From the NCBI RefSeq assembly GCF_902813185.1, contig NZ_LR778301.1, forward strand, positions 1,426,001 to 1,490,000: a DNA stretch of 64,000 bases, in the 5' to 3' direction. The translations under genes and the position numbers were made by a program. The notes under the pieces were generated by a model. It saw only the letters and a program-made list of their open reading frames with translations. It was not told the origin of the DNA and did not search any database. Position 1 is the stretch's first letter. The number at the start of each line of letters is the position of its first letter. This stretch comes from Denitratisoma oestradiolicum. Lineage in GTDB: Bacteria; Pseudomonadota; Gammaproteobacteria; Burkholderiales; Rhodocyclaceae. Below, piece after piece: positions 1-64,000 of the stretch.

Positions 1-1548
1 CGTCGCCATTCTGAGGCCCTGCGGGAGCGGCTCCTGGCCATCCTGGAGAATTCGCCCGACATTATCAGTATGACTTATCCTGATGGCCGTATCGATTTCA
101 TCAATCGTGCCGGACGGGAGGCCCTGGGTCTGGGCGATGACCATCGGGGACGGATGCTCGGCCCCATTTACCCGGACTGGGCACTCAAACTCATTGTCGA
201 AACCGGGCTCCCCACGGCGGATCAGGACGGTATCTGGAGTGGCGAGACCGCTCTGCACCATGTCCAGGGATTCGATATCCCGATGCATCAGGTGATTCTT
301 TCCCATCGGGACGCGGAGGGAAAGGTGGTGCGCTATTCCTCGGTAGGTCGCGACCTGACCGAACAGAAGCGTGCCGAGGCTGATCTGATTGTGGCCAAGG
401 AAGCCGCCGAGCGGGCCAGTCTCGCCAAGTCCGCGTTTCTTTCGGGCATGAGTCATGAGTTGCGCACCCCCTTGAATGCCATTCTGGGTTTTGCCCAACT
501 ACTGGATCAGGATCCCCTGGAGCCCCTGAGTCCGGGCCAGAAGGAAAGTGTCGGCCAGATTACGATTGCCGGCTGGCACCTGCTGAAGCTGATCAACGAT
601 GTGCTGGACCTGTCCCGGATCGAAGCCGGGAAATACGAGGTGAGTCTGCAACCCATCGATGTCGTCGAGGTGGTGGATGAGGTGCTGCGCATGCTGGCTC
701 CCCAGGCGGAGACCCTGGGTATTCGCCTGGAAAACCGGCTGGACGGGGGCAAGGGTTTCAGCGTCCAGGCTGACCGGACCCGTTTTATCCAGGTGCTGAC
801 CAATCTGCTGAGCAACGCCATCAAGTACAACCACCGTGGCGGTATGGTGACCCTATCGGCGCTGCGGGAGATGTCCTATGTGCGCCTGATGGTGGAGGAC
901 ACCGGACCGGGTCTCAGCGCGGTGCAGCAAATGGCGCTGTTCCAGCCCTTCAACCGATTGGGGGCCGAGGCCAGCGGTATCGAGGGGACAGGCATCGGCC
1001 TGGTTATCTGCAAGCGCCTCATGGAAGCCATGAACGGCCGCATCGGTATGATCAGCACATCGGGCACTGGCAGTATCTTCTGGGTGGAGTTGCCCGTGGC
1101 GGCCCTGCCGTCCGTCTACGGCGGCGGCGTACCCGCGGACGTAACGGAACCAGTGGCCGATCTGCGGCAACCCCTGGTGCTCTATGTGGAAGACAACACT
1201 GCCAATCGGGTGCTGATGGAGCGGGTGCTGGACAAGCTTTCAGGGATTCGACTAATCTCCGCGGCCAGGGGAGGGGAGGGCTTGGCGCTTGCCCGGCAAT
1301 ACCGCCCGGATCTGGTTTTGCTTGACATCAACCTGCCGGATATGAGCGGCCTGGACGTGGCGCGGGCGCTGGGCGCCGACGAGTTGACCTGCGATATTCC
1401 CATTGTCGGTCTGAGCGCCAATGCCATGCCCCACGATATCGAGGCGGCCCGGGCCGGAGGTATCAAGACCTATCTGACCAAGCCGATCGATATCCGCAAG
1501 CTGTTGCAGACCGTGACCCGTCTGTTGCAGGCGCGCCAGAAGATTTGA
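1..1548 (+). CDS. Hybrid sensor histidine kinase (PAS-HisKA-HATPase-REC), 5' end missing
   Basis: The frame is open from base 1, so the gene starts before the window; 515 residues are visible. A PAS domain fills roughly residues 7-125 (SPDIISM, DGRIDFINRAG). A HisKA box follows with SHELRTP, phospho-acceptor about residue 152, then HATPase motifs EDTGPGLS and GTGIGLVIC. A C-terminal receiver domain has LLDINLP, phospho-acceptor Asp about residue 442. No membrane segment is visible, but the N terminus is absent. It should autophosphorylate on His and pass phosphate to its own receiver. The next gene encodes an HD-GYP response regulator 131 bp downstream, a plausible partner. Family is certain; stimulus and partner are inferred. 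Confidence 0.95.
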   Translation, partial: RRHSEALRERLLAILENSPDIISMTYPDGRIDFINRAGREALGLGDDHRGRMLGPIYPDWALKLIVETGLPTADQDGIWSGETALHHVQGFDIPMHQVILSHRDAEGKVVRYSSVGRDLTEQKRAEADLIVAKEAAERASLAKSAFLSGMSHELRTPLNAILGFAQLLDQDPLEPLSPGQKESVGQITIAGWHLLKLINDVLDLSRIEAGKYEVSLQPIDVVEVVDEVLRMLAPQAETLGIRLENRLDGGKGFSVQADRTRFIQVLTNLLSNAIKYNHRGGMVTLSALREMSYVRLMVEDTGPGLSAVQQMALFQPFNRLGAEASGIEGTGIGLVICKRLMEAMNGRIGMISTSGTGSIFWVELPVAALPSVYGGGVPADVTEPVADLRQPLVLYVEDNTANRVLMERVLDKLSGIRLISAARGGEGLALARQYRPDLVLLDINLPDMSGLDVARALGADELTCDIPIVGLSANAMPHDIEAARAGGIKTYLTKPIDIRKLLQTVTRLLQARQKI

Positions 1549-1593
1549 ACCATGGTTCGTTCCCCTGGCGGCTGCGCTGAAGAAATCTGTTCA

Positions 1594-1613
1594 TCCTTCG
1601 ACAGGACGAAGGA
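1594..1613. repeat. Short inverted repeat between kinase and HD-GYP genes
   Basis: Arms TCCTTCG and CGAAGGA (7 bp, perfect) flank a 6-base loop in the 131-bp gap between the two signalling genes. There is no T-run, so it is not a convincing intrinsic terminator. It may be an mRNA hairpin or an operator. Confidence 0.35.
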
Positions 1614-1679
1614 ATTTGCGGGAGTTGAACTGAAGATGGATGCGACAGGCAGGAAAAGCATGCGGGGAAAGGGTATGGG

Positions 1680-2741
1680 ATGTTCGATGACGAGATGAAG
1701 ACGGCCCGTCTGCTAATCGTGGATGACCAGCAGGCCAATGTCACCCTGCTGGAGCGCATCCTGCGCGGCCAGGGCTTCGCCAACCTCGTCTCCACCACGG
1801 ATCCTCGACAGGTAGCGGACATTTATCGCCAGGGGCCTGTGGATATGGTTCTGCTGGATTTGTCCATGCCCTACCTGGATGGTTTTCAGGTCATGGCCTT
1901 GTTGCAGGAACTGGCGGGCGACGAGTTTCTGCCCATCATTGTGCTGACCGCCAATTCCGACCAGGACACCAAGCTGCGTGCCCTGGCGGCCGGTGCCATG
2001 GAGTTCCTGGGCAAGCCCTTCGATCTGGTGGAAGTACAACTCCGCATCCGCAACATGCTTCAGACCCGCCTGATGCACAAGGTCCTGCGGGGGCAGAACC
2101 AGCAACTGGAGGCGCGGGTGCGGGACCGCACCCACGAGCTGGACCAGACCCGTCTGGAGGTGATCCGCCGCCTGGGCCGGGCAGCGGAATATCGGGACAA
2201 CGAAACCGGCCTGCACACCATTCGCATGAGCAACTACTCCATGCTGATCGCCCGCGCATCGGGCATGAGCGAGGCGGAATGCGAGCTGATCCTGAACGCC
2301 AGCCCCATGCACGATCTGGGCAAGATCGGCATTCCCGACGGCATTCTGCTCAAGCCTGGCAAGCTGGACGCCGAGGAATGGCGGGTCATGAAGACCCATC
2401 CCGCCATCGGTGCCGAGATCCTCATGGGCCACGAGTCCGACCTTATGCAACTGGCTCACCAGATTGCCCTCGCCCACCATGAAAAATGGAATGGCAGCGG
2501 CTACCCCCGTGGCCTCAAGGGAGAGAGCATTCCACTGGTGGCCCGCATCGTGGCGGTGGCCGATGTCTTCGATGCCCTGACTACGGCCCGGCCCTACAAG
2601 GCTGCCTGGTCGGTGGAGGATGCCCTGGCCTATATCCGTGCTCAGTCGGGGCTGCATTTCGAGCCTCGGCTGGTGGATTGCTTCCTTGCTGTGCTTCCCG
2701 AGGTGTTGGAAATCCGGCGCCGCTACGCCGAGCCCGGATAG
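1680..2741 (+). CDS. Response regulator with HD-GYP c-di-GMP phosphodiesterase output
   Basis: The 353-residue protein has an N-terminal receiver domain (acidic pair at residues 15-16, phospho-acceptor Asp about 60 in LLDLSMP). A short coiled region leads into an HD-GYP domain. The HD pair is at about residues 211-212 (MHDLGKIG), and HHEKW and GSGYPRGL carry the GYP signature near 274-276. HD-GYP enzymes hydrolyse c-di-GMP to pGpG or GMP in the cytoplasm, so phosphorylation probably switches c-di-GMP turnover. The ATG at 1680 follows a purine-rich GGGGAAAGGG; an ATG five codons in is an alternative start. The hybrid kinase just upstream is the likely input. All catalytic signature residues are present. 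Confidence 0.95.
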   Translation: MFDDEMKTARLLIVDDQQANVTLLERILRGQGFANLVSTTDPRQVADIYRQGPVDMVLLDLSMPYLDGFQVMALLQELAGDEFLPIIVLTANSDQDTKLRALAAGAMEFLGKPFDLVEVQLRIRNMLQTRLMHKVLRGQNQQLEARVRDRTHELDQTRLEVIRRLGRAAEYRDNETGLHTIRMSNYSMLIARASGMSEAECELILNASPMHDLGKIGIPDGILLKPGKLDAEEWRVMKTHPAIGAEILMGHESDLMQLAHQIALAHHEKWNGSGYPRGLKGESIPLVARIVAVADVFDALTTARPYKAAWSVEDALAYIRAQSGLHFEPRLVDCFLAVLPEVLEIRRRYAEPG

Positions 2742-2859
2742 GGTCTCCCGGTTTCCCCGTGAATCGGATCAGGCCTATCGTGGCTCATTTCAGGACAGCA
2801 TCCCCGCCGAAGGGCCTTTGCATCGCACGGGGGCTTCATTTTTTGCCCCGGAGCCGATA

Positions 2860-2880
2860 GATTGTCGCCCCTGAACAATC
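2860..2880. repeat. Inverted repeat upstream of the coxG-like gene
   Basis: GATTGT, nine bases, ACAATC form a perfect 6-bp-arm inverted repeat ending 16 bases before the coxG-like start codon. The gap 2742-2896 also holds a weak GGGGC/GCCCC hairpin near 2830-2849 that may terminate the preceding gene. A role as operator is only a guess. Confidence 0.3.
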
Positions 2881-2896
2881 AGAGCTAGGGCAAGCT

Positions 2897-3694
2897 ATGG
2901 CCATCGAAATTCAGGAAAGTTTTCAGGTAGCCGCACCCGTCGAACGAGTGTGGGCGTTCATGCTGACGCCGGATAACGTCGTGTCCTGCATGCCCGGTGC
3001 CTCCCTGACCAGGATCATCGATGAAAAGAGCTTCGTTGGTGCCGTGAAGATCAAGATCGGTGCGGTGACTGCGCAGTACCAGGGCACCATCACCTATCAG
3101 GAGCTGGATAAGGCCAACTCCACCATCAAGCTGCTGGCCGAGGGGAATGAAAAGGGCGGCGGTACCGTGTCCGGTACCATCCTCACCTTCCTGAAGCCGC
3201 TGCCCGATGGTAGCGGCACCGAGGTGAGCTTCAAGTCTTCGGTGGACCTGACGGGCAAGATCATTCAGGTGGGGCGTGGCATGATCGAAGGCGTTTCCGC
3301 CCAGATCATCAAGAGATACGTGACCAATGTGCGGGCCTTGCTGGAAGTGCCGGCCGGTCAGGCTGCCACGCCTGCGGCTGTTGCGGCACCCGCCGCATCT
3401 GCTGCGCCTGCAATTGCTAATGCGTCCGCTGTGGCCGGCGTTCCTTCTGCGCCTGCTTCGCCTGCGGCGCTTGCCGCCGCTGCCGTCGCAGCCGCCAATG
3501 CCGCCGCCGATGCGGCTGCTGCCGCCGCCGCAGCAGCAGCAGCAGTTGCCGCTGTCCTTGCTGCCATGGCACCTGCTGCGCCGGCCCGCCCCTTGCCGAA
3601 TAAGGAAGATACCCTGGATGTGGGCTCGGTGGTGTTCTCGGTGATGTGGACCGGCATCAAGCGCTTCTTCAAGCGCCTGTTCGGCCGGGCCTGA
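2897..3694 (+). CDS. CoxG-like SRPBCC protein with Ala-rich linker and C-terminal amphipathic helix
   Basis: Residues 1-150 match the CoxG (carbon monoxide dehydrogenase subunit G) type of SRPBCC fold: FQVAAPVERVWAF at the start, CMPGASL, and a VGRGMIEGVSAQ helix. CoxG proteins are thought to bind lipophilic ligands or anchor a hydroxylase to the membrane. Residues about 152-230 are an Ala/Pro-rich linker with long alanine runs. The last 25 residues (SVMWTGIKRFFKRLFGRA) form a basic, aromatic amphipathic segment suited to membrane binding. There is no CO dehydrogenase or other molybdenum hydroxylase beside it. Downstream lie a 103-residue protein and an acyl-CoA synthetase in the same direction, so it may serve lipid or steroid handling. 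That role is inference. Confidence 0.85.
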   Translation: MAIEIQESFQVAAPVERVWAFMLTPDNVVSCMPGASLTRIIDEKSFVGAVKIKIGAVTAQYQGTITYQELDKANSTIKLLAEGNEKGGGTVSGTILTFLKPLPDGSGTEVSFKSSVDLTGKIIQVGRGMIEGVSAQIIKRYVTNVRALLEVPAGQAATPAAVAAPAASAAPAIANASAVAGVPSAPASPAALAAAAVAAANAAADAAAAAAAAAAAVAAVLAAMAPAAPARPLPNKEDTLDVGSVVFSVMWTGIKRFFKRLFGRA

Positions 3695-3732
3695 GTTGAA
3701 TTTTTTGTTTTGAACTTGTTGAGGAGCGAACC

Positions 3733-4044
3733 ATGAAAACCTTGAAAGCGGGAACGCGCCTGAAGAGCGCTGTGTGTGATGCGGAAGTGATGGTGGTGAA
3801 GGCCGGTGCCGGCGAAGTGGACCTGCGTTGTGGTGGTGCCGAGATGCTGGCCATGGCCGACGCCAAGCCTGCCGATGGGCAACTGGACGCGGCTTTGGCG
3901 GGGGGCACCCTGGTGGGCAAGCGCTACACCGATGGCGCCGAAACCATCGAACTCCTGTGCACCAAGGGCGGCAAGGGTTCTCTGGCCCTGAATGGCGAGG
4001 CCCTGGTGGTCAAGCAGGCCAAAGCTCTTCCTTCTTCGGACTGA
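3733..4044 (+). CDS. Conserved small protein, function unknown
   Basis: The 103-residue protein begins at an ATG behind a strong Shine-Dalgarno (GAGGAGCG). It has no signal peptide or membrane segment. Two cysteines are visible (SAVCDAEV and LLCTKGG), with a glycine-rich middle (VVKAGAGEVDLRCGG). I do not recognise a characterised family. It sits 38 bp after the coxG-like gene, and its stop lies four bases before the acyl-CoA synthetase start, so the three are probably one transcript and translationally coupled. Its function is probably tied to the CoA ligase, but nothing in the sequence shows how. Confidence 0.75.
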   Translation: MKTLKAGTRLKSAVCDAEVMVVKAGAGEVDLRCGGAEMLAMADAKPADGQLDAALAGGTLVGKRYTDGAETIELLCTKGGKGSLALNGEALVVKQAKALPSSD

Positions 4045-4048
4045 ATCC

Positions 4049-5557
4049 ATGAATCTGGTAATGGCCCTGGAGATGGCGGCGGAGTGTTTCGCCGACCGTA
4101 TCGCCGTGACCTCCGATGGCAAGAGCATGACCTACGGCGAGCTGCTGACGGCTGCCCGTACCGTGGCTGCGGACATCCGCGCCAGTGGTTGCAAGTATGT
4201 CGGCCTGCTGGACATCAACGGCCTTGGCGTTCCCGTCGCCCTGTTTGGTGCGGCTTATGCCGGTGTGCCCTATGTGCCCATCAACTACCGGCTCACCAAG
4301 CCCGAGCTGGAGGCCCTGCTGGAGCGGATCGCCCCGGCCTATCTGGTGACCGACGACACCTACATCAATCCACTGGTGGTGCCTGCGGGCATCCAGGTGA
4401 TCAAGCGCGACGAGTTCTTGATCAAAGCGCGGAACACCGCCCTGACCCCGGTGGATGCGGCGCCGGGCGAACCCCGGGACATCGCCATCCAGTTGTTCAC
4501 CAGCGGCACCACCGGCCAGCCCAAGGCGGCCGTGTTGCGCCACGAGAACCTGATGTCCTACATCCTGGGCACCGTCGAATTTGGCGGCGCTGCGGAAGAG
4601 GACGCGGCCCTGATCTCCGTGCCGCCCTATCACATCGCCGGCATTTCGGCGGTGCTGAGTTCCACCTACGCCTGCCGGCGCATGGTGCAACTGCCCAACT
4701 TCGATGCCGCCACCTGGCTGCAACTGTGCCGGGACGAGAAGGTCAGCAATGCCTTCGTGGTGCCCACCATGCTCTCCCGGGTCATCGACCACCTGGAAGC
4801 CAGCGGCGAGTCGGCCAATGTGCCCAGCCTGCGGGCTGTCGCCTACGGCGGCGGCAAGATGCCCCTGTCGGTCATCGAAAAGGCCATGGCCCAGATGCCG
4901 GGCGTGGACTTCACCAACGCCTACGGCCTGACCGAAACCAGCTCCACCATCTGCCTGCTGGACCCTGAGGATCACCGGGTCGGTTTTGCCAGCCAGGATC
5001 CGGCAATCAGGAAGCGCCTCTCCTCCGTGGGCAAGCCCCTGGGCACCATCGAAATCGAAATTCGCGACGAGGACGGCAAGCCCCTGGGGGCTGAAGAAGC
5101 CGGCGACATCTACGTGCGCGGTGGCCAGGTGGCCGGGGAATACCTGGGCCTGGGCAGCATGCTGGATGCCAACGGCTGGTTTCCCACCCGGGACCGGGGC
5201 TACCTGGATTCCTACGGCTATCTCTATCTGGACGGCCGGGCCGATGACGTGATCGTGCGCGGCGGCGAGAATATCTCCCCGGGGGAGATCGAGGACGTGC
5301 TGCTGACCCATCCGGCGGTGTCCGATGTGGCCGTGGTGGCCGTGCCCGACGAGCAGTGGGGCGAGGCTGTCGGCGCCGCCGTGGTGCTGAAGGAGAATGC
5401 CCAGGCCAGCGTGTCCGACCTGCAAAACTGGGTCAAGGACCGGCTGCGCTCCTCCCGGGTGCCGGCGGCCCTGATTTTCAAGGACAGCCTGCCCTACAAC
5501 GAGATGGGCAAGGTGCTGCGCCGGGTAATCAAGCTGGAGTTCCAAAAAACATCCTAA
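4049..5557 (+). CDS. Class I acyl-CoA synthetase (AMP-forming)
   Basis: The 502-residue adenylate-forming enzyme activates a carboxylic acid with ATP and transfers it to CoA. The P-loop-like signature FTSGTTGQPKAAV is near residue 150, and AYGLTETSST is the A5 motif. TRDRGYLDSYGYLYLDGR and DDVIVRGGENISPGEIEDVL are the A7/A8 motifs. The catalytic lysine sits in NEMGKVLRRVIK near the C terminus. The start is placed at ATG 4049, four bases after the upstream stop; the ribosome site is weak, suggesting coupling. An in-frame start at 3992 would overlap the previous gene and adds an unlikely leader. The substrate cannot be read from sequence; fatty acid, aromatic acid or steroid side-chain acid are all possible. 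Confidence 0.93.
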   Translation: MNLVMALEMAAECFADRIAVTSDGKSMTYGELLTAARTVAADIRASGCKYVGLLDINGLGVPVALFGAAYAGVPYVPINYRLTKPELEALLERIAPAYLVTDDTYINPLVVPAGIQVIKRDEFLIKARNTALTPVDAAPGEPRDIAIQLFTSGTTGQPKAAVLRHENLMSYILGTVEFGGAAEEDAALISVPPYHIAGISAVLSSTYACRRMVQLPNFDAATWLQLCRDEKVSNAFVVPTMLSRVIDHLEASGESANVPSLRAVAYGGGKMPLSVIEKAMAQMPGVDFTNAYGLTETSSTICLLDPEDHRVGFASQDPAIRKRLSSVGKPLGTIEIEIRDEDGKPLGAEEAGDIYVRGGQVAGEYLGLGSMLDANGWFPTRDRGYLDSYGYLYLDGRADDVIVRGGENISPGEIEDVLLTHPAVSDVAVVAVPDEQWGEAVGAAVVLKENAQASVSDLQNWVKDRLRSSRVPAALIFKDSLPYNEMGKVLRRVIKLEFQKTS

Positions 5558-5560
5558 GTG

Positions 5561-5596
5561 CCTATTTCAGCGGGGGACGTCCCCCGCTGAAATAGG
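5561..5596. terminator. 36-bp perfect palindrome, probable bidirectional terminator
   Basis: CCTATTTCAGCGGGGGAC is followed immediately by its exact reverse complement. It lies four bases after the acyl-CoA synthetase stop and ten bases before the end of the convergent 69-residue gene. The 18-bp stem has no classical T-run, but its position between converging genes suits a bidirectional terminator. An operator or recombination site is a weaker alternative. Confidence 0.65.
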
Positions 5597-5605
5597 TCAG
5601 GTGGC

Positions 5606-5815
5606 CTACAGCTTCGCCAGTTCGGCCTCCACTGCGGTGAGCATTTCCGGTGTGATCTTGCCGGCAGAGAAACCGGCCACCATTTTCAGAGAGAATCCCC
5701 GCGCCATTGCCAATTGGGGATTGCTGGAAAAGTCGGGCATATGCTTGTCCAGCGCCGTACGGGCAGCTTCGTTGTCAAGCAGGTCACCGACCTTGGAATC
5801 TAGATTAAAAGCCAT
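5606..5815 (-). CDS. Small conserved protein (69 aa), function unknown
   Basis: A short, soluble helical protein beginning MAFNLDSKVGDLL and ending in a helix AVEAELAKL. It reads as one compact domain with the pattern DLLDNEAARTALDKHMPDF. No catalytic motif or cysteine is seen. The start at 5815 is backed by a good ribosome site (AAGGAAAG) 9-10 bases upstream on the minus strand. It is convergent with the acyl-CoA synthetase. Similar small modules occur as stand-alone proteins or C-terminal appendages, but I cannot assign a function. Confidence 0.7.
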   Translation of the reverse strand: MAFNLDSKVGDLLDNEAARTALDKHMPDFSSNPQLAMARGFSLKMVAGFSAGKITPEMLTAVEAELAKL

Positions 5816-6134
5816 GGTTTGTACTCTTTCCTTATCTTGGTTGTATCCCGAATAGAAGGGACCTTGGCAAGCCCCCGTATTGCAAACAGATCGAGTAAAG
5901 CATTTTCTCCCTCGCCCGGTAGCCCCATCGGTAGCCGTCAGTCCTGCCTGCTGATGAATTATCAGTCAGTAATATTCTTGAATAAAACATATATACCTAC
6001 TCTGGGTACATGGGTGGGCGCGGGTATCTTCCAACCCTTGCGGTCAGTCTCTGAATAGCCATCGGCTCAAGCCGGTGGCCATTGCTTTGGTGCGTCGCCG
6101 GTATAATCCTCGGCCTCTCCAGGAAGCTCCCACC
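5816..6134. other. Intergenic region before thrC (319 bp), no gene seen
   Basis: This AT-richer gap separates two divergent genes, the 69-residue protein and thrC, so it should hold both promoters. Only short unconvincing open frames cross it. I could not define a clean -35/-10 pair; TTGAAT near 5978 is the nearest -35 match. Confidence 0.5.
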
Positions 6135-7562
6135 ATGCGATATATCAGTACCCGCGGCCAGGCGCCGGCCGAATCCTTTTGCGACATCCTCCTGGGCGGC
6201 TTGGCCCCCGATGGCGGCCTCTATCTGCCCGAGACCTATCCCCGGATCACAACGGAGGAACTGGCCCGCTGGCGCGGCCTGTCCTATGCCGGGCTGGCCT
6301 TCGAAGTCCTCTCCAGGTTCATCACCGACATTCCGGCGGCGGACCTCAAGGCCCTCGTGGATAAAACCTACACGGCTGCCACCTACTGCCATGCACGGCC
6401 TGGCCGGGCGGCGGCGGACATCACGCCTCTCACCACCCTGGAGCCCGGCCTGCATCTGCTGGAGTTGTCCAACGGCCCAACCCTGGCCTTCAAGGACATG
6501 GCCATGCAGTTGTTGGGCAATCTATTCGAGTATGTGCTGGACAAGCGCGGCGAGACCATCAACATCCTCGGCGCCACCTCGGGGGACACCGGCTCTGCCG
6601 CAGAGTACGCCATGCGCGGCAAGCACGGGGTGCGGGTCTTCATGCTCTCGCCGGAAGGCAAGATGAGCGCCTTCCAGCGGGCCCAGATGTATTCCCTCCA
6701 GGACGACAATATCTTCAACATCGCCGTGCGCGGCATGTTCGATGATGCCCAAGACATCGTCAAGGCCGTGTCCAATGATGCGGCCTTCAAGGCCCAATAC
6801 AAGATCGGCGCCGTCAATTCCATCAACTGGGCCCGGGTGGCGGCCCAGATCGTGTATTACTTCAAGGGCTATTTCGAAGCCACGAAGAGCAACGACGAGC
6901 AGGTAGCCTTCAGCGTGCCCTCGGGCAATTTCGGCAACATCTGCGCCGGGCATATCGCCCGTCAGATGGGACTGCCCATCGCCTGTCTGGTACTGGCCAC
7001 CAACGAGAACGACGTGCTGGACGAGTTCTTCAGAAGCGGCGTGTACCGGCCCCGCAAGACCGCCGAGACCCATGTCACTTCCAGTCCTTCCATGGACATC
7101 TCCAAGGCCTCCAACTTCGAGCGCTTCGTTTTCGACCTGGTGGGCCGCGATCCGGCTGTGGTGCGCGAGTTGTGGCAGCAGGTGGATGGGGGCGGCGCCT
7201 TCGACCTGACTGGCACCTCCCACTGGGCCCGTCTGCCGGATTTTCATTTCGCTTCCGGCCGCAGTACCCATACCGACCGGCTAGCGACGATACGCGTCGT
7301 CTGGGAAAAATACGGCGTGATGATCGACACCCACACCGCCGACGGCGTCAAGGTGGCCCTGGAGCATCGGGAAGCTGGTGTGCCCATGGTGGTTCTGGAA
7401 ACCGCCCAGGCGGTGAAATTCGCCGAGACCATCCGCGAAGCCCTGGGCCGCGAACCCCTCTGTCCTGCTGATCTGGAAGGGCTGGAGAAGCTGCCCCAGC
7501 GGGTGCAGGTGATGGACGCCGACGTGGCCGCCGTGAAGGACTTTGTCGTGCACCACTGCTGA
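6135..7562 (+). CDS. thrC: Threonine synthase
   Basis: The 475-residue PLP enzyme converts O-phosphohomoserine to threonine, the last step of threonine synthesis. It begins with the typical MRYISTRG and has the PLP-lysine motif LAFKDMAM with Lys about residue 120. Downstream are GATSGDTGSAAEYA and the PLP-phosphate glycine loop SGNFGNI. Length suits the long gamma-proteobacterial/yeast type of threonine synthase. ATG 6135 is chosen because it follows AGGA and matches the family N terminus; an earlier in-frame start at 6075 lacks support. It is followed after two bases by a methyltransferase gene, so the two are probably cotranscribed. Confidence 0.96.
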   Translation: MRYISTRGQAPAESFCDILLGGLAPDGGLYLPETYPRITTEELARWRGLSYAGLAFEVLSRFITDIPAADLKALVDKTYTAATYCHARPGRAAADITPLTTLEPGLHLLELSNGPTLAFKDMAMQLLGNLFEYVLDKRGETINILGATSGDTGSAAEYAMRGKHGVRVFMLSPEGKMSAFQRAQMYSLQDDNIFNIAVRGMFDDAQDIVKAVSNDAAFKAQYKIGAVNSINWARVAAQIVYYFKGYFEATKSNDEQVAFSVPSGNFGNICAGHIARQMGLPIACLVLATNENDVLDEFFRSGVYRPRKTAETHVTSSPSMDISKASNFERFVFDLVGRDPAVVRELWQQVDGGGAFDLTGTSHWARLPDFHFASGRSTHTDRLATIRVVWEKYGVMIDTHTADGVKVALEHREAGVPMVVLETAQAVKFAETIREALGREPLCPADLEGLEKLPQRVQVMDADVAAVKDFVVHHC

Positions 7563-7564
7563 CC

Positions 7565-8194
7565 ATGGGCGCCATCGACCAGGAGCAGGTCTGGAGCGCC
7601 CGCTATGCCGGGGTCGGGGAGGACTATCTGTTCGGTACCGTGCCCAATGCCTTCCTGCAAGACCAGGCCGTCCGATTGACGCCGAGACTTAGCGCTCTCT
7701 CGGTGGCCGACGGTGAGGGTCGCAATAGCGTCTGGCTGGCGGAGGAGGGTCTGACAGTGACTGCGGTGGAGATTTCTCCCGTGGCCCTGCACAAGGCCCG
7801 CCGTCTGGCGGAAAGCCGTCGGGCCGAGGTGAGTTTCATCCAGGCCGACCTGATGCAGTGGGACTGGCCCATGGCCGCCTACGATGTGGTGGTGGCGATT
7901 TTCATCCAGTTCGTGGGGCCCGCCGAGCGGGCGATTCTATTTTCCCGCCTGAAGCAGGCCCTCAAGCCTGGAGGCCTGCTGCTGATGCAGGGCTATACGC
8001 CCAAGCAGTTGGAATACGGCACTGGCGGCCCCTCGGTGGTGGAGAACCTTTACACCGAGGCCCTGCTGCGGGAGTCCTTCAAGGATTTCGAGATTCTGGA
8101 ACTGCGCAGCCACGAGACGGTGATCGAGGAGGGCTGCGCCCACCGGGGCATGTCTGCCCTGATCGATCTGGTGGCGCGCAAGCTTCTTCGTTGA
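7565..8194 (+). CDS. Class I SAM-dependent methyltransferase (TehB-like)
   Basis: The 209-residue cytosolic protein has the SAM-binding motif SVADGEGRNSVWLAEEG near residue 45 and an acidic loop after VTAVEIS. FIQADL and YDVVVAIFIQF complete the Rossmann core. These features match the TehB/UbiE-like small methyltransferases that act on small molecules such as chalcogen oxyanions or thiols. The gene starts two bases after the thrC stop and converges on the sapC-like gene with a four-base gap. The true substrate is not evident. Confidence 0.85.
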   Translation: MGAIDQEQVWSARYAGVGEDYLFGTVPNAFLQDQAVRLTPRLSALSVADGEGRNSVWLAEEGLTVTAVEISPVALHKARRLAESRRAEVSFIQADLMQWDWPMAAYDVVVAIFIQFVGPAERAILFSRLKQALKPGGLLLMQGYTPKQLEYGTGGPSVVENLYTEALLRESFKDFEILELRSHETVIEEGCAHRGMSALIDLVARKLLR

Positions 8195-8198
8195 TGTC

Positions 8199-8921
8199 CT
8201 ATTTCCTGGTGACCGCCATGAGGTCGATCAGTCGTCCCAGGTTGCCCAGGGACAGCAGATGGGCATCGATCAGGGCCAGCCAGCCTTTCCGGAACAGTTC
8301 ATCCACCGTGTCCTTGTCCAGTGCACGGTATTTGGTTTCGTTGATCACCGAGAAACCGCCCAGTTGGTAGGCGCCGCCGCCCTTGAGCTCGGCCCGGGCG
8401 GCCACCTCGGTCAATAGGTCTAGTTCGACGATGCGGCGCACGAATTCACGGGTGCGTCGGGTCTCCGCCTGGAACTCCCCCATGAAGGCGATGGCGTTGG
8501 CGAGGAAGGGAGAAGGTTCCCCGGCATCGTCGAACAGGCGCTGCCCTTTTGGGGCGCCCACCGAGGGGTGACCCTCGTCCACGCAGACCATCAGTTGCTC
8601 GTCCGGCGTGCCGGCCAGCACGAAGGGGTAGCGACGGATGAAGGCCGGGATGTAGCGGCCCTCCCATCGGCCGCCGGGACCGACGAAGAGATTCTCGTTG
8701 CTGCGCAGGCTCATCAGGGCCGTGGGGATAGGTGCCGCCCCCGCCTGGCCGGCGAATACGATGGGATATTCCCGGGCGGCCTCGAAGAACTCCACCACCG
8801 CCAGGGGCACCGAGTTGGTCCTGGCGCTGAAGCGGTATTCGCGAATTTCGCCCACCCGCAGTTCCCGGTGCAGGTCCTTGTCCAGGGCCACTGGCCGTCG
8901 ATAGAAAAGTAGTTCGGCCAC
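8199..8921 (-). CDS. SapC family protein
   Basis: The 240-residue protein matches the SapC family: FYRRPVALD at the N terminus, FAGQ, ENLFVGPGGRWEGRYIPAFIRRYPF in the core, and a long helical C-terminal part ending GRLIDLMAV. The family is named after a Campylobacter S-layer locus, but a biochemical function has not been settled. There is no signal peptide or membrane helix. It lies three bases after the truncated globin gene and is probably cotranscribed with it and the EnvZ-like kinase downstream of the repeats. Confidence 0.88.
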   Translation of the reverse strand: MAELLFYRRPVALDKDLHRELRVGEIREYRFSARTNSVPLAVVEFFEAAREYPIVFAGQAGAAPIPTALMSLRSNENLFVGPGGRWEGRYIPAFIRRYPFVLAGTPDEQLMVCVDEGHPSVGAPKGQRLFDDAGEPSPFLANAIAFMGEFQAETRRTREFVRRIVELDLLTEVAARAELKGGGAYQLGGFSVINETKYRALDKDTVDELFRKGWLALIDAHLLSLGNLGRLIDLMAVTRK

Positions 8922-8924
8922 GCT

Positions 8925-9329
8925 TCAGTCCTCGCTTTCTGGGCGGTTGCGCATGTGGTCGGCCAGGCCTGCCAGAGCCTTGAACAGCGCTTCCCGCAGC
9001 GTCGGGTCGGCGGCCTGTTCAGCCAGGGCCTGATTCATGCACATCAGCCACTGGTCCCGTTCGGTAACGCCGATGGAGAAGGGCAGATGGCGGGCGCGCA
9101 GTTGAGGATGACCGAATTTTTCGATGAAAAGGTTGGGGCCGCCCAGATAGCCGGACAGGTACATGAAGAGTTTGTCCTCGGAGCCGGCCAGGCTGTCCGG
9201 GTGCAGGCGGCGGATCTCCCAGGCTTCGGGCAGGGTGTCCATCAGTTGGTAGAAGCGGTGGACCAGTTGGCGCAGGCCGGTCGCGCCGCCCAAGGCTTCG
9301 TAGGGGGTCTGGGTCTTGGCGGTATTCAT
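8925..9329 (-). CDS. Group II truncated haemoglobin (YjbI/trHbO type)
   Basis: The 134-residue globin shows group II truncated haemoglobin hallmarks: HRFYQLMD supplies the distal Tyr B10, EKFGHPQLRARHLPF supplies the proximal His F8, and ERDQWLMCM supplies Trp G8. Such proteins bind oxygen or react with NO and peroxides in the cytoplasm. Its ATG overlaps the stop of the upstream sensor kinase gene by four bases (ATGA, 9326-9329), indicating coupled translation. The operon order ompR-envZ-globin-sapC suggests the globin is made alongside the two-component system. A physiological role is inferred only. Confidence 0.93.
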   Translation of the reverse strand: MNTAKTQTPYEALGGATGLRQLVHRFYQLMDTLPEAWEIRRLHPDSLAGSEDKLFMYLSGYLGGPNLFIEKFGHPQLRARHLPFSIGVTERDQWLMCMNQALAEQAADPTLREALFKALAGLADHMRNRPESED

Positions 9330-10624
9330 GGCCGCGGCATCCTAACACGGGCGGTCAGGCCGCCTTCTTCCCGGGGCAACAGTTCCAGGCTGCCGCCATG
9401 CTGGAGGACGATCCGCTCCACGATGGCCAGGCCCAGACCGGCGCCGCCGGTGTTGCTGCGGGCCGTTTCCAGTCGGGCGAATGGCCGCTTGAGGCGCTCG
9501 GCCTCGGTGGGGGGAATGCCCGGTCCCCGGTCTCGCACTTCGATGACGAATTCATCAGGCTGGGGCGTCAGCAGCACCAGTTCCACTGGATGATTCGCGC
9601 CGCCATGGCGCAGGGCGTTGTCGATCAGGTTGACGATGGCCCGGCGCAGTCCCTGGGGCCTCAGGGGCAGGGGGGGCAGATCGGACAGGTGGGTCTCGAT
9701 GGCGATGCCACGCCGGGCGTATTGGGCCGCCAGTTCCGCCAGCAGGCCTGGCAGATCGGTTGCCACTGCGGTCTCATCGCCATCGGTGCGGGCGAAATCC
9801 AGGAACTGGCCGATGGTCCGGTCCATTTCCTCGATGTCGGCTCCCATGCCGTCCCGCAACTCCCCGTCCTGCATCGCCAGTTCCAGACCCAAGCGCAGGC
9901 GGGTGAGGGGGGTCCGCAGATCGTGGGAGATACCTGCCAGCACCAGGGTCCGATCCTGGCTGAGTCTGGCCAGATCGGCGTTCATCTGGTTGAAGGCCCG
10001 GGCCACAGCAGTCAATTCCTCCGGACCGGATTCCGCCAGAGGGGGAGGGTGGTGGCCGGCGCCGATTTCACGGGCAGCTCCAGCAATGTCCCGCAAGGGG
10101 CGGGTCAAGCGCGACACGAAGGCGCCAGCGGCCAGGAGGGCGATGGACGCCGCCAGCAAGCCCCAGCCGATCCACTGAGAGGCATGGGAACGGGCGAAGC
10201 GTTCCCGGGGCAGGGCGATCCAATAGTCGTCCCCCTCGATCGGGATGCGCAGGAAGATGGCCCGTTCGCCCTGGTGCTCCATCAGCAACCGGGTGCGGGG
10301 CCCCAGGTTTTCCTGCAACTGCTCCTGGACCTGGGCCAGGAAGGGATCCAGGGGGCGGGATGACATCGGCTCTCCCTCTTCTGCTACGTAGAGGCGTATA
10401 CCTTCCTGGCGGGAAAGCTCGTTCAGCAGTTCGTGGCGCTGGGCTGGGTGGGAAGCTACCAGAGCGGCCCGTGTCAGGTTGGCCACGCTGGTCAATAATT
10501 GAGCGAAATGCCGAGTCCGGGGCCCACGCTCCGAGTAGGCAAAAATCCCCGCCCAGGCCAGGGCGGAGAGCATCATGGCCAGAGCCAGCAGGAAGAACAG
10601 CCTCGCCAGCAGGGTGCGGAACAT
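9326..10624 (-). CDS. envZ: EnvZ-like sensor histidine kinase
   Basis: The 432-residue kinase has an N-terminal membrane helix (FFLLALAMMLSALAWAGIF), a periplasmic segment of about 130 residues and a second helix near residues 170-190. A HAMP linker follows (SRLTRPLRDIAGAA). The HisKA box SHDLRTPLTRLRL, NLIDNALRHGG, DRGPGIPP and GGAGLGLAIVERI complete the catalytic core. The architecture matches EnvZ, which controls the phosphorylation of OmpR. The ompR-like gene lies upstream in the same direction but is separated by about 200 bp that contain two tandem repeats. The exact stimulus is unknown, so the symbol denotes family resemblance. Confidence 0.9.
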   Translation of the reverse strand: MFRTLLARLFFLLALAMMLSALAWAGIFAYSERGPRTRHFAQLLTSVANLTRAALVASHPAQRHELLNELSRQEGIRLYVAEEGEPMSSRPLDPFLAQVQEQLQENLGPRTRLLMEHQGERAIFLRIPIEGDDYWIALPRERFARSHASQWIGWGLLAASIALLAAGAFVSRLTRPLRDIAGAAREIGAGHHPPPLAESGPEELTAVARAFNQMNADLARLSQDRTLVLAGISHDLRTPLTRLRLGLELAMQDGELRDGMGADIEEMDRTIGQFLDFARTDGDETAVATDLPGLLAELAAQYARRGIAIETHLSDLPPLPLRPQGLRRAIVNLIDNALRHGGANHPVELVLLTPQPDEFVIEVRDRGPGIPPTEAERLKRPFARLETARSNTGGAGLGLAIVERIVLQHGGSLELLPREEGGLTARVRMPRP

Positions 10625-10633
10625 TCAGGCTGC

Positions 10634-10720
10634 CCTGACCGAAGGAAATCCCTGTGGGACAAGGGAGGCCTGCGCCCCCTCGGGGGGCAGCGAACGAAGT
10701 GAGCGTGGGGGTTGTTTCAT
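10634..10720. repeat. 87-bp repeat, copy 1 (between ompR and envZ)
   Basis: Begins CCTGACCGAAGGAAATCCC and ends GGGGGTTGTTTCAT. It is matched by copy 2 (10741-10827) with one base change visible, with a period of 107 bp. The core GCCCCCTCGGGGGGC folds into a strong hairpin. It resembles the abundant extragenic GC-rich repeats of Burkholderiales/Rhodocyclales genomes. Confidence 0.85.
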
Positions 10721-10740
10721 CAGGCCTTCCGCCGGGCCGG

Positions 10741-10827
10741 CCTGACCGAAGGAAATCCCTGTGGGACAAGGGAGGCCTGCGCCCCCTTGGGGGGCAGCGA
10801 ACGAAGTGAGCGTGGGGGTTGTTTCAT
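10741..10827. repeat. 87-bp repeat, copy 2 (between ompR and envZ)
   Basis: Second tandem copy of the element at 10634-10720; the central CCCCCTC reads CCCCCTT here. It ends two bases before the stop codon of the ompR-like gene, so the hairpin forms directly behind ompR in its mRNA and may terminate, pause or stabilise the transcript before envZ. Confidence 0.85.
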
Positions 10828-10828
10828 T

Positions 10829-11539
10829 TCAGTCGGGGACGAAGACGTAACCGAAGCCGCGCACGGTCTGGATATGGCGGGGGCTGGCCGGCTCTTTTTC
10901 TACCAGTTTGCGCAGGCGGGAGATCTGCACATCGATGGCTCGGTCAAAGGCCTCGTACTCCCGGCCCCGTGCCAGTTCCGAGAGCCGGTCCCGGGAGAGG
11001 GGCTGGCGCGGATGGGTGACCAGCACCTTCAGCAGGGCAAACTCTCCGGTGGTCAGGGTCTGAATCTCCCCGTTGCGATTTAGGGTGCGCTGGCCCAGAT
11101 CCAGCATGCATTCGCCGAAGCTTGCCTGGGCCGGTTCTTCCGCCGGCGCGCCCGGGACGGGGGCTACCCGGCGGCGCAGTACCGCATGGATGCGGGCCAC
11201 CAGTTCCCGGGGGTTGAAGGGCTTGGGCAGATAGTCGTCGGCTCCCACTTCCAGGCCGACGATGCGGTCCACCTCCTCACCCTTGGCCGTCAGCATGATG
11301 ATGGAGATCGGGTCGGAGGCGCCGCGTAGCCGCCGGCAAATCGACAGGCCGTCCTCTCCCGGCAGCATCAGGTCCAGCACCAGCAGATCGTAGTGTTCCC
11401 GGACCAGGGCATGGTCCATGGCAGCGCCGTTCTCCACAGCGCGGACGGTGAAGCCCTGGTCGCGCAGATAGCGTTCCAGTAGCTGGCGTAGGCGCAGATC
11501 GTCATCGACGATCAATATCTTGTCGGGGCGTGGGTTCAT
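10829..11539 (-). CDS. ompR: OmpR-family response regulator
   Basis: The 236-residue protein has a receiver domain (ILIVDDDLRL, phospho-Asp in LVLDLMLPGEDG, conserved Lys in LPKPFNPRELVARI) and a winged-helix DNA-binding domain. The latter contains TLTTGEFALLKVL, DRAIDVQISRLRKL and RGFGYVFVPD. It resembles OmpR, which controls porins and osmotic responses. The start at 11539 gives the standard N terminus; an upstream in-frame start at 11641 would add 34 residues of no family similarity. The EnvZ-like kinase lies downstream beyond two repeats, so kinase expression may be set lower than the regulator. Confidence 0.93.
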   Translation of the reverse strand: MNPRPDKILIVDDDLRLRQLLERYLRDQGFTVRAVENGAAMDHALVREHYDLLVLDLMLPGEDGLSICRRLRGASDPISIIMLTAKGEEVDRIVGLEVGADDYLPKPFNPRELVARIHAVLRRRVAPVPGAPAEEPAQASFGECMLDLGQRTLNRNGEIQTLTTGEFALLKVLVTHPRQPLSRDRLSELARGREYEAFDRAIDVQISRLRKLVEKEPASPRHIQTVRGFGYVFVPD

Positions 11540-11579
11540 GGCGGCAAGAATACCGAAAAACGTCGGGAACAACCTCGAC

Positions 11580-11596
11580 GTAACATCGGGTAACAA
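11580..11596. promoter_or_regulatory. Possible 10-bp-phased direct repeats upstream of ompR
   Basis: GTAAC occurs at 11580-11584 and again at 11590-11594, one helical turn apart, 40-55 bp upstream of the ompR-like start. OmpR-family regulators usually bind direct repeats with this phasing, so autoregulation is possible. The motif is short and could be chance. Confidence 0.3.
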
Positions 11597-11674
11597 AGCC
11601 GCGATTGTCCGCAATCCGGCAAGGTGGTGAGTGCGGGACAATAATGCCTGTCCCCGCCCAGTTCTGGAGTCGCC

Positions 11675-12022
11675 ATGTCGTCCCGTTCCTTACGTTATTC
11701 CCTGCTGGCCTGCGCCTGGGCGCTGGGCGCAGCTTCGGCGGGGGCGGTGGCGGATATGGGTTCGGCTCAGGTTGTCGGCGCGGCGGAACCAGCACTGCCT
11801 GGCGCAACCCTGTGTGCCAGCCTCTCGCCGGAACAGCGGGAGCAGATGCGCAGCCAGATCCGGGAATATCGGGAACAGATGTCCGCGGAGCAACAGCAAC
11901 AGCGGCGCGAGAAAATGCGTGAGCGACGGGAAAGTATGTCTCCCGAGGAAAAACAACTGCTAAGGGAACGTATCCGGGAACATCGCCGGCAGCGGGAAGC
12001 GCAGCGCCTGGAAGCTCAGTAG
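11675..12022 (+). CDS. Exported Arg/Glu-rich helical protein, function unknown
   Basis: The 115-residue protein has a signal-peptide-like N terminus (basic MSSRSLRYS, hydrophobic LLACAWALGAASAGA, probable cleavage near residue 26). The mature part is dominated by charged repeats such as SPEQREQMRSQIREYREQM and SPEEKQLLRERIREH, predicted as a single long amphipathic helix. This composition recalls Spy-like or DUF3106 periplasmic proteins, but no signature is diagnostic. A GGAG-type ribosome site precedes ATG 11675. It is divergent from the ompR-like gene and could be part of its regulon. Confidence 0.7.
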   Translation: MSSRSLRYSLLACAWALGAASAGAVADMGSAQVVGAAEPALPGATLCASLSPEQREQMRSQIREYREQMSAEQQQQRREKMRERRESMSPEEKQLLRERIREHRRQREAQRLEAQ

Positions 12023-12086
12023 CCGGAACCGAACCGGCCAATATCAGCCAGGCAGATATCCATGCCTGGCCGTCGTGGTCATCTTG

Positions 12087-12536
12087 TCATGGGTGCGACT
12101 CCAGCTTGGCAAGATCGGAACGCGTGATGGCCAGGGCCTCCATTAGAGCCGCACCGACCGACGCATCGGTGGCATCGGGACGTGTGGTGACCTCCAATGC
12201 GGTTCCCAGGAGGTTCACCGCAACAGTGAGCAAGGGCAAATTCGCCAGAACCGCGTCCACCGCCAGCAATTCGGGAGCGGCTGACTTGATGTTGATGTGG
12301 CAAGCCTTGGCACCAATGGTGTCTGGTGAAGTGGCTCCGAGCCTGGGTGCCGAGGCGAAGGTCGCTTGAGCGGCACGGGTCCGAGTGAGGACGTCTCCGA
12401 AGTTATCCTGTTGGACGATGTGGACCGCGAGGTCGGGGTGGCTCTGGAGTTGAGAGAGGAGAGCTTCCGCCTTCCTGAGGGCATCGAGAAGAAACGCATC
12501 CATGAGGTCGGCCTGCGCGCGGGTCAGTTCAGCCAT
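12087..12536 (-). CDS. Hypothetical protein (149 aa)
   Basis: I do not recognise this family. The protein starts MAELTRAQADLMDAF and has two alpha-helical parts around a short polar stretch with one cysteine (KACHINIKSAAPE). A moderately hydrophobic helix LAVDAVLANLPLLTVAVNLLGTALEV lies near residues 92-117. There is no signal peptide. A strong ribosome site (GAGGAGA, minus strand) 7-8 bases before ATG 12536 supports a real gene. It stands alone, convergent with the small exported protein and followed upstream by a 391-bp gap. Confidence 0.65.
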   Translation of the reverse strand: MAELTRAQADLMDAFLLDALRKAEALLSQLQSHPDLAVHIVQQDNFGDVLTRTRAAQATFASAPRLGATSPDTIGAKACHINIKSAAPELLAVDAVLANLPLLTVAVNLLGTALEVTTRPDATDASVGAALMEALAITRSDLAKLESHP

Positions 12537-12927
12537 TGATCGTCTCCTCGTTATTGATGTGCTGGCCTGTCGGTGGTGAAGTGATGTTCAGCAGGTCGCT
12601 GGGTCTGCGGCTGAAACCGTGGTAATGCCTTTCTTGATCTTTGGTAAATTTGCCAATTTGCACCGACGGTTTTCTTTTCCGGGCCTTGAACATTTTTCTA
12701 CTTATCCCCTGGGTTGTTAATGCAGAAGCGGCAAAGCAATTTCCTTGCGCGATTTCTCTGTTATGTCAACCGCATTGGCGCGGAAGCCGGAGTGTGCTTG
12801 GTGGGGTGCGGCGAAGGTGGATTTCACCGTGATGAGCCGGCAAGAAATACCGTCATCAGGGCTGGTAGCCCGCAGGTCGTGATTTCCCAAAGATGGAAAA
12901 GATCGTTCCGGGGCCGGGAATCCCGAT
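12537..12927. other. Intergenic region (391 bp) with one near-perfect 16-bp palindrome
   Basis: No convincing gene is present; a 63-codon frame at 12641-12832 lacks a ribosome site and family features. TTGGTAAATTTGCCAA at 12641-12656 is an inverted repeat with one mismatched pair and could be an operator. The left end carries the ribosome site for the minus-strand 149-residue gene and presumably its promoter. Confidence 0.45.
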
Positions 12928-14256
12928 CTACTGCATCCGCATGGCTTCCTCGGCCCAGACCAGGGCGGCCTGATTGCTGTTTGTCAGTAGCTCGGGCGTG
13001 ATGCTCAACTCGTTTGCCAGGCGGGCGGCCTGGTCGCTCCGGCCCCGTTCCATGGCGATGGACAGGCGCAGGTAACGTCCATAGATACCCTCGCTGCGCA
13101 GCAGTACCTGGGTCACCGATTCCGGCAGGTGCATGCGGGAAACAATCTTCTCTATGGGGATCTTCAGCAGGCTGTCCAGCAGAGAGAGCAAGCCCACCAG
13201 GAAAAGCTCGGACCCTGTCTGTCTGCCTCCCCGTCCCGCCACGCCCAACAGCTCAAGGAAGCGGGCCCTGGCCAGGGCCAGCTCCAGTAGGGTTTCGTCC
13301 AGGTCGTTGTGGTGGTTGCCGACCCGGAACATGGCGATCGCCAGCCAGCGGTAAAGATATTCCCGCCCCAGCACCACGATGGCCTGCTCCACGCTGGCCA
13401 CGGGGGTGGCGAGCCCTGCCATGGGAGAGTTGGCCATGGCGATGACATGGACGGAAACGCCGGGGTCCCGCTTGGCTACAATGCCCAGGTCGTTCAGATC
13501 GGCGTCCCGGCGCAGCAGGTTGAGCATCTCGATCAGTACCAGCCGGCTTTCGTTGAGTTCCCCTTCCGGCGCTTCTTCGTCCGGCGAGGAAGCGAAGCCA
13601 CCCAGGAAATAGTGAAAGCCGAGGGCACCACAAAGGCGCCGCTCCGCCCAGGCGCCGAGTCCGTCGGCGACCAGGGCCAGGTGGGGGTGACGCTGGCTGA
13701 GGGCCTGGGCCAGTTTTTCCAGGCGGGCTAGGGGGTATTCGCCGAAGTTCAGCAGGACTAGGTCCGCCAACAGGGCCGCTGGCGCAAGATCCTCGCTGTC
13801 CGTCAGTCCACGCAGGGCGATCTTTGCGCCCTCTGCCTTCATGGCTTTCAGGCTTTCACACCAGTCTTCCGTCAGGGGAGCGGGGGGTGGGGGCAGCAGC
13901 AGGGTGGTGTGTGGGCCGATGACGGGGGTGAAGTCATGGCGGTTCCAGGCCTCCACGGTGACGGGAATCATGGCCATGCGTCGCTGGGCGAAGGAGGCCA
14001 CGGATTCATGACCCAGGGCGGTAAGGAAGGCTGTTGTGCTTACCGGCGCGGCATTGCCATAAGAATGGGCGAGGAATCGGTAGCCGCAGATGCGGTTGCG
14101 CTCGTCGAGAATTTCCTCCCGTTGTAACAAGGCCGGCGTTGGCGGCGGGGCAGGGGGCTTGACGGGAGGGGGCGCGGTCTTGCCGAAAGGATTGTCGGCG
14201 ATGACAGGCTCGGGCTCTCCCAGCAGGGTGTGGCGGAAAAAGCTCTTGAGAGTCAT
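12928..14256 (-). CDS. Degenerate EAL plus HDOD domain signalling protein
   Basis: The 442-residue protein has a Pro-rich N-terminal linker (about residues 25-45), an EAL-like domain (about 47-230) and a C-terminal HDOD domain (about 235-420). In the EAL position the sequence reads GYRFLAHS, so the catalytic Glu of EAL is absent, and the metal-binding motifs are not recognisable. It is therefore unlikely to hydrolyse c-di-GMP. HDOD domains (here around VHVIAMANSPMAGLATPVASVEQAIVVLG) mediate protein interactions in signalling. The architecture equals the YuxH/CdgJ-like group, often linked to motility control. It stands as a single gene. Confidence 0.9.
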   Translation of the reverse strand: MTLKSFFRHTLLGEPEPVIADNPFGKTAPPPVKPPAPPPTPALLQREEILDERNRICGYRFLAHSYGNAAPVSTTAFLTALGHESVASFAQRRMAMIPVTVEAWNRHDFTPVIGPHTTLLLPPPPAPLTEDWCESLKAMKAEGAKIALRGLTDSEDLAPAALLADLVLLNFGEYPLARLEKLAQALSQRHPHLALVADGLGAWAERRLCGALGFHYFLGGFASSPDEEAPEGELNESRLVLIEMLNLLRRDADLNDLGIVAKRDPGVSVHVIAMANSPMAGLATPVASVEQAIVVLGREYLYRWLAIAMFRVGNHHNDLDETLLELALARARFLELLGVAGRGGRQTGSELFLVGLLSLLDSLLKIPIEKIVSRMHLPESVTQVLLRSEGIYGRYLRLSIAMERGRSDQAARLANELSITPELLTNSNQAALVWAEEAMRMQ

Positions 14257-14361
14257 GGCACCCTCCGGCCTGGATTGAAAGCGTGATTTCGGCTGTGCTT
14301 TACCTGGTCAATATTAGAACTGTTTCAGGGAATCGCACGGTCGTTATGGGGCCGTCAGCGC

Positions 14362-15243
14362 CTATTCGCCGCCTATTACTCCGGCCTGATTCTTCGCGGT
14401 ATTGCCACGGCCGCTGGCGCTGGCGCTGGTGTTGCGGGTTTCGGCCTCGATGCGGGTGTTGCCCTGGAGGCGGACATTGCCGCTGCCGGCGCTGCCTGTC
14501 TCCGAGCGTGGAGCCGCCTGGCTGCTGCTTCTGGACAGGGCGGCATCCAGGCCTTCCAGGCGTTTTTCGTTGCGGGTGGGATGGAAGATGGCCGGGGGAT
14601 CGGGCAGCACCCGGGGGGCGGCCTTGGGTTGGGCATAGGCCACCTGACCCGGGGCAATTTCGGTTTCGCCCTTGTCGTTCCTCAACACGGTGGCGCCGGC
14701 ATTGACCTTGTTGTAGGTACCGGTGGGGGCGCTGCCGTCCCCCGGCAGAATGACCACGACCTCGTGGTCGGTGCCGCGGATGCCGATGGTGGCAGTGGGG
14801 GTCTGCAGGCGCACCCGCTGCGGGCTGCGGCGGCCCAGCCAGCCGGTGATGGTACGCATGGCGCCTTGCAGCAGGCTGACCACGCTGCCGTCCTTGTCAC
14901 CGCCGCTGGCCTTGTGCTGGACCAGGTTCATGCGGGTATCGGCGCGGAGGGCGTAGACGCTGCCATCGTCCAGGCTGAGATGTATCTCGCCATTCTTGCC
15001 GGTGGACAAGGTGTCGCCTTCGTTCAGGGTATCGCCTACCTGGGGAATGCGGCTGTGTATCTGCTGGCGCCGGTTGACGATATGTGCCTCTCCTTCGACC
15101 AGATCGATGCGGCCGATGCTTGCCTTTTGTGCTGCAGCCTGTAATGGTACCTGGCCACTGGCCGGGCCTGCCTGGAGCAGGACGCAGAGGAGTGCGGCGA
15201 TCATCGGCGGCAGGAAGGCGGTGAGTTTGAACGGGGCGGTCAT
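14362..15243 (-). CDS. FecR-domain periplasmic/secreted protein
   Basis: The 293-residue protein has a signal peptide (LTAFLPPMIAALLCVLLQAGPASG). A FecR domain follows with QVGDTLNEGDTLSTGKNGEIHLSLDDGSVYAL and PTATIGIRGTDHEV. The C-terminal third is low-complexity, rich in Ser, Gly and Asn. Unlike the classical FecR anti-sigma factor it has no cytoplasmic helix, so it belongs to the stand-alone FecR-like proteins found with surface structures. It is divergent from ppsA over a 130-bp gap that must carry both promoters. The function is unknown beyond the domain. Confidence 0.85.
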   Translation of the reverse strand: MTAPFKLTAFLPPMIAALLCVLLQAGPASGQVPLQAAAQKASIGRIDLVEGEAHIVNRRQQIHSRIPQVGDTLNEGDTLSTGKNGEIHLSLDDGSVYALRADTRMNLVQHKASGGDKDGSVVSLLQGAMRTITGWLGRRSPQRVRLQTPTATIGIRGTDHEVVVILPGDGSAPTGTYNKVNAGATVLRNDKGETEIAPGQVAYAQPKAAPRVLPDPPAIFHPTRNEKRLEGLDAALSRSSSQAAPRSETGSAGSGNVRLQGNTRIEAETRNTSASASGRGNTAKNQAGVIGGE

Positions 15244-15373
15244 GGCGAAGGCGGTTTATCAAATGGCCAGTCAGCAGTTTAGGGACTTTGAAGACGCCGT
15301 CCAGCCCCCGGAGTGAGGACTGGCTTCCGCTACAATGTTCTTTCCCTTTGGATTCGATCAGGAAGTGAGCATC

Positions 15374-17743
15374 ATGAGCCGCTACGCCATTCCCTTTGAA
15401 CAACTGCGCATGACCGACGTGGGCGAGGTCGGCGGCAAGAATGCCTCCCTGGGGGAGATGATCAGTCAGTTGGCTGCCTCAGGCGTGCGGGTGCCCGGGG
15501 GCTTTGCCACCACGGCCGAGGCTTATCGGGAGTTTCTGGCCCATCAGGGTCTGGCCGGGCGCATCAACGGCGCCCTGGATGCCTTGAATGTGGATGATGT
15601 GGATGCCCTGCTGAAGACCGGCGCCCAGATCCGCCAGTGGGTGATCGAGCAGCCCTTTCCGGCCAAGCTGGAGGAAGACATCAAGACGCTGTATGAAGCC
15701 CTGATCGCCGTCAGCGGCCACGATGCCTCCTTCGCCGTGCGCTCCTCGGCCACGGCGGAAGACCTGCCTGATGCGTCGTTTGCCGGCCAGCAGGAGACCT
15801 TCCTCAATATCCACGGCTACGAAAACATTCTCCACGCCATGAAGGAGGTATTCGCTTCCCTCTACAACGACCGGGCCATCGCCTACCGGGTGCACAAGGG
15901 CTTCGCCCATGCCGAGGTGGCCCTGTCCGCCGGGGTGCAGCGCATGGTGCGCTCGGATACCGGGGCGGCCGGGGTGATGTTCACCCTCGACACGGAATCG
16001 GGCTTTCCCGACGTGGTCTTCGTCACCGCCAGTTACGGCCTGGGCGAGACCGTGGTGCAGGGGGCCGTGAACCCGGACGAGTTCTATGTGCATAAGCCCA
16101 CCCTGGCCCTGGGCAAGCCGGCGGTGATCCGCCGCAACCTGGGCTCGAAAATGATCAAGATGGTCTTTTCCGAGACCAAGCAAGCCGGCAAGTCCACCCT
16201 CACCGTGGAGGTGCCGGAGGCCGATCGCAATCGCTACGCCCTGACCGATGCGGATGTGCTGGAACTGGCCCGCTACGCGGTGATCATCGAGCAGCACTAC
16301 GGCCGGCCCATGGACATCGAGTGGGGCAAGGACGGCCGCGACGGCAAGCTCTACATCCTCCAGGCCCGGCCCGAGACGGTGCAGTCCCAGTCCGGCGGGG
16401 TAGTGGAGAAGTTCCGCATCAAGCAGCATGGCAAGGTGCTCACCTCCGGCCGCGCCATCGGCCAGAAGATCGGCGTGGGGGCGGTGCGGGTGGTGAAGGA
16501 CCCGGCGGAGATGAATCGGGTCCAGCCCGGCGACGTGCTGGTGGCCGACATGACCGACCCCAACTGGGAGCCGGTGATGAAGCGGGCCGCCGCCATTGTC
16601 ACCAACCGGGGCGGGCGCACCTGCCACGCCGCGATCATTGCCCGGGAACTGGGCATCCCCGCCATCGTCGGCTGTGGCAACGCCACCAGCGCCCTGGAGG
16701 AAGGGGAGACGGTGACGGTGAGTTGCGCCGAGGGGGACACGGGCTACGTCTACCGGGGCCGGTTGGACTACGAGGTGACCCAGCAGGACATGGGGCAACT
16801 GCCGCCCCTGCCGGTGAAGGTGATGATGAATGTGGGCAACCCGGAGCTGGCCTTCGACTTTGCCCAGACCCCCAATGCTGGCGTGGGTCTGGCCCGGCTG
16901 GAGTTCGTCATCAACAACATGATCGGCATCCATCCCAAGGCCATCCTGGAGATCGACCAGGTGCCGGCCAGCCTGCGGGACGAGATCAAGCGCCGTTCCC
17001 GGGGCTATGCCAGTCCGGAGACCTTCTTTGTCGAAAAGCTGGTGGAGGGCGTGGCCACCATCGCCGCCGCCTTCTATCCCAAGCCCGTGATCGTGCGGCT
17101 CTCGGACTTCAAGTCCAACGAATACCGCAAGCTGCTGGGGGGCGAGATCTACGAGCCGGAGGAGGAGAACCCCATGCTCGGCTTCCGCGGCGCCTCTCGC
17201 TACATTGCCCACAGCTTCCGGGACTGCTTCGAGCTGGAATGCCGGGCCATGAAGAAGGTGCGGAACGAACTGGGGCTCACCAACGTGGAACTGATGGTGC
17301 CCTTCGTGCGCAACCTGGAAGAGGCCCAGGGAGTGGAAGCTCTCTTGGCTTCCCATGGCCTGAAGCGCGGCGAGAATGGATTGCGCCTGATCATGATGTG
17401 CGAGATTCCCTCCAATGCCCTGCTGGCGGAGCAGTTCCTGGAGCACTTCGACGGATTCTCCATCGGCTCCAACGACCTGACCCAGCTCACCCTGGGCCTG
17501 GACCGAGATTCGGGCCTGGTGGCCCATGCCTTCGACGAGCGGGACCCGGCGGTTAAGCTGCTGCTGTCCATGGCCATCTCCGCCTGCAACCGTCTGGGCA
17601 AGTACGTGGGCATCTGCGGCCAGGGGCCCTCGGACCATCCTGACCTGGCGGAATGGCTGATGGACCAGGGCATACAGAGCATTTCCCTGAATCCCGACAC
17701 GGTGGTGGATACCTGGCTCAAGCTGGCGGCCCACGGGAAATAG
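15374..17743 (+). CDS. ppsA: Phosphoenolpyruvate synthase
   Basis: The 789-residue enzyme converts pyruvate and ATP to phosphoenolpyruvate, AMP and phosphate, the entry to gluconeogenesis. The N-terminal ATP-grasp part holds [11 protein letters not shown] and [18 protein letters not shown]. The swivelling phosphohistidine domain has [21 protein letters not shown] with the catalytic His. The C-terminal TIM barrel has [17 protein letters not shown] and the CGQ motif. Length equals the normal PpsA. ATG 15374 follows AGGAAGTGAG; an earlier in-frame start at 15335 has no such site. Gluconeogenesis would be essential for growth on acids, aromatics or steroids. Confidence 0.97.
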
Positions 17744-17754
17744 GAGATCAAAAG

Positions 17755-18201
17755 ATGGAACTGAACCCGGAATGGTGGCACTGGGCAGTGGCGGGGATCG
17801 TCCTGATCCTCTCCGAACTGGCCGTGCCGGCCTTCGTGCTGATCTGGTTCGGCGCAGGCGCCCTGCTGGTGGCCCTGTTGCTGGCCGTTGTCAGCATCGG
17901 CTGGACCACCCAACTGGCCCTCTGGCTGGTGGTGTCGGTGGCATTGACGATCATCTGGTTCCGCTTCTTCAAGCCCGGCCAGCTCAAGACTCGAGTTGGC
18001 GGTTCGGCTTCGGACGTGGTGGGGGAAGTGGGGCTGCTCTTCCATGGCGTGAGCCCTTTCGAGCGGGGCGAGGTCCGGCTGCAAAAGCCGGTGCTGGGGG
18101 CGGATGTCTGGCCCTGCATCGCCGATGAGGCGATCGCCACCGGCGAGCGGGTCAAGGTGGTGGCAGTGGAAGGCAGTCTGCTGAAGGTCGGCAGGGTCTG
18201 A
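17755..18201 (+). CDS. NfeD-family membrane protein
   Basis: The 148-residue protein has two or three membrane helices in the first 80 residues (WHWAVAGIVLILSELAVPAFVLIWFGAGALLVALLLAVV, then TQLALWLVVSVALTIIWF). A C-terminal OB-fold (VGGSASDVVGEVGLLF ... VKVVAVEGSLLKVGRV) follows. It is the short NfeD1b form that lacks a protease domain. NfeD proteins pair with SPFH proteins, and the SPFH gene is next, 28 bp downstream. They act in the cytoplasmic membrane, probably in membrane organisation. ATG 17755 follows TAGGAGA. Confidence 0.9.
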   Translation: MELNPEWWHWAVAGIVLILSELAVPAFVLIWFGAGALLVALLLAVVSIGWTTQLALWLVVSVALTIIWFRFFKPGQLKTRVGGSASDVVGEVGLLFHGVSPFERGEVRLQKPVLGADVWPCIADEAIATGERVKVVAVEGSLLKVGRV

Positions 18202-18229
18202 GGTTTACATCAACTGAGGAGGACGGGAC

Positions 18230-19078
18230 ATGGAACTGTTTGTCGTTGCACTGCTGGTATTCGCCGTCGTCACCCTGATCAAGGGGGTGCGCATCGTGCC
18301 CCAGGGGGAAGAGTGGATCGTGGAGCGCCTGGGCAAGTACCACGGCACCCTGCTGCCGGGCCTGTCCATCATCATTCCCTATCTGGACCGCATCGCCTAC
18401 AAGCTGGTGACCAAGGACATCATCCTCGACGTGCAGGAGCAGGAGGTGATCACCAAGGACAACGCGGTGATCCTGACCAATGCCATCGCCTTCATCAAGG
18501 TGACGGACCCGATCAAGGCAGTCTATGGCGTGACGGACTTCGCCGAGGCCATCCGCAACATGATCATGACCACCCTGCGCTCCATCATCGGCGAGATGAA
18601 CCTGGACGAGGCACTGACCAACCGGGACAAGATCAAGGCCCGGTTGCGGGAGAGCATCGCCGACGAGGCCATCGACTGGGGCCTGACGGTGAAGTCGGTG
18701 GAGATCCAGGACATCAAGCCATCCGAGTCCATGCAGAAGGCCATGGAGGCCCAGGCTTCCGCCGAGCGGGAGCGCAAGGCCATGGTGACCAAGGCCGAGG
18801 GCAACAAGCAGGCCACCATCCTCAATGCCGAGGCCCAGTTGCAATCGGCCCGACTCCAGGCCGAGGCCCAGGTGACCCTGGCCGAGGCCAGCGCCGAGGC
18901 CATCAAACGTGTTGCCGCCGCCATCGGCCAGGAAGATGCACCGATGCGCTATCTGCTGGGAGAGAAATACATCGGCGCCATAGGCAATCTGGCCAAGTCG
19001 GACAATGCCAAGACGGTGGTGATTCCTGCCGACCTTCAGGAAAGCTTGAGGGGTCTGTTGGGCCGCAAGCAGGGTTGA
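18230..19078 (+). CDS. SPFH/band 7 membrane protein (stomatin/paraslipin, QmcA type)
   Basis: The 282-residue protein has one N-terminal membrane helix (LFVVALLVFAVVTLI) and the SPFH domain: VPQGEEWIVERLGKYHGTLLPGL, IPYLDRIAYK, a LRSIIGEMNLDEAL stretch and VEIQDIKP. A long Ala/Glu-rich coiled coil (EAQASAERERKAM ... QLQSARLQAEAQVTLAEASAEAI) leads to a short hydrophobic C-terminal part. Such proteins form large oligomeric rings in the membrane and partner with NfeD. It follows the nfeD gene directly. A GGAGG ribosome site precedes ATG 18230. Confidence 0.94.
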   Translation: MELFVVALLVFAVVTLIKGVRIVPQGEEWIVERLGKYHGTLLPGLSIIIPYLDRIAYKLVTKDIILDVQEQEVITKDNAVILTNAIAFIKVTDPIKAVYGVTDFAEAIRNMIMTTLRSIIGEMNLDEALTNRDKIKARLRESIADEAIDWGLTVKSVEIQDIKPSESMQKAMEAQASAERERKAMVTKAEGNKQATILNAEAQLQSARLQAEAQVTLAEASAEAIKRVAAAIGQEDAPMRYLLGEKYIGAIGNLAKSDNAKTVVIPADLQESLRGLLGRKQG

Positions 19079-19098
19079 CGCGGAGAGCGTCGCCTGCA

Positions 19099-19635
19099 AT
19101 GGCGTCTCCTCTGTTGCAGGGACTGCCGCCTATCATCGATGCAGGCACCCGGGTGCTGATCCTGGGCAGCTTTCCTTCTGTGGCCTCCCTGGAGGCTGGG
19201 CGTTACTACGCCCATTCCCGAAACCAGTTCTGGCCGATCCTGGCCCAGGTGCTGGCTTGCCCCCTCCAGTCCATGCCCTACGGGGAAGTCCAGGCGGCGC
19301 TGAGGCAGGCCGGCCTGGGCATCTGGGATGTCTATGGCCGTTGCCGGCGTCAGGGCAGCCTGGACAGCGCCATCCAGGACGGTGAGCCCAATGATTTTCA
19401 GCGATTGAGCAGTCTGGCTCCTCATCTGGAACGGGTCTGTTTCAACGGCAGTATGGCGGGGAAATTCGCGCCCCGGCTGGCGGCCCTGGGCTACGAGGTA
19501 CGGTTGCTGCCCTCCACCAGTCCCGCCTATACCCTGGCCTTCGAGCAGAAACTGGAATGCTGGAAGGAAGTTCTCGTTCCGGCCCTGACGCGGAAAATTT
19601 CCTTGGCTCGGTGCGGCACCCGCAACACGGGGTAA
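19099..19635 (+). CDS. Hypoxanthine/uracil-DNA glycosylase (UDG family 6)
   Basis: The 178-residue protein has the UDG-superfamily fold with VLILGSFPSVASLEAGRYYAHSRNQFWPIL, the signature of the DNA-deoxyinosine glycosylase family (family 6), and a C-terminal LLPSTSPAY motif. It would remove hypoxanthine (and possibly uracil) from DNA to start base excision repair. ATG 19099 lies 20 bp after the SPFH stop and starts at the family N terminus (MASPLLQGLPP). A longer open frame extends far upstream on the same frame but only overlaps the SPFH gene and has no coding character. Confidence 0.88.
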   Translation: MASPLLQGLPPIIDAGTRVLILGSFPSVASLEAGRYYAHSRNQFWPILAQVLACPLQSMPYGEVQAALRQAGLGIWDVYGRCRRQGSLDSAIQDGEPNDFQRLSSLAPHLERVCFNGSMAGKFAPRLAALGYEVRLLPSTSPAYTLAFEQKLECWKEVLVPALTRKISLARCGTRNTG

Positions 19636-19657
19636 AATCGCGCCCCGCTGGTCATGG

Positions 19658-19733
19658 GCCTCGGTAGCTCAGTGGATAGAGCAACCCCCTCCTAAGGGGT
19701 AGGTCGGACGTTCGATTCGTCTCCGGGGCGCCA
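19658..19733 (+). tRNA. tRNA-Arg (anticodon CCU)
   Basis: The 76-base cloverleaf is complete. The acceptor GCCTCGG pairs with CCGGGGC (one G-T), the D stem is GCTC/GAGC and the anticodon stem ACCCC/GGGGT. The anticodon loop CTCCTAA has CCT at 19691-19693. The T arm is GGACG-TTCGATT-CGTCT, the discriminator is G, and CCA is encoded at 19731-19733. It reads AGG codons. It sits between the DNA glycosylase and ppiD genes; no integrase or duplicated 3' end was seen nearby. Confidence 0.95.
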
Positions 19734-19814
19734 GTTCAACGACTAGCACTTGCTGGCGCTTCCGTGTATGCACTGGAACGCTGCCGTTCTTACATCAGAG
19801 TTATCGGGCCTGCC

Positions 19815-21710
19815 ATGTTCGATTTTGTTCGCAGTAACCGCCGTATCGTTCAACTCGTTCTTGCTGGCATTACCTTGCCGTTCGCGTTCTGGGGCGTGGA
19901 ATCCTATGTGAGCAATGTGGGTGCCAGCAATGATGTGGCGACCGTGGGAGGAAGCAAGATCAGTCACCAGGAATTTCTTCAGAGCCTCCAGACTCAGCAG
20001 GACCGCCTGCGCAGCGCCGCCGGACGGCCGGTTCCACAGGAAATGTTGGATACGCCGGAGATTCGCCAGGAAGTCCTCAACAACCTGATTGATCAGCGCT
20101 TGTTGCTACTGCATGCGTCGAAGGTCGGCATTGGCGTGGGTGACGCGCAACTGGCCCAGTTCATTGCCAGTGTGCCTTCGTTGCAGGAGGGCGGAAAGTT
20201 CTCCAAGGAAAAATACGAGGCCCTGGTGGCGGCCCAGAACATGAGCAAGGAGGTGTTCGAGGCTCGCCTGCGCCAGGATATGTCCATCCAGCAGGCCCTG
20301 GGTGCCGTCAGCGCGGCCATGCCGGGACGTAGCGGTGCCGACCGCTGGCTGACGGCCCAACTGGAGGAGCGAGAAATCGCCGAATTGTCCTTTACGCCCG
20401 AGCAGTTTCAGGGGCAGGTGAAGCTCGGGGCCGATGCCTCCAAGACTTACTACGAGAGCCATCGGAGCGTCTTCGAGGTTCCCGAGCAGGTGCGGGTCGA
20501 GTTCGTGGCCCTGACCCGGCAGGCGCTGATGGACCAGGTAAGCGTCAGCGACGAGGAGGCCATGGCTTGGTACAAGGGGCATGCCGATCAGTATCGGCAG
20601 CCGGAGGAGCGCCGTGCCAGTCATATTCTGATCCTGGCCGATAAGAATGCCGATGGGGCCGCTGTCAAGACCGCATCGTCCAAGGCCGAGGACCTGCTGG
20701 CCAAGATACGGAAGGCGCCTGGCGACTTTGCGGTCCTGGCCCGGCAGAACTCCCAGGATCCCGGCTCGGCGGCGAAGGGCGGAGACCTGGATTGGTTCCG
20801 TCGTGGCATGATGGTCAAGCCTTTCGACGATGCCGCCTTCGCCCTCAAGGAAGGGGAAGTCAGCGGGGTGGTGCGCTCCGATTTCGGTTTCCACATCATC
20901 AAGCTCACCGGCCTCAAGCCCGAAAAGATTCGGGCCTTCGAGGAAGTGCGGGGCGAAATCCTGGCCCAGTTGAGCCAGCAGACTGCTGCCCGCAAGTTCA
21001 CCGAAGCCACCGAAAGTTTCAGCAATATCGTCTATGAACAGGCGGATAGCCTGCAACCGGCGGTGGATAAGTTCAAGCTCAAGTCCATGCAGAGCGGGTG
21101 GTTCACCAAAGATGGCAAGGGTGCCGGTCCCCTGGGCCATCCCAAGTTGCTGGCGGCGGTGTTCTCCGACGATGCCATCAAGAACAAGCGCAACACCGAG
21201 GCGGTCGAAGTGGCGCCGGACACACTGGTTTCCGCTCGGGTGCTGGAGCACAAGCCGGCCGCGCTACGTCCCCTGGAGGAGGTGAAGGGCGAGATCGAGC
21301 AGCACCTGGTTCGGGAGGAGGCGGTCAAGCTGGCCCGCCAGGCGGGCGAGGCGGCCCAGGCTCGGGCTGGCAAGGGAGATGCCGAGTTCAAATGGGGTGC
21401 GAGCCGCAGTGTGCCGCGGCTGGGGGCGGCCAATATCGGACGTGAGGAATTGCAGGCAATATTCAAGGCTGACGGGACCCGGATGCCGGCCTATGCGGGT
21501 GCCGCCAGAGGGGATGGCAGCTATGTGCTCTATCGAATTTCCCAGATCAGGCCCTTCAAGGGAGGGGACGAGGACAGTCGGGTCCAGGCCCTGCGTCAGC
21601 AATACAGCCGTGTCGTCGCCGGCGAGGAATTCAGCGCCTGGTTGGGTAGTTTGCGCCAGCACTATGGCGTGGAAATCCACCAGAAGGCCCTGGAGACTAA
21701 AGAGCGCTGA
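19815..21710 (+). CDS. ppiD: Periplasmic folding chaperone PpiD (SurA_N-PpiC)
   Basis: The 631-residue protein has a short cytoplasmic N terminus and one membrane anchor (IVQLVLAGITLPFAFWGV, residues about 12-30). A SurA-like N-terminal chaperone region follows (VGGSKISHQEFLQSLQTQQ). A parvulin-type PpiC domain lies near residues 265-365 (RRASHILILAD ... GGDLDWFRRGMMVKPFDDAAF ... SDFGFHIIKL), followed by a long helical C-terminal part. PpiD works at the periplasmic exit of the Sec translocon. ATG 19815 gives the canonical MFDFVRSNRR start; an upstream in-frame start at 19764 overlaps the tRNA-proximal leader and is unlikely. Confidence 0.94.
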   Translation: MFDFVRSNRRIVQLVLAGITLPFAFWGVESYVSNVGASNDVATVGGSKISHQEFLQSLQTQQDRLRSAAGRPVPQEMLDTPEIRQEVLNNLIDQRLLLLHASKVGIGVGDAQLAQFIASVPSLQEGGKFSKEKYEALVAAQNMSKEVFEARLRQDMSIQQALGAVSAAMPGRSGADRWLTAQLEEREIAELSFTPEQFQGQVKLGADASKTYYESHRSVFEVPEQVRVEFVALTRQALMDQVSVSDEEAMAWYKGHADQYRQPEERRASHILILADKNADGAAVKTASSKAEDLLAKIRKAPGDFAVLARQNSQDPGSAAKGGDLDWFRRGMMVKPFDDAAFALKEGEVSGVVRSDFGFHIIKLTGLKPEKIRAFEEVRGEILAQLSQQTAARKFTEATESFSNIVYEQADSLQPAVDKFKLKSMQSGWFTKDGKGAGPLGHPKLLAAVFSDDAIKNKRNTEAVEVAPDTLVSARVLEHKPAALRPLEEVKGEIEQHLVREEAVKLARQAGEAAQARAGKGDAEFKWGASRSVPRLGAANIGREELQAIFKADGTRMPAYAGAARGDGSYVLYRISQIRPFKGGDEDSRVQALRQQYSRVVAGEEFSAWLGSLRQHYGVEIHQKALETKER

Positions 21711-21765
21711 TCCGGACTCCCCGATCTTGCTGTGCGATTGGGGGTTTAACGTGAAGAACGAGCTT

Positions 21766-21812
21766 TCCCGCCGGGCCGTCCTGACCGAAGGAAATCCCTG
21801 TGGGGCAAGGGA
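21766..21812. repeat. Third, diverged copy of the dispersed repeat
   Basis: TCCTGACCGAAGGAAATCCC and GTGGGGCAAGGGA match the left half of the 87-bp repeats at 10634 and 10741, and the preceding CCGCCGGGCCG also matches copy 2's left flank. The right half differs (GC-rich, CCCCGGAGCGCCCCG). It lies in the 277-bp gap between ppiD and cysB. Confidence 0.75.
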
Positions 21813-21927
21813 AAGCGGCGGGCGGCGCCAGCCGCAACCCCTCGGCGCTGCCCCGGAGCGCCCCGTGAAATCGAGCGGAGCGAGCCGTAGCTGCCCCCCC
21901 AGGTGGTGGGCGAAGGGGGGCGAGCCT

Positions 21928-21964
21928 TTTCATGATGCGAGGTATTGTTTCCCGCATCATGAAA
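21928..21964. promoter_or_regulatory. 12-bp inverted repeat upstream of cysB
   Basis: TTTCATGATGCG and CGCATCATGAAA are perfect 12-bp arms separated by 13 bases, ending 23 bp before the cysB start. A second small hairpin (GCCCG/CGGGC, 21969-21986) follows. The position fits an operator, perhaps for autoregulation, or a terminator facing ppiD; no T-run is present. Confidence 0.45.
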
Positions 21965-21987
21965 GTTAGCCCGTAAGATGTCGGGCT

Positions 21988-22929
21988 ATGAAAATTCAGC
22001 AATTGCGCTTTCTGATTGAGGTCGTCGATAGCGGCCTCAACGTCACCCTGGCGGCCGAGCGGCTATTTACTTCCCAGCCGGGGGTCAGCAAACAGATCCG
22101 GCTGCTGGAGGAGGAGGCCGGCGTTACCATCTTCGAGCGCTCGGGCAAGCGTTTCACCGGTCTGACCGCAGCGGGTGAGGCCATGACCCGGGCCGCCCGG
22201 CGTGTGTTGCTGGAGGCGGAAAACTTCAAGCGGGTGGCTGACGAGTTCCGGGACGAGTCGGCGGGCACCTTGACCGTGGCGACCACCCACACCCAGGCCC
22301 GTTATGTGCTGCCCCGGGTGGTGGCCGAGTTCACGCGGCGTTATCCCCAGGTCCGGCTGGCCATTCGGGAAGGCGATCCCCATCGGGTCGTGGAAAACCT
22401 TCAACGGGGCGAGGCGGACATCGGTATCGCCACCGAGGCACTGGCCAGTGCCCCCGGCTTGGTGTCCCTGCCGGCCTATTCCTGGCATCACCTTTTGATT
22501 GCGCCGGCTGGTCATCCTTTGCTGGCCCAGGATGCCCTGACCCTTCAAACCCTTGCCAGTCATCCTCTCATTACCTACGATCCGGCGTTCTCCGGTCGCA
22601 GCCGCATCGACGAGGCTTTTCGCCGGGCCGATATCGAGCCCAATCTGGTGCTGACTGCGGTGGATTCGGATGTGATCAAGACCTATGTGAGCCTGGGACT
22701 GGGCGTGGGCATCATCGCTTCCATGGCCTTCGATTCCCAGCGGGACAGCGGTCTGGTGGCCATCGACGTGGGCCACCTGTTCGGTGCCAACATCACCCGT
22801 CTGGCCCTGCGTCGCGGTGCGCTGCCGCGGCGCTTCGCCATGGCCTTCGTTGAACTGCTGGCTCCACAGTTAACACCGGAACTGGTATCTGCAGCCAGTC
22901 GGGAAGGTGGGCAGTCCTACGACATATAG
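21988..22929 (+). CDS. cysB: LysR-family regulator CysB
   Basis: The 313-residue regulator has an N-terminal winged helix (MKIQQLRFLIEV, LFTSQPGVSKQIRLLE, FERSGKRF) and a substrate domain. The latter carries the CysB signatures TTHTQARYVLP and DSDVIKTYVSLGLGVGI. CysB controls sulfate and thiosulfate assimilation in response to N-acetylserine. The N terminus MKIQQLRFL is typical of CysB. It is a single gene here, transcribed away from the repeat-containing gap; a 12-bp inverted repeat lies just upstream. Confidence 0.93.
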   Translation: MKIQQLRFLIEVVDSGLNVTLAAERLFTSQPGVSKQIRLLEEEAGVTIFERSGKRFTGLTAAGEAMTRAARRVLLEAENFKRVADEFRDESAGTLTVATTHTQARYVLPRVVAEFTRRYPQVRLAIREGDPHRVVENLQRGEADIGIATEALASAPGLVSLPAYSWHHLLIAPAGHPLLAQDALTLQTLASHPLITYDPAFSGRSRIDEAFRRADIEPNLVLTAVDSDVIKTYVSLGLGVGIIASMAFDSQRDSGLVAIDVGHLFGANITRLALRRGALPRRFAMAFVELLAPQLTPELVSAASREGGQSYDI

Positions 22930-22949
22930 CGCCGGAGGTCGGGAAACTA

Positions 22950-22975
22950 TTTGACTGTAGTGATGTTTGACTGTA
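22950..22975 (+). promoter_or_regulatory. Direct repeat TTTGACTGTA in the leader of the signalling operon
   Basis: TTTGACTGTA occurs at 22950-22959 and 22966-22975, a 16-bp period, in the 126-bp gap before the CHASE2 kinase gene. Each copy contains TTGACT, a near -35 match, but no good -10 is visible at 16-18 bp. It is a candidate activator site or promoter for the operon starting at 23056. Confidence 0.35.
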
Positions 22976-23055
22976 AGAATTGCCAATATCGCCCTGTTTC
23001 TATTTGATCTTGCAGTTAGGTCGTCCAGGCGCTGTCCAGGGAGCTGAATAAAAAA

Positions 23056-25641
23056 ATGAAAAAAATCAATGCCGGCTTTTGGAAGTCAGACTGGTTTCTT
23101 GGACTGGCAGTGAGTCTGGTGCTCTTGATTCTGGGGAATGGTGATTTGCTCCAGAGCCTGGAACGCAAGGCCTATGACATGGGGGTGCAGATGACCTCTC
23201 GTGTTCCCTCGGACAAGATCGCCGTGATTGCCATCGATAAGATCAGTATCGACAACATCGGCCGCTGGCCCTGGTCCCGTGAAATCATGGCCGACATGGT
23301 GGACCAACTGGCGGCCGCCAAGGCCAAGGTGGTCGCCACGACGATTTTTTATTCCGAGCCCCAGCGGGACCCGGGCCTGGTCTATATCGACAAGCTGATG
23401 GAAGCATGCGGAGTGGTCCGTGAGACGGCCACCGTTGCCGAGGGTGAGGCTCCTCCGTCTCCTGTTGCTGCGTCCACCTGTCCCCAGATTGCGCCGATGC
23501 TGCTGGAGGCGGAGCAGGTCTTGAATACAGATCGTCGTTTTGCCGGTTCCCTGGAGCGCGCGGGCAATGTGGCACTGCCCATGCTGTTCCGACTGGGGGA
23601 TCCCCTGGGCAAGCCGGATCGGGAACTGCCCGATTATGTGCGCAGTAATGGCGTCAAGGTGACCTCGTCTGGGGACTTTGCGCCGATCCCCACCGTGGAT
23701 CTGGATGTTTCCGTAATCCCGTCCCTGGGCAGCGTGGCTGCGGCCATTGGCCATCTCAATGTGACGCACGATGTGGATGGTGGCATTCGTGCCGAGCCTT
23801 TGGTGCTGGGGCATTTCAACGAGGCATTTCCCGCGTTGTCTTTGCTGGTGGCGGCCAAAAGCCTGAACCTGGGGCCCGCCGACATACAGGTGAGCGCGGG
23901 TGAGTTCGTTCGCCTGGGCCGCTTGAAGATCGCCACCGATCCGGATACCCGGATGGCGACCTTCTTCTACAAGGACAGGGAAGGGCATCCGGCCTTCCCT
24001 GTGGATTCCTTTTTCGATGTCAAGACCGGCAAGATTCCTTTCGACAAGTACCGGGACAAGATTGTCCTCATCGGCCCGACAGCGGCCGGAGTGGGCAATG
24101 CCTTCGTGACGCCGGTATCTCCGGCGATGCCTGCGGTGCTGATGCAGGCCCATGCCGTGTCCAGCATTCTTTCGGAGCATTTCTTCGTGGCGCCGAGCTG
24201 GGGGCTTCTGGTCGAGAAACTGGTGTTCCTGCTGGTGGCAATCTATCTGATCGCCCTGCTGCCACGGTTGCGAGCCGGAATGGCGGCGGGTATCACGGCC
24301 GCCATACTCGTCGCCCTGGTGGCGGTGCATTTCGTCCTGATCACCACCCAGTTGCTCTGGTTGCAGTTGATGGTGCCGGCGACCCTGCTGCTGGTGGGCC
24401 ATCTGTTGCTGACCACCAAGCGTTTCCTGGTCACCGAGCGGGGCAAGGAAAAGTCCGATCTGGAGTCGGCCGAGTCGAACCGAATGCTGGGCCTGGCCTT
24501 TCAGGGCCAGGGGCAGCTGGACATGGCCTTCGACAAGTTTCGCAAGTGCCCGCCGGACAACCAGTTGATGGAGAACCTCTACAATCTGGCCCTGGACTTC
24601 GAGCGCAAGCGGCAGTTCAACAAGGCCGAGGCGGTGTTCCGCTACATGTCTGATTACGATCCCAAGTTCCGCGATCTGGAGCAGCGCCTGGCCCGGGCCA
24701 AGCAGATGTCCGAGACGGTGATCCTGGGCGGTGGCGGCGGGCGCAGCAACGCCAGTACCATGATCCTGGATGGCGGGACGGTGGAAAAGCCGATGCTGGG
24801 CCGCTACCAGATCGAAAAGGAATTGGGCAAGGGCGCCATGGGTGTGGTCTATCTGGGACGGGATCCCAAGATCAACCGAGTCGTGGCCATCAAGACCATG
24901 GCCTTGTCCCAGGAGTTCGAGGAAGACGAACTGGTCGAAGTGAAGGAGCGCTTCTTCCGCGAGGCCGAGACTGCGGGCCGCCTCAATCATCCGAATATCG
25001 TCACCATGTACGATGCGGGCGAGGAGCACGATCTGGCCTATATCGCCATGGAGTTCCTCAAGGGCAAGGATCTGGTGCCCTATACCAAGGTAGCCAATCT
25101 GTTGCCCCTTCCCCAGGTGATGAGCATCGTGGCCCGGGTGGCGGAGGCGCTTTCCTATGCCCACGGGAATTCCGTGGTGCATCGGGACATCAAGCCCGCC
25201 AATGTCATGTACGAACCGGAAAGCGACAGCGTCAAGGTCACGGATTTCGGTATCGCCCGCATCACCGACTCGTCCAAGACCAAGACCGGCATGGTGTTGG
25301 GTACTCCAAGTTACATGTCGCCGGAGCAGTTGGGAGGGAAGAAGATCGATGGCCGTTCGGACCTGTTTTCCCTGGGGGTGACCCTGTATCAGCTTGCCAG
25401 CGGCAAGTTGCCTTTCGAGGGGGATTCCATGGCGCAACTGATGTTCAAGATTGCCAATGAGCCCCATCCGGATATTCGCACGGTGCGCCCCGACCTGCCC
25501 GAATGTCTGGTGGCGGTCATTGATCGCGCCCTGGTCAAGGATGCGGATCAGCGTTATCAGACCGGTGCGGAAATGGCCGCGGATCTCAAGTCCTGCATCG
25601 CCGCGACGCCCATTCCGACCGCCGGCGGCGGAAATGCATGA
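23056..25641 (+). CDS. CHASE2 transmembrane Ser/Thr protein kinase
   Basis: The 861-residue protein starts with a membrane helix (FLGLAVSLVLLILG), then a periplasmic CHASE2 sensor domain (about 35-380, with IAVIAIDKISIDNIGRWPWSR). Three membrane helices follow near 385-460, then a TPR-like segment (NLYNLALDFERKRQFNKAEAVF). The C-terminal Hanks-type kinase has GKGAMGVVYLG, VAIK with Lys about 613, HRDIKPAN with Asp about 711, DFG with Asp about 730, and GTPSYMSPEQL. All catalytic residues are intact. A juxtamembrane ASTMILDGG may be a phosphosite. It heads a run of eight signalling genes, directly overlapping a PP2C phosphatase gene. An external signal through CHASE2 should set kinase activity. 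Confidence 0.96.
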   Translation: MKKINAGFWKSDWFLGLAVSLVLLILGNGDLLQSLERKAYDMGVQMTSRVPSDKIAVIAIDKISIDNIGRWPWSREIMADMVDQLAAAKAKVVATTIFYSEPQRDPGLVYIDKLMEACGVVRETATVAEGEAPPSPVAASTCPQIAPMLLEAEQVLNTDRRFAGSLERAGNVALPMLFRLGDPLGKPDRELPDYVRSNGVKVTSSGDFAPIPTVDLDVSVIPSLGSVAAAIGHLNVTHDVDGGIRAEPLVLGHFNEAFPALSLLVAAKSLNLGPADIQVSAGEFVRLGRLKIATDPDTRMATFFYKDREGHPAFPVDSFFDVKTGKIPFDKYRDKIVLIGPTAAGVGNAFVTPVSPAMPAVLMQAHAVSSILSEHFFVAPSWGLLVEKLVFLLVAIYLIALLPRLRAGMAAGITAAILVALVAVHFVLITTQLLWLQLMVPATLLLVGHLLLTTKRFLVTERGKEKSDLESAESNRMLGLAFQGQGQLDMAFDKFRKCPPDNQLMENLYNLALDFERKRQFNKAEAVFRYMSDYDPKFRDLEQRLARAKQMSETVILGGGGGRSNASTMILDGGTVEKPMLGRYQIEKELGKGAMGVVYLGRDPKINRVVAIKTMALSQEFEEDELVEVKERFFREAETAGRLNHPNIVTMYDAGEEHDLAYIAMEFLKGKDLVPYTKVANLLPLPQVMSIVARVAEALSYAHGNSVVHRDIKPANVMYEPESDSVKVTDFGIARITDSSKTKTGMVLGTPSYMSPEQLGGKKIDGRSDLFSLGVTLYQLASGKLPFEGDSMAQLMFKIANEPHPDIRTVRPDLPECLVAVIDRALVKDADQRYQTGAEMAADLKSCIAATPIPTAGGGNA

Positions 25642-26476
25642 GGGGTCTGGCGTGGATTTGAGTTCCTATCTGGAAATCGCCGCCCGCTCCGATCCCGGGA
25701 TGGTGCGTTCCAATAACGAGGATTCCGTGAAGACCCATCCGGCCCTGGGACTGGTGGTGCTTGCTGACGGAATGGGTGGCTACAACGCTGGCGAGGTGGC
25801 CAGTGGGATGGCCACAACCTTGCTGGCGACCGAGCTGGACAGGATTTTCACCGCTAGATCGCCAGGAAGTGAAGGGGCGGAGGGAGTTCCCTGGGTTCAT
25901 CAGGTGTTGGCCGGGGAAATTGCCAGGGCCAATAACGCCATCCTCCATGCGGCGCAAAGCCAGCCCCAGTATTCAGGAATGGGGACGACCCTGGTCATGG
26001 CGCTGTTCCATGACAATAAGATGACTGTGGCCCATATTGGTGACTCTCGGCTCTATCGCTGTCGTGGCGAGGATTTTGATCAGGTCACCCGTGACCATTC
26101 ACTGTTGCAGGAGCAGATCGATAGCGGCATGATCACGGCCGAGGAAGCTCGGCATTCCCAGAACAAGAATCTGGTGACCCGTGCTTTGGGCATTGATCCA
26201 TCGGTTGAGCCGGAAATTCATGATTATGATGTTCAGCCGGGCGATATCTATCTGCTATGTTCCGATGGCCTCAACGACATGGTGGAGGATGAGGAGATTG
26301 CCATGACCCTGCAAATGCTCTCGGCCAACTTGGAGTTGTGTGCCACCCAGCTTGTCCAGATGGCTAATGACAATGGTGGCCGGGATAACGTGTCCGTGAT
26401 CGTGGTCAAGATCAAGCAGGCTTTTCCGGCTCCCCGGGGCTGGTTGAACAGGCTGATGGCCTGGTTCTGCAAATAA
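25634..26476 (+). CDS. PP2C-family Ser/Thr protein phosphatase
   Basis: The 280-residue enzyme has the PP2C metal-binding motifs in order: RSDPGMVRSNNEDS, LADGMGGYNAGE, GMGTTLVMALF, AHIGDSRLYRCRG, LCSDGLNDMV and NNGGRDNVSV-like NDNGGRDNVSV near the C terminus. It would remove phosphate from targets of the adjacent kinase. ATG 25634 overlaps the kinase stop by eight bases; a GTG at 25652 has a better-spaced AGGGGT and may be the true start. It is soluble apart from a hydrophobic C-terminal end. Overlap with the kinase gene signals coupled production. Confidence 0.95.
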   Translation: MHEGSGVDLSSYLEIAARSDPGMVRSNNEDSVKTHPALGLVVLADGMGGYNAGEVASGMATTLLATELDRIFTARSPGSEGAEGVPWVHQVLAGEIARANNAILHAAQSQPQYSGMGTTLVMALFHDNKMTVAHIGDSRLYRCRGEDFDQVTRDHSLLQEQIDSGMITAEEARHSQNKNLVTRALGIDPSVEPEIHDYDVQPGDIYLLCSDGLNDMVEDEEIAMTLQMLSANLELCATQLVQMANDNGGRDNVSVIVVKIKQAFPAPRGWLNRLMAWFCK

Positions 26477-26496
26477 TGAAGCGTTGAGGAAATAAC

Positions 26497-27264
26497 ATGG
26501 CGAAGCTTATTCTCAGCATGGACGGCTTGGTGCTCAAGGAAATACCCCTTTCCAAGGAGCGTACAACCATAGGCCGCAAACCCCATAACGATATCCAGAT
26601 CGACAATCTGGCCATATCGGGTGAACATGCAGTGATTGTCACTATCCTCAGCGATTCCTTCCTGGAGGACCTCGATAGTACCAATGGTACCTTCGTCAAT
26701 GGCCAGTCGGTGAAGAAGCACTTTCTCCAGAACGGCGATGTTATCGAATTGGGCAAATATCGACTCAAGTACATCAATGAGGTCGTGCAGCAGGCCGGCG
26801 GGGCCGACTTCGAAAAGACCATGGTTCTGCGCCCGGACATGATGCGCAAGACCGTCGAACAGATGCCCCACAAAGGCTTTGGTGATACTCAGGTAGGGGT
26901 CAAGGAAGCTGCCGAGGCAATGCTGCCCGAGCAGGCTCCCTCTCCGGCTCCTGCTTCTGTTCCCTCTCCCGCTGTCGCGCCCCCGACTGCGCCGGCCCTT
27001 CCATTGGGTTCCATTCAGGTCCTGACGGGTGGCAACGCGGGCAAGGAGCTGGAACTGACCAAGACGCTGACGACCCTTGGCAAGCCCGGTGTGCAGGTGG
27101 CCGTCATTGCACGTCGGCCCCATGGCTACTTCATTACTCATGTGGAGGGTGCGCAGTTCCCGATCGTCAATGGCAATACCCTGGATGCTCAGGCGCATCC
27201 GCTGGCCGATCATGACATCATCGAACTGGCTGGTGTGAAGATGGAGTTCTTCCTTAAGGCCTAG
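26497..27264 (+). CDS. FHA-domain phosphothreonine-binding protein
   Basis: The 255-residue protein has an N-terminal FHA domain (about 5-95) with TTIGRKPHNDIQIDN, ISGEHAVI and DLDSTNGTFVNG, the residues that bind phosphothreonine. A Pro/Ala/Ser-rich linker (about 150-175) joins a second FHA-like fold near residues 175-255 that has lost the key loop residues. The linker region also has FEKTMVLRPD, matching the TMIL motif in the kinase. It lies 20 bp after the phosphatase gene and should read phosphorylation set by the kinase. The two-fold arrangement suggests an adaptor. Confidence 0.93.
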   Translation: MAKLILSMDGLVLKEIPLSKERTTIGRKPHNDIQIDNLAISGEHAVIVTILSDSFLEDLDSTNGTFVNGQSVKKHFLQNGDVIELGKYRLKYINEVVQQAGGADFEKTMVLRPDMMRKTVEQMPHKGFGDTQVGVKEAAEAMLPEQAPSPAPASVPSPAVAPPTAPALPLGSIQVLTGGNAGKELELTKTLTTLGKPGVQVAVIARRPHGYFITHVEGAQFPIVNGNTLDAQAHPLADHDIIELAGVKMEFFLKA

Positions 27265-27297
27265 CCTTGTCGGGAGGGATTGAATCGTGGAGATCTT

Positions 27298-29523
27298 GTG
27301 AAGCAGCATTGGGTACGCTATGGACTGGGGTTGGCGGTCCTGCTGGTGCTGCTCGGCCACTCGGCCCGCTTGTACCAGATACCGTTGATCAGCCATCTGG
27401 ACGCCATCGCCTATGACGTGAAGCTGCGGCTGACCATGCCCCAGCGCATGGACGACCGGGTGGTGATTCTGGATATCGATGAGAAGTCCCTGGCTGAAGT
27501 GGGCCGCTGGCCCTGGGGGCGGGACAAACTGGCGGCACTGGTGGATAAGTTGTTTGATCAGTACCAGATAGCAGTGCTGGGGTTTGATGTGGTGTTCGCC
27601 GAACCCGATGATAGTTCCGGCCTCAAGACCCTGGAGTCCCTGGCCGGTCGTGAGCTCAAGGACAGCGCAGCGTTCCACGCGAGCTTGCGAGACTTGCGGC
27701 CGCAACTTGATCACGACGCCCGGTTTGCCAATTCACTACAAGGTCGGCCAGTGGTCCTTGGGTTCTATCTTTCATCCCTGGCTGAGGAGTCGGCCAATGG
27801 TGCCTTGCCTCCGCCGGTGTTGCCGGAGGGGACTTTCCAGGGGCGCAATATTGCTTTTACCCACTGGACTGGGCATGGAGGCAATCTGGAGGAGTTCCAG
27901 AAGACGGCGGGCAGTGGCGGACATTTCAATCCTCTTGTGGATTTCGATGGGGTTTCGCGCCGGGTTCCGATGCTCGCTGAATACCGGGGTGCTTACTACG
28001 AGGCCCTGTCGCTGGCGATGGTGCGTCTGGCCCTGGGACGTCCCAAGGTGGTTCCCGGCTTCCCTGCCGGAACCAATGCCAAGACCTATGGCGCGATGGA
28101 GTGGATCGACCTGCCCACCAGCAAGGGAACCTTGCGGATTCCGGTGGACGAGAATGCCGCCAGCCTGGTGCCCTACCGGGGATATCGGGGGAGTTACGAT
28201 TACATTTCGATGGCCGATGTGCTGGCGGGGCGGGTGGCGCCGGAACGACTGAAGGGCCGCATCGCGATCGTCGGCACCACGGCGCCGGGCTTGATGGATC
28301 TGCGGGTCACTCCGGTGGACAACGCCTATCCGGGGGTTGAAATTCACGCCAACCTGATTGCGGGGATGCTGGACGGCAGCATCAAATACAAGCCGGCCTA
28401 TGTGCTGGGTGCGGACGTGGTGTTGCTGCTGTTGTCCGGTGGCGTCATGGTTTTTCTGCTGCCCCTGCTTTCGCCTTTTCGTGCCACCATCGTGGCCTCC
28501 ATCGTTCTGCTGTTCCTGCTGTCGGTCAATTTTGCCTTCTGGCAGGCGGGAAATCTGGTCCTGCCCCTATCCAATACCGTGGTTCTGGTGATAGCGCTCT
28601 ATGGCATGAACATGTCTTGGGGTTATTTCGTCGAGTCACGCAGCAAGCGTCAGTTGACCGGCCTGTTCGGCCAGTATGTGCCGCCCGAGCTGGTGGAGGA
28701 AATGAGCCGGGATCCGGAAAACTACAGCATGGCGGGGCGCAAGGCCGAATTGACGGTCTTGTTCTCGGACGTGCGCGGCTTCACCACAATTTCCGAGGGG
28801 CTGGAACCCGATCAACTGGCAGCCTTGATGAACGAGTATCTAGGGGCCATGACTCAGGTGATCCGGGGCCATCGGGGCACACTGGACAAGTACATCGGCG
28901 ATGCGATCATGGCCTTTTGGGGCGCTCCGGTGGAGGATTTTCAGCATGCCAGGAATGCGGTTCTGACGGCCCTGCATATGCAGGAGGCTCTCCACGAGTT
29001 GAACAAGGTCCTGGTGACCAAGGGTTGGCCAGAGCTCAAAATTGGCGTGGGTGTGAATACGGGGACAATGACGGTGGGCGATATGGGTTCGCCGGTGCGG
29101 CAGTCCTATACCGTCATGGGGGATGCGGTGAATCTGGGCTCCCGCCTGGAAGGCATCACCAAGCAATATGGTGTTGGCATCATCGTGGGTGAGTCGACGC
29201 GGGAACTCCTCAAGAAAGAGGTCGTGTTTCGGGAACTGGATCGGGTCCGGGTCAAGGGCAAGGACGAACCGGTGGGTATTTACGAACCCCTGGGCCTGGA
29301 GGGCCAGGTGGATAGAGCACTGCTCGACGAGCTAAAACTGTGGAATCAGGCGCTTCGCGCCTATCGAAGCCAGGACTGGGATCAGGCCGAGCTTACCCTG
29401 ATGAATCTGTCGCGCATCAGTCAGCGCTATCTGTACGAACTCTATATGCAGCGCATCGCCCACTACCGGAAGGAACCACCGGATGCCGATTGGGATGGCG
29501 TCTGGAAGTTCGAGACCAAGTAG
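27298..29523 (+). CDS. CHASE2 class III adenylate cyclase
   Basis: The 741-residue protein has an N-terminal membrane helix (YGLGLAVLLVLLG), a periplasmic CHASE2 domain (VVILDIDEKSLAEVGRWPWGR), three membrane helices near 370-445, and a C-terminal class III cyclase domain. FSDVRGFTT and DKYIGDAIMAFWG supply the two metal Asp residues and the purine-reading Lys; YTVMGDAVNLGSRLEG has Thr where class IIIa enzymes have Asp. Lys/Thr is the class IIIb pattern, associated with ATP use and bicarbonate stimulation. GTG 27298 is chosen for its GGAG at -5; TTG 27280 is an alternative. Together with the next two genes it forms a cAMP make/break/read set. Confidence 0.93.
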   Translation: MKQHWVRYGLGLAVLLVLLGHSARLYQIPLISHLDAIAYDVKLRLTMPQRMDDRVVILDIDEKSLAEVGRWPWGRDKLAALVDKLFDQYQIAVLGFDVVFAEPDDSSGLKTLESLAGRELKDSAAFHASLRDLRPQLDHDARFANSLQGRPVVLGFYLSSLAEESANGALPPPVLPEGTFQGRNIAFTHWTGHGGNLEEFQKTAGSGGHFNPLVDFDGVSRRVPMLAEYRGAYYEALSLAMVRLALGRPKVVPGFPAGTNAKTYGAMEWIDLPTSKGTLRIPVDENAASLVPYRGYRGSYDYISMADVLAGRVAPERLKGRIAIVGTTAPGLMDLRVTPVDNAYPGVEIHANLIAGMLDGSIKYKPAYVLGADVVLLLLSGGVMVFLLPLLSPFRATIVASIVLLFLLSVNFAFWQAGNLVLPLSNTVVLVIALYGMNMSWGYFVESRSKRQLTGLFGQYVPPELVEEMSRDPENYSMAGRKAELTVLFSDVRGFTTISEGLEPDQLAALMNEYLGAMTQVIRGHRGTLDKYIGDAIMAFWGAPVEDFQHARNAVLTALHMQEALHELNKVLVTKGWPELKIGVGVNTGTMTVGDMGSPVRQSYTVMGDAVNLGSRLEGITKQYGVGIIVGESTRELLKKEVVFRELDRVRVKGKDEPVGIYEPLGLEGQVDRALLDELKLWNQALRAYRSQDWDQAELTLMNLSRISQRYLYELYMQRIAHYRKEPPDADWDGVWKFETK

Positions 29524-29531
29524 AGGCCGCT

Positions 29532-30299
29532 ATGAGAATACGCATTCTGGGCTGTAGCGGTGGAATCGGCGGCCGTCATCTGCGCACGACATCCATGTTG
29601 CTGGATCACGACATTCTTATTGATGCCGGTACGGGCGTGGGGGATCTGTCCATTGCAGAACTGGTCCAGATCGACCATGTGTTCATCACCCATACCCATC
29701 TGGATCATATTGCCTGTCTGCCCTTCATTGTGGATACGGTAGGGGACATGAGGAACCGCCCCCTGACGGTGCATGGAACCGAAGAGGTTTTGGAAATTCT
29801 CAAGTCCCACGTTTTCAACTGGGCCATCTGGCCAGATTTCAGCGAAATCCCGACCCTGGAGAAACCGTTCCTGCGCTTCGAGAAAATACAGGTGGATACA
29901 CCGGTGCAGTTCGGGGAACGTCGCATCACTGCGATCAAGGTGAATCATACGGTCCCTGCTGTGGGCTATTTGCTGGACTCTGGCCGGGCAAGTCTGGTGT
30001 TTTCCGGCGATACCACGATTTGCCCGGAACTGTGGCAACACGTGAATGCCGTTCAGAACCTGCGCTACCTGATCATCGAATGCGCCTTTTCCAACCGGGA
30101 GCATGCCCTGGCCACGGTTTCCAAGCACCTTTGCCCCAGCATGCTGGCCGAGGAACTGACGCAATTGCAGCGGGAGGTGGAGCTGTTCATCACCCATCTG
30201 AAACCCGGACAGATCGAACTGACAATGCTTGAAATCGAGGACAGCATTGGCGAGTTCCGGCCCCGAATGTTGCAGAACAATCAGGTGTTCGAATTATGA
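29532..30299 (+). CDS. Class II cyclic nucleotide phosphodiesterase (metallo-beta-lactamase fold)
   Basis: The 255-residue enzyme has the HxHxDH metal motif THTHLDHIACLPF, a SGDTTIC motif and a late histidine (HLKPG), with CSGGIGGRH at the N terminus. These place it with the PDE class II/CpdP-like cyclic nucleotide phosphodiesterases, which hydrolyse 3',5'-cAMP. Its position between a cyclase and a cyclic-nucleotide-binding protein strongly supports that substrate. ATG 29532 is 8 bp after the cyclase stop. Its stop overlaps the next start as ATGA. Confidence 0.88.
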   Translation: MRIRILGCSGGIGGRHLRTTSMLLDHDILIDAGTGVGDLSIAELVQIDHVFITHTHLDHIACLPFIVDTVGDMRNRPLTVHGTEEVLEILKSHVFNWAIWPDFSEIPTLEKPFLRFEKIQVDTPVQFGERRITAIKVNHTVPAVGYLLDSGRASLVFSGDTTICPELWQHVNAVQNLRYLIIECAFSNREHALATVSKHLCPSMLAEELTQLQREVELFITHLKPGQIELTMLEIEDSIGEFRPRMLQNNQVFEL

Positions 30300-31369
30300 A
30301 CACCATCGAAGTGCTGTCCACGCTGCAATTGATGGAAAGGCTCCAGCCCATGGCGGCCCTACCGAGGCATCATCTGGCCCAGTTGGCGGTGCACTGCACT
30401 CGTCAGACATTAGGTCGGGCCTCAGCCCCGATCCTGGCTCAGGAGAACAGCAGGAAGCTGGTCTATCTGGTGCGGGGCGAGGCAAAGCTGGAATTCAGCG
30501 ATGGGAGTTTTCGAGTTATGGTTGGCGCTACCAGCGAGACCATCCATCCCCTGGGGCGCAACGGGGAGCAACTGCTCGCATTCAAGCCGATCACCGAGAT
30601 TGAAATCCTGCAACTAGACGAAGAACTGCTGGACATCATGTTGACCTGGGATCAATTGAGCGACCCTGGGAAAAAAGGGATACCAATGGGTACTCGCCCG
30701 GGGGCTACTGACAGGTTTTCTGTTCAGCAACTTACCCAGGGGGTGTTAGCAAAGTTGCCGGTAGCCCATATCGGGGAGTTGTTGCAGCGTTTTGAGAGGA
30801 TTGAAGTCAAGAAAGGCCAGATCATCGTGAAGCAGGATGATCCGGGTGATTACTACTATTTGATCGATAGCGGCCGCTGCACGGTGGCCCGTTCGGTGCC
30901 GGGGGGCGTCATACAACTTGCCGATCTGAATTCTGGAGATGCTTTTGGCGAGGAAGCGCTGGTAGCCGAGGTGCCTCGTAATGCCACCGTGACCATGAAG
31001 ACGGATGGTGTGCTGCTGCGCCTCAGTAAAACCGATTTTGTCGCCTTGTTGCGGGAGCCCCTGCTGCAATGGATCGACTGGGATCATGCCCGGCTCAGGG
31101 TCACCGAGGGAGCCTGCTGGGTGGATGTTCGCTGTCCCGCCGAGTTCCAGTATGACGGTTTGCCGGGGGCCAGTAATGTTCCCTTGAACGAGTTGCGTCG
31201 CATGCTGCCGTCCCTGGAGGTATCCAAAGAGTATCTTGTCTATTGTCAGACGGGACGGCGCAGCTCCGCTGCAGCTTTCCTGATGTCCCAACGGGGTTTG
31301 CGCGCCATGGTGCTGACCGGAGGCCTCAAGGGCTGTCATCAATCACTTCCTGGCAGGGTTTTCCAATGA
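30296..31369 (+). CDS. Cyclic-nucleotide-binding domain fused to a rhodanese domain
   Basis: The 357-residue protein has a degenerate N-terminal cNMP-like fold (about 10-120), a canonical cNMP-binding domain (about 155-270) with FGEEALVAEVPRNATV as the phosphate-binding cassette, and a C-terminal rhodanese domain (about 270-350). The rhodanese loop is CQTGRRSS, with the active-site Cys present, so sulfur transfer is possible. There is no DNA-binding domain, so this is not a CRP regulator. It would be the cAMP effector of this gene set. ATGA overlaps link it to both neighbours. Confidence 0.93.
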   Translation: MNTIEVLSTLQLMERLQPMAALPRHHLAQLAVHCTRQTLGRASAPILAQENSRKLVYLVRGEAKLEFSDGSFRVMVGATSETIHPLGRNGEQLLAFKPITEIEILQLDEELLDIMLTWDQLSDPGKKGIPMGTRPGATDRFSVQQLTQGVLAKLPVAHIGELLQRFERIEVKKGQIIVKQDDPGDYYYLIDSGRCTVARSVPGGVIQLADLNSGDAFGEEALVAEVPRNATVTMKTDGVLLRLSKTDFVALLREPLLQWIDWDHARLRVTEGACWVDVRCPAEFQYDGLPGASNVPLNELRRMLPSLEVSKEYLVYCQTGRRSSAAAFLMSQRGLRAMVLTGGLKGCHQSLPGRVFQ

Positions 31370-33741
31370 GCGCGGTGCTCGGCAATGCCCAAGACGCGAG
31401 TCTGACCGACGTCAGCAGTCGTCTGGCCTTTTTCAAGAACCTCCAGACGGTCACTAACAGGATTCATGCCACGTCCAATGTGGATGAAATCATGCTGGAG
31501 TTGTCCCAGGACATCTGCAGCCTGTTCAACGCTGATCGTCTGACCCTTTATGCGGTGGGCGAGGACAAGGCTTCGATTGTTTCCAAGCTCAAGACCGGGC
31601 TGAATTCTTTCAAGGATCTGAAGCTTCCAATCACCGATCAGAGCGTTGCCGGCTATGTGGCCTTGTCGAAACGGGTGGTGAATGTCACAGATGTCTACGA
31701 CGAGGCCGAGTTGAGGTCCATCCACCCCAGCCTGCGTTTCCTGCAGGAAGTGGATAAGCGAACCGGCTACCGAACCAAGCAGATGCTGGTGGCTCCCATC
31801 GTGGACCAGTCCAATGGTGAGCTGTTGGGCGTGGTCCAGATCATCAACAGCAAGGCGGGGGCACCCTTCGCGCAAGTGGCCGAGGAAGGGGTACGGGGTC
31901 TCTGCGAAACGCTTGCCATCGCCTTTACTCAGCGCAACAAACCCGCCACACTGGTCCGTTCAAAATACGATTTCCTGGTGGCGGATGCGGTGGTGACCGC
32001 CGATGAACTGGACTTGGCCAAGCGAACGGCTCGCAAGGACAGTCGTAGCATCGAGGACATCCTGGTTGAACAGTTCCAGGTCAAGCTTCCGGTTCTGGGT
32101 TTGGCACTGTCGAAATTCTTCAATATTCCTTACGAGCCCCACAATCCGGAGCGCATGAAGCCGGTGGATTTGCTGAAGAATCTCAAGCGGGAATACCTTG
32201 AGCAGAACCAGTGGGCGCCGGTTGACGACACGGCTGAAGGCATACTGGTCGTTTGCCTGGATCCGGAGCAGGTGAAGGGCTCCCGTGTTGTCAATAACGT
32301 TTTCCCCCGCTCCAAAATTGCCTACCGGGTCACCACCAACCGGGAGTTCAAGGAAACGCTGGATTCCCTGTTCGGTGCCAAGGGGAGTGCGGAAATGGAC
32401 TCCACTTCGGTGGGGGACATGCTGTCCGGCATGGACGAGGGAGAGGATACTGACTCTACGGCTGAGGATGTCTCCGCCGCAGCGGACAACGAGCTGGTGA
32501 AACTCGTCAACAAGATCATCATCGATGCCTACCAGCAAGGTGTCTCGGATATTCATGTGGAGCCCTACCCAGGCAAGGAAAAGACCCTGATCCGCTTCCG
32601 CAAGGATGGCTCCTTGCAGAAATACGTGGAAATTCCCGCGACCTATCGCAATGCCATCGTGGCGCGGATCAAGATCATGTGCGACCTGGATATTGCCGAG
32701 CGGCGCCGGCCCCAGGATGGCAAGATCAAGTTCAAGAAATTCGGTCCCCTGGACATCGAACTGCGGGTGGCCACCATACCTTCCGCCGGCGGTGTCGAGG
32801 ATGTGGTGATGCGGATTCTCGCCGCCGGTGAGCCCATACCCCTGGACAAGCTGGGGGTGCTGCCGACCAACCTGGAACGGCTCAAGAGTGCCGTCAGCAA
32901 ACCCTACGGATTGTTTTTCGTCTGTGGTCCGACGGGTTCCGGCAAGACCACCACACTCCATTCGGTACTGAGTTATCTCAATACCCCGGACACCAAGATA
33001 TGGACTGCCGAGGACCCGGTGGAAATTACCCAGAAGGGCTTGCGCCAGGTCCAGGTCAACAAGAAGGCCGGCCTCGACTTCGCGGTCGTCATGAAGGCCT
33101 TCCTGCGGGCAGATCCAGACATCATCATGGTGGGGGAAATGCGCGATGCCGAAACCACGGGTATCGGTATCGAGGCTTCCCTGACGGGTCACCTGGTCTT
33201 CGCCACCCTGCACACCAACAGCGCGCCGGAATCCATTATCCGTCTGCTGGATATGGGCATGGACCCCTTCAACTTCTCCGATGCCCTGTTGGGCATCCTG
33301 GCCCAGCGTCTGGCCAAGCGCCTCTGCGGCAAGTGCAAGGAAGCCTATGTGCCCGATGATGAGGAAATGCGGCTCTTCCTGGCGGAGTACTCCCAGGAAT
33401 TGCTCAATACGGAAACCTACAAGCGGGACCAGGGGGCTGCTCAGGTGGTTCTGCGTCAGCGCTTGCTGAAGGATTATGGCAAGGATGGAAATTTTTCCAT
33501 GTTCCATCCCAAAGGTTGTCCAGAGTGCAACAACACGGGTTACAAGGGCCGGGTGGGCCTGCACGAACTCATGTTGGGCTCCGATGCCGTCAAAAAATTG
33601 ATTCAGGAACACGCCCGGGTAGCCGAGCTTGTGGCACAGGCCCTAGAGGACGGTATGTTGACCCTGAAGATGGACGGCATGGAGAAGGTATTGCAAGGGA
33701 TCACCGATATGAAGCAGGTGCGGGCTGTCTGTATCAAGTAA
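31366..33741 (+). CDS. GspE/PilB-type secretion ATPase with N-terminal GAF domain
   Basis: The 791-residue protein begins with a GAF domain (about 15-180: FNADRLTLYAVGEDK, MLVAPIVDQSNGELLGVVQIINSK). A T2SSE_N-like domain follows (about 200-330), then the GspE/PilB motor. Walker A is GPTGSGKTTTLHS with Lys about 527; DPDIIMVGEMRDAET is Walker B. TGHLVFATLHTNSA is the His box. The zinc motif is CGKCKEAY ... CPECNNTGY. The T2SSE_N part lacks the RLGxx motif known for c-di-GMP binding in MshE. A GAF sensor at the front of a pilus ATPase is unusual. ATG 31366 overlaps the upstream stop. Confidence 0.94.
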   Translation: MSAVLGNAQDASLTDVSSRLAFFKNLQTVTNRIHATSNVDEIMLELSQDICSLFNADRLTLYAVGEDKASIVSKLKTGLNSFKDLKLPITDQSVAGYVALSKRVVNVTDVYDEAELRSIHPSLRFLQEVDKRTGYRTKQMLVAPIVDQSNGELLGVVQIINSKAGAPFAQVAEEGVRGLCETLAIAFTQRNKPATLVRSKYDFLVADAVVTADELDLAKRTARKDSRSIEDILVEQFQVKLPVLGLALSKFFNIPYEPHNPERMKPVDLLKNLKREYLEQNQWAPVDDTAEGILVVCLDPEQVKGSRVVNNVFPRSKIAYRVTTNREFKETLDSLFGAKGSAEMDSTSVGDMLSGMDEGEDTDSTAEDVSAAADNELVKLVNKIIIDAYQQGVSDIHVEPYPGKEKTLIRFRKDGSLQKYVEIPATYRNAIVARIKIMCDLDIAERRRPQDGKIKFKKFGPLDIELRVATIPSAGGVEDVVMRILAAGEPIPLDKLGVLPTNLERLKSAVSKPYGLFFVCGPTGSGKTTTLHSVLSYLNTPDTKIWTAEDPVEITQKGLRQVQVNKKAGLDFAVVMKAFLRADPDIIMVGEMRDAETTGIGIEASLTGHLVFATLHTNSAPESIIRLLDMGMDPFNFSDALLGILAQRLAKRLCGKCKEAYVPDDEEMRLFLAEYSQELLNTETYKRDQGAAQVVLRQRLLKDYGKDGNFSMFHPKGCPECNNTGYKGRVGLHELMLGSDAVKKLIQEHARVAELVAQALEDGMLTLKMDGMEKVLQGITDMKQVRAVCIK

Positions 33742-33748
33742 ATCCATC

Positions 33749-35374
33749 GTGCATACCCCGGATGACCTGATCCACCGCCTGGAGCAACTGAACGAGGTAG
33801 GGGCGGCCCTCTCGAAGGAGCGGGATATCAACCGTCTGCTGGAGCATATCCTGCTGGCGGCGAAGACCATCACCCATGCCGATGGGGGGACCCTTTACCG
33901 GGTGACCGAGGATGGTCAGCACCTGCGCTTTGAAATCATGCGTACCGACTCCCTGGGGATCGCTCTTGGCGGTACTACCGGCAACGGGATATCCCTGCCC
34001 GACTTGCCTCTGGTGGACGAGTACGGCAAGCCCAATAATGCGATGGTAGCGGCCTACTCAGCCATCAACGAGAAGACCGTCAATATCGCCGACGCCTACA
34101 CGGAAGCCGGCTTCGACTTCACCGGCACCCGCAAGTTCGACGACAAGACCGGCTACCGTTCCTGCTCCTTCCTCACTGTGCCGATGAAGAATCACGAGAA
34201 TGAGATCATCGGCGTGCTGCAACTGATCAACGCCATTGATCCTGTTACTGGCGCGGTAGGCACATTCTCCGCAGCGGATCAGCGCCTTGCCGAATCCCTG
34301 GCCTCCCAGGCCGCCATTGCTCTGACCAACCGGCAACTGATCAGCCAGTTGGAAAACCTGTTCGAGTCCTTCATTGATCTGATCAATCTGGCGATTGACG
34401 AGAAGTCACCCTATACCGGTGGCCATTGCCAGCGGGTGCCGGCCCTGACCATGATGCTGGCGGAGGCCGTGAATGCTACCGAGGAAGGTCCCCTGGCGGA
34501 CTTTCACATGTCCGAACGGGACCGCTACGAACTGAAGATCGCCGGGCTGCTCCACGATTGCGGCAAGGTGACCACGCCAGTCCATGTGGTGGATAAGGCC
34601 ACAAAACTGGAAACCCTGTTCGATCGTATCCATCTGGTGGACACCCGCTTCGAGGTGTTGAAACGGGATGCCGAGACCCGGATGTTGAGACAGTTGTTGG
34701 TCATAACCGATCCGGCCACCCAGGCGGAGGCTCAGGCAGCCCTGGCTCGGGAATGGGCACTTCTCGACGAGGAACGGGCTTTCCTGCACCGCGTCAATGT
34801 GGGCGGCGAAGCCATGAAACCCGAGGATCAGCAGCGGGTCCGTGATATCGGCACCGGTCACCACTGGCGGAACGCCGATGGGGAGGAGGTGCCATTCTTG
34901 TCGGAGGACGAAATTGAGAACCTCACCATCCGGGCAGGCACCCTGACCCAGACCGAACGGGAGGTGATCAATCATCACATCGTGGCCACCATCAGAATGC
35001 TGGAGCAATTGCCCTGGCCCAAGCATCTGCGCAATGTGCCCGAATATGCCGGCGGCCACCATGAGCGTATGGACGGCAAGGGCTACCCCAAGGGCCTGAC
35101 CCGGGAACAGATGTCGATCCAGGCCCGCATCATGGGCATCGCCGATATCTTCGAGGCGCTGACGGCAAGAGATCGCCCCTACAAGCCCGGCATGAAGCTG
35201 TCCCAGGCGATTTCCATCCTGGGCAACTTTGCCCGGAATGGCCACATTGATCCGGATCTGTTCGAGGTCTTCGTTCGGCAGGGCGTGTTCAAACAATATG
35301 CTGAGCGTTATATGGACCCGAGTCAGATCGATGCGGTCGATCTGGATAAAGTATTTAGCAGCGTATCGAGCTGA
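33749..35374 (+). CDS. GAF plus HD-GYP c-di-GMP phosphodiesterase
   Basis: The 541-residue protein has a GAF domain (about 10-190; GGTLYRVTEDG, FLTVPMKNHENEIIGVLQLINA) followed by an HD-GYP domain. The HD pair is LLHDCGKVTTP; HHERMDGKGYPKGL carries GYP. An insertion of about 130 residues lies between the HD and GYP parts. It should hydrolyse c-di-GMP under control of a small ligand. The GTG at 33749 follows the ATPase stop by seven bases with a weak ribosome site. It is the last gene of the signalling run; pilA follows with its own promoter. Confidence 0.93.
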   Translation: MHTPDDLIHRLEQLNEVGAALSKERDINRLLEHILLAAKTITHADGGTLYRVTEDGQHLRFEIMRTDSLGIALGGTTGNGISLPDLPLVDEYGKPNNAMVAAYSAINEKTVNIADAYTEAGFDFTGTRKFDDKTGYRSCSFLTVPMKNHENEIIGVLQLINAIDPVTGAVGTFSAADQRLAESLASQAAIALTNRQLISQLENLFESFIDLINLAIDEKSPYTGGHCQRVPALTMMLAEAVNATEEGPLADFHMSERDRYELKIAGLLHDCGKVTTPVHVVDKATKLETLFDRIHLVDTRFEVLKRDAETRMLRQLLVITDPATQAEAQAALAREWALLDEERAFLHRVNVGGEAMKPEDQQRVRDIGTGHHWRNADGEEVPFLSEDEIENLTIRAGTLTQTEREVINHHIVATIRMLEQLPWPKHLRNVPEYAGGHHERMDGKGYPKGLTREQMSIQARIMGIADIFEALTARDRPYKPGMKLSQAISILGNFARNGHIDPDLFEVFVRQGVFKQYAERYMDPSQIDAVDLDKVFSSVSS

Positions 35375-35456
35375 CAATTTTTGTCACATTTGTTGCTTCC
35401 ATGGATAGTCTGGTGAAGGTCAAGTCTGAATACCGCTTATGGCAAGGGGGCATATG

Positions 35457-35971
<515 letters not shown>

Positions 35972-35987
35972 TCGCTGGTTCTTATAG

Positions 35988-36017
35988 AAAGCCCCAGCCT
36001 AGCTGGGGCTTTTTTTT
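35988..36017 (+). terminator. Intrinsic terminator after pilA
   Basis: AAAGCCCCAGC, a three-base loop (CTA) and GCTGGGGC followed by eight T residues. It is a textbook rho-independent terminator, 16 bases after the pilA stop, and isolates high-level pilA transcription from the next gene. Confidence 0.93.
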
Positions 36018-36029
36018 GTGGTGTATAGC

Positions 36030-37991
36030 ATGCCGTGCATATTGCGATATTGGGGCCTGATCGCCATTCTGTTTCTGACCTGTTTGGGCTATTGGGGAGG
36101 CTTGAACGGTTCTTTTTATTTTGATGACTACGGGCAGATCGTTTGGAACGCCGGTCTGACCATGCGGGAGCTCAGTTGGGAAGAGCTTCTGGCAGCAGCA
36201 ACTTCCTCCAATGCAGGTCCTCTGGGTCGCCCTGTTGCCATGGGCAGCTTTGCCTTGGAGCAGTTCTTTCTCGGAGTGACACCTTACCATTTCAAACTAG
36301 TTAACTTGCTCATCCATTTGATGAACGTTGTCCTGCTGGCTTTTCTAACTACAGAGCTGGTGCGGGCCACCCATGGTGAATCAAAGGAAAGTACGCAGCG
36401 GAAGTTTCGATATTCAGAAATCGTTCTGATTTTGACGGTCACGGCCTGGTGGGCCTTCCATCCTCTGGGAGTAACGGGGGTGCTGTACATTGTGCAGCGT
36501 ATGACCAGCCTTTCCATGCTGTTCTCTCTGATTGCCCTATGGGGCTATCTTTGGGGACGCAACAAGTCGCTGGAGTCGGGGAATATAAGTTACCTGCTCT
36601 TTGCTGTAACGGTTTTGGTTTTTGGGGGGCTTTTCTCGATACTGACGAAAGAGAACGGTGCCTTGACTTTCGGATTTGCCTGGTTGATCGAGATATTTGT
36701 GCTGCGCTTCAGGAGCGCGAACGTCAGACAGGAAAGGTTTCTGCGTGCTATCGGTATATTGGCGCCCATTCTGGTATTTTTGGTGGGCTTGGTTTTCTGG
36801 TGGACCCACCCGGACTGGTTGAGTAGCGCCTATGCGGACCGTAGTTTTACTTTAGAGCAGCGTCTTCTGACCGAAGCACGGGTGGGCTGGTTTTACTTGC
36901 GCCAGATTGTGCTTCCCAGCAGTGCTGCCTTGGGTCTTTACCATGATGGGTTTCCCGTTTCTTCAAGCCTATGGCAACCGTGGACGACGGTTCTTGCCAT
37001 CCTGGGGCACGCGTTGCTTTGTACACTGGGTTGGCGACTGCGTAAGAGTCATCCGCTGGTGGCTTTCGGGATTGCGTGGTTCTATATGGGGCATGCGGTA
37101 GAGTCGACAATCATTCCGCTTGAGCTGGTTTTTGAACATCGCAACTATCTACCCCAATATGGGGTTCTGCTTGCCCTTGTTTCCCTATTGACCTGGAGTG
37201 GATCGTTTTTTTTGAAAACACGGATAATGCTCCTGGGAGGTCTTATCTTTCTTTCTCTAGCCACTACCGCCCTGCGAACTCAGGCTATGGGAGAGCGAAT
37301 CGCTTATCCGGTATATGAGGCCGTTCGGCATCCAGAGTCGTCCCGTGCCAATTTTGATGCGGGGTTGATCGTTGCCGGAGCAATCGGCCAAGACAAGAAA
37401 TTGGCCATTGAGTACTACGAGCAGTCAAGGCAGTTTTTCGATCGTTCCCGCAGTGCTGATCCACATACCCTGGCTCCATTTGTTGGCATGATGAAACTCT
37501 CGTCCGCGAGTGGAGTGCCTTACCCGGCTGATTATCTGGATGAGTTCAAGCAGCGTCTGCGTGAGGGGCTTCCCCCAAGGGCAACCAGCTTCCTTCCAAG
37601 AATCCTGGGGGAACAACTATCGGCATCTAAGCCGATCTTCTCGATTGAGGAAGGAGCCCAAATTTACCAGGCAGCGATAGAAAATCCATTATTGAACGGT
37701 TATGCCCGGGCCTGCTGGGAGGCAGGTTATGGTTTGTTCCTATTCAATATTGTGGGCGACCATGCTAGTGGTTTGATCGCTATGCGTGCCGCTGTAGCCG
37801 ATGCTCCAAGTCATGCTGATTTGTGGGTATTTTTGGCGGCGATGTTGATATCGTCAGGCGATGCTATGGCTGCCGAGAATGCTATCAATGAGGCTACAAG
37901 ACATGACGAGAAAGGCTATTCACGTGATGATCTGATTAAATTGCGACAAGGCCTCGAATTGCTGAAGAGTGGTAAAAATGTCGTGCGATAA
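36030..37991 (+). CDS. TMTC-like GT-C membrane glycosyltransferase with C-terminal TPR-like region
   Basis: The 653-residue protein has about ten membrane helices in residues 1-410. After the first helix comes FYFDDYGQIVWN, the acidic-pair motif typical of GT-C transferases of the TMTC/O-mannosyl type. WWAFHPLGVTGVLYIVQRM resembles the second conserved loop. The last 240 residues are soluble, alpha-helical and TPR-like (IEYYEQSRQFFDRSRS). Placement directly after pilA suggests pilin or surface-protein glycosylation with a polyprenyl-phosphate sugar donor. ATG 36030 is preferred to a GTG at 36018, which abuts the terminator. Base composition looks more AT-rich than flanking genes. Confidence 0.75.
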   Translation: MPCILRYWGLIAILFLTCLGYWGGLNGSFYFDDYGQIVWNAGLTMRELSWEELLAAATSSNAGPLGRPVAMGSFALEQFFLGVTPYHFKLVNLLIHLMNVVLLAFLTTELVRATHGESKESTQRKFRYSEIVLILTVTAWWAFHPLGVTGVLYIVQRMTSLSMLFSLIALWGYLWGRNKSLESGNISYLLFAVTVLVFGGLFSILTKENGALTFGFAWLIEIFVLRFRSANVRQERFLRAIGILAPILVFLVGLVFWWTHPDWLSSAYADRSFTLEQRLLTEARVGWFYLRQIVLPSSAALGLYHDGFPVSSSLWQPWTTVLAILGHALLCTLGWRLRKSHPLVAFGIAWFYMGHAVESTIIPLELVFEHRNYLPQYGVLLALVSLLTWSGSFFLKTRIMLLGGLIFLSLATTALRTQAMGERIAYPVYEAVRHPESSRANFDAGLIVAGAIGQDKKLAIEYYEQSRQFFDRSRSADPHTLAPFVGMMKLSSASGVPYPADYLDEFKQRLREGLPPRATSFLPRILGEQLSASKPIFSIEEGAQIYQAAIENPLLNGYARACWEAGYGLFLFNIVGDHASGLIAMRAAVADAPSHADLWVFLAAMLISSGDAMAAENAINEATRHDEKGYSRDDLIKLRQGLELLKSGKNVVR

Positions 37992-38859
37992 AACTGTTTC
38001 TATTGTTATTCCAGCCAAGAATGAAGGTCGTGCCCTTGGAGAGTTGCTCTCCCGATTGCGGGACTTGAAAATCATTGCCGAGGTCATCGTCGTGGACGAT
38101 GGTTCCAGCGACGATACGGCGCAGCTTGCTGAGGCCGCTGGCGCTACCGTGATCCGTCATCCCTATTCCATGGGGAACGGCGCCGCCATCAAGTCGGGTG
38201 CCCGCCGTGCCAGTGGTGAAATTATCGTCTTCATGGATGGCGATGGGCAGCACCAACCCGAGGACATTCCGAGGTTGTTGGCCAAAATGGAAGAGGGCTA
38301 TGAAATGGTGGTGGGTGCCCGTACCACCGTCAGTTCCCAGGCGGGCCTGCACCGGGCGGCCGCCAATGGTTTTTACAACCGATTCGCCAGTTGGATGGTG
38401 GGGCAGCCGATCCTGGATTTGACCTCCGGATTTCGCGCCGTCCGGGCCAGCAAGTTCCGCCGTTTCCTGTTCTTGCTGCCCAACGGCTTCTCCTATCCCA
38501 CCACCATCACCATGTCATTCTTTCGAACCGGTCTGCCGGTGGCCTATCTGCCCATCGATGTGAAGAAGCGGATCGGTCGCAGCCATGTTCGGCTGCTGCG
38601 GGATGGGGTGCGCTTCCTGTTGATCATTTTCAAGATTGGTACCCTGTTTTCCCCCATGAAGTTGTTCCTGCCGGTAAGTTTGAGTTTCTTTGGAACCGGG
38701 GTTGCCTATTACATTTATACCTATCTGACTCAGCATCGCTTCACCAACATGAGCGCCTTGCTGCTGATCACCTCGGTGCTGGTGTTCCTGATCGGCCTGG
38801 TTTCGGAACAGATCGCGGCCCTGAATTTCAAGGGCACCGACGATGGGGATGAACTGTAA
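37978..38859 (+). CDS. GT2-family glycosyltransferase (polyprenyl-phosphate type)
   Basis: The 293-residue protein has a GT-A catalytic domain with SIVIPAKNEG, VVDDGSSDDT, and the DXD-like MDGDGQHQPEDI. Two membrane helices lie near the C terminus (SFFGTGVAYYIYTYL and LLLITSVLVFLIGLV). The layout matches DPM1/ArnC/GtrB-like enzymes that load a sugar on undecaprenyl phosphate. It overlaps the upstream GT-C gene by 14 bp, so it may provide that enzyme's lipid-linked donor. ATG 37978 is taken as start; a GTG at 37969 adds three residues. Confidence 0.9.
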   Translation: MSCDKTVSIVIPAKNEGRALGELLSRLRDLKIIAEVIVVDDGSSDDTAQLAEAAGATVIRHPYSMGNGAAIKSGARRASGEIIVFMDGDGQHQPEDIPRLLAKMEEGYEMVVGARTTVSSQAGLHRAAANGFYNRFASWMVGQPILDLTSGFRAVRASKFRRFLFLLPNGFSYPTTITMSFFRTGLPVAYLPIDVKKRIGRSHVRLLRDGVRFLLIIFKIGTLFSPMKLFLPVSLSFFGTGVAYYIYTYLTQHRFTNMSALLLITSVLVFLIGLVSEQIAALNFKGTDDGDEL

Positions 38860-38883
38860 TTTTCTGCTCCCGGGCGCCACAAG

Positions 38884-39918
38884 ATGAAGTTCCTGATCGA
38901 TATCAATCATCCGGCCCATGTGCATTTCTTTCGCCATCCCATGGGGCTGCTGGCGGAGCGTGGGCATGAGCTGATCGTGACCAGCCGGGCCAAGGAAATG
39001 GCCTTGCCTTTGCTGGATGAACTCGGGGTCAGGCATGTGGTGCTCAGCGCCCATAAAGGTGGTGGCCTGCTCGCCCTGGGCCAGGAACTGGTGAGGCGCG
39101 ACTGGGCCTTGTGGCAGGTGGCAAGGCGGGAGCGTCCCGACGCGATGGCTGCCATTGGCGGCACCTTCGTCGCCCATGTGGGCCGTCTTACCGGCATTCC
39201 CAGCCTGGTGTTTTACGACACTGAGAATGCCACCCTGCAAAATGCGATCACCTATCCCTTTGCACGCAGAGTGATCGTGCCACGCTGCTATCAGGGGCAC
39301 CTGCCATCCCATCACGAGCGTTACGACGGCTACCACGAGCTTTCCTATCTGCATCCCAACCGTTTTCAACCCGACCGTGGCTTGGCCGAGCGCAACGGCC
39401 TGGACCCGACCCGGGACAATTTCTTTGTCCGCACGGTGTCGTGGCAGGCCAACCACGATTTGCTGGAGACGGGCTGGAGTGTTTCCCTGTTGCGGCGTCT
39501 GGTGTCCTGGTTGGCGGAGCGCGGCCGGGTACATATCTCCTCGGAAACGCCCCTGCCAGAAGACCTGGCCCCCTTTGCCTACCGGGGTCGGGTGGGGGAC
39601 GTCCATCATCTGATGGCCCATTGCCGCCTGTTCGTCGGCGAAAGCGCCACCATGGCTTCCGAGTGCGCGGTGCTGGGTGTTCCCGCCATTTATGCAGCCC
39701 ATACGGGACGGGGCTATACCGACGAGCAGGAGAGTCGCTACGGTCTGGTTAGCAACCTGCGCCAGTTTCATGCCGATCGACTGATTGATGCTGTTTCTGC
39801 GATATTGCAGCAGCCCGCCAACGTGTGGTCCGAGCGACATGGGCGTCTGTTGGCGGAGACCATCGACGTGGCGAGCTACGTGGCAAACCGCATCGAACAG
39901 CGGGGGGCGGCTCTTTAG
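38884..39918 (+). CDS. DUF354 family protein (GT-B-like fold)
   Basis: The 344-residue protein starts MKFLIDINHPAHVHFFRH and continues with SRAKEMALPLLDELG, the signature of DUF354. Its overall fold resembles UDP-GlcNAc 2-epimerases and GT-B glycosyltransferases. Members are common in archaea and in polysaccharide loci, but an activity has not been firmly set. A C-terminal FVGESATMASECAVLGVPAI matches the sugar-nucleotide-binding loop of that fold. It lies 24 bp after the GT2 gene and two bases before the asparagine-synthase-like gene. Confidence 0.87.
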   Translation: MKFLIDINHPAHVHFFRHPMGLLAERGHELIVTSRAKEMALPLLDELGVRHVVLSAHKGGGLLALGQELVRRDWALWQVARRERPDAMAAIGGTFVAHVGRLTGIPSLVFYDTENATLQNAITYPFARRVIVPRCYQGHLPSHHERYDGYHELSYLHPNRFQPDRGLAERNGLDPTRDNFFVRTVSWQANHDLLETGWSVSLLRRLVSWLAERGRVHISSETPLPEDLAPFAYRGRVGDVHHLMAHCRLFVGESATMASECAVLGVPAIYAAHTGRGYTDEQESRYGLVSNLRQFHADRLIDAVSAILQQPANVWSERHGRLLAETIDVASYVANRIEQRGAAL

Positions 39919-39920
39919 TC

Positions 39921-41750
39921 ATGTGTGGCATCAGCGGGGTGTTTTCTGCCTCTCCATTGTCTGCGGCCCGGGATGGGGGATGGATAGACGCGATGCGGCT
40001 GTCCCTGGCTCATCGGGGGCCTGATGGCTGGGGGCAGGAACTGTTCGAGAACGCGGCGCTGAATCACAACCGCCTTGCCATTATCGATCCGGCCGGTGGG
40101 CAGCAGCCCCTCCGAGGGGCCTTGGGTACGAGCTGGGTGGTTTTCAACGGGGAAATCTACAACTATCGGGAACTCCGCCAAGGTCTGGCCGACTACCCTT
40201 TTCGCACCCACTCCGATACCGAGGTGATTCTGGCCCTCTTCGAGCGGGAGGGCGTTTCGGGCTGGCGCCACCTCCGGGGCATGTTTGCCTTTGCCCTGTG
40301 GGATGAATCGAGCCGGACGGGCTACCTGGTGCGGGACCCGGTGGGCATCAAGCCCCTGTTCTACGGTCAGCATTCGGACAAGCTGTTCTTCGGTTCGGAA
40401 GCCAAGGCCTTGTTGGCCGGGGGCATTGTCCCCAGCTTGAACGAACAGGCCCTTCATGGGGTGATGAATTTTCGCTATCTGCCCGAGGACGACAGCTTCT
40501 TCTCGGGCATTACCCAGCTTCCCCCGGGGCAGGTACTGACCTGGCGCCAGGGAGTGTTTTCCATGACGGAGCTGCCACGGCAGCGCCCCCCATCGGGAGA
40601 GCCGCTGTCGGGCCTGTTGGCGGCGGCGGTGAAACGGCATCTGGTCGCCGATGTGCCCGTGGGCTGCTATTTGTCCGGCGGTGTGGATTCGGCCTTGATC
40701 GCTGCCCTGGCGTCCCGGGAAGGCCCCTTGGCAACTTATACCCTGGAGGTGGGCGACGATCCCAGGGAAGCGACCCATGCCCTGGAAACTGCCGACCTGT
40801 TGGGCTTGCCCAACCGTAGTGCGCCCTTGCGCATCGACGATGGTGTGGAAATGCATCGTTCCATGCTGCGCCATCTGGAAGTGCCCAAGGTCAATGCCTT
40901 GCAGGGCATGAAACTCGCGGAGTTCGTGGCCGCTCAGGGCAAGGTTGCACTTTCTGGCCTGGGTGGGGATGAGCTGTTCTATGGCTACAACGCCCATCGC
41001 ATTTTCTGGCTCGCCAATATGGCCGGCAGGATTTCCGCCGGCCTGCGCCATGGACTGGCCCGCCCCCTCCTGGGGCGGCTGGCGCCGGATGCCTGGACCG
41101 AGCCGCGCCGTGGGCTGATGATGCTGGAGGCACTGCCTGCCTGGCCGCGGGTTTATGGCCTGCTGCGCAATGTCTGGGATTTCCCCGAGCTGCGGCGCCG
41201 TGTTTATGGCGAACGCATGCTGGATGCGACATTGCCGAATGCTTTCGACCGGGTGACGGAACGTTGGCCTCAAGAGAAAGACCCGGTCAAGGCCATGGCT
41301 CGATTCGAGTTGCGCAACAAGATGGTGAATGACCTGTTGTGGAATGAAGACCGGATGGGCATGCGGGTTGGCCTGGAAATCCGGGTACCCCTGTTGGATG
41401 AGGGGCTGGTGGACTATTTTCTCGACGCTTCCCGGACTGACCTGATGCCCTTGGGGCGGGCCAAGTACGCGCTGCGGCACTGCGCGCAGCAATTGCTGCC
41501 AAGGAAGATACTCAGGCGTCCCAAGAGCGGTTTTCAACTGGATATCGTCACCCTTGCCCAGGGAGCTTTGCGGCCCTTTTTTGAGACCTATCTCAGCCCT
41601 GAGCGGATCGCCCATCATCGCCTGTTCAACGGCGCCTTCGTGGGCCAGGTCATGGCAGGGCCGGCAAAGCGGGGCCAGCGCTGGCAGTGGTTCCTGCTTT
41701 ACCTGATGGCCCAGACCCACCTGCTGATGGAGGAATTCGATGTGCGCTGA
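39921..41750 (+). CDS. Glutamine-dependent asparagine synthase-like amidotransferase
   Basis: The 609-residue protein has an N-terminal class II glutaminase domain with Cys at position 2 (MCGISGVFS), AHRGPDGWG and NGEIYNY. The synthetase domain has the PP-loop YLSGGVDSALIAAL and a LGGDELFYGYNAHR motif. It would use glutamine nitrogen to amidate a carboxylate. Because it sits in a surface-glycan locus with a UDP-sugar dehydrogenase, a sugar carboxylate is as likely as aspartate, as for WbpS-like enzymes. The ATG at 39921 is required for Cys2; a longer frame upstream is not coding. Confidence 0.93.
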   Translation: MCGISGVFSASPLSAARDGGWIDAMRLSLAHRGPDGWGQELFENAALNHNRLAIIDPAGGQQPLRGALGTSWVVFNGEIYNYRELRQGLADYPFRTHSDTEVILALFEREGVSGWRHLRGMFAFALWDESSRTGYLVRDPVGIKPLFYGQHSDKLFFGSEAKALLAGGIVPSLNEQALHGVMNFRYLPEDDSFFSGITQLPPGQVLTWRQGVFSMTELPRQRPPSGEPLSGLLAAAVKRHLVADVPVGCYLSGGVDSALIAALASREGPLATYTLEVGDDPREATHALETADLLGLPNRSAPLRIDDGVEMHRSMLRHLEVPKVNALQGMKLAEFVAAQGKVALSGLGGDELFYGYNAHRIFWLANMAGRISAGLRHGLARPLLGRLAPDAWTEPRRGLMMLEALPAWPRVYGLLRNVWDFPELRRRVYGERMLDATLPNAFDRVTERWPQEKDPVKAMARFELRNKMVNDLLWNEDRMGMRVGLEIRVPLLDEGLVDYFLDASRTDLMPLGRAKYALRHCAQQLLPRKILRRPKSGFQLDIVTLAQGALRPFFETYLSPERIAHHRLFNGAFVGQVMAGPAKRGQRWQWFLLYLMAQTHLLMEEFDVR

Positions 41751-42930
41751 AGAGGCACGCCTGATGCAGGTATTCGACCAGACCCTGGCCTGGAGCCGTG
41801 CCCGGGACTACCGGGAGCATACCAAGCATGACGCCTTGAACAGTCCCCTGGTCTGGGCCGTGGCGGGACATCATCGCTGGACGCGCATCCTCGCCACCCA
41901 GGGGGTGATGCGTTTCCCGGTGAATATACGGAGCCTGCTGGGGGTGCCCCAGGTTCATAACCCCAAGGGGCTGGCTCTGTTCGTCATGGCGCTGCTGGAT
42001 CGATACCAGAGCACGCAGCAGGACCACTATCTGGAGGAGGCGCGACGTTTGCTCGAACTGTTGCGCACCCTGCGATCGGAGGGCGACTGGGGTGGGGACT
42101 GCTGGGGCTATCAATATCCCTGGCAGGACCTGGGCTTCTTCGCTCCCCGGGCCACCCCCAATGCCGTGGTCACGGCCTTTGTCTGCGAAGCCCTGCTGGC
42201 GGCTTATCGGGTGACCGGGGATGAGTCCTATCGGCACTCCGTGGAATCGGCCGCCGGCTTCTTTCTGGGGCGCTTGCCCCGATTGCTGGATGAAGCTGAT
42301 CGTCTGTGCCTGGGCTACATGCCCATGGACATGTCCATGCGGGTGATGGACGTGTCCATCCTGGTGGGGGCGGTGCTGGCGCAACTGGCGGCCCTGTCCG
42401 GAGATGTCGAATTAAAGCACCAGGCCCTGCGGCTGACGCGCTACGTGATTTCCTGCCAGACGGCGGAAGGGGCCTGGTTCTACACCGATCCGCCGGAGCA
42501 TTCCCCGGTCAAGATCGACAATTACCATACAGGCTTTATCCTGGATGCCCTGGAGCGGGTGATGGATAGACTGAGGTATGAGGAATGGCGCGAGAATCAC
42601 CGCCGCGGCCTTGAGTTCTACGCCCGGCATCTGTTCAACGCGGATGGTTCGCCCCGCTGGATGAGCCATCAGGACTTTCCCCACGACATTCACGGGGCCG
42701 CCCAGGGTATCCTGAGTTTCTCGTCACCTGCGGGGAGGAGCGTGGCGCCGGACCTGGCGGACAGGATCATGGCCTGGACCCTCGCTACCCTGTACGATCC
42801 CGCCGGACGTTTTTATTATCAGCAGGGGCGTCATTACCGCAAGAAATTCACCTTCATGCGCTGGTGCAATGGGTGGATGTGTCGGGCGATGGCGAGGTAT
42901 ATGGCTGAGGCGAAAGTAGAGAGGACATAG
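41740..42930 (+). CDS. Alpha/alpha-toroid (six-hairpin) protein of a glycan locus, function unknown
   Basis: The 396-residue protein lacks a signal peptide and is built of repeated helical hairpins (ALFVMALLDRYQS, NAVVTAFVCEALLAAYRVTGDESY, YHTGFILDALERVMD). Aromatic/acidic motifs such as GYQYPWQD and YTDPPEHSPVKIDNYHTGF fit a glycan-binding or uronic-acid lyase/epimerase fold. I cannot name the reaction. It overlaps the amidotransferase gene by 11 bp and the radical SAM gene follows after seven bases, so the four genes from DUF354 on are tightly coupled. Confidence 0.75.
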   Translation: MCAEEARLMQVFDQTLAWSRARDYREHTKHDALNSPLVWAVAGHHRWTRILATQGVMRFPVNIRSLLGVPQVHNPKGLALFVMALLDRYQSTQQDHYLEEARRLLELLRTLRSEGDWGGDCWGYQYPWQDLGFFAPRATPNAVVTAFVCEALLAAYRVTGDESYRHSVESAAGFFLGRLPRLLDEADRLCLGYMPMDMSMRVMDVSILVGAVLAQLAALSGDVELKHQALRLTRYVISCQTAEGAWFYTDPPEHSPVKIDNYHTGFILDALERVMDRLRYEEWRENHRRGLEFYARHLFNADGSPRWMSHQDFPHDIHGAAQGILSFSSPAGRSVAPDLADRIMAWTLATLYDPAGRFYYQQGRHYRKKFTFMRWCNGWMCRAMARYMAEAKVERT

Positions 42931-42937
42931 TCGGCTT

Positions 42938-44038
42938 ATGGGAAAGATTGGGATGCTGCGACAGGAGCTCGCTCGAGCGGTGCTTTCCCCGCTTACCGGA
43001 GGGCTTGCGTCTGGTTTTATTCGACCCACCATCGCGGCGGTCTACATCACCAAGTTCTGCAACTCCCGTTGCACCATGTGTGACTTCTGGAAGGGAGACC
43101 GGGATCCCGACGAACTGTCCGCCGAACAGTGGGGTGTGGTGTTCTCCCGGCTCAAGGCCTTCGGGGTCGGCTTTGTCGGGGTCAATGCGTCCGGGGAAAT
43201 GTTCACCCGACGGGATGTATTCCAGATACTCCAGCATCTGAAGGATCTGGATCTGGGCTTCGGCATCAATTCCAATGCCACCCTCTTTTCAAAGAATCGC
43301 GCCAGACTGCTGGCCGAACTGGGACCGCGCCAGGTCACCATCGGCCTGGATGGTGTGGGTGACGAAGCCTACCTGGCGACACGGGGACTGAAGGGGGGGT
43401 TCAGCAAGATCGGGCGGAATATTGGCAATCTTCTGGATGCCGGCGTCACCGGAGTAAGCCTGGGGTCCGTGCTGATGAAGGAGAATATGGCTGACTGGGT
43501 TCGCCTGGCAGAGTTTGCCCTGGAGAGGGGGCTGACGGGAATACGCTACACGGCCTACCATGACTCCTACTTCAACGCGCCCACCATACTCAAGGGACAG
43601 CAATACGGCGGAGAGGCGTTTCTGCGGGAGGCCGAGGTCCAAATCGAAGCGCTGATTGCCCTCAAGCGTAAGACCGGTATCGTCAAGAACAGCGAAGCCT
43701 ATTTGCGACGAGTGCTGGAGTTCTATCGTCAGCCCCGAACCTATTTCCCTGTGCCCTGCCTTCAGGGTTCCAATCGGATCGAAATCGATGTCTATGGCAA
43801 TGTGACCCTGTGTTCATTCGTTACCGAGCCGCTGGGTAATCTGGTGCATCAGGAAATGGAGGAGATCTGGTCCTCGGAAGCCCATCGTCAGGCCCGGGAG
43901 GCGGCACTCAAGGGTAAATGTCCCAAGTGCTTCCTGTCGTGTTATGGAGAGGAGAACCTGCGATTGTCCAGGGTTGGAGTATTGCCAACCCTGGGGGATA
44001 GCTTGCGTCGAGTGAAGCTGCTGTTGCAGCCTTCCTAG
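42938..44038 (+). CDS. Radical SAM protein with SPASM-like C terminus
   Basis: The 366-residue protein has the radical SAM motif CNSRCTMC (Cys41, Cys45, Cys48) and a GLDGVGDEAYLATRG loop typical of SPASM enzymes. The C-terminal cysteines (PCLQGSN, TLCSFV, KCPKCFLSCYGE) can hold auxiliary FeS clusters. Such enzymes modify peptides, proteins or sugars by radical chemistry. The glycan neighbourhood suggests a carbohydrate or lipid carrier substrate, but the sequence does not settle this. It closes the tight gene group begun at DUF354. Confidence 0.9.
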   Translation: MGKIGMLRQELARAVLSPLTGGLASGFIRPTIAAVYITKFCNSRCTMCDFWKGDRDPDELSAEQWGVVFSRLKAFGVGFVGVNASGEMFTRRDVFQILQHLKDLDLGFGINSNATLFSKNRARLLAELGPRQVTIGLDGVGDEAYLATRGLKGGFSKIGRNIGNLLDAGVTGVSLGSVLMKENMADWVRLAEFALERGLTGIRYTAYHDSYFNAPTILKGQQYGGEAFLREAEVQIEALIALKRKTGIVKNSEAYLRRVLEFYRQPRTYFPVPCLQGSNRIEIDVYGNVTLCSFVTEPLGNLVHQEMEEIWSSEAHRQAREAALKGKCPKCFLSCYGEENLRLSRVGVLPTLGDSLRRVKLLLQPS

Positions 44039-44093
44039 CCAATGGTGAAGGTGCCATTTCTCCAATGTCGGTCATAAATGAAAGAGCAACTCT

Positions 44094-44861
44094 ATGGGTG
44101 TGATTGGTACGGAACTGTTCCTTGATGACTCAATGTCTGTCCTGGAGCGAATGTATTGCCGCGTTTTCGGAGTTCCCATTGTTGGTTTGAGAATACGGGT
44201 AAGACGGCTGATGCGCCTGCTGCCAACGTCGGCGCAGGCTGTTCTTGATGCGGGTTGTGGGCGTGGCGTCATTTCCCGACTTTTGGCAAGGCGTTACCCC
44301 GATGCCAGGGTGGATGCCATTGATCTTGATCGGGAGACGCAAGAAAACAATAGCCGGCTGGCAGCCCGTATGGGGTTGGGTAACTGCGTTTTCCGATGTG
44401 CAGATTTGATTGGATTCGAAAATCCAGACGCCTACGATTTGATCGTGTCTGTCGATAATCTGGAACATGTTGCTGACGATCAGGGCGTGATAAGTCGATT
44501 CTTCAAATCGATGCGTCAGGGCGGCGTGTTGTTGGTACATGTTCCTCACTATTACCGGCGGTGGCCGGTATTCAGGCGCGATGTCAATTTTGATGTGCCT
44601 GGCCATGTTCGGCCTGGCTATCGAATGGAAGACATCGAGAAGCTGATCGAGGGAGCCGGGTTTACCGTGATCAATAAAGGCTTCAGTTACGGATTTCTTG
44701 AAAATCTGGCCAACAATATTTCATATTTCATAACAGACGCGCGGGAACAGCGGCGTTATCTGTATGCATTGCTGTTCCCGTTCCTGAATCTGGTCGCATG
44801 GTTTGGCCAATGGGGGCGTCCTGGTTTTGGTGCTGGTGTATGGGTAATCGCAAGAAAGTAG
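44094..44861 (+). CDS. Class I SAM-dependent methyltransferase
   Basis: The 255-residue protein has the SAM-binding motif VLDAGCGRGVISRLLARRYP with the acidic VDAIDLDRE, and YDLIVSVDNLEHVADDQ as motif IV. This resembles polysaccharide-locus methyltransferases of the Methyltransf_11/23 type. A C-terminal hydrophobic stretch (YLYALLFPFLNLVAWF) could touch the membrane. The base composition drops here relative to the genes on either side. It is convergent with the flippase-like gene three bases away. Confidence 0.88.
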   Translation: MGVIGTELFLDDSMSVLERMYCRVFGVPIVGLRIRVRRLMRLLPTSAQAVLDAGCGRGVISRLLARRYPDARVDAIDLDRETQENNSRLAARMGLGNCVFRCADLIGFENPDAYDLIVSVDNLEHVADDQGVISRFFKSMRQGGVLLVHVPHYYRRWPVFRRDVNFDVPGHVRPGYRMEDIEKLIEGAGFTVINKGFSYGFLENLANNISYFITDAREQRRYLYALLFPFLNLVAWFGQWGRPGFGAGVWVIARK

Positions 44862-44864
44862 CGA

Positions 44865-45821
44865 TTACTCTGTTGCATCCTTTGGGCTCTGGATTAAATC
44901 ACCCAGGTGGGTCTTGCTGTGTCGTAGCAGTATGGGCAACAGGATTGGTGTGAACACCACGCATACACCGATATGGAGAGCCCGGAGCAAACTGGCTCCG
45001 ATTAAGCCGTCACCAAATGGAATACCCAGATAGCTGGCGAGCGCACCCATGATGACTTCCTGGATGCCAATGTTGCCTGGCGTGATGGTGAAAAAATTTG
45101 CCAACGTGGTGAATATGCCAATCACCAGAGCCATGCTGTAGGTGATTGGTATATCCAGGGCCTGGTAGATCAGTGAAGTGATCAACGCCCCAAGCACAAA
45201 CTGAAGCACAATCCAGGCGCTGGTTTTTGTAAAACAATCCGGATGAGACGTCAGCCTGGCTGTTGCAGCCATAATGGGCTTAAGAGCGCTGAAAATTCTG
45301 AATCCCCCGATCCTTTGGGGCAGCTTGATGTGAAACAGAATCAGGGCAGACAGGAACACCCCTGCGCTACTGGCCATCAGGGGAATCGATAGACCAAGGC
45401 CATTCGCCCATCTGTAGCTGAGCACCACCAATCCCAGTGCACCCGAAACCCAGGCAAGAAGCAGCGCATTAGCCCCTGTTGCAATACCAAAATCCGTATA
45501 GCGGAGGCCTTTCACTCGCTTCAGATAAATCGCCTTGACGCCGGTTCCGGCTCGAAAGGGCAACAGATAACTCACCAGGTTTGAAAGGAAGGAGAGACTG
45601 GCTGTTTCAACGATGTCGAGGCGGACGGCAAAGGGCGACAGGAGAGCGTTAAATGTCAAACCGGTAACGATGAAGAACAGGCCCATCAATAGCGATAGTG
45701 TCGCCAAGCTTGCAAGATTAAGTCTTCTCAAGGCATCCAGATGCTCTGGATGTTTGATGAAAAAGTAAACGCCGCCACATAAAAGCAGCGGAGTGATTGT
45801 CAGGCCCAATAGGCGGCGCAT
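44865..45821 (-). CDS. Flippase-like membrane protein (LPG_synthase_TM/UPF0104)
   Basis: The 318-residue protein has about eight membrane helices (TITPLLLCGGVYFFI, LATLSLLMGLFFIVTGLTF, ALLLAWVSGALGLVVLSY and others) and the family motif ITPGNIGIQEVIMG near the C terminus. The family includes the integral membrane part of lysylphosphatidylglycerol synthases and AglD-like proteins, thought to move or modify lipid carriers. In a glycan locus it may help translocate a lipid-linked sugar. Low-GC composition suggests acquisition by transfer. Confidence 0.85.
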   Translation of the reverse strand: MRRLLGLTITPLLLCGGVYFFIKHPEHLDALRRLNLASLATLSLLMGLFFIVTGLTFNALLSPFAVRLDIVETASLSFLSNLVSYLLPFRAGTGVKAIYLKRVKGLRYTDFGIATGANALLLAWVSGALGLVVLSYRWANGLGLSIPLMASSAGVFLSALILFHIKLPQRIGGFRIFSALKPIMAATARLTSHPDCFTKTSAWIVLQFVLGALITSLIYQALDIPITYSMALVIGIFTTLANFFTITPGNIGIQEVIMGALASYLGIPFGDGLIGASLLRALHIGVCVVFTPILLPILLRHSKTHLGDLIQSPKDATE

Positions 45822-45848
45822 GAAAATATGTATGAATGTTTCAGTAGG

Positions 45849-46553
45849 TTATGGTGCGTTTTTTTTGCCCATTGCCCATACGACACAACCGAAAGCGTAA
45901 AGCGGGAAGAGCACTCGGGCCTGTGGGTCATTCAGAAAGTGCCCGAGCAGCATGTATGGAAGCCCCAATAATATTGCCGGGAGGGATTTCTTGGTTCCGC
46001 AAGCCATCGGGACGCAGGCTGATGTCTCCAGCAAATTCAACAAACTGGTTTTCGAGTGGGGCCGCACATGGGTGGGGTCATCCCAGAAGTTGAATCCGAA
46101 TGGCAGCAAGGTCGCCCGGGGAGATGGAGTTTCCAGATAGATGGTGCCTCCGGGGCGACAAACACGGACCAATTCCGTGACGGCAAGATGCGGATCTTGC
46201 AGGTGTTCAAGCATGTGGGCGCAGGTAACAATATCGAAACTGTTATCGGCGAAAGGCAGCCGTAAAACATTGCCTCGGAGAAGGATCCCGCGTGATCGGA
46301 ATTGAGGTGGTGTACCCAGGTCTATTCCGTATGTATTCACATCGTCACGTAGGGATTCAAGCTGTTCCAGCAGCCCCCCCAATCCACATCCGACATCAAG
46401 AATTCTGGCGTCAGGCTTCGCCAAACGAACTGCCTTGAGAAGTGCGGGTACTTTGGGTGTCACCCCCAGATGCTGCCGGGCGAACTCCCGCCAGGGCATA
46501 TTGGTTCCGCGATACCCGGCGAAATATTCAGCGCCGAATTTTTGTTTACTCAT
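45849..46553 (-). CDS. Class I SAM-dependent methyltransferase
   Basis: The 234-residue protein has ILDVGCGLGGLLEQL as motif I, YGIDLG, and FDIVTCAHMLEHLQDP as motif IV, the Methyltransf_11 pattern. A hydrophobic C-terminal segment (ILLGLPYMLLGHFL) resembles membrane-associated glycan methyltransferases. The ATG at 46553 overlaps the stop of the GT4 gene as ATGA (46550-46553), which decides the start; a TTG five codons upstream is less likely. It and the GT4 gene are coupled. Confidence 0.9.
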   Translation of the reverse strand: MSKQKFGAEYFAGYRGTNMPWREFARQHLGVTPKVPALLKAVRLAKPDARILDVGCGLGGLLEQLESLRDDVNTYGIDLGTPPQFRSRGILLRGNVLRLPFADNSFDIVTCAHMLEHLQDPHLAVTELVRVCRPGGTIYLETPSPRATLLPFGFNFWDDPTHVRPHSKTSLLNLLETSACVPMACGTKKSLPAILLGLPYMLLGHFLNDPQARVLFPLYAFGCVVWAMGKKNAP

Positions 46554-47677
46554 GAGGATGTCTGGCAACGAGTGTTTTGGCCGAGATCGGCATAAATCTT
46601 ATGAAGTGCAGATGCGCAGGCCACCCAGGAAAATTTTTCTGCCTGGCATTTTCCTTGTGATATGACGGCGTCCCGATAGGCGTCATCGGTAAACAATTTT
46701 TGTATTGCGCTGGCCCATGCCATTTCGTCATGAGGTGGACAGAGACATTCCGGGTTGCCAACAACCTCGGGCAGGGATGAGACATTGGAGGCAAGGGCCG
46801 CCGTGCCACAGGCCATGGCTTCCAGCACTGGTAATCCAAACCCCTCATAGATTGATGGGAAAACAAAAATCCTTGACTGTCGATAGAGTGCCGGTAGATG
46901 CTCTTCCGGGACATAGCCTATTTCCCTGACTTGCCTTTCGAGACCCAGCATTTCGATGAGTTGCTTCAGTCCTTCTGTTCCGTGCCCCTTCTTTCCCGCA
47001 AGAACCAGGCGCAAAGTCAGCCCTTTCGCCTTCAATACGGCCATTGCCCGTACGACAACTTCGACATTTTTCTTTGGTGTCAGATAGCCGACAAACAGTA
47101 CATACCCTGGAGACAGGGCGTATCGGGCCAGAATTTCCTCATCGCTGTCTATTGTCGAGGTGAACCGGTTTTTGTCAAAACCCAGGTATGTGAGTCGGAT
47201 TGGTATTTTGAGTTTGTAAAACTCGTTCAGATCATTGACTGTCGATTGTGATGACGCAGCGATGCATTGTGAAAGACCTAGTACTTTGGGCAAGGCATAG
47301 CGATAAATCAAACCTTGAATCCGGCTTGGTCTTAATTCGGGGAATTTCCTGGACATCAGGTCATGCACCGTCGTTACGGTAGGGCACGGCGAGTTGCAAA
47401 ACCCGTAGTTCGAAAGGTTATGAAAGACATCGACCTTCAGGTGCTCAAGTAATTTTCCGACGGTCAGGAAATATTTCAGCCTTCCGCGCAAGCCATCAAT
47501 GGCACCAAAAGGTACTTGAGTGATATTGCTTAACGTCAATTCATCCCGATGTTCCGGGACCAGGACGATGAAGCTGTCGTTGGGGAACTGCCTTGCCAGG
47601 TGCAGCACTATCTGACGTACATAGGTGCCCTCGCCAGTTGGGAGGTGAATACGTGTTGCATCCAGGCCGATTCGCAT
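46550..47677 (-). CDS. GT4-family glycosyltransferase
   Basis: The 375-residue protein has a GT-B fold: N-terminal MRIGLDATRIHLPTGEGTYVRQI, a linker, and the C-terminal nucleotide-sugar half with LFVGYLTPKKNVEVVVRA, LAGKKGHG and YEGFGLPVLEAMACGTAAL. The last contains the E-x7-E motif of retaining GT4 enzymes. It likely adds a hexose, such as mannose, to a growing surface glycan. It is followed by a methyltransferase with overlapping codons. It lies 15 bp downstream of the sugar dehydrogenase gene. Confidence 0.93.
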   Translation of the reverse strand: MRIGLDATRIHLPTGEGTYVRQIVLHLARQFPNDSFIVLVPEHRDELTLSNITQVPFGAIDGLRGRLKYFLTVGKLLEHLKVDVFHNLSNYGFCNSPCPTVTTVHDLMSRKFPELRPSRIQGLIYRYALPKVLGLSQCIAASSQSTVNDLNEFYKLKIPIRLTYLGFDKNRFTSTIDSDEEILARYALSPGYVLFVGYLTPKKNVEVVVRAMAVLKAKGLTLRLVLAGKKGHGTEGLKQLIEMLGLERQVREIGYVPEEHLPALYRQSRIFVFPSIYEGFGLPVLEAMACGTAALASNVSSLPEVVGNPECLCPPHDEMAWASAIQKLFTDDAYRDAVISQGKCQAEKFSWVACASALHKIYADLGQNTRCQTSS

Positions 47678-47692
47678 GCTGTCTACCGGAAA

Positions 47693-48985
47693 TTAAAGGC
47701 GCCACCAATGGACATGGTTTCCTGCTTCCACGCACGGCGCGATGGCTGATTTGACGTCGATGAAACAGCCATCAGGTTTGACTCTCTCCAAGAGATATTC
47801 TGTCGACCGACTGGTGTATTGCCGATGGGCCACCGCCAACACCACCGCATCCGCGACGGGCAACTGCTCCCAGGGCGTGAGGCTGAAGCCGTATTCCTTC
47901 ATCGTCTCATCGGGGTCGGCCAGGGGGTCGTGGACGAAGACGTCCACGCCATAGGACTCCAATTCCCTCACCACCTGGGCCACCTGGGAGTTGCGGATGT
48001 CCGGGCAATCTTCCTTGAAAGTCACGCCCAGCACATTGACCTTGGCGCCCTTGATGAAGCTGCCGGCGGCGATCATCTGCTTCACGGTCTGCTCGGCCAC
48101 ATACTTGCCCATGCCGTCGTTGATGCGGCGTCCGGCCAGGATGACCTGGGGATGGTAGCCGATCATGTCGGCCTTGTAGGTCAGGTAGTAGGGGTCCACG
48201 CCGATGCAGTGGCCGCCCACCAGGCCCGGGCTGAACTTGAGGAAGTTCCACTTGGTACCGGCAGCGTCCAGCACCTCCCGGGTATCGATGCCCAGCTTGC
48301 CGAAGATGATGGCCAGCTCGTTCATCAGGGCGATGTTCAGGTCCCGCTGGGTATTCTCGATCACCTTGCAGGCCTCGGCTACCTTGATGCTGCTGCAACG
48401 ATGAACACCAGGCTGGACGACACGTTCATAAAGGGCGGCAACCCGCTCCAGGGTCTCCGGTGTGTCACCGGCCACCACCTTGATCACCCTGCTCAGGGTG
48501 TGTTCACGATCCCCGGGATTGATGCGCTCCGGCGAGTAGCCGACGAAGAAATCCCGCTTCCATTGCCGTCCGGAGCAGCGCTCCAGGGCAGGAATGCAGA
48601 CCTCCTCGGTGGCACCCGGATAAACAGTGGATTCGTAGATCACCGTGGCGCCAGTCTTCAGGTGGCGGCCGATGGTCTCGCTGGCGCCGATCAGGGGGCC
48701 CAGGTCGGGGATGTGGGCCTGATCCACCGGCGTGGGCACGGCCACGATGATGATGTCGGCCTCGGCCAGACAGGTCGGGTCGGCGGAGTACTCCGCATGG
48801 CGGGCCGTCGCCATTTCCTCATCGGGAATCTCCCGGGAAGGATCCCTGCCCTGGCAGCACTTCGCCACCTTGTGTTCGGCCACGTCGAAGCCGATGGTGC
48901 GTCCTTGACGTCCGAAGGCGATCACCAGGGGCAGGCCCACATAGCCGAGGCCGACGACGGCAATGGTCAGATCCTTTTTCATCAT
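47693..48985 (-). CDS. UDP-N-acetylhexosamine 6-dehydrogenase (TviB/WbpA-like)
   Basis: The 430-residue enzyme has an N-terminal NAD fold (IAVVGLGYVGLPL), ESTVYPGATEE and the catalytic region GGHCIGVDPYYLTYKAD with the active-site Cys, then a C-terminal NLGVTFKEDCPDIRNS-like LGVTFKEDCPDIRNS. This pattern matches TviB, WbpO and WbpA, which oxidise UDP-GalNAc or UDP-GlcNAc to the uronic acid in two NAD steps. Two adjacent ATG codons (48982 and 48985) can serve as start; the frame upstream runs into galE. Paired with galE, it would supply uronic acids for the glycan. Confidence 0.93.
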   Translation of the reverse strand: MMKKDLTIAVVGLGYVGLPLVIAFGRQGRTIGFDVAEHKVAKCCQGRDPSREIPDEEMATARHAEYSADPTCLAEADIIIVAVPTPVDQAHIPDLGPLIGASETIGRHLKTGATVIYESTVYPGATEEVCIPALERCSGRQWKRDFFVGYSPERINPGDREHTLSRVIKVVAGDTPETLERVAALYERVVQPGVHRCSSIKVAEACKVIENTQRDLNIALMNELAIIFGKLGIDTREVLDAAGTKWNFLKFSPGLVGGHCIGVDPYYLTYKADMIGYHPQVILAGRRINDGMGKYVAEQTVKQMIAAGSFIKGAKVNVLGVTFKEDCPDIRNSQVAQVVRELESYGVDVFVHDPLADPDETMKEYGFSLTPWEQLPVADAVVLAVAHRQYTSRSTEYLLERVKPDGCFIDVKSAIAPCVEAGNHVHWWRL

Positions 48986-48989
48986 TTTC

Positions 48990-50027
48990 TCAATCCGAGG
49001 CCCCCCAGGGGGAGCTGTGCTTGATGGGTTTCCGGCACTGCCAGCGCCAGGCATCGCGGCAGATGGAATTTAGATCGCGGCGGCTTTCCCAGCCCAGCAT
49101 CGCCAGGGCCTGGGCTGGATCGGCATAGCATGTGGCCACGTCGCCGGGACGGCGGGGGGCGTGGCGATGAGGGATGGGCTGGCCGCAGGCAGCCTCGAAT
49201 GCATGCAGCACGTCAAGTACGCTATGGCCCTGACCACTGCCCAGATTGACGGTGAATCCGGCGCCATCCGCCAGCAGAGCAGCCAGGGCGGCACCATGGC
49301 CCTCGGCCAGGTCCATGACGTGGATGTAGTCCCGGATCCCGGTGCCATCCGGCGTCGGATAATCGTTGCCGAAAATTTCCAGGAATTCCCGTTCCCCTGC
49401 CGCCACCTGGGCCAGGAAGGGCACCAGGTTATTGGGTGTGCCCCGGGGGCTTTCGCCGATCAGGCCCGATTCGTGGGCGCCGGCGGGATTGAAATAACGC
49501 AGCACACCGATGCGCCACTGGGGGTCGGAACGGGCCAGGTCGGCAAGTATCTGCTCCACCATGGCCTTGCTGTGCCCATAGGGGCTGGCCGGTCTGAGGG
49601 GGGCCGCTTCTGCAACAGGGACCTGATCCGGTGCCCCATAGACCGTGGCCGATGAGCTGAAGATCAGGCGCTTGATTCCGCGCCGGCTCAGCGCCTGGCA
49701 GAGGGCGATGGTGCCGCCCACATTGTTGGCGAAATATTCGAGGGGAGCCGCTACCGATTCTCCCACCGCCTTGAGGCCGGCAAAATGGATGGCGGCGGAG
49801 ATATCGTGGCCCTGGAGCACCTGGTCCATGCCCTGGGTGTCGCGGACGTCCAGGGCGTAGAACGCCGGGCGGCTGCCGGTGATTTCGGCAATACGGTCAA
49901 TCACCTCTGCTTCGCTGTTGCTCAGATTGTCCACCACCACCACGCGATGGCCCTGTTCCATCAGGGCGACGCAGCAATGGGAGCCGATGAAGCCGGTGCC
50001 ACCGGTGACGAGAATCTCTTGGGGCAT
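48990..50027 (-). CDS. galE: UDP-glucose/N-acetylglucosamine 4-epimerase
   Basis: The 345-residue short-chain dehydrogenase has the NAD motif VTGGTGFIGSH, the SSSATVYG catalytic Ser/Thr region and the Y-x3-K pair in SPYGHSK. RDYIHVMDLA and NLGSGQGHSV are GalE hallmarks. It interconverts UDP-glucose and UDP-galactose, and related forms act on the N-acetyl sugars. It precedes the UDP-sugar dehydrogenase in the same direction, a common pairing for GalNAcA supply. The last residues reach into the gap with no clear terminator. It lies three bases after the sixA stop. Confidence 0.94.
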   Translation of the reverse strand: MPQEILVTGGTGFIGSHCCVALMEQGHRVVVVDNLSNSEAEVIDRIAEITGSRPAFYALDVRDTQGMDQVLQGHDISAAIHFAGLKAVGESVAAPLEYFANNVGGTIALCQALSRRGIKRLIFSSSATVYGAPDQVPVAEAAPLRPASPYGHSKAMVEQILADLARSDPQWRIGVLRYFNPAGAHESGLIGESPRGTPNNLVPFLAQVAAGEREFLEIFGNDYPTPDGTGIRDYIHVMDLAEGHGAALAALLADGAGFTVNLGSGQGHSVLDVLHAFEAACGQPIPHRHAPRRPGDVATCYADPAQALAMLGWESRRDLNSICRDAWRWQCRKPIKHSSPWGASD

Positions 50028-50030
50028 GAT

Positions 50031-50489
50031 TCAGTCGAGCAACCTGGGATCGATGACGGTGCGCACACTGGCCAGAGTCTCGCCGGACGAGGTGCTGAGC
50101 CACCAGACGGCGCCCTTGCGGATGGGCCAGGAGTCTTCCCGGCCGCTGACCAGCAGGGCCGCCAGTTGGCCCAGGGTGGGCTGATGGCCCACCAGCAATA
50201 CCGGACGTTTCATCCGGGGCCAGTCGGCGGTTCTGAGCAGATCGGCGACTGTAGCATCGGGCGCGATGGCGGGTTCCACTTCATGGGTACGGCGCAGGGC
50301 ATGGGCCGTCTCCCGTGCGCGCTGGGCCGGGCTCACCAGGATACGGGTGTCTCTGGGCAGCCAGGCGTCCAGCCAGCGGGCGACCTTCGCCGCCTGCCGT
50401 TGCCCCTTGGTGGTGAGCTTGCGGGCCAGGTCGTCCAGCCCAGGCGCGTGTTCTTCGGCATCGGCGTGGCGCCACAGGAGGATGTCCAT
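50031..50489 (-). CDS. sixA: Phosphohistidine phosphatase SixA
   Basis: The 152-residue histidine phosphatase has the RHG-like WRHADAEE with the catalytic His and a late GHQPTLGQLAAL. It dephosphorylates histidine on phosphotransfer proteins such as ArcB or NPr. The start at 50489 (MDILLWRHADAEE) is the family N terminus; a longer frame to 50576 overlaps the CYTH-CHAD gene. It lies five bases after the CYTH-CHAD stop, so the two are cotranscribed. Confidence 0.93.
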   Translation of the reverse strand: MDILLWRHADAEEHAPGLDDLARKLTTKGQRQAAKVARWLDAWLPRDTRILVSPAQRARETAHALRRTHEVEPAIAPDATVADLLRTADWPRMKRPVLLVGHQPTLGQLAALLVSGREDSWPIRKGAVWWLSTSSGETLASVRTVIDPRLLD

Positions 50490-50493
50490 GGGT

Positions 50494-52011
50494 TCAGTCG
50501 TTCCCGTCCAGGGTGGGTAGCCGAAACTTGCCCAGGCGGGCCAGGGCAGGCGGAATGCGGGCGAGCAGATCGCCATGGCGCTGGCCGTGCCAGCCGCCGA
50601 TCAGGGTGACGGCCTCACGCAGACGGGCATCATTGCTGGCGCAGCGGCAGAGCAGGTCTCCCGCGCTGGCCAGATCATTGAGCTGCCCCAGTTGATCCTG
50701 CAAGGCCGCCAGGGGCAGCAGCAGGCGTCGGGTAGTACGAGCAGGCATCAGGGGGGCAAAGAACTCCAGACTGTAGCGAAGGCGCTTGATGGCAATGCGG
50801 ACGGCGTGGAAACTGGCCGGCTGGTCGGGGCTGGCTGCTGCTGCCAGGGCCAGGACCTTGCGGCGCTGGCGACGCAGGCGACGGGCGGCGAATTGCGCCA
50901 GGGTGGTGACTGATGGCTCGGCCGGATTTTCCGGTAGGCCATGGAGCAGGGTGGTGGCCAGCAGCATCAGGCGACCATATTTGCGGTCTCCCAGAGCTGC
51001 CAGGGCATGGCGCCGGGCCTCGTATTGGTGCTCGGTGATCAGGCCGGCCAGGGCCGCCAGGCGGGGCTCGTCGGGTAGCGCCGCGACGACCGGCTGGACG
51101 ATTTCCATGCGCAGCACATCCAGGTCCCGGGCCTGTCCCAGCAGGGCCATCAGCTCCCGCAGGGGCGGCAACAGATCACGGGCCAGTGCTGCCGGGAGCT
51201 GAGGGGCGAACAGGCGCAGGGCCGCCCGCAGGCGCCGGGTAGCGACCCGCATCTGGTGGATGTATTCCGGGTCCTCGTGCTTCAGGGCGCCGGCGTGATT
51301 GGCCTGCAGGTGCTCCAGGCAGTCCAGGGCGATACGGCGGAAGGCCGCCAGGGGCGGCATTTCGGCCTGGAGCAGGCTGATGCCGGCCTTGATCGGGGCG
51401 TCGGGGATGGCGGAAAAAATTCGGTAGCCCCGCTCGGCCTTGGACAGCAGGGCGGGGGTCAGGGCGATCCGTTCCGCCAGTTGGCGGGCGATGGCAAACA
51501 GCGGGGCCACCGGGCCTTCCGCCAGTTCCAGCTCGACTTCGGAAATGGCTTCGCGCCGGCCTGCGGCGGCGATCCAGCCCCGGTCCTGCATCACCAGGAC
51601 GACGTTGCCCGGGGCGGGTTCGAAGCGCCAGGTGATGCGGCGGAAGTTGGTTTCGAACAGGGGGGCGATCCGATCCTTGATGGCGGGACGCTCCAGCCAC
51701 TTGCGGACCTTGGGATCGGTGACCGATGAAAAGTCGAAGTGGCCGCCGTAGGGCGTCTCCCACTCGGGACGGGCGCTGAGGCCGGCCTCCGAGGCGCCGG
51801 CGCACTTCACGGTCTGCAACCACAGACGGCCCTTGCGGCGCAGGCGCAGGGCAATGCCCTTGCGATGCAGTGCCAGGTCCGGGGTATCGTAATAAAGGTT
51901 GAGCAGGGGGCCGGCCTGGCGTGAGACAGCCTGCCCCAGCAAGGGGTGCTTGAGAAAGCGCTGCTGCTCGCTTTCCGGCAATGCCAGCTTGAGTTCGATC
52001 TCCTCGGCCAT
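50494..52011 (-). CDS. CYTH plus CHAD domain protein (triphosphate/polyphosphate related)
   Basis: The 505-residue protein opens with the CYTH signature EIELKLALP (ExExK), RLRRKGRLWLQTVK and an acidic tunnel, residues about 1-200. A CHAD helical domain fills about 215-490 with conserved basic motifs HQMRVATRRLRAALRLF and VRIAIKRLRYSLEFF. CYTH enzymes hydrolyse inorganic triphosphate or similar; CHAD domains bind polyphosphate. It precedes sixA. The combination is frequent in betaproteobacteria and points to polyphosphate metabolism, though the substrate is inferred. Confidence 0.92.
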   Translation of the reverse strand: MAEEIELKLALPESEQQRFLKHPLLGQAVSRQAGPLLNLYYDTPDLALHRKGIALRLRRKGRLWLQTVKCAGASEAGLSARPEWETPYGGHFDFSSVTDPKVRKWLERPAIKDRIAPLFETNFRRITWRFEPAPGNVVLVMQDRGWIAAAGRREAISEVELELAEGPVAPLFAIARQLAERIALTPALLSKAERGYRIFSAIPDAPIKAGISLLQAEMPPLAAFRRIALDCLEHLQANHAGALKHEDPEYIHQMRVATRRLRAALRLFAPQLPAALARDLLPPLRELMALLGQARDLDVLRMEIVQPVVAALPDEPRLAALAGLITEHQYEARRHALAALGDRKYGRLMLLATTLLHGLPENPAEPSVTTLAQFAARRLRRQRRKVLALAAAASPDQPASFHAVRIAIKRLRYSLEFFAPLMPARTTRRLLLPLAALQDQLGQLNDLASAGDLLCRCASNDARLREAVTLIGGWHGQRHGDLLARIPPALARLGKFRLPTLDGND

Positions 52012-52081
52012 GGGGCGATTCTAGCGGAGTCGTCCCCATTCCACCCGGACGGAATGCCTGGTCTCGGCAGTGATGAAGGGC

Positions 52082-53542
52082 TCACTGCCCCCGCGCCTTG
52101 CGCTCCTGCATTTCCTCCGCCTGCTTGGCCTTGAGTTCCCGCAGGCGGGCATCCACCTTGGAGCGCTCGAAGAAGTCCCCGTCGGGCGCCTTCTGGGCCA
52201 GCATCAGTTGTTCGATGGCGGGCATCAACTGGCCGCTGTGGTAGTAGGCCTCGGCCTGGGAGCGGTGTTGCAGCAGGATCTTGCCCTGACCGGAGTAGGT
52301 GCGGGCCTGGAGGCGGTACATGCGGGCATCGGATGGATAGCTTTGTAGGTCGCTGATGGTCAGCTTCAGGGCCTCATCCAGGCGGTGGTCCTCCAGCAGG
52401 GCTTCCGTCAGGCCGTAGGCCAGTGCCCTTTCCTGAGGATGGCGGGCCAGGGCCGGGCGCAGGATGCGCGCTGCGCCAGCGGGGTCGCCCTGCTTCATGC
52501 GCAATTCTGCGGCCAGGGTGTCCACCAGGGGGGAGGCCAACTTGAACTGGCGCAGGTTCTGTAGTTCCCGCTCCGCCCCGGGGTAGTCGCCGTTCCTCAG
52601 GCGGGCACGGGTCAGGCCATAGCGCACCGGTGCCTCAATGGAAAATTTGCGCTCCTTCAGCAGATGCTCGAAGGTGGTCACGGCGTCCGAGGGTGCTCCC
52701 TCCTGGGCTTGGATCTTGGCCTTGATCAGGAGAAAGTCCGTGGAGTTCGGCACCTGATGATAGGGGCGCATGGCGATGCGATTTTCCATGTCGGAAATTC
52801 GCTCGGTGGTCAGAGGGTGGGTGCGCAGATAGCCTGGCGCATTGCTTTCATACACTCGGCCGTATTTGTCCAGGCGTCCGAAGAAGCTGCCCATGCCACG
52901 GATGTCGAAGCCGGCTTTTTCCAGCAACTGGATGCCCAGGCGATCGGCCTCCCGTTCGAAGTCCCGGGAATAATTGAGCTGGTTCTGGATCATCGCCGCC
53001 TGGCCCCCCACCAGGGCGCCCTGGGTGATGTCGGGATTGCTGCGGGCCGCCAGGATGGCTACGGCCATGGCCAGCAGGGATGCTATTTGTCCCTGTTGTT
53101 GCTTGTTCATCAAGCGGGCCAGATGATGCTGGGTGACGTGGGAGATTTCATGGCCCAGTACCGAGGCCAGTTCCGATTCCGATTCGGCGGCCAGGATCAG
53201 CCCGGTATGGACGCCGATGTAGCCTCCGGGCATGGCGAAGGCGTTGAGGCTGGAATCCTTGAGGACGAAGAATTCGAAATCCTGGCGCGCCCCATCCACG
53301 TTGGCTGCGAGACGCTTGCCGAGCCGGGACAGGTAATCCTCCAGTTCCGGGTCATCCAGATAGGAGGGCTCCTTCAGGCGGATATCGTTCATCACCGACA
53401 TGCCGATGCGTCGCTCCAGCATGGGGGAGAAATCCACCTGGGCCACCTCGCCCAGGTCCGGCAGGCCGTCGGCCAGGGCCGGGAGCTGTACCGGTGCCAG
53501 GGCCAGGCTGATCATCAGGGGGAGGAGGAGTGCCTTTCTCAT
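52082..53542 (-). CDS. M48-family outer-membrane-quality-control protease (BepA/YfgC-like)
   Basis: The 486-residue periplasmic protein has a signal peptide (LLLPLMISLALAPVQLPALA), an M48 metalloprotease domain with LGHEISHVTQHH and EREADRLGIQLL as the zinc ligands, and a C-terminal TPR region. BepA assists or removes misassembled outer membrane proteins such as LptD. The start at 53542 gives the signal peptide; an earlier in-frame start at 53596 adds a polar leader and is unlikely. It is divergent from moaC with about 70 bp between starts. Confidence 0.93.
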   Translation of the reverse strand: MRKALLLPLMISLALAPVQLPALADGLPDLGEVAQVDFSPMLERRIGMSVMNDIRLKEPSYLDDPELEDYLSRLGKRLAANVDGARQDFEFFVLKDSSLNAFAMPGGYIGVHTGLILAAESESELASVLGHEISHVTQHHLARLMNKQQQGQIASLLAMAVAILAARSNPDITQGALVGGQAAMIQNQLNYSRDFEREADRLGIQLLEKAGFDIRGMGSFFGRLDKYGRVYESNAPGYLRTHPLTTERISDMENRIAMRPYHQVPNSTDFLLIKAKIQAQEGAPSDAVTTFEHLLKERKFSIEAPVRYGLTRARLRNGDYPGAERELQNLRQFKLASPLVDTLAAELRMKQGDPAGAARILRPALARHPQERALAYGLTEALLEDHRLDEALKLTISDLQSYPSDARMYRLQARTYSGQGKILLQHRSQAEAYYHSGQLMPAIEQLMLAQKAPDGDFFERSKVDARLRELKAKQAEEMQERKARGQ

Positions 53543-53613
53543 GGACGGTATGATAGCCGCGCCGAACAATGGTTTACCGTCCGTCGGGGCGGCCAATTAC
53601 AATCCTTTACATC

Positions 53614-54090
53614 ATGACTCTTACTCATTTTGATGGCGCCGGCCAGGCCCACATGGTCGATGTTGGCGGCAAGGCCGAAACCCGCCGCATTGCCCGCGCC
53701 GAAGGGCGTATCCGCATGGCGGCGGAGACCTTCGCCCTGATCAGTCGTGGCGATGCCAAGAAGGGCGATGTGTTGGGCATTGCCCGCATCGCCGCGATCC
53801 AGGCCTCCAAGCGCACCGGGGAACTGATTCCCCTGTGTCATCCCATCGGACTTAGTCGGGTTGCGGTGGAGTTTTTCCCGGATGAAGCCCACCACACCAT
53901 TCGTTGCGAAGTGACGGCCGAGACGGTAGGCCGTACCGGCGTGGAAATGGAGGCCCTGACGGCGGTTTCGGTGGGTCTGCTGACCATCTACGACATGTGC
54001 AAGGCGGTGGATCGGGCCATGGTGATCGAACAGATACGCCTGCTGGAAAAACAGGGCGGCAAGTCCGGCCACTGGCGGGCAGAGGACTAG
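53614..54090 (+). CDS. moaC: Cyclic pyranopterin monophosphate synthase
   Basis: The 158-residue enzyme acts with MoaA in the first step of molybdenum cofactor synthesis, making cyclic pyranopterin monophosphate. Visible motifs are [34 protein letters not shown] and [11 protein letters not shown], all canonical MoaC. ATG 53614 matches the family start. It lies directly upstream of a TusA-like gene and the molybdenum dehydrogenase operon, an apt location. No moaA, moaD or moaE lies in the window. Confidence 0.97.
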
Positions 54091-54173
54091 CACCCGGCGG
54101 AATCCGCCGACTCATTTGGCGCTGCCAGCCTCTGGCCGGTGGCCATGAATCTCGACTCTTCTTTAGGTGCCCC

Positions 54174-54401
54174 ATGAATTTCGACCGGGAACTGGATGCC
54201 CGCGGCCTGAGCTGCCCCCTGCCCATCTTGCGCACGAAAAAAACCCTGGCCGAAATGCAGTCTGGCCAGGTGCTGCGCATCCTTGCCACCGATGCCGGTG
54301 CGGTCAAGGATTTCCACGCTTTCGCCAGACAGACCGGCAATGAATTGCTGGCGAGCGAGGAGAAGGAGGGGGAATTCGTATTTCTGATCAAGCGCAAGTA
54401 G
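54174..54401 (+). CDS. TusA/SirA-family sulfur-carrier protein
   Basis: The 75-residue protein has the TusA hallmark LDARGLSCPLPILRTKKTL with the conserved Cys-Pro (Cys14) and a DAGAVKDFHAFARQTGN helix. TusA relays sulfur for tRNA thiolation and supplies sulfur during molybdenum cofactor maturation. Its placement between moaC and the molybdenum dehydrogenase operon favours the cofactor role. A small GGCGG/CCGCC hairpin lies between moaC and this gene. Confidence 0.9.
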   Translation: MNFDRELDARGLSCPLPILRTKKTLAEMQSGQVLRILATDAGAVKDFHAFARQTGNELLASEEKEGEFVFLIKRK

Positions 54402-54445
54402 GGACAGGGTCCCAGTCTCGGCTGGTTTTCCTTCTGTAATAAATT

Positions 54446-54506
54446 ACTGACTGGTTAGTTTTTAATTTGTTATAGTGCGTCTGGCTGGCTCTTCGAGAGT
54501 TAGCCA
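54446..54506 (+). promoter_or_regulatory. Promoter with TetR-type operator and 5' UTR hairpin for the molybdenum dehydrogenase operon
   Basis: ACTGACTGGTTAGT (54446-54459) is an imperfect palindrome (ACTnACnnGTnAGT) like many TetR-family operators. It overlaps a -35-like CTGACT; TATAGT at 54471-54476 is a good -10 at 18 bp spacing. A hairpin with arms TGGCTCT and AGAG-TT-AGCCA (54486-54506) follows in the leader. No TetR gene lies in the window. Confidence 0.55.
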
Positions 54507-54570
54507 GGACGCGGCTGCCTATGGGGGTCGCAGGCTTACATGCCAATGACCATGCCAGAAGGAGAAGGCC

Positions 54571-57513
54571 GTGACTGGAGTTGTATCCGGACGCAGGAAA
54601 TTCCTCAAATACGCGGCGGGCGCTGCTGCTGCGGGTGCCATCGGCATCCCCCTGTACCACTACAAGTTCAAGACGCCGGGTGCGGCTGCCCTCGGTCCCC
54701 GTACCACACCCAAGCTCAATTCCTGGCAAGACCTCTACCGCCAGCGCTGGAACTGGGACAAGGTGGCCAAGGGTTCCCATGGCTGGGCCAATTGCCGCTC
54801 GGCCTGTGCCTGGGATCTCTACGTCAAGGATGGCGTGGTGGTGCGGGAGGAGCAGACCGCCACCTATGAACAGTCCGAGCCTGGTGTGCCGGATTTCAAT
54901 CCTCGGGGATGCCAGAAGGGCGCCTGTTACACGGAGGTGATGTATGGTCCATCCCGGACCAGCGTGCCCCTCAAGCGGGTGGGGCCCCGGGGCTCCGGTC
55001 AATGGGAGCGCATCAGCTGGGACCAGGCCATGGGCGAGATCGCCGACAAGTGCATCGGTGCCGCCAGCCGCTGGGGCACCGATACCATCTATCAGGATCT
55101 CGGCCCCAATTTCGATTTCGGCCCGACGACGGCCGGGCGCTTCAAGTTCCAGTTCATGGCCGGTGGGGTATTCGCAGACAACTGGGCCGAGATCGGCGAC
55201 CTGAATTTCGGTGCCACCATGTCCCTGGGCTTTGCCCATGCCGGGGGCTCCTCCGACGAGTGGTTCCTCTCCGACTATCTGGTGGTCTGGATGATGAATC
55301 CTTCGGTGACCCAGATACCCGATGCCCATTTTCTCTACGAGGCCCGCTACAACGGCAGCGAGCTGGTGGTCATCGATCCCATGTATTCCGCCACGGCGGT
55401 TCACGCCGACCAGTGGCTGCCCATTGCCGTGGGTACCGATGCTGCCCTGGGCATGGCCGTGGCGCGGCATCTGCTGGAGGTCAATGCCATCGATCTGCCC
55501 TATGTGCGGGAACAGACCGATCTCCCTTTGCTGGCCCGGCTGGATAGCGGCCGCTTCCTGCGGGAAGCCGATCTGGTGCAGGGCGGCAGCGAGACCCAGC
55601 TCTATATGTGGCACCCGGCCAAGCAGGCCCCGGTGAAGGCACCGGGCTGTACCGGCAATGAAACCCGCCGGCTCAGCCTGGATTTCGAGCCGCCCATCGA
55701 GGGGCAGTGGAAGATCAAACTCAAGGATGGTCAGGAAGTGGTCGTGGTGCCCGTCGGCACCATGCTCAAAGAACATCTGGACCCCTGGACCTTCGAACAA
55801 ACGTCTCGGGTGACCGGGCTGTCCGTCGAGCAGATCCGCACTTTTGCGGAAGGGTGGGCCAAGGCCAAGCGGCCCATGGTGCTGTCTTCCTGGGGTTCCA
55901 ACCGCTACCTGCATTCGGACCTGATGAATCGCAGCAAGCTGCTGTGCCTGGCCCTGAAGGGAGCACTGGGGCGCAAGGGTGCGGGCTACCAGGCCTGCGG
56001 CTGGGTGGACCTGGAAGGTTTCGGCAATGCCATGCAGATGGAGAAGGAGGGCCTGCAAGGGCGGATCGCCGTGCTGCTGGGGGTCATGTCCCCCGGGGAG
56101 CTGTTCAACGCCACCCTGGATATCGTCATGAAGCGCAAGACCGAATCCGAAGTGGCCCAGGAAACCGAGAAAAAATATCTCAAGACCAAGCTGTGCACCA
56201 CCGACGTGGTGGAAGTGAATTTCCGCTCCAAGGAGTATCGGGAAGCCCTGAGCCGGGAGCAGCAGGATCTCTTCCCCCGGCCCCTGACCGCCTATTACGA
56301 CGAGGCCCACGAGAAAGACTGGGCGCCAGGCCTGCCCCGTAAGGCGCCTCCCAAGGTGTTTTTCAGCGGCGGTGCCAACCTGCTGCGCCGGAACAACCTG
56401 CCCCAGTTCCTCAAGGCCCACATCTGGGATGACATGGAACTGATCGTGGACATCAATCCCAAGTTCTCCTTTACGGGGACCCAGGCCGACTACATCCTGC
56501 CGGCGGCGGGCTGGTACGAGAAGTCCGGGATCAAGTACAACATGGCCTACGTCCCCTATCTGCATTATTGCGATGTGGCGGTGCCTCCCTTGGGCGAAGC
56601 CAAGGACGAGTACGAAATCTACTGGCTGCTGACCCGGGAGATCGAGCGCCAGGCCAAGGAAAAGAGCCTACCGGTGTTCGATGGCTGCGGCCGTGGCGAT
56701 ACCGATTGGAAGACTCTGCACCAGCGCTACAGCAACCAGGGGACCCTGGGCGCCAAGGATGCCGAAAAGCTGGCTGACGAAATCCTGCGCAGCGAGGCCA
56801 CGGAAGGCATGACCGTGGAAGGCCTGAAAAAGACCGGCATCGCCAAATACACCGGGACCGGCGGCAATATACAGGCCGGCGCTCTCAACAACCCGGACTG
56901 GAAGGGCAAGGGTGTGTTGAACACCATGACCCGCTTCACTGAGCACAAGGAGCCCTGGCCCACCTACAGTGGCCGGATTACCACCTTCATCGACCACCCG
57001 TGGTTTGTGGAAATGCGGGAGCAGTTCCCCACCCACAAGGAAAGTCCTAAGGCGGGGGGCGACTATCCCTTCCAGTTCGTCAGCTGCCATGCCCGCTGGT
57101 CCATCCATTCCACCTGGCGCGATACACCGATGATGCTGCGTTTCCAGCGGGGTGAGCCCCAGGTCTGGCTCAACCCGACCGACGCGAAGCGGGTCGGGGT
57201 GAAGGACTACGAATATGCCGAGTTGTTCAACGACTATGGCTCGGTGCGGATGCGGATCAAGATTTCCACCATGGTGCGGCCCGGGGTGGCCTATTACTAC
57301 CATGCCTGGGAGCCCCATCAGTTCCCCAACCACCAGTCCTACAAGTGGCTGATCCCGGGGCTGGTCAATCCCCTGCACATGGCAGGCGGCTACGGCCACA
57401 TCAGCCATGGCATGAACCGCTACCAACCCGGCAGCGCGGTGCAGGACACCCGACTGGGCATTCGCCCCTGGACGGGGCAACCCACCGGCGCCAAGTCCGT
57501 GGCCAAGGTTTGA
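54571..57513 (+). CDS. Class II DMSO-reductase-family molybdenum dehydrogenase, catalytic subunit (ethylbenzene / steroid C25 dehydrogenase type)
   Basis: The 980-residue protein has a twin-arginine signal (GRRKFLKYAAGAAAAGAIG) and is exported folded by Tat. The FeS site FS0 has His70, Cys75, Cys79 and Cys114 (the NarG-like His/Cys3 pattern). Molybdopterin-binding motifs lie downstream. Overall it matches the class II subfamily that includes ethylbenzene dehydrogenase and steroid C25 dehydrogenase, which hydroxylate C-H bonds with water. The steroid assignment rests on resemblance and on the TonB receptor and FAD enzyme nearby; p-cymene- or alkane-type substrates are alternatives. GTG 54571 follows AGGAGAAGG. 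Subunits beta and gamma follow directly. Confidence 0.9.
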   Translation: MTGVVSGRRKFLKYAAGAAAAGAIGIPLYHYKFKTPGAAALGPRTTPKLNSWQDLYRQRWNWDKVAKGSHGWANCRSACAWDLYVKDGVVVREEQTATYEQSEPGVPDFNPRGCQKGACYTEVMYGPSRTSVPLKRVGPRGSGQWERISWDQAMGEIADKCIGAASRWGTDTIYQDLGPNFDFGPTTAGRFKFQFMAGGVFADNWAEIGDLNFGATMSLGFAHAGGSSDEWFLSDYLVVWMMNPSVTQIPDAHFLYEARYNGSELVVIDPMYSATAVHADQWLPIAVGTDAALGMAVARHLLEVNAIDLPYVREQTDLPLLARLDSGRFLREADLVQGGSETQLYMWHPAKQAPVKAPGCTGNETRRLSLDFEPPIEGQWKIKLKDGQEVVVVPVGTMLKEHLDPWTFEQTSRVTGLSVEQIRTFAEGWAKAKRPMVLSSWGSNRYLHSDLMNRSKLLCLALKGALGRKGAGYQACGWVDLEGFGNAMQMEKEGLQGRIAVLLGVMSPGELFNATLDIVMKRKTESEVAQETEKKYLKTKLCTTDVVEVNFRSKEYREALSREQQDLFPRPLTAYYDEAHEKDWAPGLPRKAPPKVFFSGGANLLRRNNLPQFLKAHIWDDMELIVDINPKFSFTGTQADYILPAAGWYEKSGIKYNMAYVPYLHYCDVAVPPLGEAKDEYEIYWLLTREIERQAKEKSLPVFDGCGRGDTDWKTLHQRYSNQGTLGAKDAEKLADEILRSEATEGMTVEGLKKTGIAKYTGTGGNIQAGALNNPDWKGKGVLNTMTRFTEHKEPWPTYSGRITTFIDHPWFVEMREQFPTHKESPKAGGDYPFQFVSCHARWSIHSTWRDTPMMLRFQRGEPQVWLNPTDAKRVGVKDYEYAELFNDYGSVRMRIKISTMVRPGVAYYYHAWEPHQFPNHQSYKWLIPGLVNPLHMAGGYGHISHGMNRYQPGSAVQDTRLGIRPWTGQPTGAKSVAKV

Positions 57514-57525
57514 CGGAGCACAGCG

Positions 57526-58563
57526 ATGAAATACGACATTCCCCAATCTGATCGCCAGGTCTCCATGGTCCTGGACCTCAACAAGTGCCTGGGTTGCCAT
57601 ACCTGTTCCGTGGCCTGCAAGAAGCTGTGGAACACCGATGCCGGAACCGACTATTCCTACTGGAACAACGTCGAGACCCTGCCCGGCAAGGGCTTCCCGG
57701 CCAACATCCACGACCCTGATACCGCCGGCCGCAATTTGGCGGGAGAAACCCAGCGCGGCAAGCTGCCCAACATCGACACCGGCTATGGCCGGGCCTGGAC
57801 CTTCAACCACAAGGAGGCTCTGGCTTCCACCGCCCAGCCGGTGAAGGTGTGGATCAAGCCCAAGGAAGAAGTGAAGTGGGGCCCCAACTTCGACGAGGAC
57901 GAGGGCAAGGGCAATTACCCCAAGGACAACCACTACTTCTACCTGCCCCGGCTGTGCAACCACTGCACCCATCCAGCCTGCCTCGATGCCTGCCCCCGGG
58001 CGGCCATCCACAAGCGCAAGGAAGACGGCATCGTCCTGGTGAACCAGGACAAGTGCCATGGCTACCGCTTCTGCGTCGAAGCCTGCCCCTACAAGAAGGT
58101 CTTTTACGACCACATGCGCCAGGTGTCGTCCAAGTGCATCTTCTGCCTGCCCCGGGTGGAGGAGGGCGTCGCCCCGGCCTGTGCCCGCCAGTGTCCGGGC
58201 CGCCTGCGCTTCGTGGGTTACCGGGATGACCAGGATGGCCCCATCTGGAAGCTGGTGGAGAAATGGAAGGTGGCCATTCCGCTCCATCCCGAGTACGGCC
58301 TGGGCCCCAACGTGTTCTACGTGCCGCCCATGAGCCCGCCCCAGCTGGACGATAAGGGGCGGCCCACCAGTGAGCCGCGCATTCCCCTGGCCTACCTGGA
58401 GTCCCTGTTCGGCTCGGCGGTGAAACCGGCCCTGGATATCCTCCTGGCCGAGCGGGAGAAAAAGAAGCGGGGCGAGGCCAGCGAACTGATGGATCTGCTG
58501 ATCGCCTACGACTGGAACAACAACTTCAAGCTGGCGCCCCAGCATCGGGAAGTGATTTCCTGA
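57526..58563 (+). CDS. FeS electron-transfer subunit (beta) of the molybdenum dehydrogenase
   Basis: The 345-residue subunit has four cysteine groups: CLGCHTCSVAC, CNHCTHPACLDACP, CHGYRFCVEACPY and CIFCLPR ... CARQCP. In the third group a Tyr (CHGYRFC) takes the place of a Cys, as the Trp does in NarH, so one cluster is expected to be [3Fe-4S] and three [4Fe-4S]. It passes electrons from the molybdenum subunit to the haem subunit. It has no Tat signal and should ride with the alpha subunit. It starts 12 bp after alpha. Confidence 0.95.
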   Translation: MKYDIPQSDRQVSMVLDLNKCLGCHTCSVACKKLWNTDAGTDYSYWNNVETLPGKGFPANIHDPDTAGRNLAGETQRGKLPNIDTGYGRAWTFNHKEALASTAQPVKVWIKPKEEVKWGPNFDEDEGKGNYPKDNHYFYLPRLCNHCTHPACLDACPRAAIHKRKEDGIVLVNQDKCHGYRFCVEACPYKKVFYDHMRQVSSKCIFCLPRVEEGVAPACARQCPGRLRFVGYRDDQDGPIWKLVEKWKVAIPLHPEYGLGPNVFYVPPMSPPQLDDKGRPTSEPRIPLAYLESLFGSAVKPALDILLAEREKKKRGEASELMDLLIAYDWNNNFKLAPQHREVIS

Positions 58564-58591
58564 AGCTGCACGAGAGACGGAGAAAACCATC

Positions 58592-59137
58592 ATGAAACAG
58601 AGTGTCAGCCTGATTCCCGCCCCCACCGTGACGCAACCTGGGGGCTATGTGCCGGTGGCCTATGCCGATCGCAGCACGCCGCGCACGGCCCTGGCCGAGA
58701 TTGCCGTGGAGGCTGTGGGCAAGGGCTGGAAGATCACCCTGGCCTGGGCCTGCGGGAAACCGGTGCAGGATATTGCCCGAGAGACCGACAAGTTCGTGGA
58801 TGCCTGCGCCGTTCTTGCACCCCAGGCGGCGGATGCCCCCTGGATGACCATGGGGGCGCCGGGCAAGGCGGTGGAGGGACTGCTGTGGCGTCCCGACAAG
58901 AGCGCGCCTTTTCTGATCCAGGCCGAAGGGCTGGGCTCGGTGAAGCGGACGGTTGCACCCGCCAGCGCCAAGGTCACGGGGGAATGGCGGAATGGGCGCT
59001 GGCAGGTGATGTTCGAGTTGCCCGAGTGGCCGGCCCTGGAAAAGCAGCGCCAGATCGCCCTGGCCGTCTGGCAGGGCCAGGAACAGGAACGGGCGGGACT
59101 CAAATCCATCAGTCCCGGCTGGCTGGCGGTGGAATGA
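58592..59137 (+). CDS. Haem b subunit (gamma) of the molybdenum dehydrogenase
   Basis: The 181-residue protein resembles the EbdC/DdhC-type gamma subunit. A Met (WMTMGAPG) and a Lys (RPDKSAPF) are positioned to serve as the axial haem ligands, as in ethylbenzene dehydrogenase. There is no signal peptide, consistent with hitch-hiking export. The beta-rich fold has AWACGKPVQD and GEWRNGRWQVMF. It hands electrons to a periplasmic cytochrome. Its stop overlaps the chaperone start as ATGA. Confidence 0.85.
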   Translation: MKQSVSLIPAPTVTQPGGYVPVAYADRSTPRTALAEIAVEAVGKGWKITLAWACGKPVQDIARETDKFVDACAVLAPQAADAPWMTMGAPGKAVEGLLWRPDKSAPFLIQAEGLGSVKRTVAPASAKVTGEWRNGRWQVMFELPEWPALEKQRQIALAVWQGQEQERAGLKSISPGWLAVE

Positions 59138-59616
59138 CGGCCATGATCGAGGCGTCCCTGAAACCTGCCGCCCTGCGCATGCTGGCCTGGGGCTGCCTGT
59201 GGAGCCCCCTGGCGGACAATGAGGAGCATCAGGAGGCCTGGGAAGTGCTGGGCCTGCCCGGCCGCTTCGAGGATGTGCGGATCGAGTACTGGAACAGCTT
59301 CCATGCCGGCATGCCCCAGCCGCCAGTACCGGTGCTGTTGCACGCGCTGTTGCAGTGTGAAGGTGCGGGGACGCGCGAAGATCTGATGCGCGTGGCCAAT
59401 TATCTGGAAGTGGAGTGGGATGAGCGCCGCTTGCCCCCCGACCATCTGGGGCCGGTCTGCGAGCTTTATGGTCTGGCCATCGAGCGGGAGGAGCCGGTGC
59501 TGATCGACGGCCTGCGGGACCGATATCTGCGCCCCTGGGTGGTGGCTGCACTGGCCGCCTTGAACAACCGACCTGCCATGATGGGGCTGGTGCAACGCTT
59601 TCTGAACGATCTTTAG
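59134..59616 (+). CDS. TorD/DmsD-like maturation chaperone (delta)
   Basis: The 160-residue all-helical protein has YWNSFHAGMPQPPVPVLLHALLQ and a C-terminal LRDRYLRPWVVAALAAL typical of TorD-like chaperones. It would bind the twin-arginine signal and help insert the molybdenum cofactor before Tat export; it is not part of the final enzyme. ATG 59134 overlaps the gamma stop; an ATG at 59143 is an alternative. Its placement as the fourth gene matches ethylbenzene dehydrogenase operons. Confidence 0.87.
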   Translation: MTAMIEASLKPAALRMLAWGCLWSPLADNEEHQEAWEVLGLPGRFEDVRIEYWNSFHAGMPQPPVPVLLHALLQCEGAGTREDLMRVANYLEVEWDERRLPPDHLGPVCELYGLAIEREEPVLIDGLRDRYLRPWVVAALAALNNRPAMMGLVQRFLNDL

Positions 59617-59629
59617 AAGGAAAACCCCG

Positions 59630-61093
59630 ATGGAGCAATTCGATGTGATCGTGGTCGGCGCCGGTCTTGGCGGGGCATCCTGTGGGGCCTTGCTCGCCCA
59701 GGGCGGAAAGCGGGTGTTGCTGCTGGAGCAAAACCCCAATGCCGGTGGCAAGGGTATGACCCTGCAGCGCAACGGTTACACCTATGCCGCCTGGGTTGTC
59801 GTGTCGGCGCCTGCCGTCGATAGCATGCACGAGCGTCTGTTGCGGCGCCTGGGTCTGACGGAGCGCGTGCAGCTGGTCAGCATGGGGGCATCGGACAGTC
59901 TGTATCAGTCCTCCCAGGGGGCGTTCCGCCTGATGCCCCGGGGCGATGGCAGCAGCCTCGACCCCACGGTATTGCTGGATTGGCTGGAGGTTCCCGCCGA
60001 ACAACGGATGGCGGTGATGGGCACCATCATGTCCCTGCTTTCCCTGACGCCGGCGCAGATCGATGCCCTGGAGGGCATGTCCTTCGCTCAATGGCTGGCG
60101 CCCCAGGCTCTGCCCCCGGCGGTCCATGCCTTTCTGGTCAGCCTGATGTGCGACCTGATGTACATGGTGCCGGTGGATACCCTCTGCGCCGCCGAGGCGA
60201 TCCATGGCCTGCAAAGCATGTTCCAGCGGGGCGGCGGCCTCTTCTGCGTCGGCGGGTTCGGGGCCATGGCAGAAGCCCTGTGCCAGAAGGTGCGGGAATG
60301 CGGCGGCGAGGTGCGCATGGGCTGCAAGGTCGAGCAACTGATCGTCGAAGCCGGCCGGGTAGTCGGTGTGCGCACCGAGCAGGGGGATTTCCGGGGAAGC
60401 GCCGTGGTGAGCAATGTGGGCATCCAGCCCACCGCACTCAAGCTCCTGGCCGAGGAGCCGCTGGCAGCGCCCCTGCGAGAAAAGGTGCGGCAGCTGAAGC
60501 CTTCCATCGGCATGATGGGCACCCGCTATTTCCTGCGGGAACCCTTGGTGGATGTGCCCTACGGCGTCATCTTTTCCGCCGAGTCGCCCTGGACCCAGGC
60601 CCGTTTCGAAGCCGCCTGCGCCGGCCGGGAGTCAAAGCGGGGAGTGATCTTTTTCGAGGCACCCTCGGTGTACGACCCTGCTGCCGCGCCGGATGGCCGG
60701 CAGGTGCTGCTGACCGGCTACTGGTGTCCGGCCGATCCCAACCTGGACGAAGCCGAACTGGCCCAATGGCGCGAGGCCCACGAGGCCGTGATGTGGGCCG
60801 CCTATCCGCGACTGGAGTCGCTGATCGACGATCGAGAGTTCTATACGGCCCGGGATGTCAGCCGCCTGACCCGGGATACGGTGATGACAGGCCAGGGAGG
60901 CGAGTGCATTGGCCTGGGGCAGACGGTGGGGCAATGTGGTAGCGGCAAGCCGTCGATAGACAGCGGGATTCCCGGGCTGTATTTCGTCGGCTGCGATGCC
61001 GGCGGCCGTGGCGTCGGCACCCAGCAGGCAGTGGCCTCGGGCATGGCGGTGGCCGAGCATTTGATGGATTACCCCTGCAGGATTCCCGTCTAA
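59630..61093 (+). CDS. FAD-dependent oxidoreductase of the phytoene desaturase/CrtISO type
   Basis: The 487-residue enzyme has the N-terminal dinucleotide motif VIVVGAGLGGASCGALLA and the CrtI-like signature of the family, AGGKGMTLQRNGY. A C-terminal LYFVGCDAGGRGVGTQQAVASG binds FAD. Such enzymes saturate, desaturate or isomerise polyenes and terpenoids. Its ribosome site (AGGAAAA) and 13-bp gap tie it to the molybdenum dehydrogenase operon, so an isoprenoid or steroid intermediate is a fair guess. No carotenoid genes are near. Confidence 0.85.
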   Translation: MEQFDVIVVGAGLGGASCGALLAQGGKRVLLLEQNPNAGGKGMTLQRNGYTYAAWVVVSAPAVDSMHERLLRRLGLTERVQLVSMGASDSLYQSSQGAFRLMPRGDGSSLDPTVLLDWLEVPAEQRMAVMGTIMSLLSLTPAQIDALEGMSFAQWLAPQALPPAVHAFLVSLMCDLMYMVPVDTLCAAEAIHGLQSMFQRGGGLFCVGGFGAMAEALCQKVRECGGEVRMGCKVEQLIVEAGRVVGVRTEQGDFRGSAVVSNVGIQPTALKLLAEEPLAAPLREKVRQLKPSIGMMGTRYFLREPLVDVPYGVIFSAESPWTQARFEAACAGRESKRGVIFFEAPSVYDPAAAPDGRQVLLTGYWCPADPNLDEAELAQWREAHEAVMWAAYPRLESLIDDREFYTARDVSRLTRDTVMTGQGGECIGLGQTVGQCGSGKPSIDSGIPGLYFVGCDAGGRGVGTQQAVASGMAVAEHLMDYPCRIPV

Positions 61094-61193
61094 CCATTTT
61101 GAGAGTGCTTTGGACTGGTTGATCATCGGTTCGATCTCTCTGCTGTCAACGAAAGCTATCGCAACGACTGTGGTGCTTGTTTTCAGCGGCGCT

Positions 61194-62414
61194 TTACCCT
61201 GAAGTGGATATCTGCCGTAGATCGCAGCGAATGATGGTTTCCTTCATGTGCATGGTTAGTTGGCTTGCCTCTAGGACTTCCCGTATGAACGCTTCTGGTT
61301 CGAAGCTGACTTCAGGTGCCAGCAGTCCCTGTCCCTGCACCTCGTTGCGGAGGAAGGCTTCCATGCCGATCCTCGCACAGGTTGGCGTGGTATCCAGTTC
61401 AAGGGAGCGTTTCCCTTTCTCGAACCGTTCTTCGCTCATGCTGCCGTGTACCTCGCAGGTGATAGACACTCGGTCGCCGTTGCGGAATCCTTCTACCTCT
61501 ACTTGGTTCGAATAGCCATTGGGGCCTGTGCTTAGGTCTGGTGAGAAATAGGCCTTAGCACTCACCGACTTCATATGGTGGGCGATGTAACGAGCAGGTG
61601 AGAACCCCAGGTCGTCCAGGGGTGATGTGGAGGCAAAGCCCTGCTCGATCAAGGTGCGCCATTTGTCTGATCCGGATTTGGGCATGAATGCCAGCCGGTT
61701 GCTCACCTCTTTGACTCCTGGCATGAAATGGGCCAGGGTCACTGTCTCGCCATGGCCGAAATAGTACGCGGGATAGGCACCAAAGGGCTCCGCAAACTGG
61801 ACTATTCGTTCCCCGCTCCAGCCGGGAACCTGCTGCCTGATGCCATCTATCACCTGGGTCACGGTCCCGGCCGTTATATGGAACATGTGCTCCAGGATCG
61901 CCGGGGTGAACAGCGTGGGCACGAAGGGCACGGCCAAGGCCAGGCGGATCGCCTCCACCCGGTCGAGGCGATCCGCAGCGTAACGGGCCATCACATTGGT
62001 CATGCCTGGTGCAAAGCCGCAGCCGACAACCATTCGAATGCCCGCCGCTGCTACGCGGGCCATGAATTCGCTGTCGCCGAAGAGATTTTCAGCCACGTCA
62101 TGGTCGTCATTGACGTCGATGTAGTCGATCCTCTTTTCTATGGCCATGTCGATGACGGGTGCCGCGTTGCGATAGTAGGGGCCAGCGGCATTGAAGATCA
62201 GGTCGACGCCTTCACAGGCGACATTCAAGCTTTGTCGGTCGTGTACATCCACGCGCAGGGGGCGGGCACAGCCTGCCAGGTCGTGGGCAAGGTGCTGTGC
62301 TGTATCGATGTTCAGATCGGCGACTACATATTCGATCTCCGGGTGGCGGGCAGCCATTTGCTTGGTGGCGTTGGCGCCGACACCACCACAGCCTAGGGTC
62401 AGGATGCGCATCAT
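61194..62414 (-). CDS. Saccharopine-dehydrogenase-like NAD(P)-binding oxidoreductase
   Basis: The 406-residue protein begins MMRILTLGCGGVGANATKQMAARHP, a Rossmann dinucleotide motif, followed by VVADLNIDTA and FNAAGPYYRN, all shared with saccharopine dehydrogenase and related trans-acting enoyl reductase-like proteins. The C-terminal half is longer than in lysine metabolism enzymes, and no lysine genes are near. It converges on the molybdenum dehydrogenase operon and lies downstream of a TonB receptor, so a catabolic role is plausible. ATG 62414 is the first of two adjacent ATG codons. Confidence 0.87.
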   Translation of the reverse strand: MMRILTLGCGGVGANATKQMAARHPEIEYVVADLNIDTAQHLAHDLAGCARPLRVDVHDRQSLNVACEGVDLIFNAAGPYYRNAAPVIDMAIEKRIDYIDVNDDHDVAENLFGDSEFMARVAAAGIRMVVGCGFAPGMTNVMARYAADRLDRVEAIRLALAVPFVPTLFTPAILEHMFHITAGTVTQVIDGIRQQVPGWSGERIVQFAEPFGAYPAYYFGHGETVTLAHFMPGVKEVSNRLAFMPKSGSDKWRTLIEQGFASTSPLDDLGFSPARYIAHHMKSVSAKAYFSPDLSTGPNGYSNQVEVEGFRNGDRVSITCEVHGSMSEERFEKGKRSLELDTTPTCARIGMEAFLRNEVQGQGLLAPEVSFEPEAFIREVLEASQLTMHMKETIIRCDLRQISTSG

Positions 62415-62451
62415 GTTTTTTCTTGAGTAAGGGAAACTCTTCAGGGAGCAT

Positions 62452-62482
62452 GGAAAGCGAGGGGGTAAGCCCCACGCTTTCC
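62452..62482 (-). terminator. Hairpin between TonB receptor and oxidoreductase
   Basis: GGAAAGCG and CGCTTTCC form an 8-bp stem with an inner GGGG/CCCC pairing. It lies in the 78-bp gap, 11 bases beyond the stop of the TonB receptor. There is no T-run on the minus strand, so it may attenuate rather than terminate transcription into the next gene. Confidence 0.55.
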
Positions 62483-62492
62483 CAGGTTCGGA

Positions 62493-64000
62493 TTACCACT
62501 TGTAGCCAAAAGAGACGCCATACGTCCGGGGAGGTGCCCAGGTTGCAGTCCTGTAGAAGTAGAAATCGATGCCGTTCATTGATTTTTTCTCGTCGGTCAG
62601 ATTCTTTACCCAGAAGGACGCTTCGGCGGCGCCGGGCCCCCCCACGGGGATATTGGCCAGCAGCAGGCGGGTGTTTAGCAGACCGATGGCTGAGATTTCC
62701 GTCATCGACGCTACTGCACCACTGGCCGCAAGCGGTGAGTCGTAGCTCTTGTTGACGGCGTAGAGAAAGCGCTCCGACAGCCAGGTGTAGTCTGCGATTA
62801 ACCGCAGCGTGCCCCAATCAGTCTTGGCCAGACGGCCATCAATGGCAAGGTTCAGAGTGTGCTTGGGGGCATAGGGCATTTCGCGATTGCTGGCGGTATT
62901 GATCACGACACCTGCATTCGGGGGATTGATCCCCGCATCCAAATATTCATCGAACTTCGCATCCAGATAGCCGTAACTGCTAGTTAAGCGCCAGCCGTCG
63001 CTCATTTGCCAGGTCAGTTCAAGCTCAATGCCCTGTTGGGTGGCTTTGCCGGCGTTATATAAATTGGACTGTACCGAGCCGGGCGGGATCATCGTGAGTT
63101 GCATGTCGGTGATCTTGTTGTGGAAATAGGTCGCGTTGAACATGCCCCGGCCTTCGGCGAAATTGCTCTTCACCCCGAACTCGAGGGTCTGTGATTTTTC
63201 AGGTTGATAGGGGGTGCTCAGGGTTATCGGATTTGTTGCTTCGCCGTTCCAGCCTCCGCTTTTAAATCCCTTGGCCATGCGGGCATAAATATTGACCGTA
63301 TCACTGAGTTTGTAGATCGCACTCAAAGTGGGGGTGGTGGCGCTGAAGCCGGTCATGTATTCCACAGGGGCAACACGAGTTTCAAAAACAGGCCCCTGAT
63401 AACCAACGGTACCGTATTGGCTAGCCTGCAAACCACGATCTTCACGAGTGCGCCGAATGCCGGCGGTGAGGGTCAGATTGGGCGTGGCTTTCCAGTCCAA
63501 CTGACCGTAGATAGCTTTTTGCTTGGTAGTTACGCCGCTGTTGACGAAGCCGTTATCCCCATAAATGCCGCGCATATCGTAGGTGAAGCCATCTTCTTTG
63601 AAGATGTAGTATCCCGCCACATAGTTGAAGCGATCAGTATTGCCGACCCACTGGAATTCGTGCGACCAGGTTCTCAGATCAGTGTCCTGTCCCGTGACAA
63701 CAATGGGAAGGGGCGTCCCGTCCAGGTCCATTTGATCGCTATAGAAAAGCTTGCGGTAAGAGCCGATGTATTTGACGGTATTGCTCGGGTCGAGCTGATA
63801 GGTGGCGGTCAGAGCGTGGCCATCGACTTTCAGCTTCTGGTAGAAGGTTCCACCGGGATCGGCGGCGAAGGATTTGGGCCGGCTCGTGGAGGCACGGGAC
63901 GCCGTGCCCACATAACCCAGAGCTTCCAGATCGAGGCCACCGTACAATATGGTGCCGCTGCCGTTGGCTGCATAGAGCGTGGCAGCCGTGGGCATGGAGT
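62493..64000 (-). CDS. TonB-dependent outer membrane receptor, N terminus missing
   Basis: The frame runs off the window's right end, so the signal peptide, TonB box and part of the plug are absent; about 502 residues of the C-terminal barrel are visible. Alternating beta-strand motifs (TWSHEFQWVGNTDRFNYVAGYYIFKEDG, QLDWKATPNLTLTAGIRRTRED, FNATYFHNKITDMQL) and a terminal YGVSFGYKW mark the TonB_dep_Rec barrel. Such receptors import scarce or hydrophobic compounds; steroid degraders carry several. The substrate here is inferred from the neighbouring dehydrogenase only. Confidence 0.93.
   Translation of the reverse strand, partial: SMPTAATLYAANGSGTILYGGLDLEALGYVGTASRASTSRPKSFAADPGGTFYQKLKVDGHALTATYQLDPSNTVKYIGSYRKLFYSDQMDLDGTPLPIVVTGQDTDLRTWSHEFQWVGNTDRFNYVAGYYIFKEDGFTYDMRGIYGDNGFVNSGVTTKQKAIYGQLDWKATPNLTLTAGIRRTREDRGLQASQYGTVGYQGPVFETRVAPVEYMTGFSATTPTLSAIYKLSDTVNIYARMAKGFKSGGWNGEATNPITLSTPYQPEKSQTLEFGVKSNFAEGRGMFNATYFHNKITDMQLTMIPPGSVQSNLYNAGKATQQGIELELTWQMSDGWRLTSSYGYLDAKFDEYLDAGINPPNAGVVINTASNREMPYAPKHTLNLAIDGRLAKTDWGTLRLIADYTWLSERFLYAVNKSYDSPLAASGAVASMTEISAIGLLNTRLLLANIPVGGPGAAEASFWVKNLTDEKKSMNGIDFYFYRTATWAPPRTYGVSFGYKW

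Follow-up and report, generated by a model that had tools for sequence, protein, structure and literature searches.

A conserved betaproteobacterial signalling gene run with a proposed type IVa pilus extension motor in Denitratisoma oestradiolicum

Gene content and conservation of the signalling run

The window analysed in this study is a stretch of 64,000 nucleotides of the D. oestradiolicum genome (hereafter the host genome). A domain search of its translations identified eight genes on the plus strand, all with the stated domains above the Pfam gathering scores, which encode: (i) a CHASE2 Ser/Thr kinase, (ii) a PP2C phosphatase, (iii) an FHA adaptor, (iv) a CHASE2 adenylate cyclase, (v) a cyclic nucleotide phosphodiesterase (PDE), (vi) a cNMP-binding (CNB)-rhodanese protein, (vii) a GAF-ATPase and (viii) a GAF-HD-GYP protein (Table 1). 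In gene order, the junctions are an overlap of 8 bp, gaps of 20, 15 and 8 bp, two overlaps of 4 bp each and a gap of 7 bp. This confirmed the preliminary description of the genes as co-directional and overlapping or closely spaced, and given this spacing the eight genes may form a single transcript. The adjacency of pilA also stood, the distance from the HD-GYP gene being 144 bp; this gene is probably a separate unit with its own promoter, because sigma-54-like sites precede it, and its inclusion in the unit of the eight genes was rejected on these sites. In 25/64 loci, a pilin matching pilA lies no more than 3 kb from the HD-GYP gene.

Table 1 Features of the signalling run and the adjacent pilin gene (positions within the window).
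Feature	Position	Strand	Basis
CHASE2 membrane Ser/Thr kinase	23056..25641	+	CHASE2 and Pkinase above gathering score
PP2C phosphatase	25634..26476	+	NF033484, Stp1-type (255.9 vs cut-off 230 bits)
FHA adaptor	26497..27264	+	FHA Pfam
FHA linker FEKTMVLRP	about 26809-26835	+	Alignment; motif in 98/109 orthologues
CHASE2 class III adenylate cyclase	27280..29523	+	Pfam; nearest solved chains adenylate cyclases (best 1.1e-35)
Class II-like cyclic nucleotide phosphodiesterase, beta-lactamase fold	29532..30299	+	PDEase_II Pfam
cNMP-binding domain fused to rhodanese	30296..31369	+	Pfam; regulatory domains of PKG and PKA as closest solved chains
GAF-MshEN-T2SSE ATPase, proposed T4aP extension motor	31366..33741	+	Pfam; genome distribution
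Motor GAF domain, cyclic-nucleotide type	31480..31923	+	Solved-chain matches; conserved residues
MshEN-like region without c-di-GMP motif	31963..32388	+	Motif search in 119 orthologues
GAF-HD-GYP protein, probable c-di-GMP phosphodiesterase	33749..35374	+	Pfam; catalytic motifs
Sigma-54-like site, one mismatch	35382..35397	+	Consensus match
Sigma-54-like site, one mismatch, 46 bp before pilA start	35457..35472	+	Conserved in related loci
pilA, type IV pilin	35519..35971	+	Pilin and N_methyl Pfam
Terminator-like hairpin after pilA	35986..36014	+	Consensus match only; 13 found vs 11.2 expected in region

Gene order was compared in 93 loci of the taxonomic order with at least 9 kb upstream and at least 2 kb downstream, using the kinase and cyclase domains alone, with CHASE2 left aside. 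The conservation elsewhere that the preliminary description had put forward as a check was found: the genes present keep order and strand in 93/93 loci (one of which contains the ATPase alone) and in 90/90 after removal of 3 duplicates, none of the best matches to the eight genes falls on the opposite strand, and the complete eight-gene set occurs in 48/93. Six apparent violations of the order were rejected as CHASE2 cross-matches between kinase and cyclase. The GAF-HD-GYP gene adjoins the motor gene in 5/8 relatives outside the taxonomic order, and in some genomes the gene set is scattered. Judged by these sequence comparisons, the run is a conserved betaproteobacterial gene set, beyond what chance would give. 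A literature search, with subscription papers and preprints outside its scope, listed no paper on the eight-gene cluster; the accessible part of PMC5192318 concerns a different CHASE2 operon, with a histidine kinase.

Genomic distribution of the GAF-ATPase and identity of the motor

The ATPase scored below the cut-offs of the PilB (TIGR02538; 488.2 vs an equivalog cut-off of 675.65 bits), GspE (TIGR02533; 441 vs 630.25) and TfpB (NF053534; 394.6 vs 850) models. Its gene is situated in the signalling run, outside the pilB-pilC-pilD neighbourhood. The host genome has pilC-pilD without pilB in front, a site occupied by pilB in the relative G146; such an empty site was observed in this one genome only.

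The GAF-ATPase was found in at least 90 genomes (87 nearly full length and three contig-cut, namely G157, G179 and G192; weaker fragments may be missed). In plain counts that ignore kinship, PilM was above its cut-off in 88/90 genomes with the GAF-ATPase among the matches listed, vs 68/110 others, and canonical PilB was absent from 53 of the 156 PilM-bearing genomes of the taxonomic-order sample. Counted in the same way, and again among the matches listed, the GAF-ATPase was present in 50/53 PilM-bearing genomes without PilB vs 38/103 with it (p 3.7e-13), and in 45/47 vs 32/95 when only genomes at least 90% complete were considered; the three PilB-less genomes without a listed GAF-ATPase are G083, G194 and G196. 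This distribution suggests that the GAF-ATPase probably replaces PilB as the type IVa pilus (T4aP) extension motor, and that it probably stands in PilB's place in many genomes, including the host's own.

The main rival for this role is TfpB, described in the accessible part of PMC8213720 as a second, phylogenetically distinct T4P extension motor of Acinetobacter baylyi, encoded outside the pilBCD operon and sharing the work with PilB. Like the GAF-ATPase, the motor proposed here, it is encoded away from pilBCD; unlike it, TfpB has no signalling operon described in that part of the paper, and the host genome has a separate TfpB. It was above cut-off in 37/53 PilB-less T4aP genomes, including that of the host, and was somewhat commoner without PilB than with it (37/53 vs 53/103, p 0.04, plain counts ignoring kinship). 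Not counting GspE and the GAF-ATPase, five more ATPases of the PilB/GspE type are encoded in the host genome. The T4aP extension motor could therefore be TfpB or a different PilB-like ATPase of this genome, and the GAF-ATPase an accessory or regulatory motor that works on that ATPase or on a minor pilus. We consider this unlikely, since absence of PilB is linked far more strongly to the GAF-ATPase than to TfpB, and since 14 PilB-less genomes have the GAF-ATPase (among the matches listed) without TfpB above cut-off, whereas one (G194) has TfpB alone; among those 14, G188 carries a contig-cut TfpB just under the cut-off.

Sensory domains and signalling arms

Cyclic-nucleotide GAF proteins (CyaB2, PDEs) constitute 19/23 solved-chain matches of the motor GAF, the best being CyaB2 (1.3e-26), while a non-nucleotide GAF (3trc) came first when folds alone were aligned. 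Among 124 orthologues, D130 and N161 are present in all, T133 in 122, T137 in 120 and Q158 in 123. The NKFDE motif is incomplete, N and F being kept in 124/124 and K and D being replaced inside the taxonomic order; both of the latter are kept in 8/8 orthologues outside it. The structure model of the ATPase has a poor core (mean pLDDT 68). Since the motor GAF is closest to cyclic-nucleotide GAFs in sequence, cAMP may act directly on the motor through this domain.

The RLG...G-type motif is the c-di-GMP signature of MshEN. In its loose form it was found in 0/119 orthologues of the motor MshEN region, and a c-di-GMP link through this region was rejected. Absence of the motif is common, as 5/6 other ATPases of the host genome are also without it, L171 having both copies. 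A PDB sequence search with the motor MshEN region alone gave no match.

Within the cAMP arm, the solved cyclases closest to that of the run include CyaB of Pseudomonas aeruginosa (3r5g). The PDE scored 52.9 bits with PDEase_II (gathering score 23.7), and its best solved match is yeast PDE1 (4.7e-7, residues 47-104); this PDE1-type segment occurs in 111/113 complete PDE frames. It is below the cut-off of the NCBIfam equivalog NF041851 (44.5 vs 400 bits); RNase Z models score it higher (84.2), likewise below cut-off. The CNB-rhodanese gene, found in 53/93 loci, follows the cyclase in presence (p 0.016, tree-corrected).

Departure of the kinase from the locus tends to go with departure of the cyclase (median p 0.008, tree-corrected), while the PP2C and FHA genes between them remain in 18/21 loci without both. 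This joint departure bears out the earlier view that the parts are coupled as one gene set. Loss of the two genes was rejected, and they are correctly described as having moved out of the locus, because orthologues sit elsewhere in several genomes of family f22 (full-length CHASE2 kinases in G057, G187, G148 and G223; cyclases in G057 and G159).

A looser arrangement would be a signalling island kept by co-regulation, with no direct cAMP control and a GAF that is structural or binds another ligand. It would agree with the replaced NKFDE lysine and aspartate, with the fold being shared by other kinds of GAF, and with the absence of the cyclase from 25/93 loci. We nevertheless regard it as distinctly improbable, as the GAF belongs to the cyclic-nucleotide class by sequence, D130, T133, T137 and Q158 are conserved also in 30 orthologues without a cyclase match in the stretch examined, and the PDE gene is present in 114/119 loci with 1.5 kb upstream. 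Also against it, other class III cyclases are retained in 18/18 checked genomes without a local one, so such genomes are no test of the need for cAMP.

In the HD-GYP protein, the HD motif is present in 97/97 and HHExxDGxGYP in 96/97 complete frames; the best solved match of its GAF is PDE5 (2.1e-20), and 16/21 matches are cyclic-nucleotide GAF proteins. No other c-di-GMP enzyme is encoded in the run, in which neither a c-di-GMP writer nor an intact MshEN reader was found. The proposal that each signal has its writer, eraser and reader thus fails for c-di-GMP, represented by an eraser only.

The CHASE2 kinase, PP2C and FHA proteins would form a phospho-threonine arm parallel to the cAMP arm; the CHASE2 domains of kinase and cyclase, which in the preliminary description may sense one shared periplasmic cue, are 24% identical. 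A SETVILGG linker precedes the kinase domain, and its Thr-bearing motif was found in 69 of 74 orthologues with a glycine loop (14/88 kinase matches, many of them contig-cut or cross-hits, were dropped for having no recognisable loop). This linker and FEKTMVLRP of the FHA protein are likely phospho-sites read by FHA. A comparable trio is the PpkA-PppA-Fha pathway of type VI secretion (T6SS), in which a kinase, a PP2C phosphatase and an FHA protein control an envelope machine through threonine phosphorylation. The run described here differs in its machine, its CHASE2 sensor and its coupling to a cAMP arm.

Proposed mechanism and comparison with known systems

The ATPase, whose core resembles both the NCBIfam GspE and PilB models, is very unlikely to be a type II secretion (T2SS) ATPase under the same control, as no T2SSL above cut-off was present in 54/90 GAF-ATPase genomes (among the matches listed), the association was not significant (36/90 vs 31/110, p 0.098, plain counts ignoring kinship), on which ground T2SS was rejected as the partner machine, and the host genome carries a T2SS-like cluster apart from the run, including a GspE above cut-off. 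Of the pilus or secretion output first suggested, the pilus is retained by the PilM link and PilB absence, and secretion is not, T2SS being unlinked.

We lean towards a conserved signalling operon whose output is a T4aP extension motor under cAMP control, with a phospho-threonine arm in parallel. The CHASE2 cyclase would make cAMP on a periplasmic cue and the PDE encoded near the motor would remove it. Binding of cAMP to the GAF domains of the motor and the HD-GYP protein, and to CNB-rhodanese where present, would set pilus extension and local c-di-GMP together, and pilA would be transcribed separately from a sigma-54-type promoter. More tentatively, and with somewhat less confidence than doubt, we propose a distinct class of T4aP extension motor, which would have displaced PilB in much of the betaproteobacteria and would be gated directly by cAMP via a PDE/CyaB-type GAF. 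A single ancient operon would then combine a Ser/Thr phosphorylation arm with the proteins that make, degrade and sense cAMP. To our knowledge, direct reading of cAMP has been proposed for no earlier pilus motor.

PilB and MshE, the latter with its c-di-GMP-binding MshEN, are like the GAF-ATPase in the ATPase core, the N-terminal nucleotide-sensing logic and, by distribution, the T4aP; the GAF-ATPase differs in its added cyclic-nucleotide-type GAF, its lost MshEN motif and its score below the PilB cut-off. The P. aeruginosa Chp-CyaB-Vfr system resembles the proposed circuit in that the class III cyclase CyaB controls pili through cAMP; there, cAMP acts on transcription via Vfr (PMC11656802, accessible part), whereas in the proposed circuit the motor itself would read cAMP. 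In the accessible text of that 2024 review of PilB control, from which the word GAF is absent, motor inputs include c-di-GMP at MshEN, PilZ/FimX, small inhibitors and cAMP, the last as a transcriptional input.

If true, a motor that has a cyclic-nucleotide GAF but no c-di-GMP motif would constitute a direct cAMP route to the pilus machine. Moreover, if 53/156 PilM-bearing genomes are without canonical PilB, taking a missing pilB to mean that pili are missing would be wrong guidance in a third of PilM-bearing genomes.

The eight-gene run and its conservation

The run encodes, in order, a CHASE2 kinase, a PP2C phosphatase, an FHA protein, a CHASE2 cyclase, a phosphodiesterase (PDE), a CNB-rhodanese protein, a GAF-MshEN-T2SSE ATPase (GAF-ATPase, the motor) and a GAF-HD-GYP protein, with neighbours overlapping or separated by no more than 20 bp. 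The coordinates and a Pfam search bear out the preliminary description, which had given eight co-directional, closely spaced genes with these domains. A literature search, limited to one library, brought up no paper on this gene cluster.

Features of the window and of related loci
Feature	Sequence	Coordinates	Strand
Eight-gene run	window	23056-35374	+
GAF-ATPase	window	31366-33741	+
pilA and the two following genes	window	35519-38859	
pilA	window	35519-35971	+
Large protein without Pfam match	window	36018-37991	
Glycosyltransferase-like gene	window	37969-38859	
Relocated CHASE2-kinase orthologue	genome G187, C1	1856395-1858998	
Receiver-MshEN-T2SSE ATPase fusion	L174 (window's genome, C1 near 2,249,000)	4868-7093	-
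Further PilB-like ATPase	L271 (genome G021)	3426-5810	

In one search, the nearest named relative of the ATPase among the best 120 matches listed is from Denitratisoma sp. DHT3 (88% identity). In a scan of GTDB species contigs, its N-terminal part served as query and gave 553 relatives. The best 80 of the 553 loci were used, with 43 stretches of the same order (Burkholderiales) and 8 of other classes added from genome searches. In all 93 in-order loci whose flanks reached 9 kb or more upstream and 2 kb or more downstream of the ATPase, whatever cluster genes were present kept the gene order and strand of the window; the search for this order in other betaproteobacterial genomes, suggested at the outset, was thus successful. 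All eight genes were found in 48 loci and all but CNB-rhodanese in 12 more, while one locus held the ATPase alone. Gene by gene, the counts among the 93 were kinase 66, PP2C 87, FHA 87, cyclase 68, PDE 88, CNB-rhodanese 53 and HD-GYP 85. Three loci were duplicates, one genome each, and after deduplication 90 of 90 were ordered, 45 with all eight genes. Since the best 80 are the closest relatives, complete sets are over-represented in their counts. Of the 40 loci (26 families) that make up the order-wide part, 6 had all eight genes, and 18, from 16 families, had every gene of the set minus CNB-rhodanese. Across related loci, CysB and PpiD, whose genes lie upstream in the window, showed no conserved neighbourship with the run. 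This conservation supports well the view that the eight genes form one circuit, and their spacing suggests co-transcription.

The PDE gene was present in 114 of 119 loci having at least 1.5 kb upstream, and at two loci (L196 and L226) it and the motor gene were the sole ones remaining. Kinase and cyclase tended to depart jointly: among the 93 loci, both were present in 62, only the kinase in 4, only the cyclase in 6 and neither in 21. A single deletion does not explain this, because PP2C and FHA, sited between them, were retained in 18 of these 21 loci. On a quick ATPase tree, 7.8 of 11 independent pairs changed the same way and 0.1 the opposite way (median p 0.008), and CNB tracked the cyclase on the same tree (6.7 same, 0.0 opposite, of 12; median p 0.016). 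In family f22 the departed kinases sit elsewhere in the genome, as does the cyclase in one genome checked. The relocated kinase orthologue of G187 was reported to contain one in-frame TAG.

A distant GAF-ATPase was found in 27 of 398 genomes of a phylum sample (labelled as sharing only the phylum). Of 8 fetched, 5 carry a convergent GAF-HD-GYP gene beside it (53-59% identity; L211, L213, L214, L215 and L217, twice with a CHASE2 cyclase between), and 3 have a cyclase match (two full CHASE2 cyclases, one cyclase domain only). The link of motor, HD-GYP and cyclase therefore predates the order.

Proposed signals to the motor

The nearest solved structures to the cyclase are adenylate cyclases, and its orthologues with complete frames carry a lysine (85/87) and a YTVMG-type threonine motif (79/87), both marks of this adenylate cyclase subclass. 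Among solved proteins the PDE best matches yeast PDE1 (residues 47-104, 4.7e-7), with RNase Z-like proteins ranking lower, and scores 84 bits against NCBIfam RNase Z models, far below the cut-off. The CNB part is PKG/PKA-like. The CHASE2 domains of kinase and cyclase share 24% identity. FHA domains prefer pTxxL or pTxx-hydrophobic motifs. As both fit this preference, the linker motifs of the kinase (including its threonine; present in 69 of the 74 orthologues whose glycine loop could be recognised) and of the FHA protein (98/109) are proposed to hold candidate phospho-site threonines.

The ATPase GAF has its top solved match in CyaB2, a cyanobacterial adenylate cyclase with tandem GAFs (1.3e-26 across both copies), followed by PDE10 and others, and cyclic-nucleotide GAF proteins make up 19 of 23 solved matches (E up to 1); for the GAF of the HD-GYP protein, PDE5 comes first (2.1e-20) and 16 of 21 are of this class. 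By fold alone other GAF kinds rank equal or above, so the assignment of the ATPase GAF rests on sequence. Among 124 orthologues, D130, N161 and F168 are invariant and T133 (122), T137 (120) and Q158 (123) nearly so, including in the 30 orthologues without a cyclase match in the available flanking stretch; work on PDE2 and CyaB2 gives ligand roles to the corresponding positions. In the NKFDE motif, K and D are replaced within the order and kept in 8/8 relatives outside. A c-di-GMP arm had also been proposed, and its HD-GYP protein is indeed present, but even a loose c-di-GMP motif is absent from the MshEN region of all 119 orthologues tested. Among six other ATPases of the window's genome, both motif copies occur in one (at L171) and none in five. 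Most likely it is cAMP, rather than c-di-GMP, that could reach the motor directly. In a 2024 review on PilB control, cAMP acts on transcription via Vfr and the word GAF is absent (PMC11656802).

The pilus and the proposed replacement of PilB

The 144 bp preceding pilA contain two sigma-54-like sites, each with a single mismatch. As 4 such sites occur in the whole window where 2.8 are expected, position and conservation, not number, are the evidence. A matching pilin lies within 3 kb downstream in 25 of 64 related loci, all 25 with a site within 250 bp that matches at 11 or 12 of 12 positions, versus 7-9 in single simple shuffles; at 65 cluster starts the site count resembles that of their shuffles. 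pilA and its two neighbours recur as PilA-TPR-GT in five loci (L100, L102, L104, L120 and L132), perhaps for pilin modification.

Among 200 genomes of the order, the GAF-ATPase occurred, among the matches listed, in 90 (28 of 51 families). PilM, a type IVa pilus (T4aP) marker, was over the cut-off in 88 of these 90 and in 68 of 110 others (p 6e-11, uncorrected for a species tree), whereas T2SSL showed no significant link (36/90 vs 31/110, p 0.098); of the "pilus or secretion" output first suggested, the pilus is thus favoured.

Canonical PilB was over the cut-off in 109/200 genomes and missing in 53 of 156 with PilM. The GAF-ATPase was present in 50 of these 53, compared with 38 of 103 with PilB (p 3.7e-13, uncorrected for the species tree). 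The difference persisted with a PilB cut-off of 600 bits (48/51 vs 40/105) and in the subset of genomes with completeness of 90% or more and contamination of 5% or less (45/47 vs 32/95). The exceptions, with PilM over the cut-off and neither ATPase found, were G083 (98% complete, TfpB over the cut-off also missing), G194 and G196. PilB-less T4aP genomes span 20 families, 18 with the GAF-ATPase; within the window's own family, 4 genomes have the GAF-ATPase without PilB and 2 the reverse. The nearest known alternative motor is TfpB (PMC8213720). It was over the cut-off in 37/53 PilB-less versus 53/103 PilB-bearing PilM genomes (p 0.04, likewise uncorrected), and 14 of the 53 had the GAF-ATPase without it (including G188, whose contig-cut TfpB is just below the cut-off).

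The window's genome has PilM, two PilT-family ATPases and seven PilB/GspE-type ATPases, none at the PilB cut-off; by their own cut-offs one is TfpB and one GspE. Its pilC-pilD pair has the same neighbours as in the relative G146, but the pilB that G146 carries at this site is absent: the gap between the preceding gene and pilC is 277 bp, and the PilB of G146 gave nothing convincing against this stretch, with a best E of 0.77 at another place in it. The window's genome is the one in which this empty site was inspected. The response-regulator fusion at L174 is another PilB-like motor with built-in signalling input, and the L271 ATPase, which is about 795 aa long and differs in its N-terminal part, sits a few kb upstream of apparent pilM-pilQ genes. 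The circuit most likely has as its output a T4aP extension motor that takes the place of PilB.
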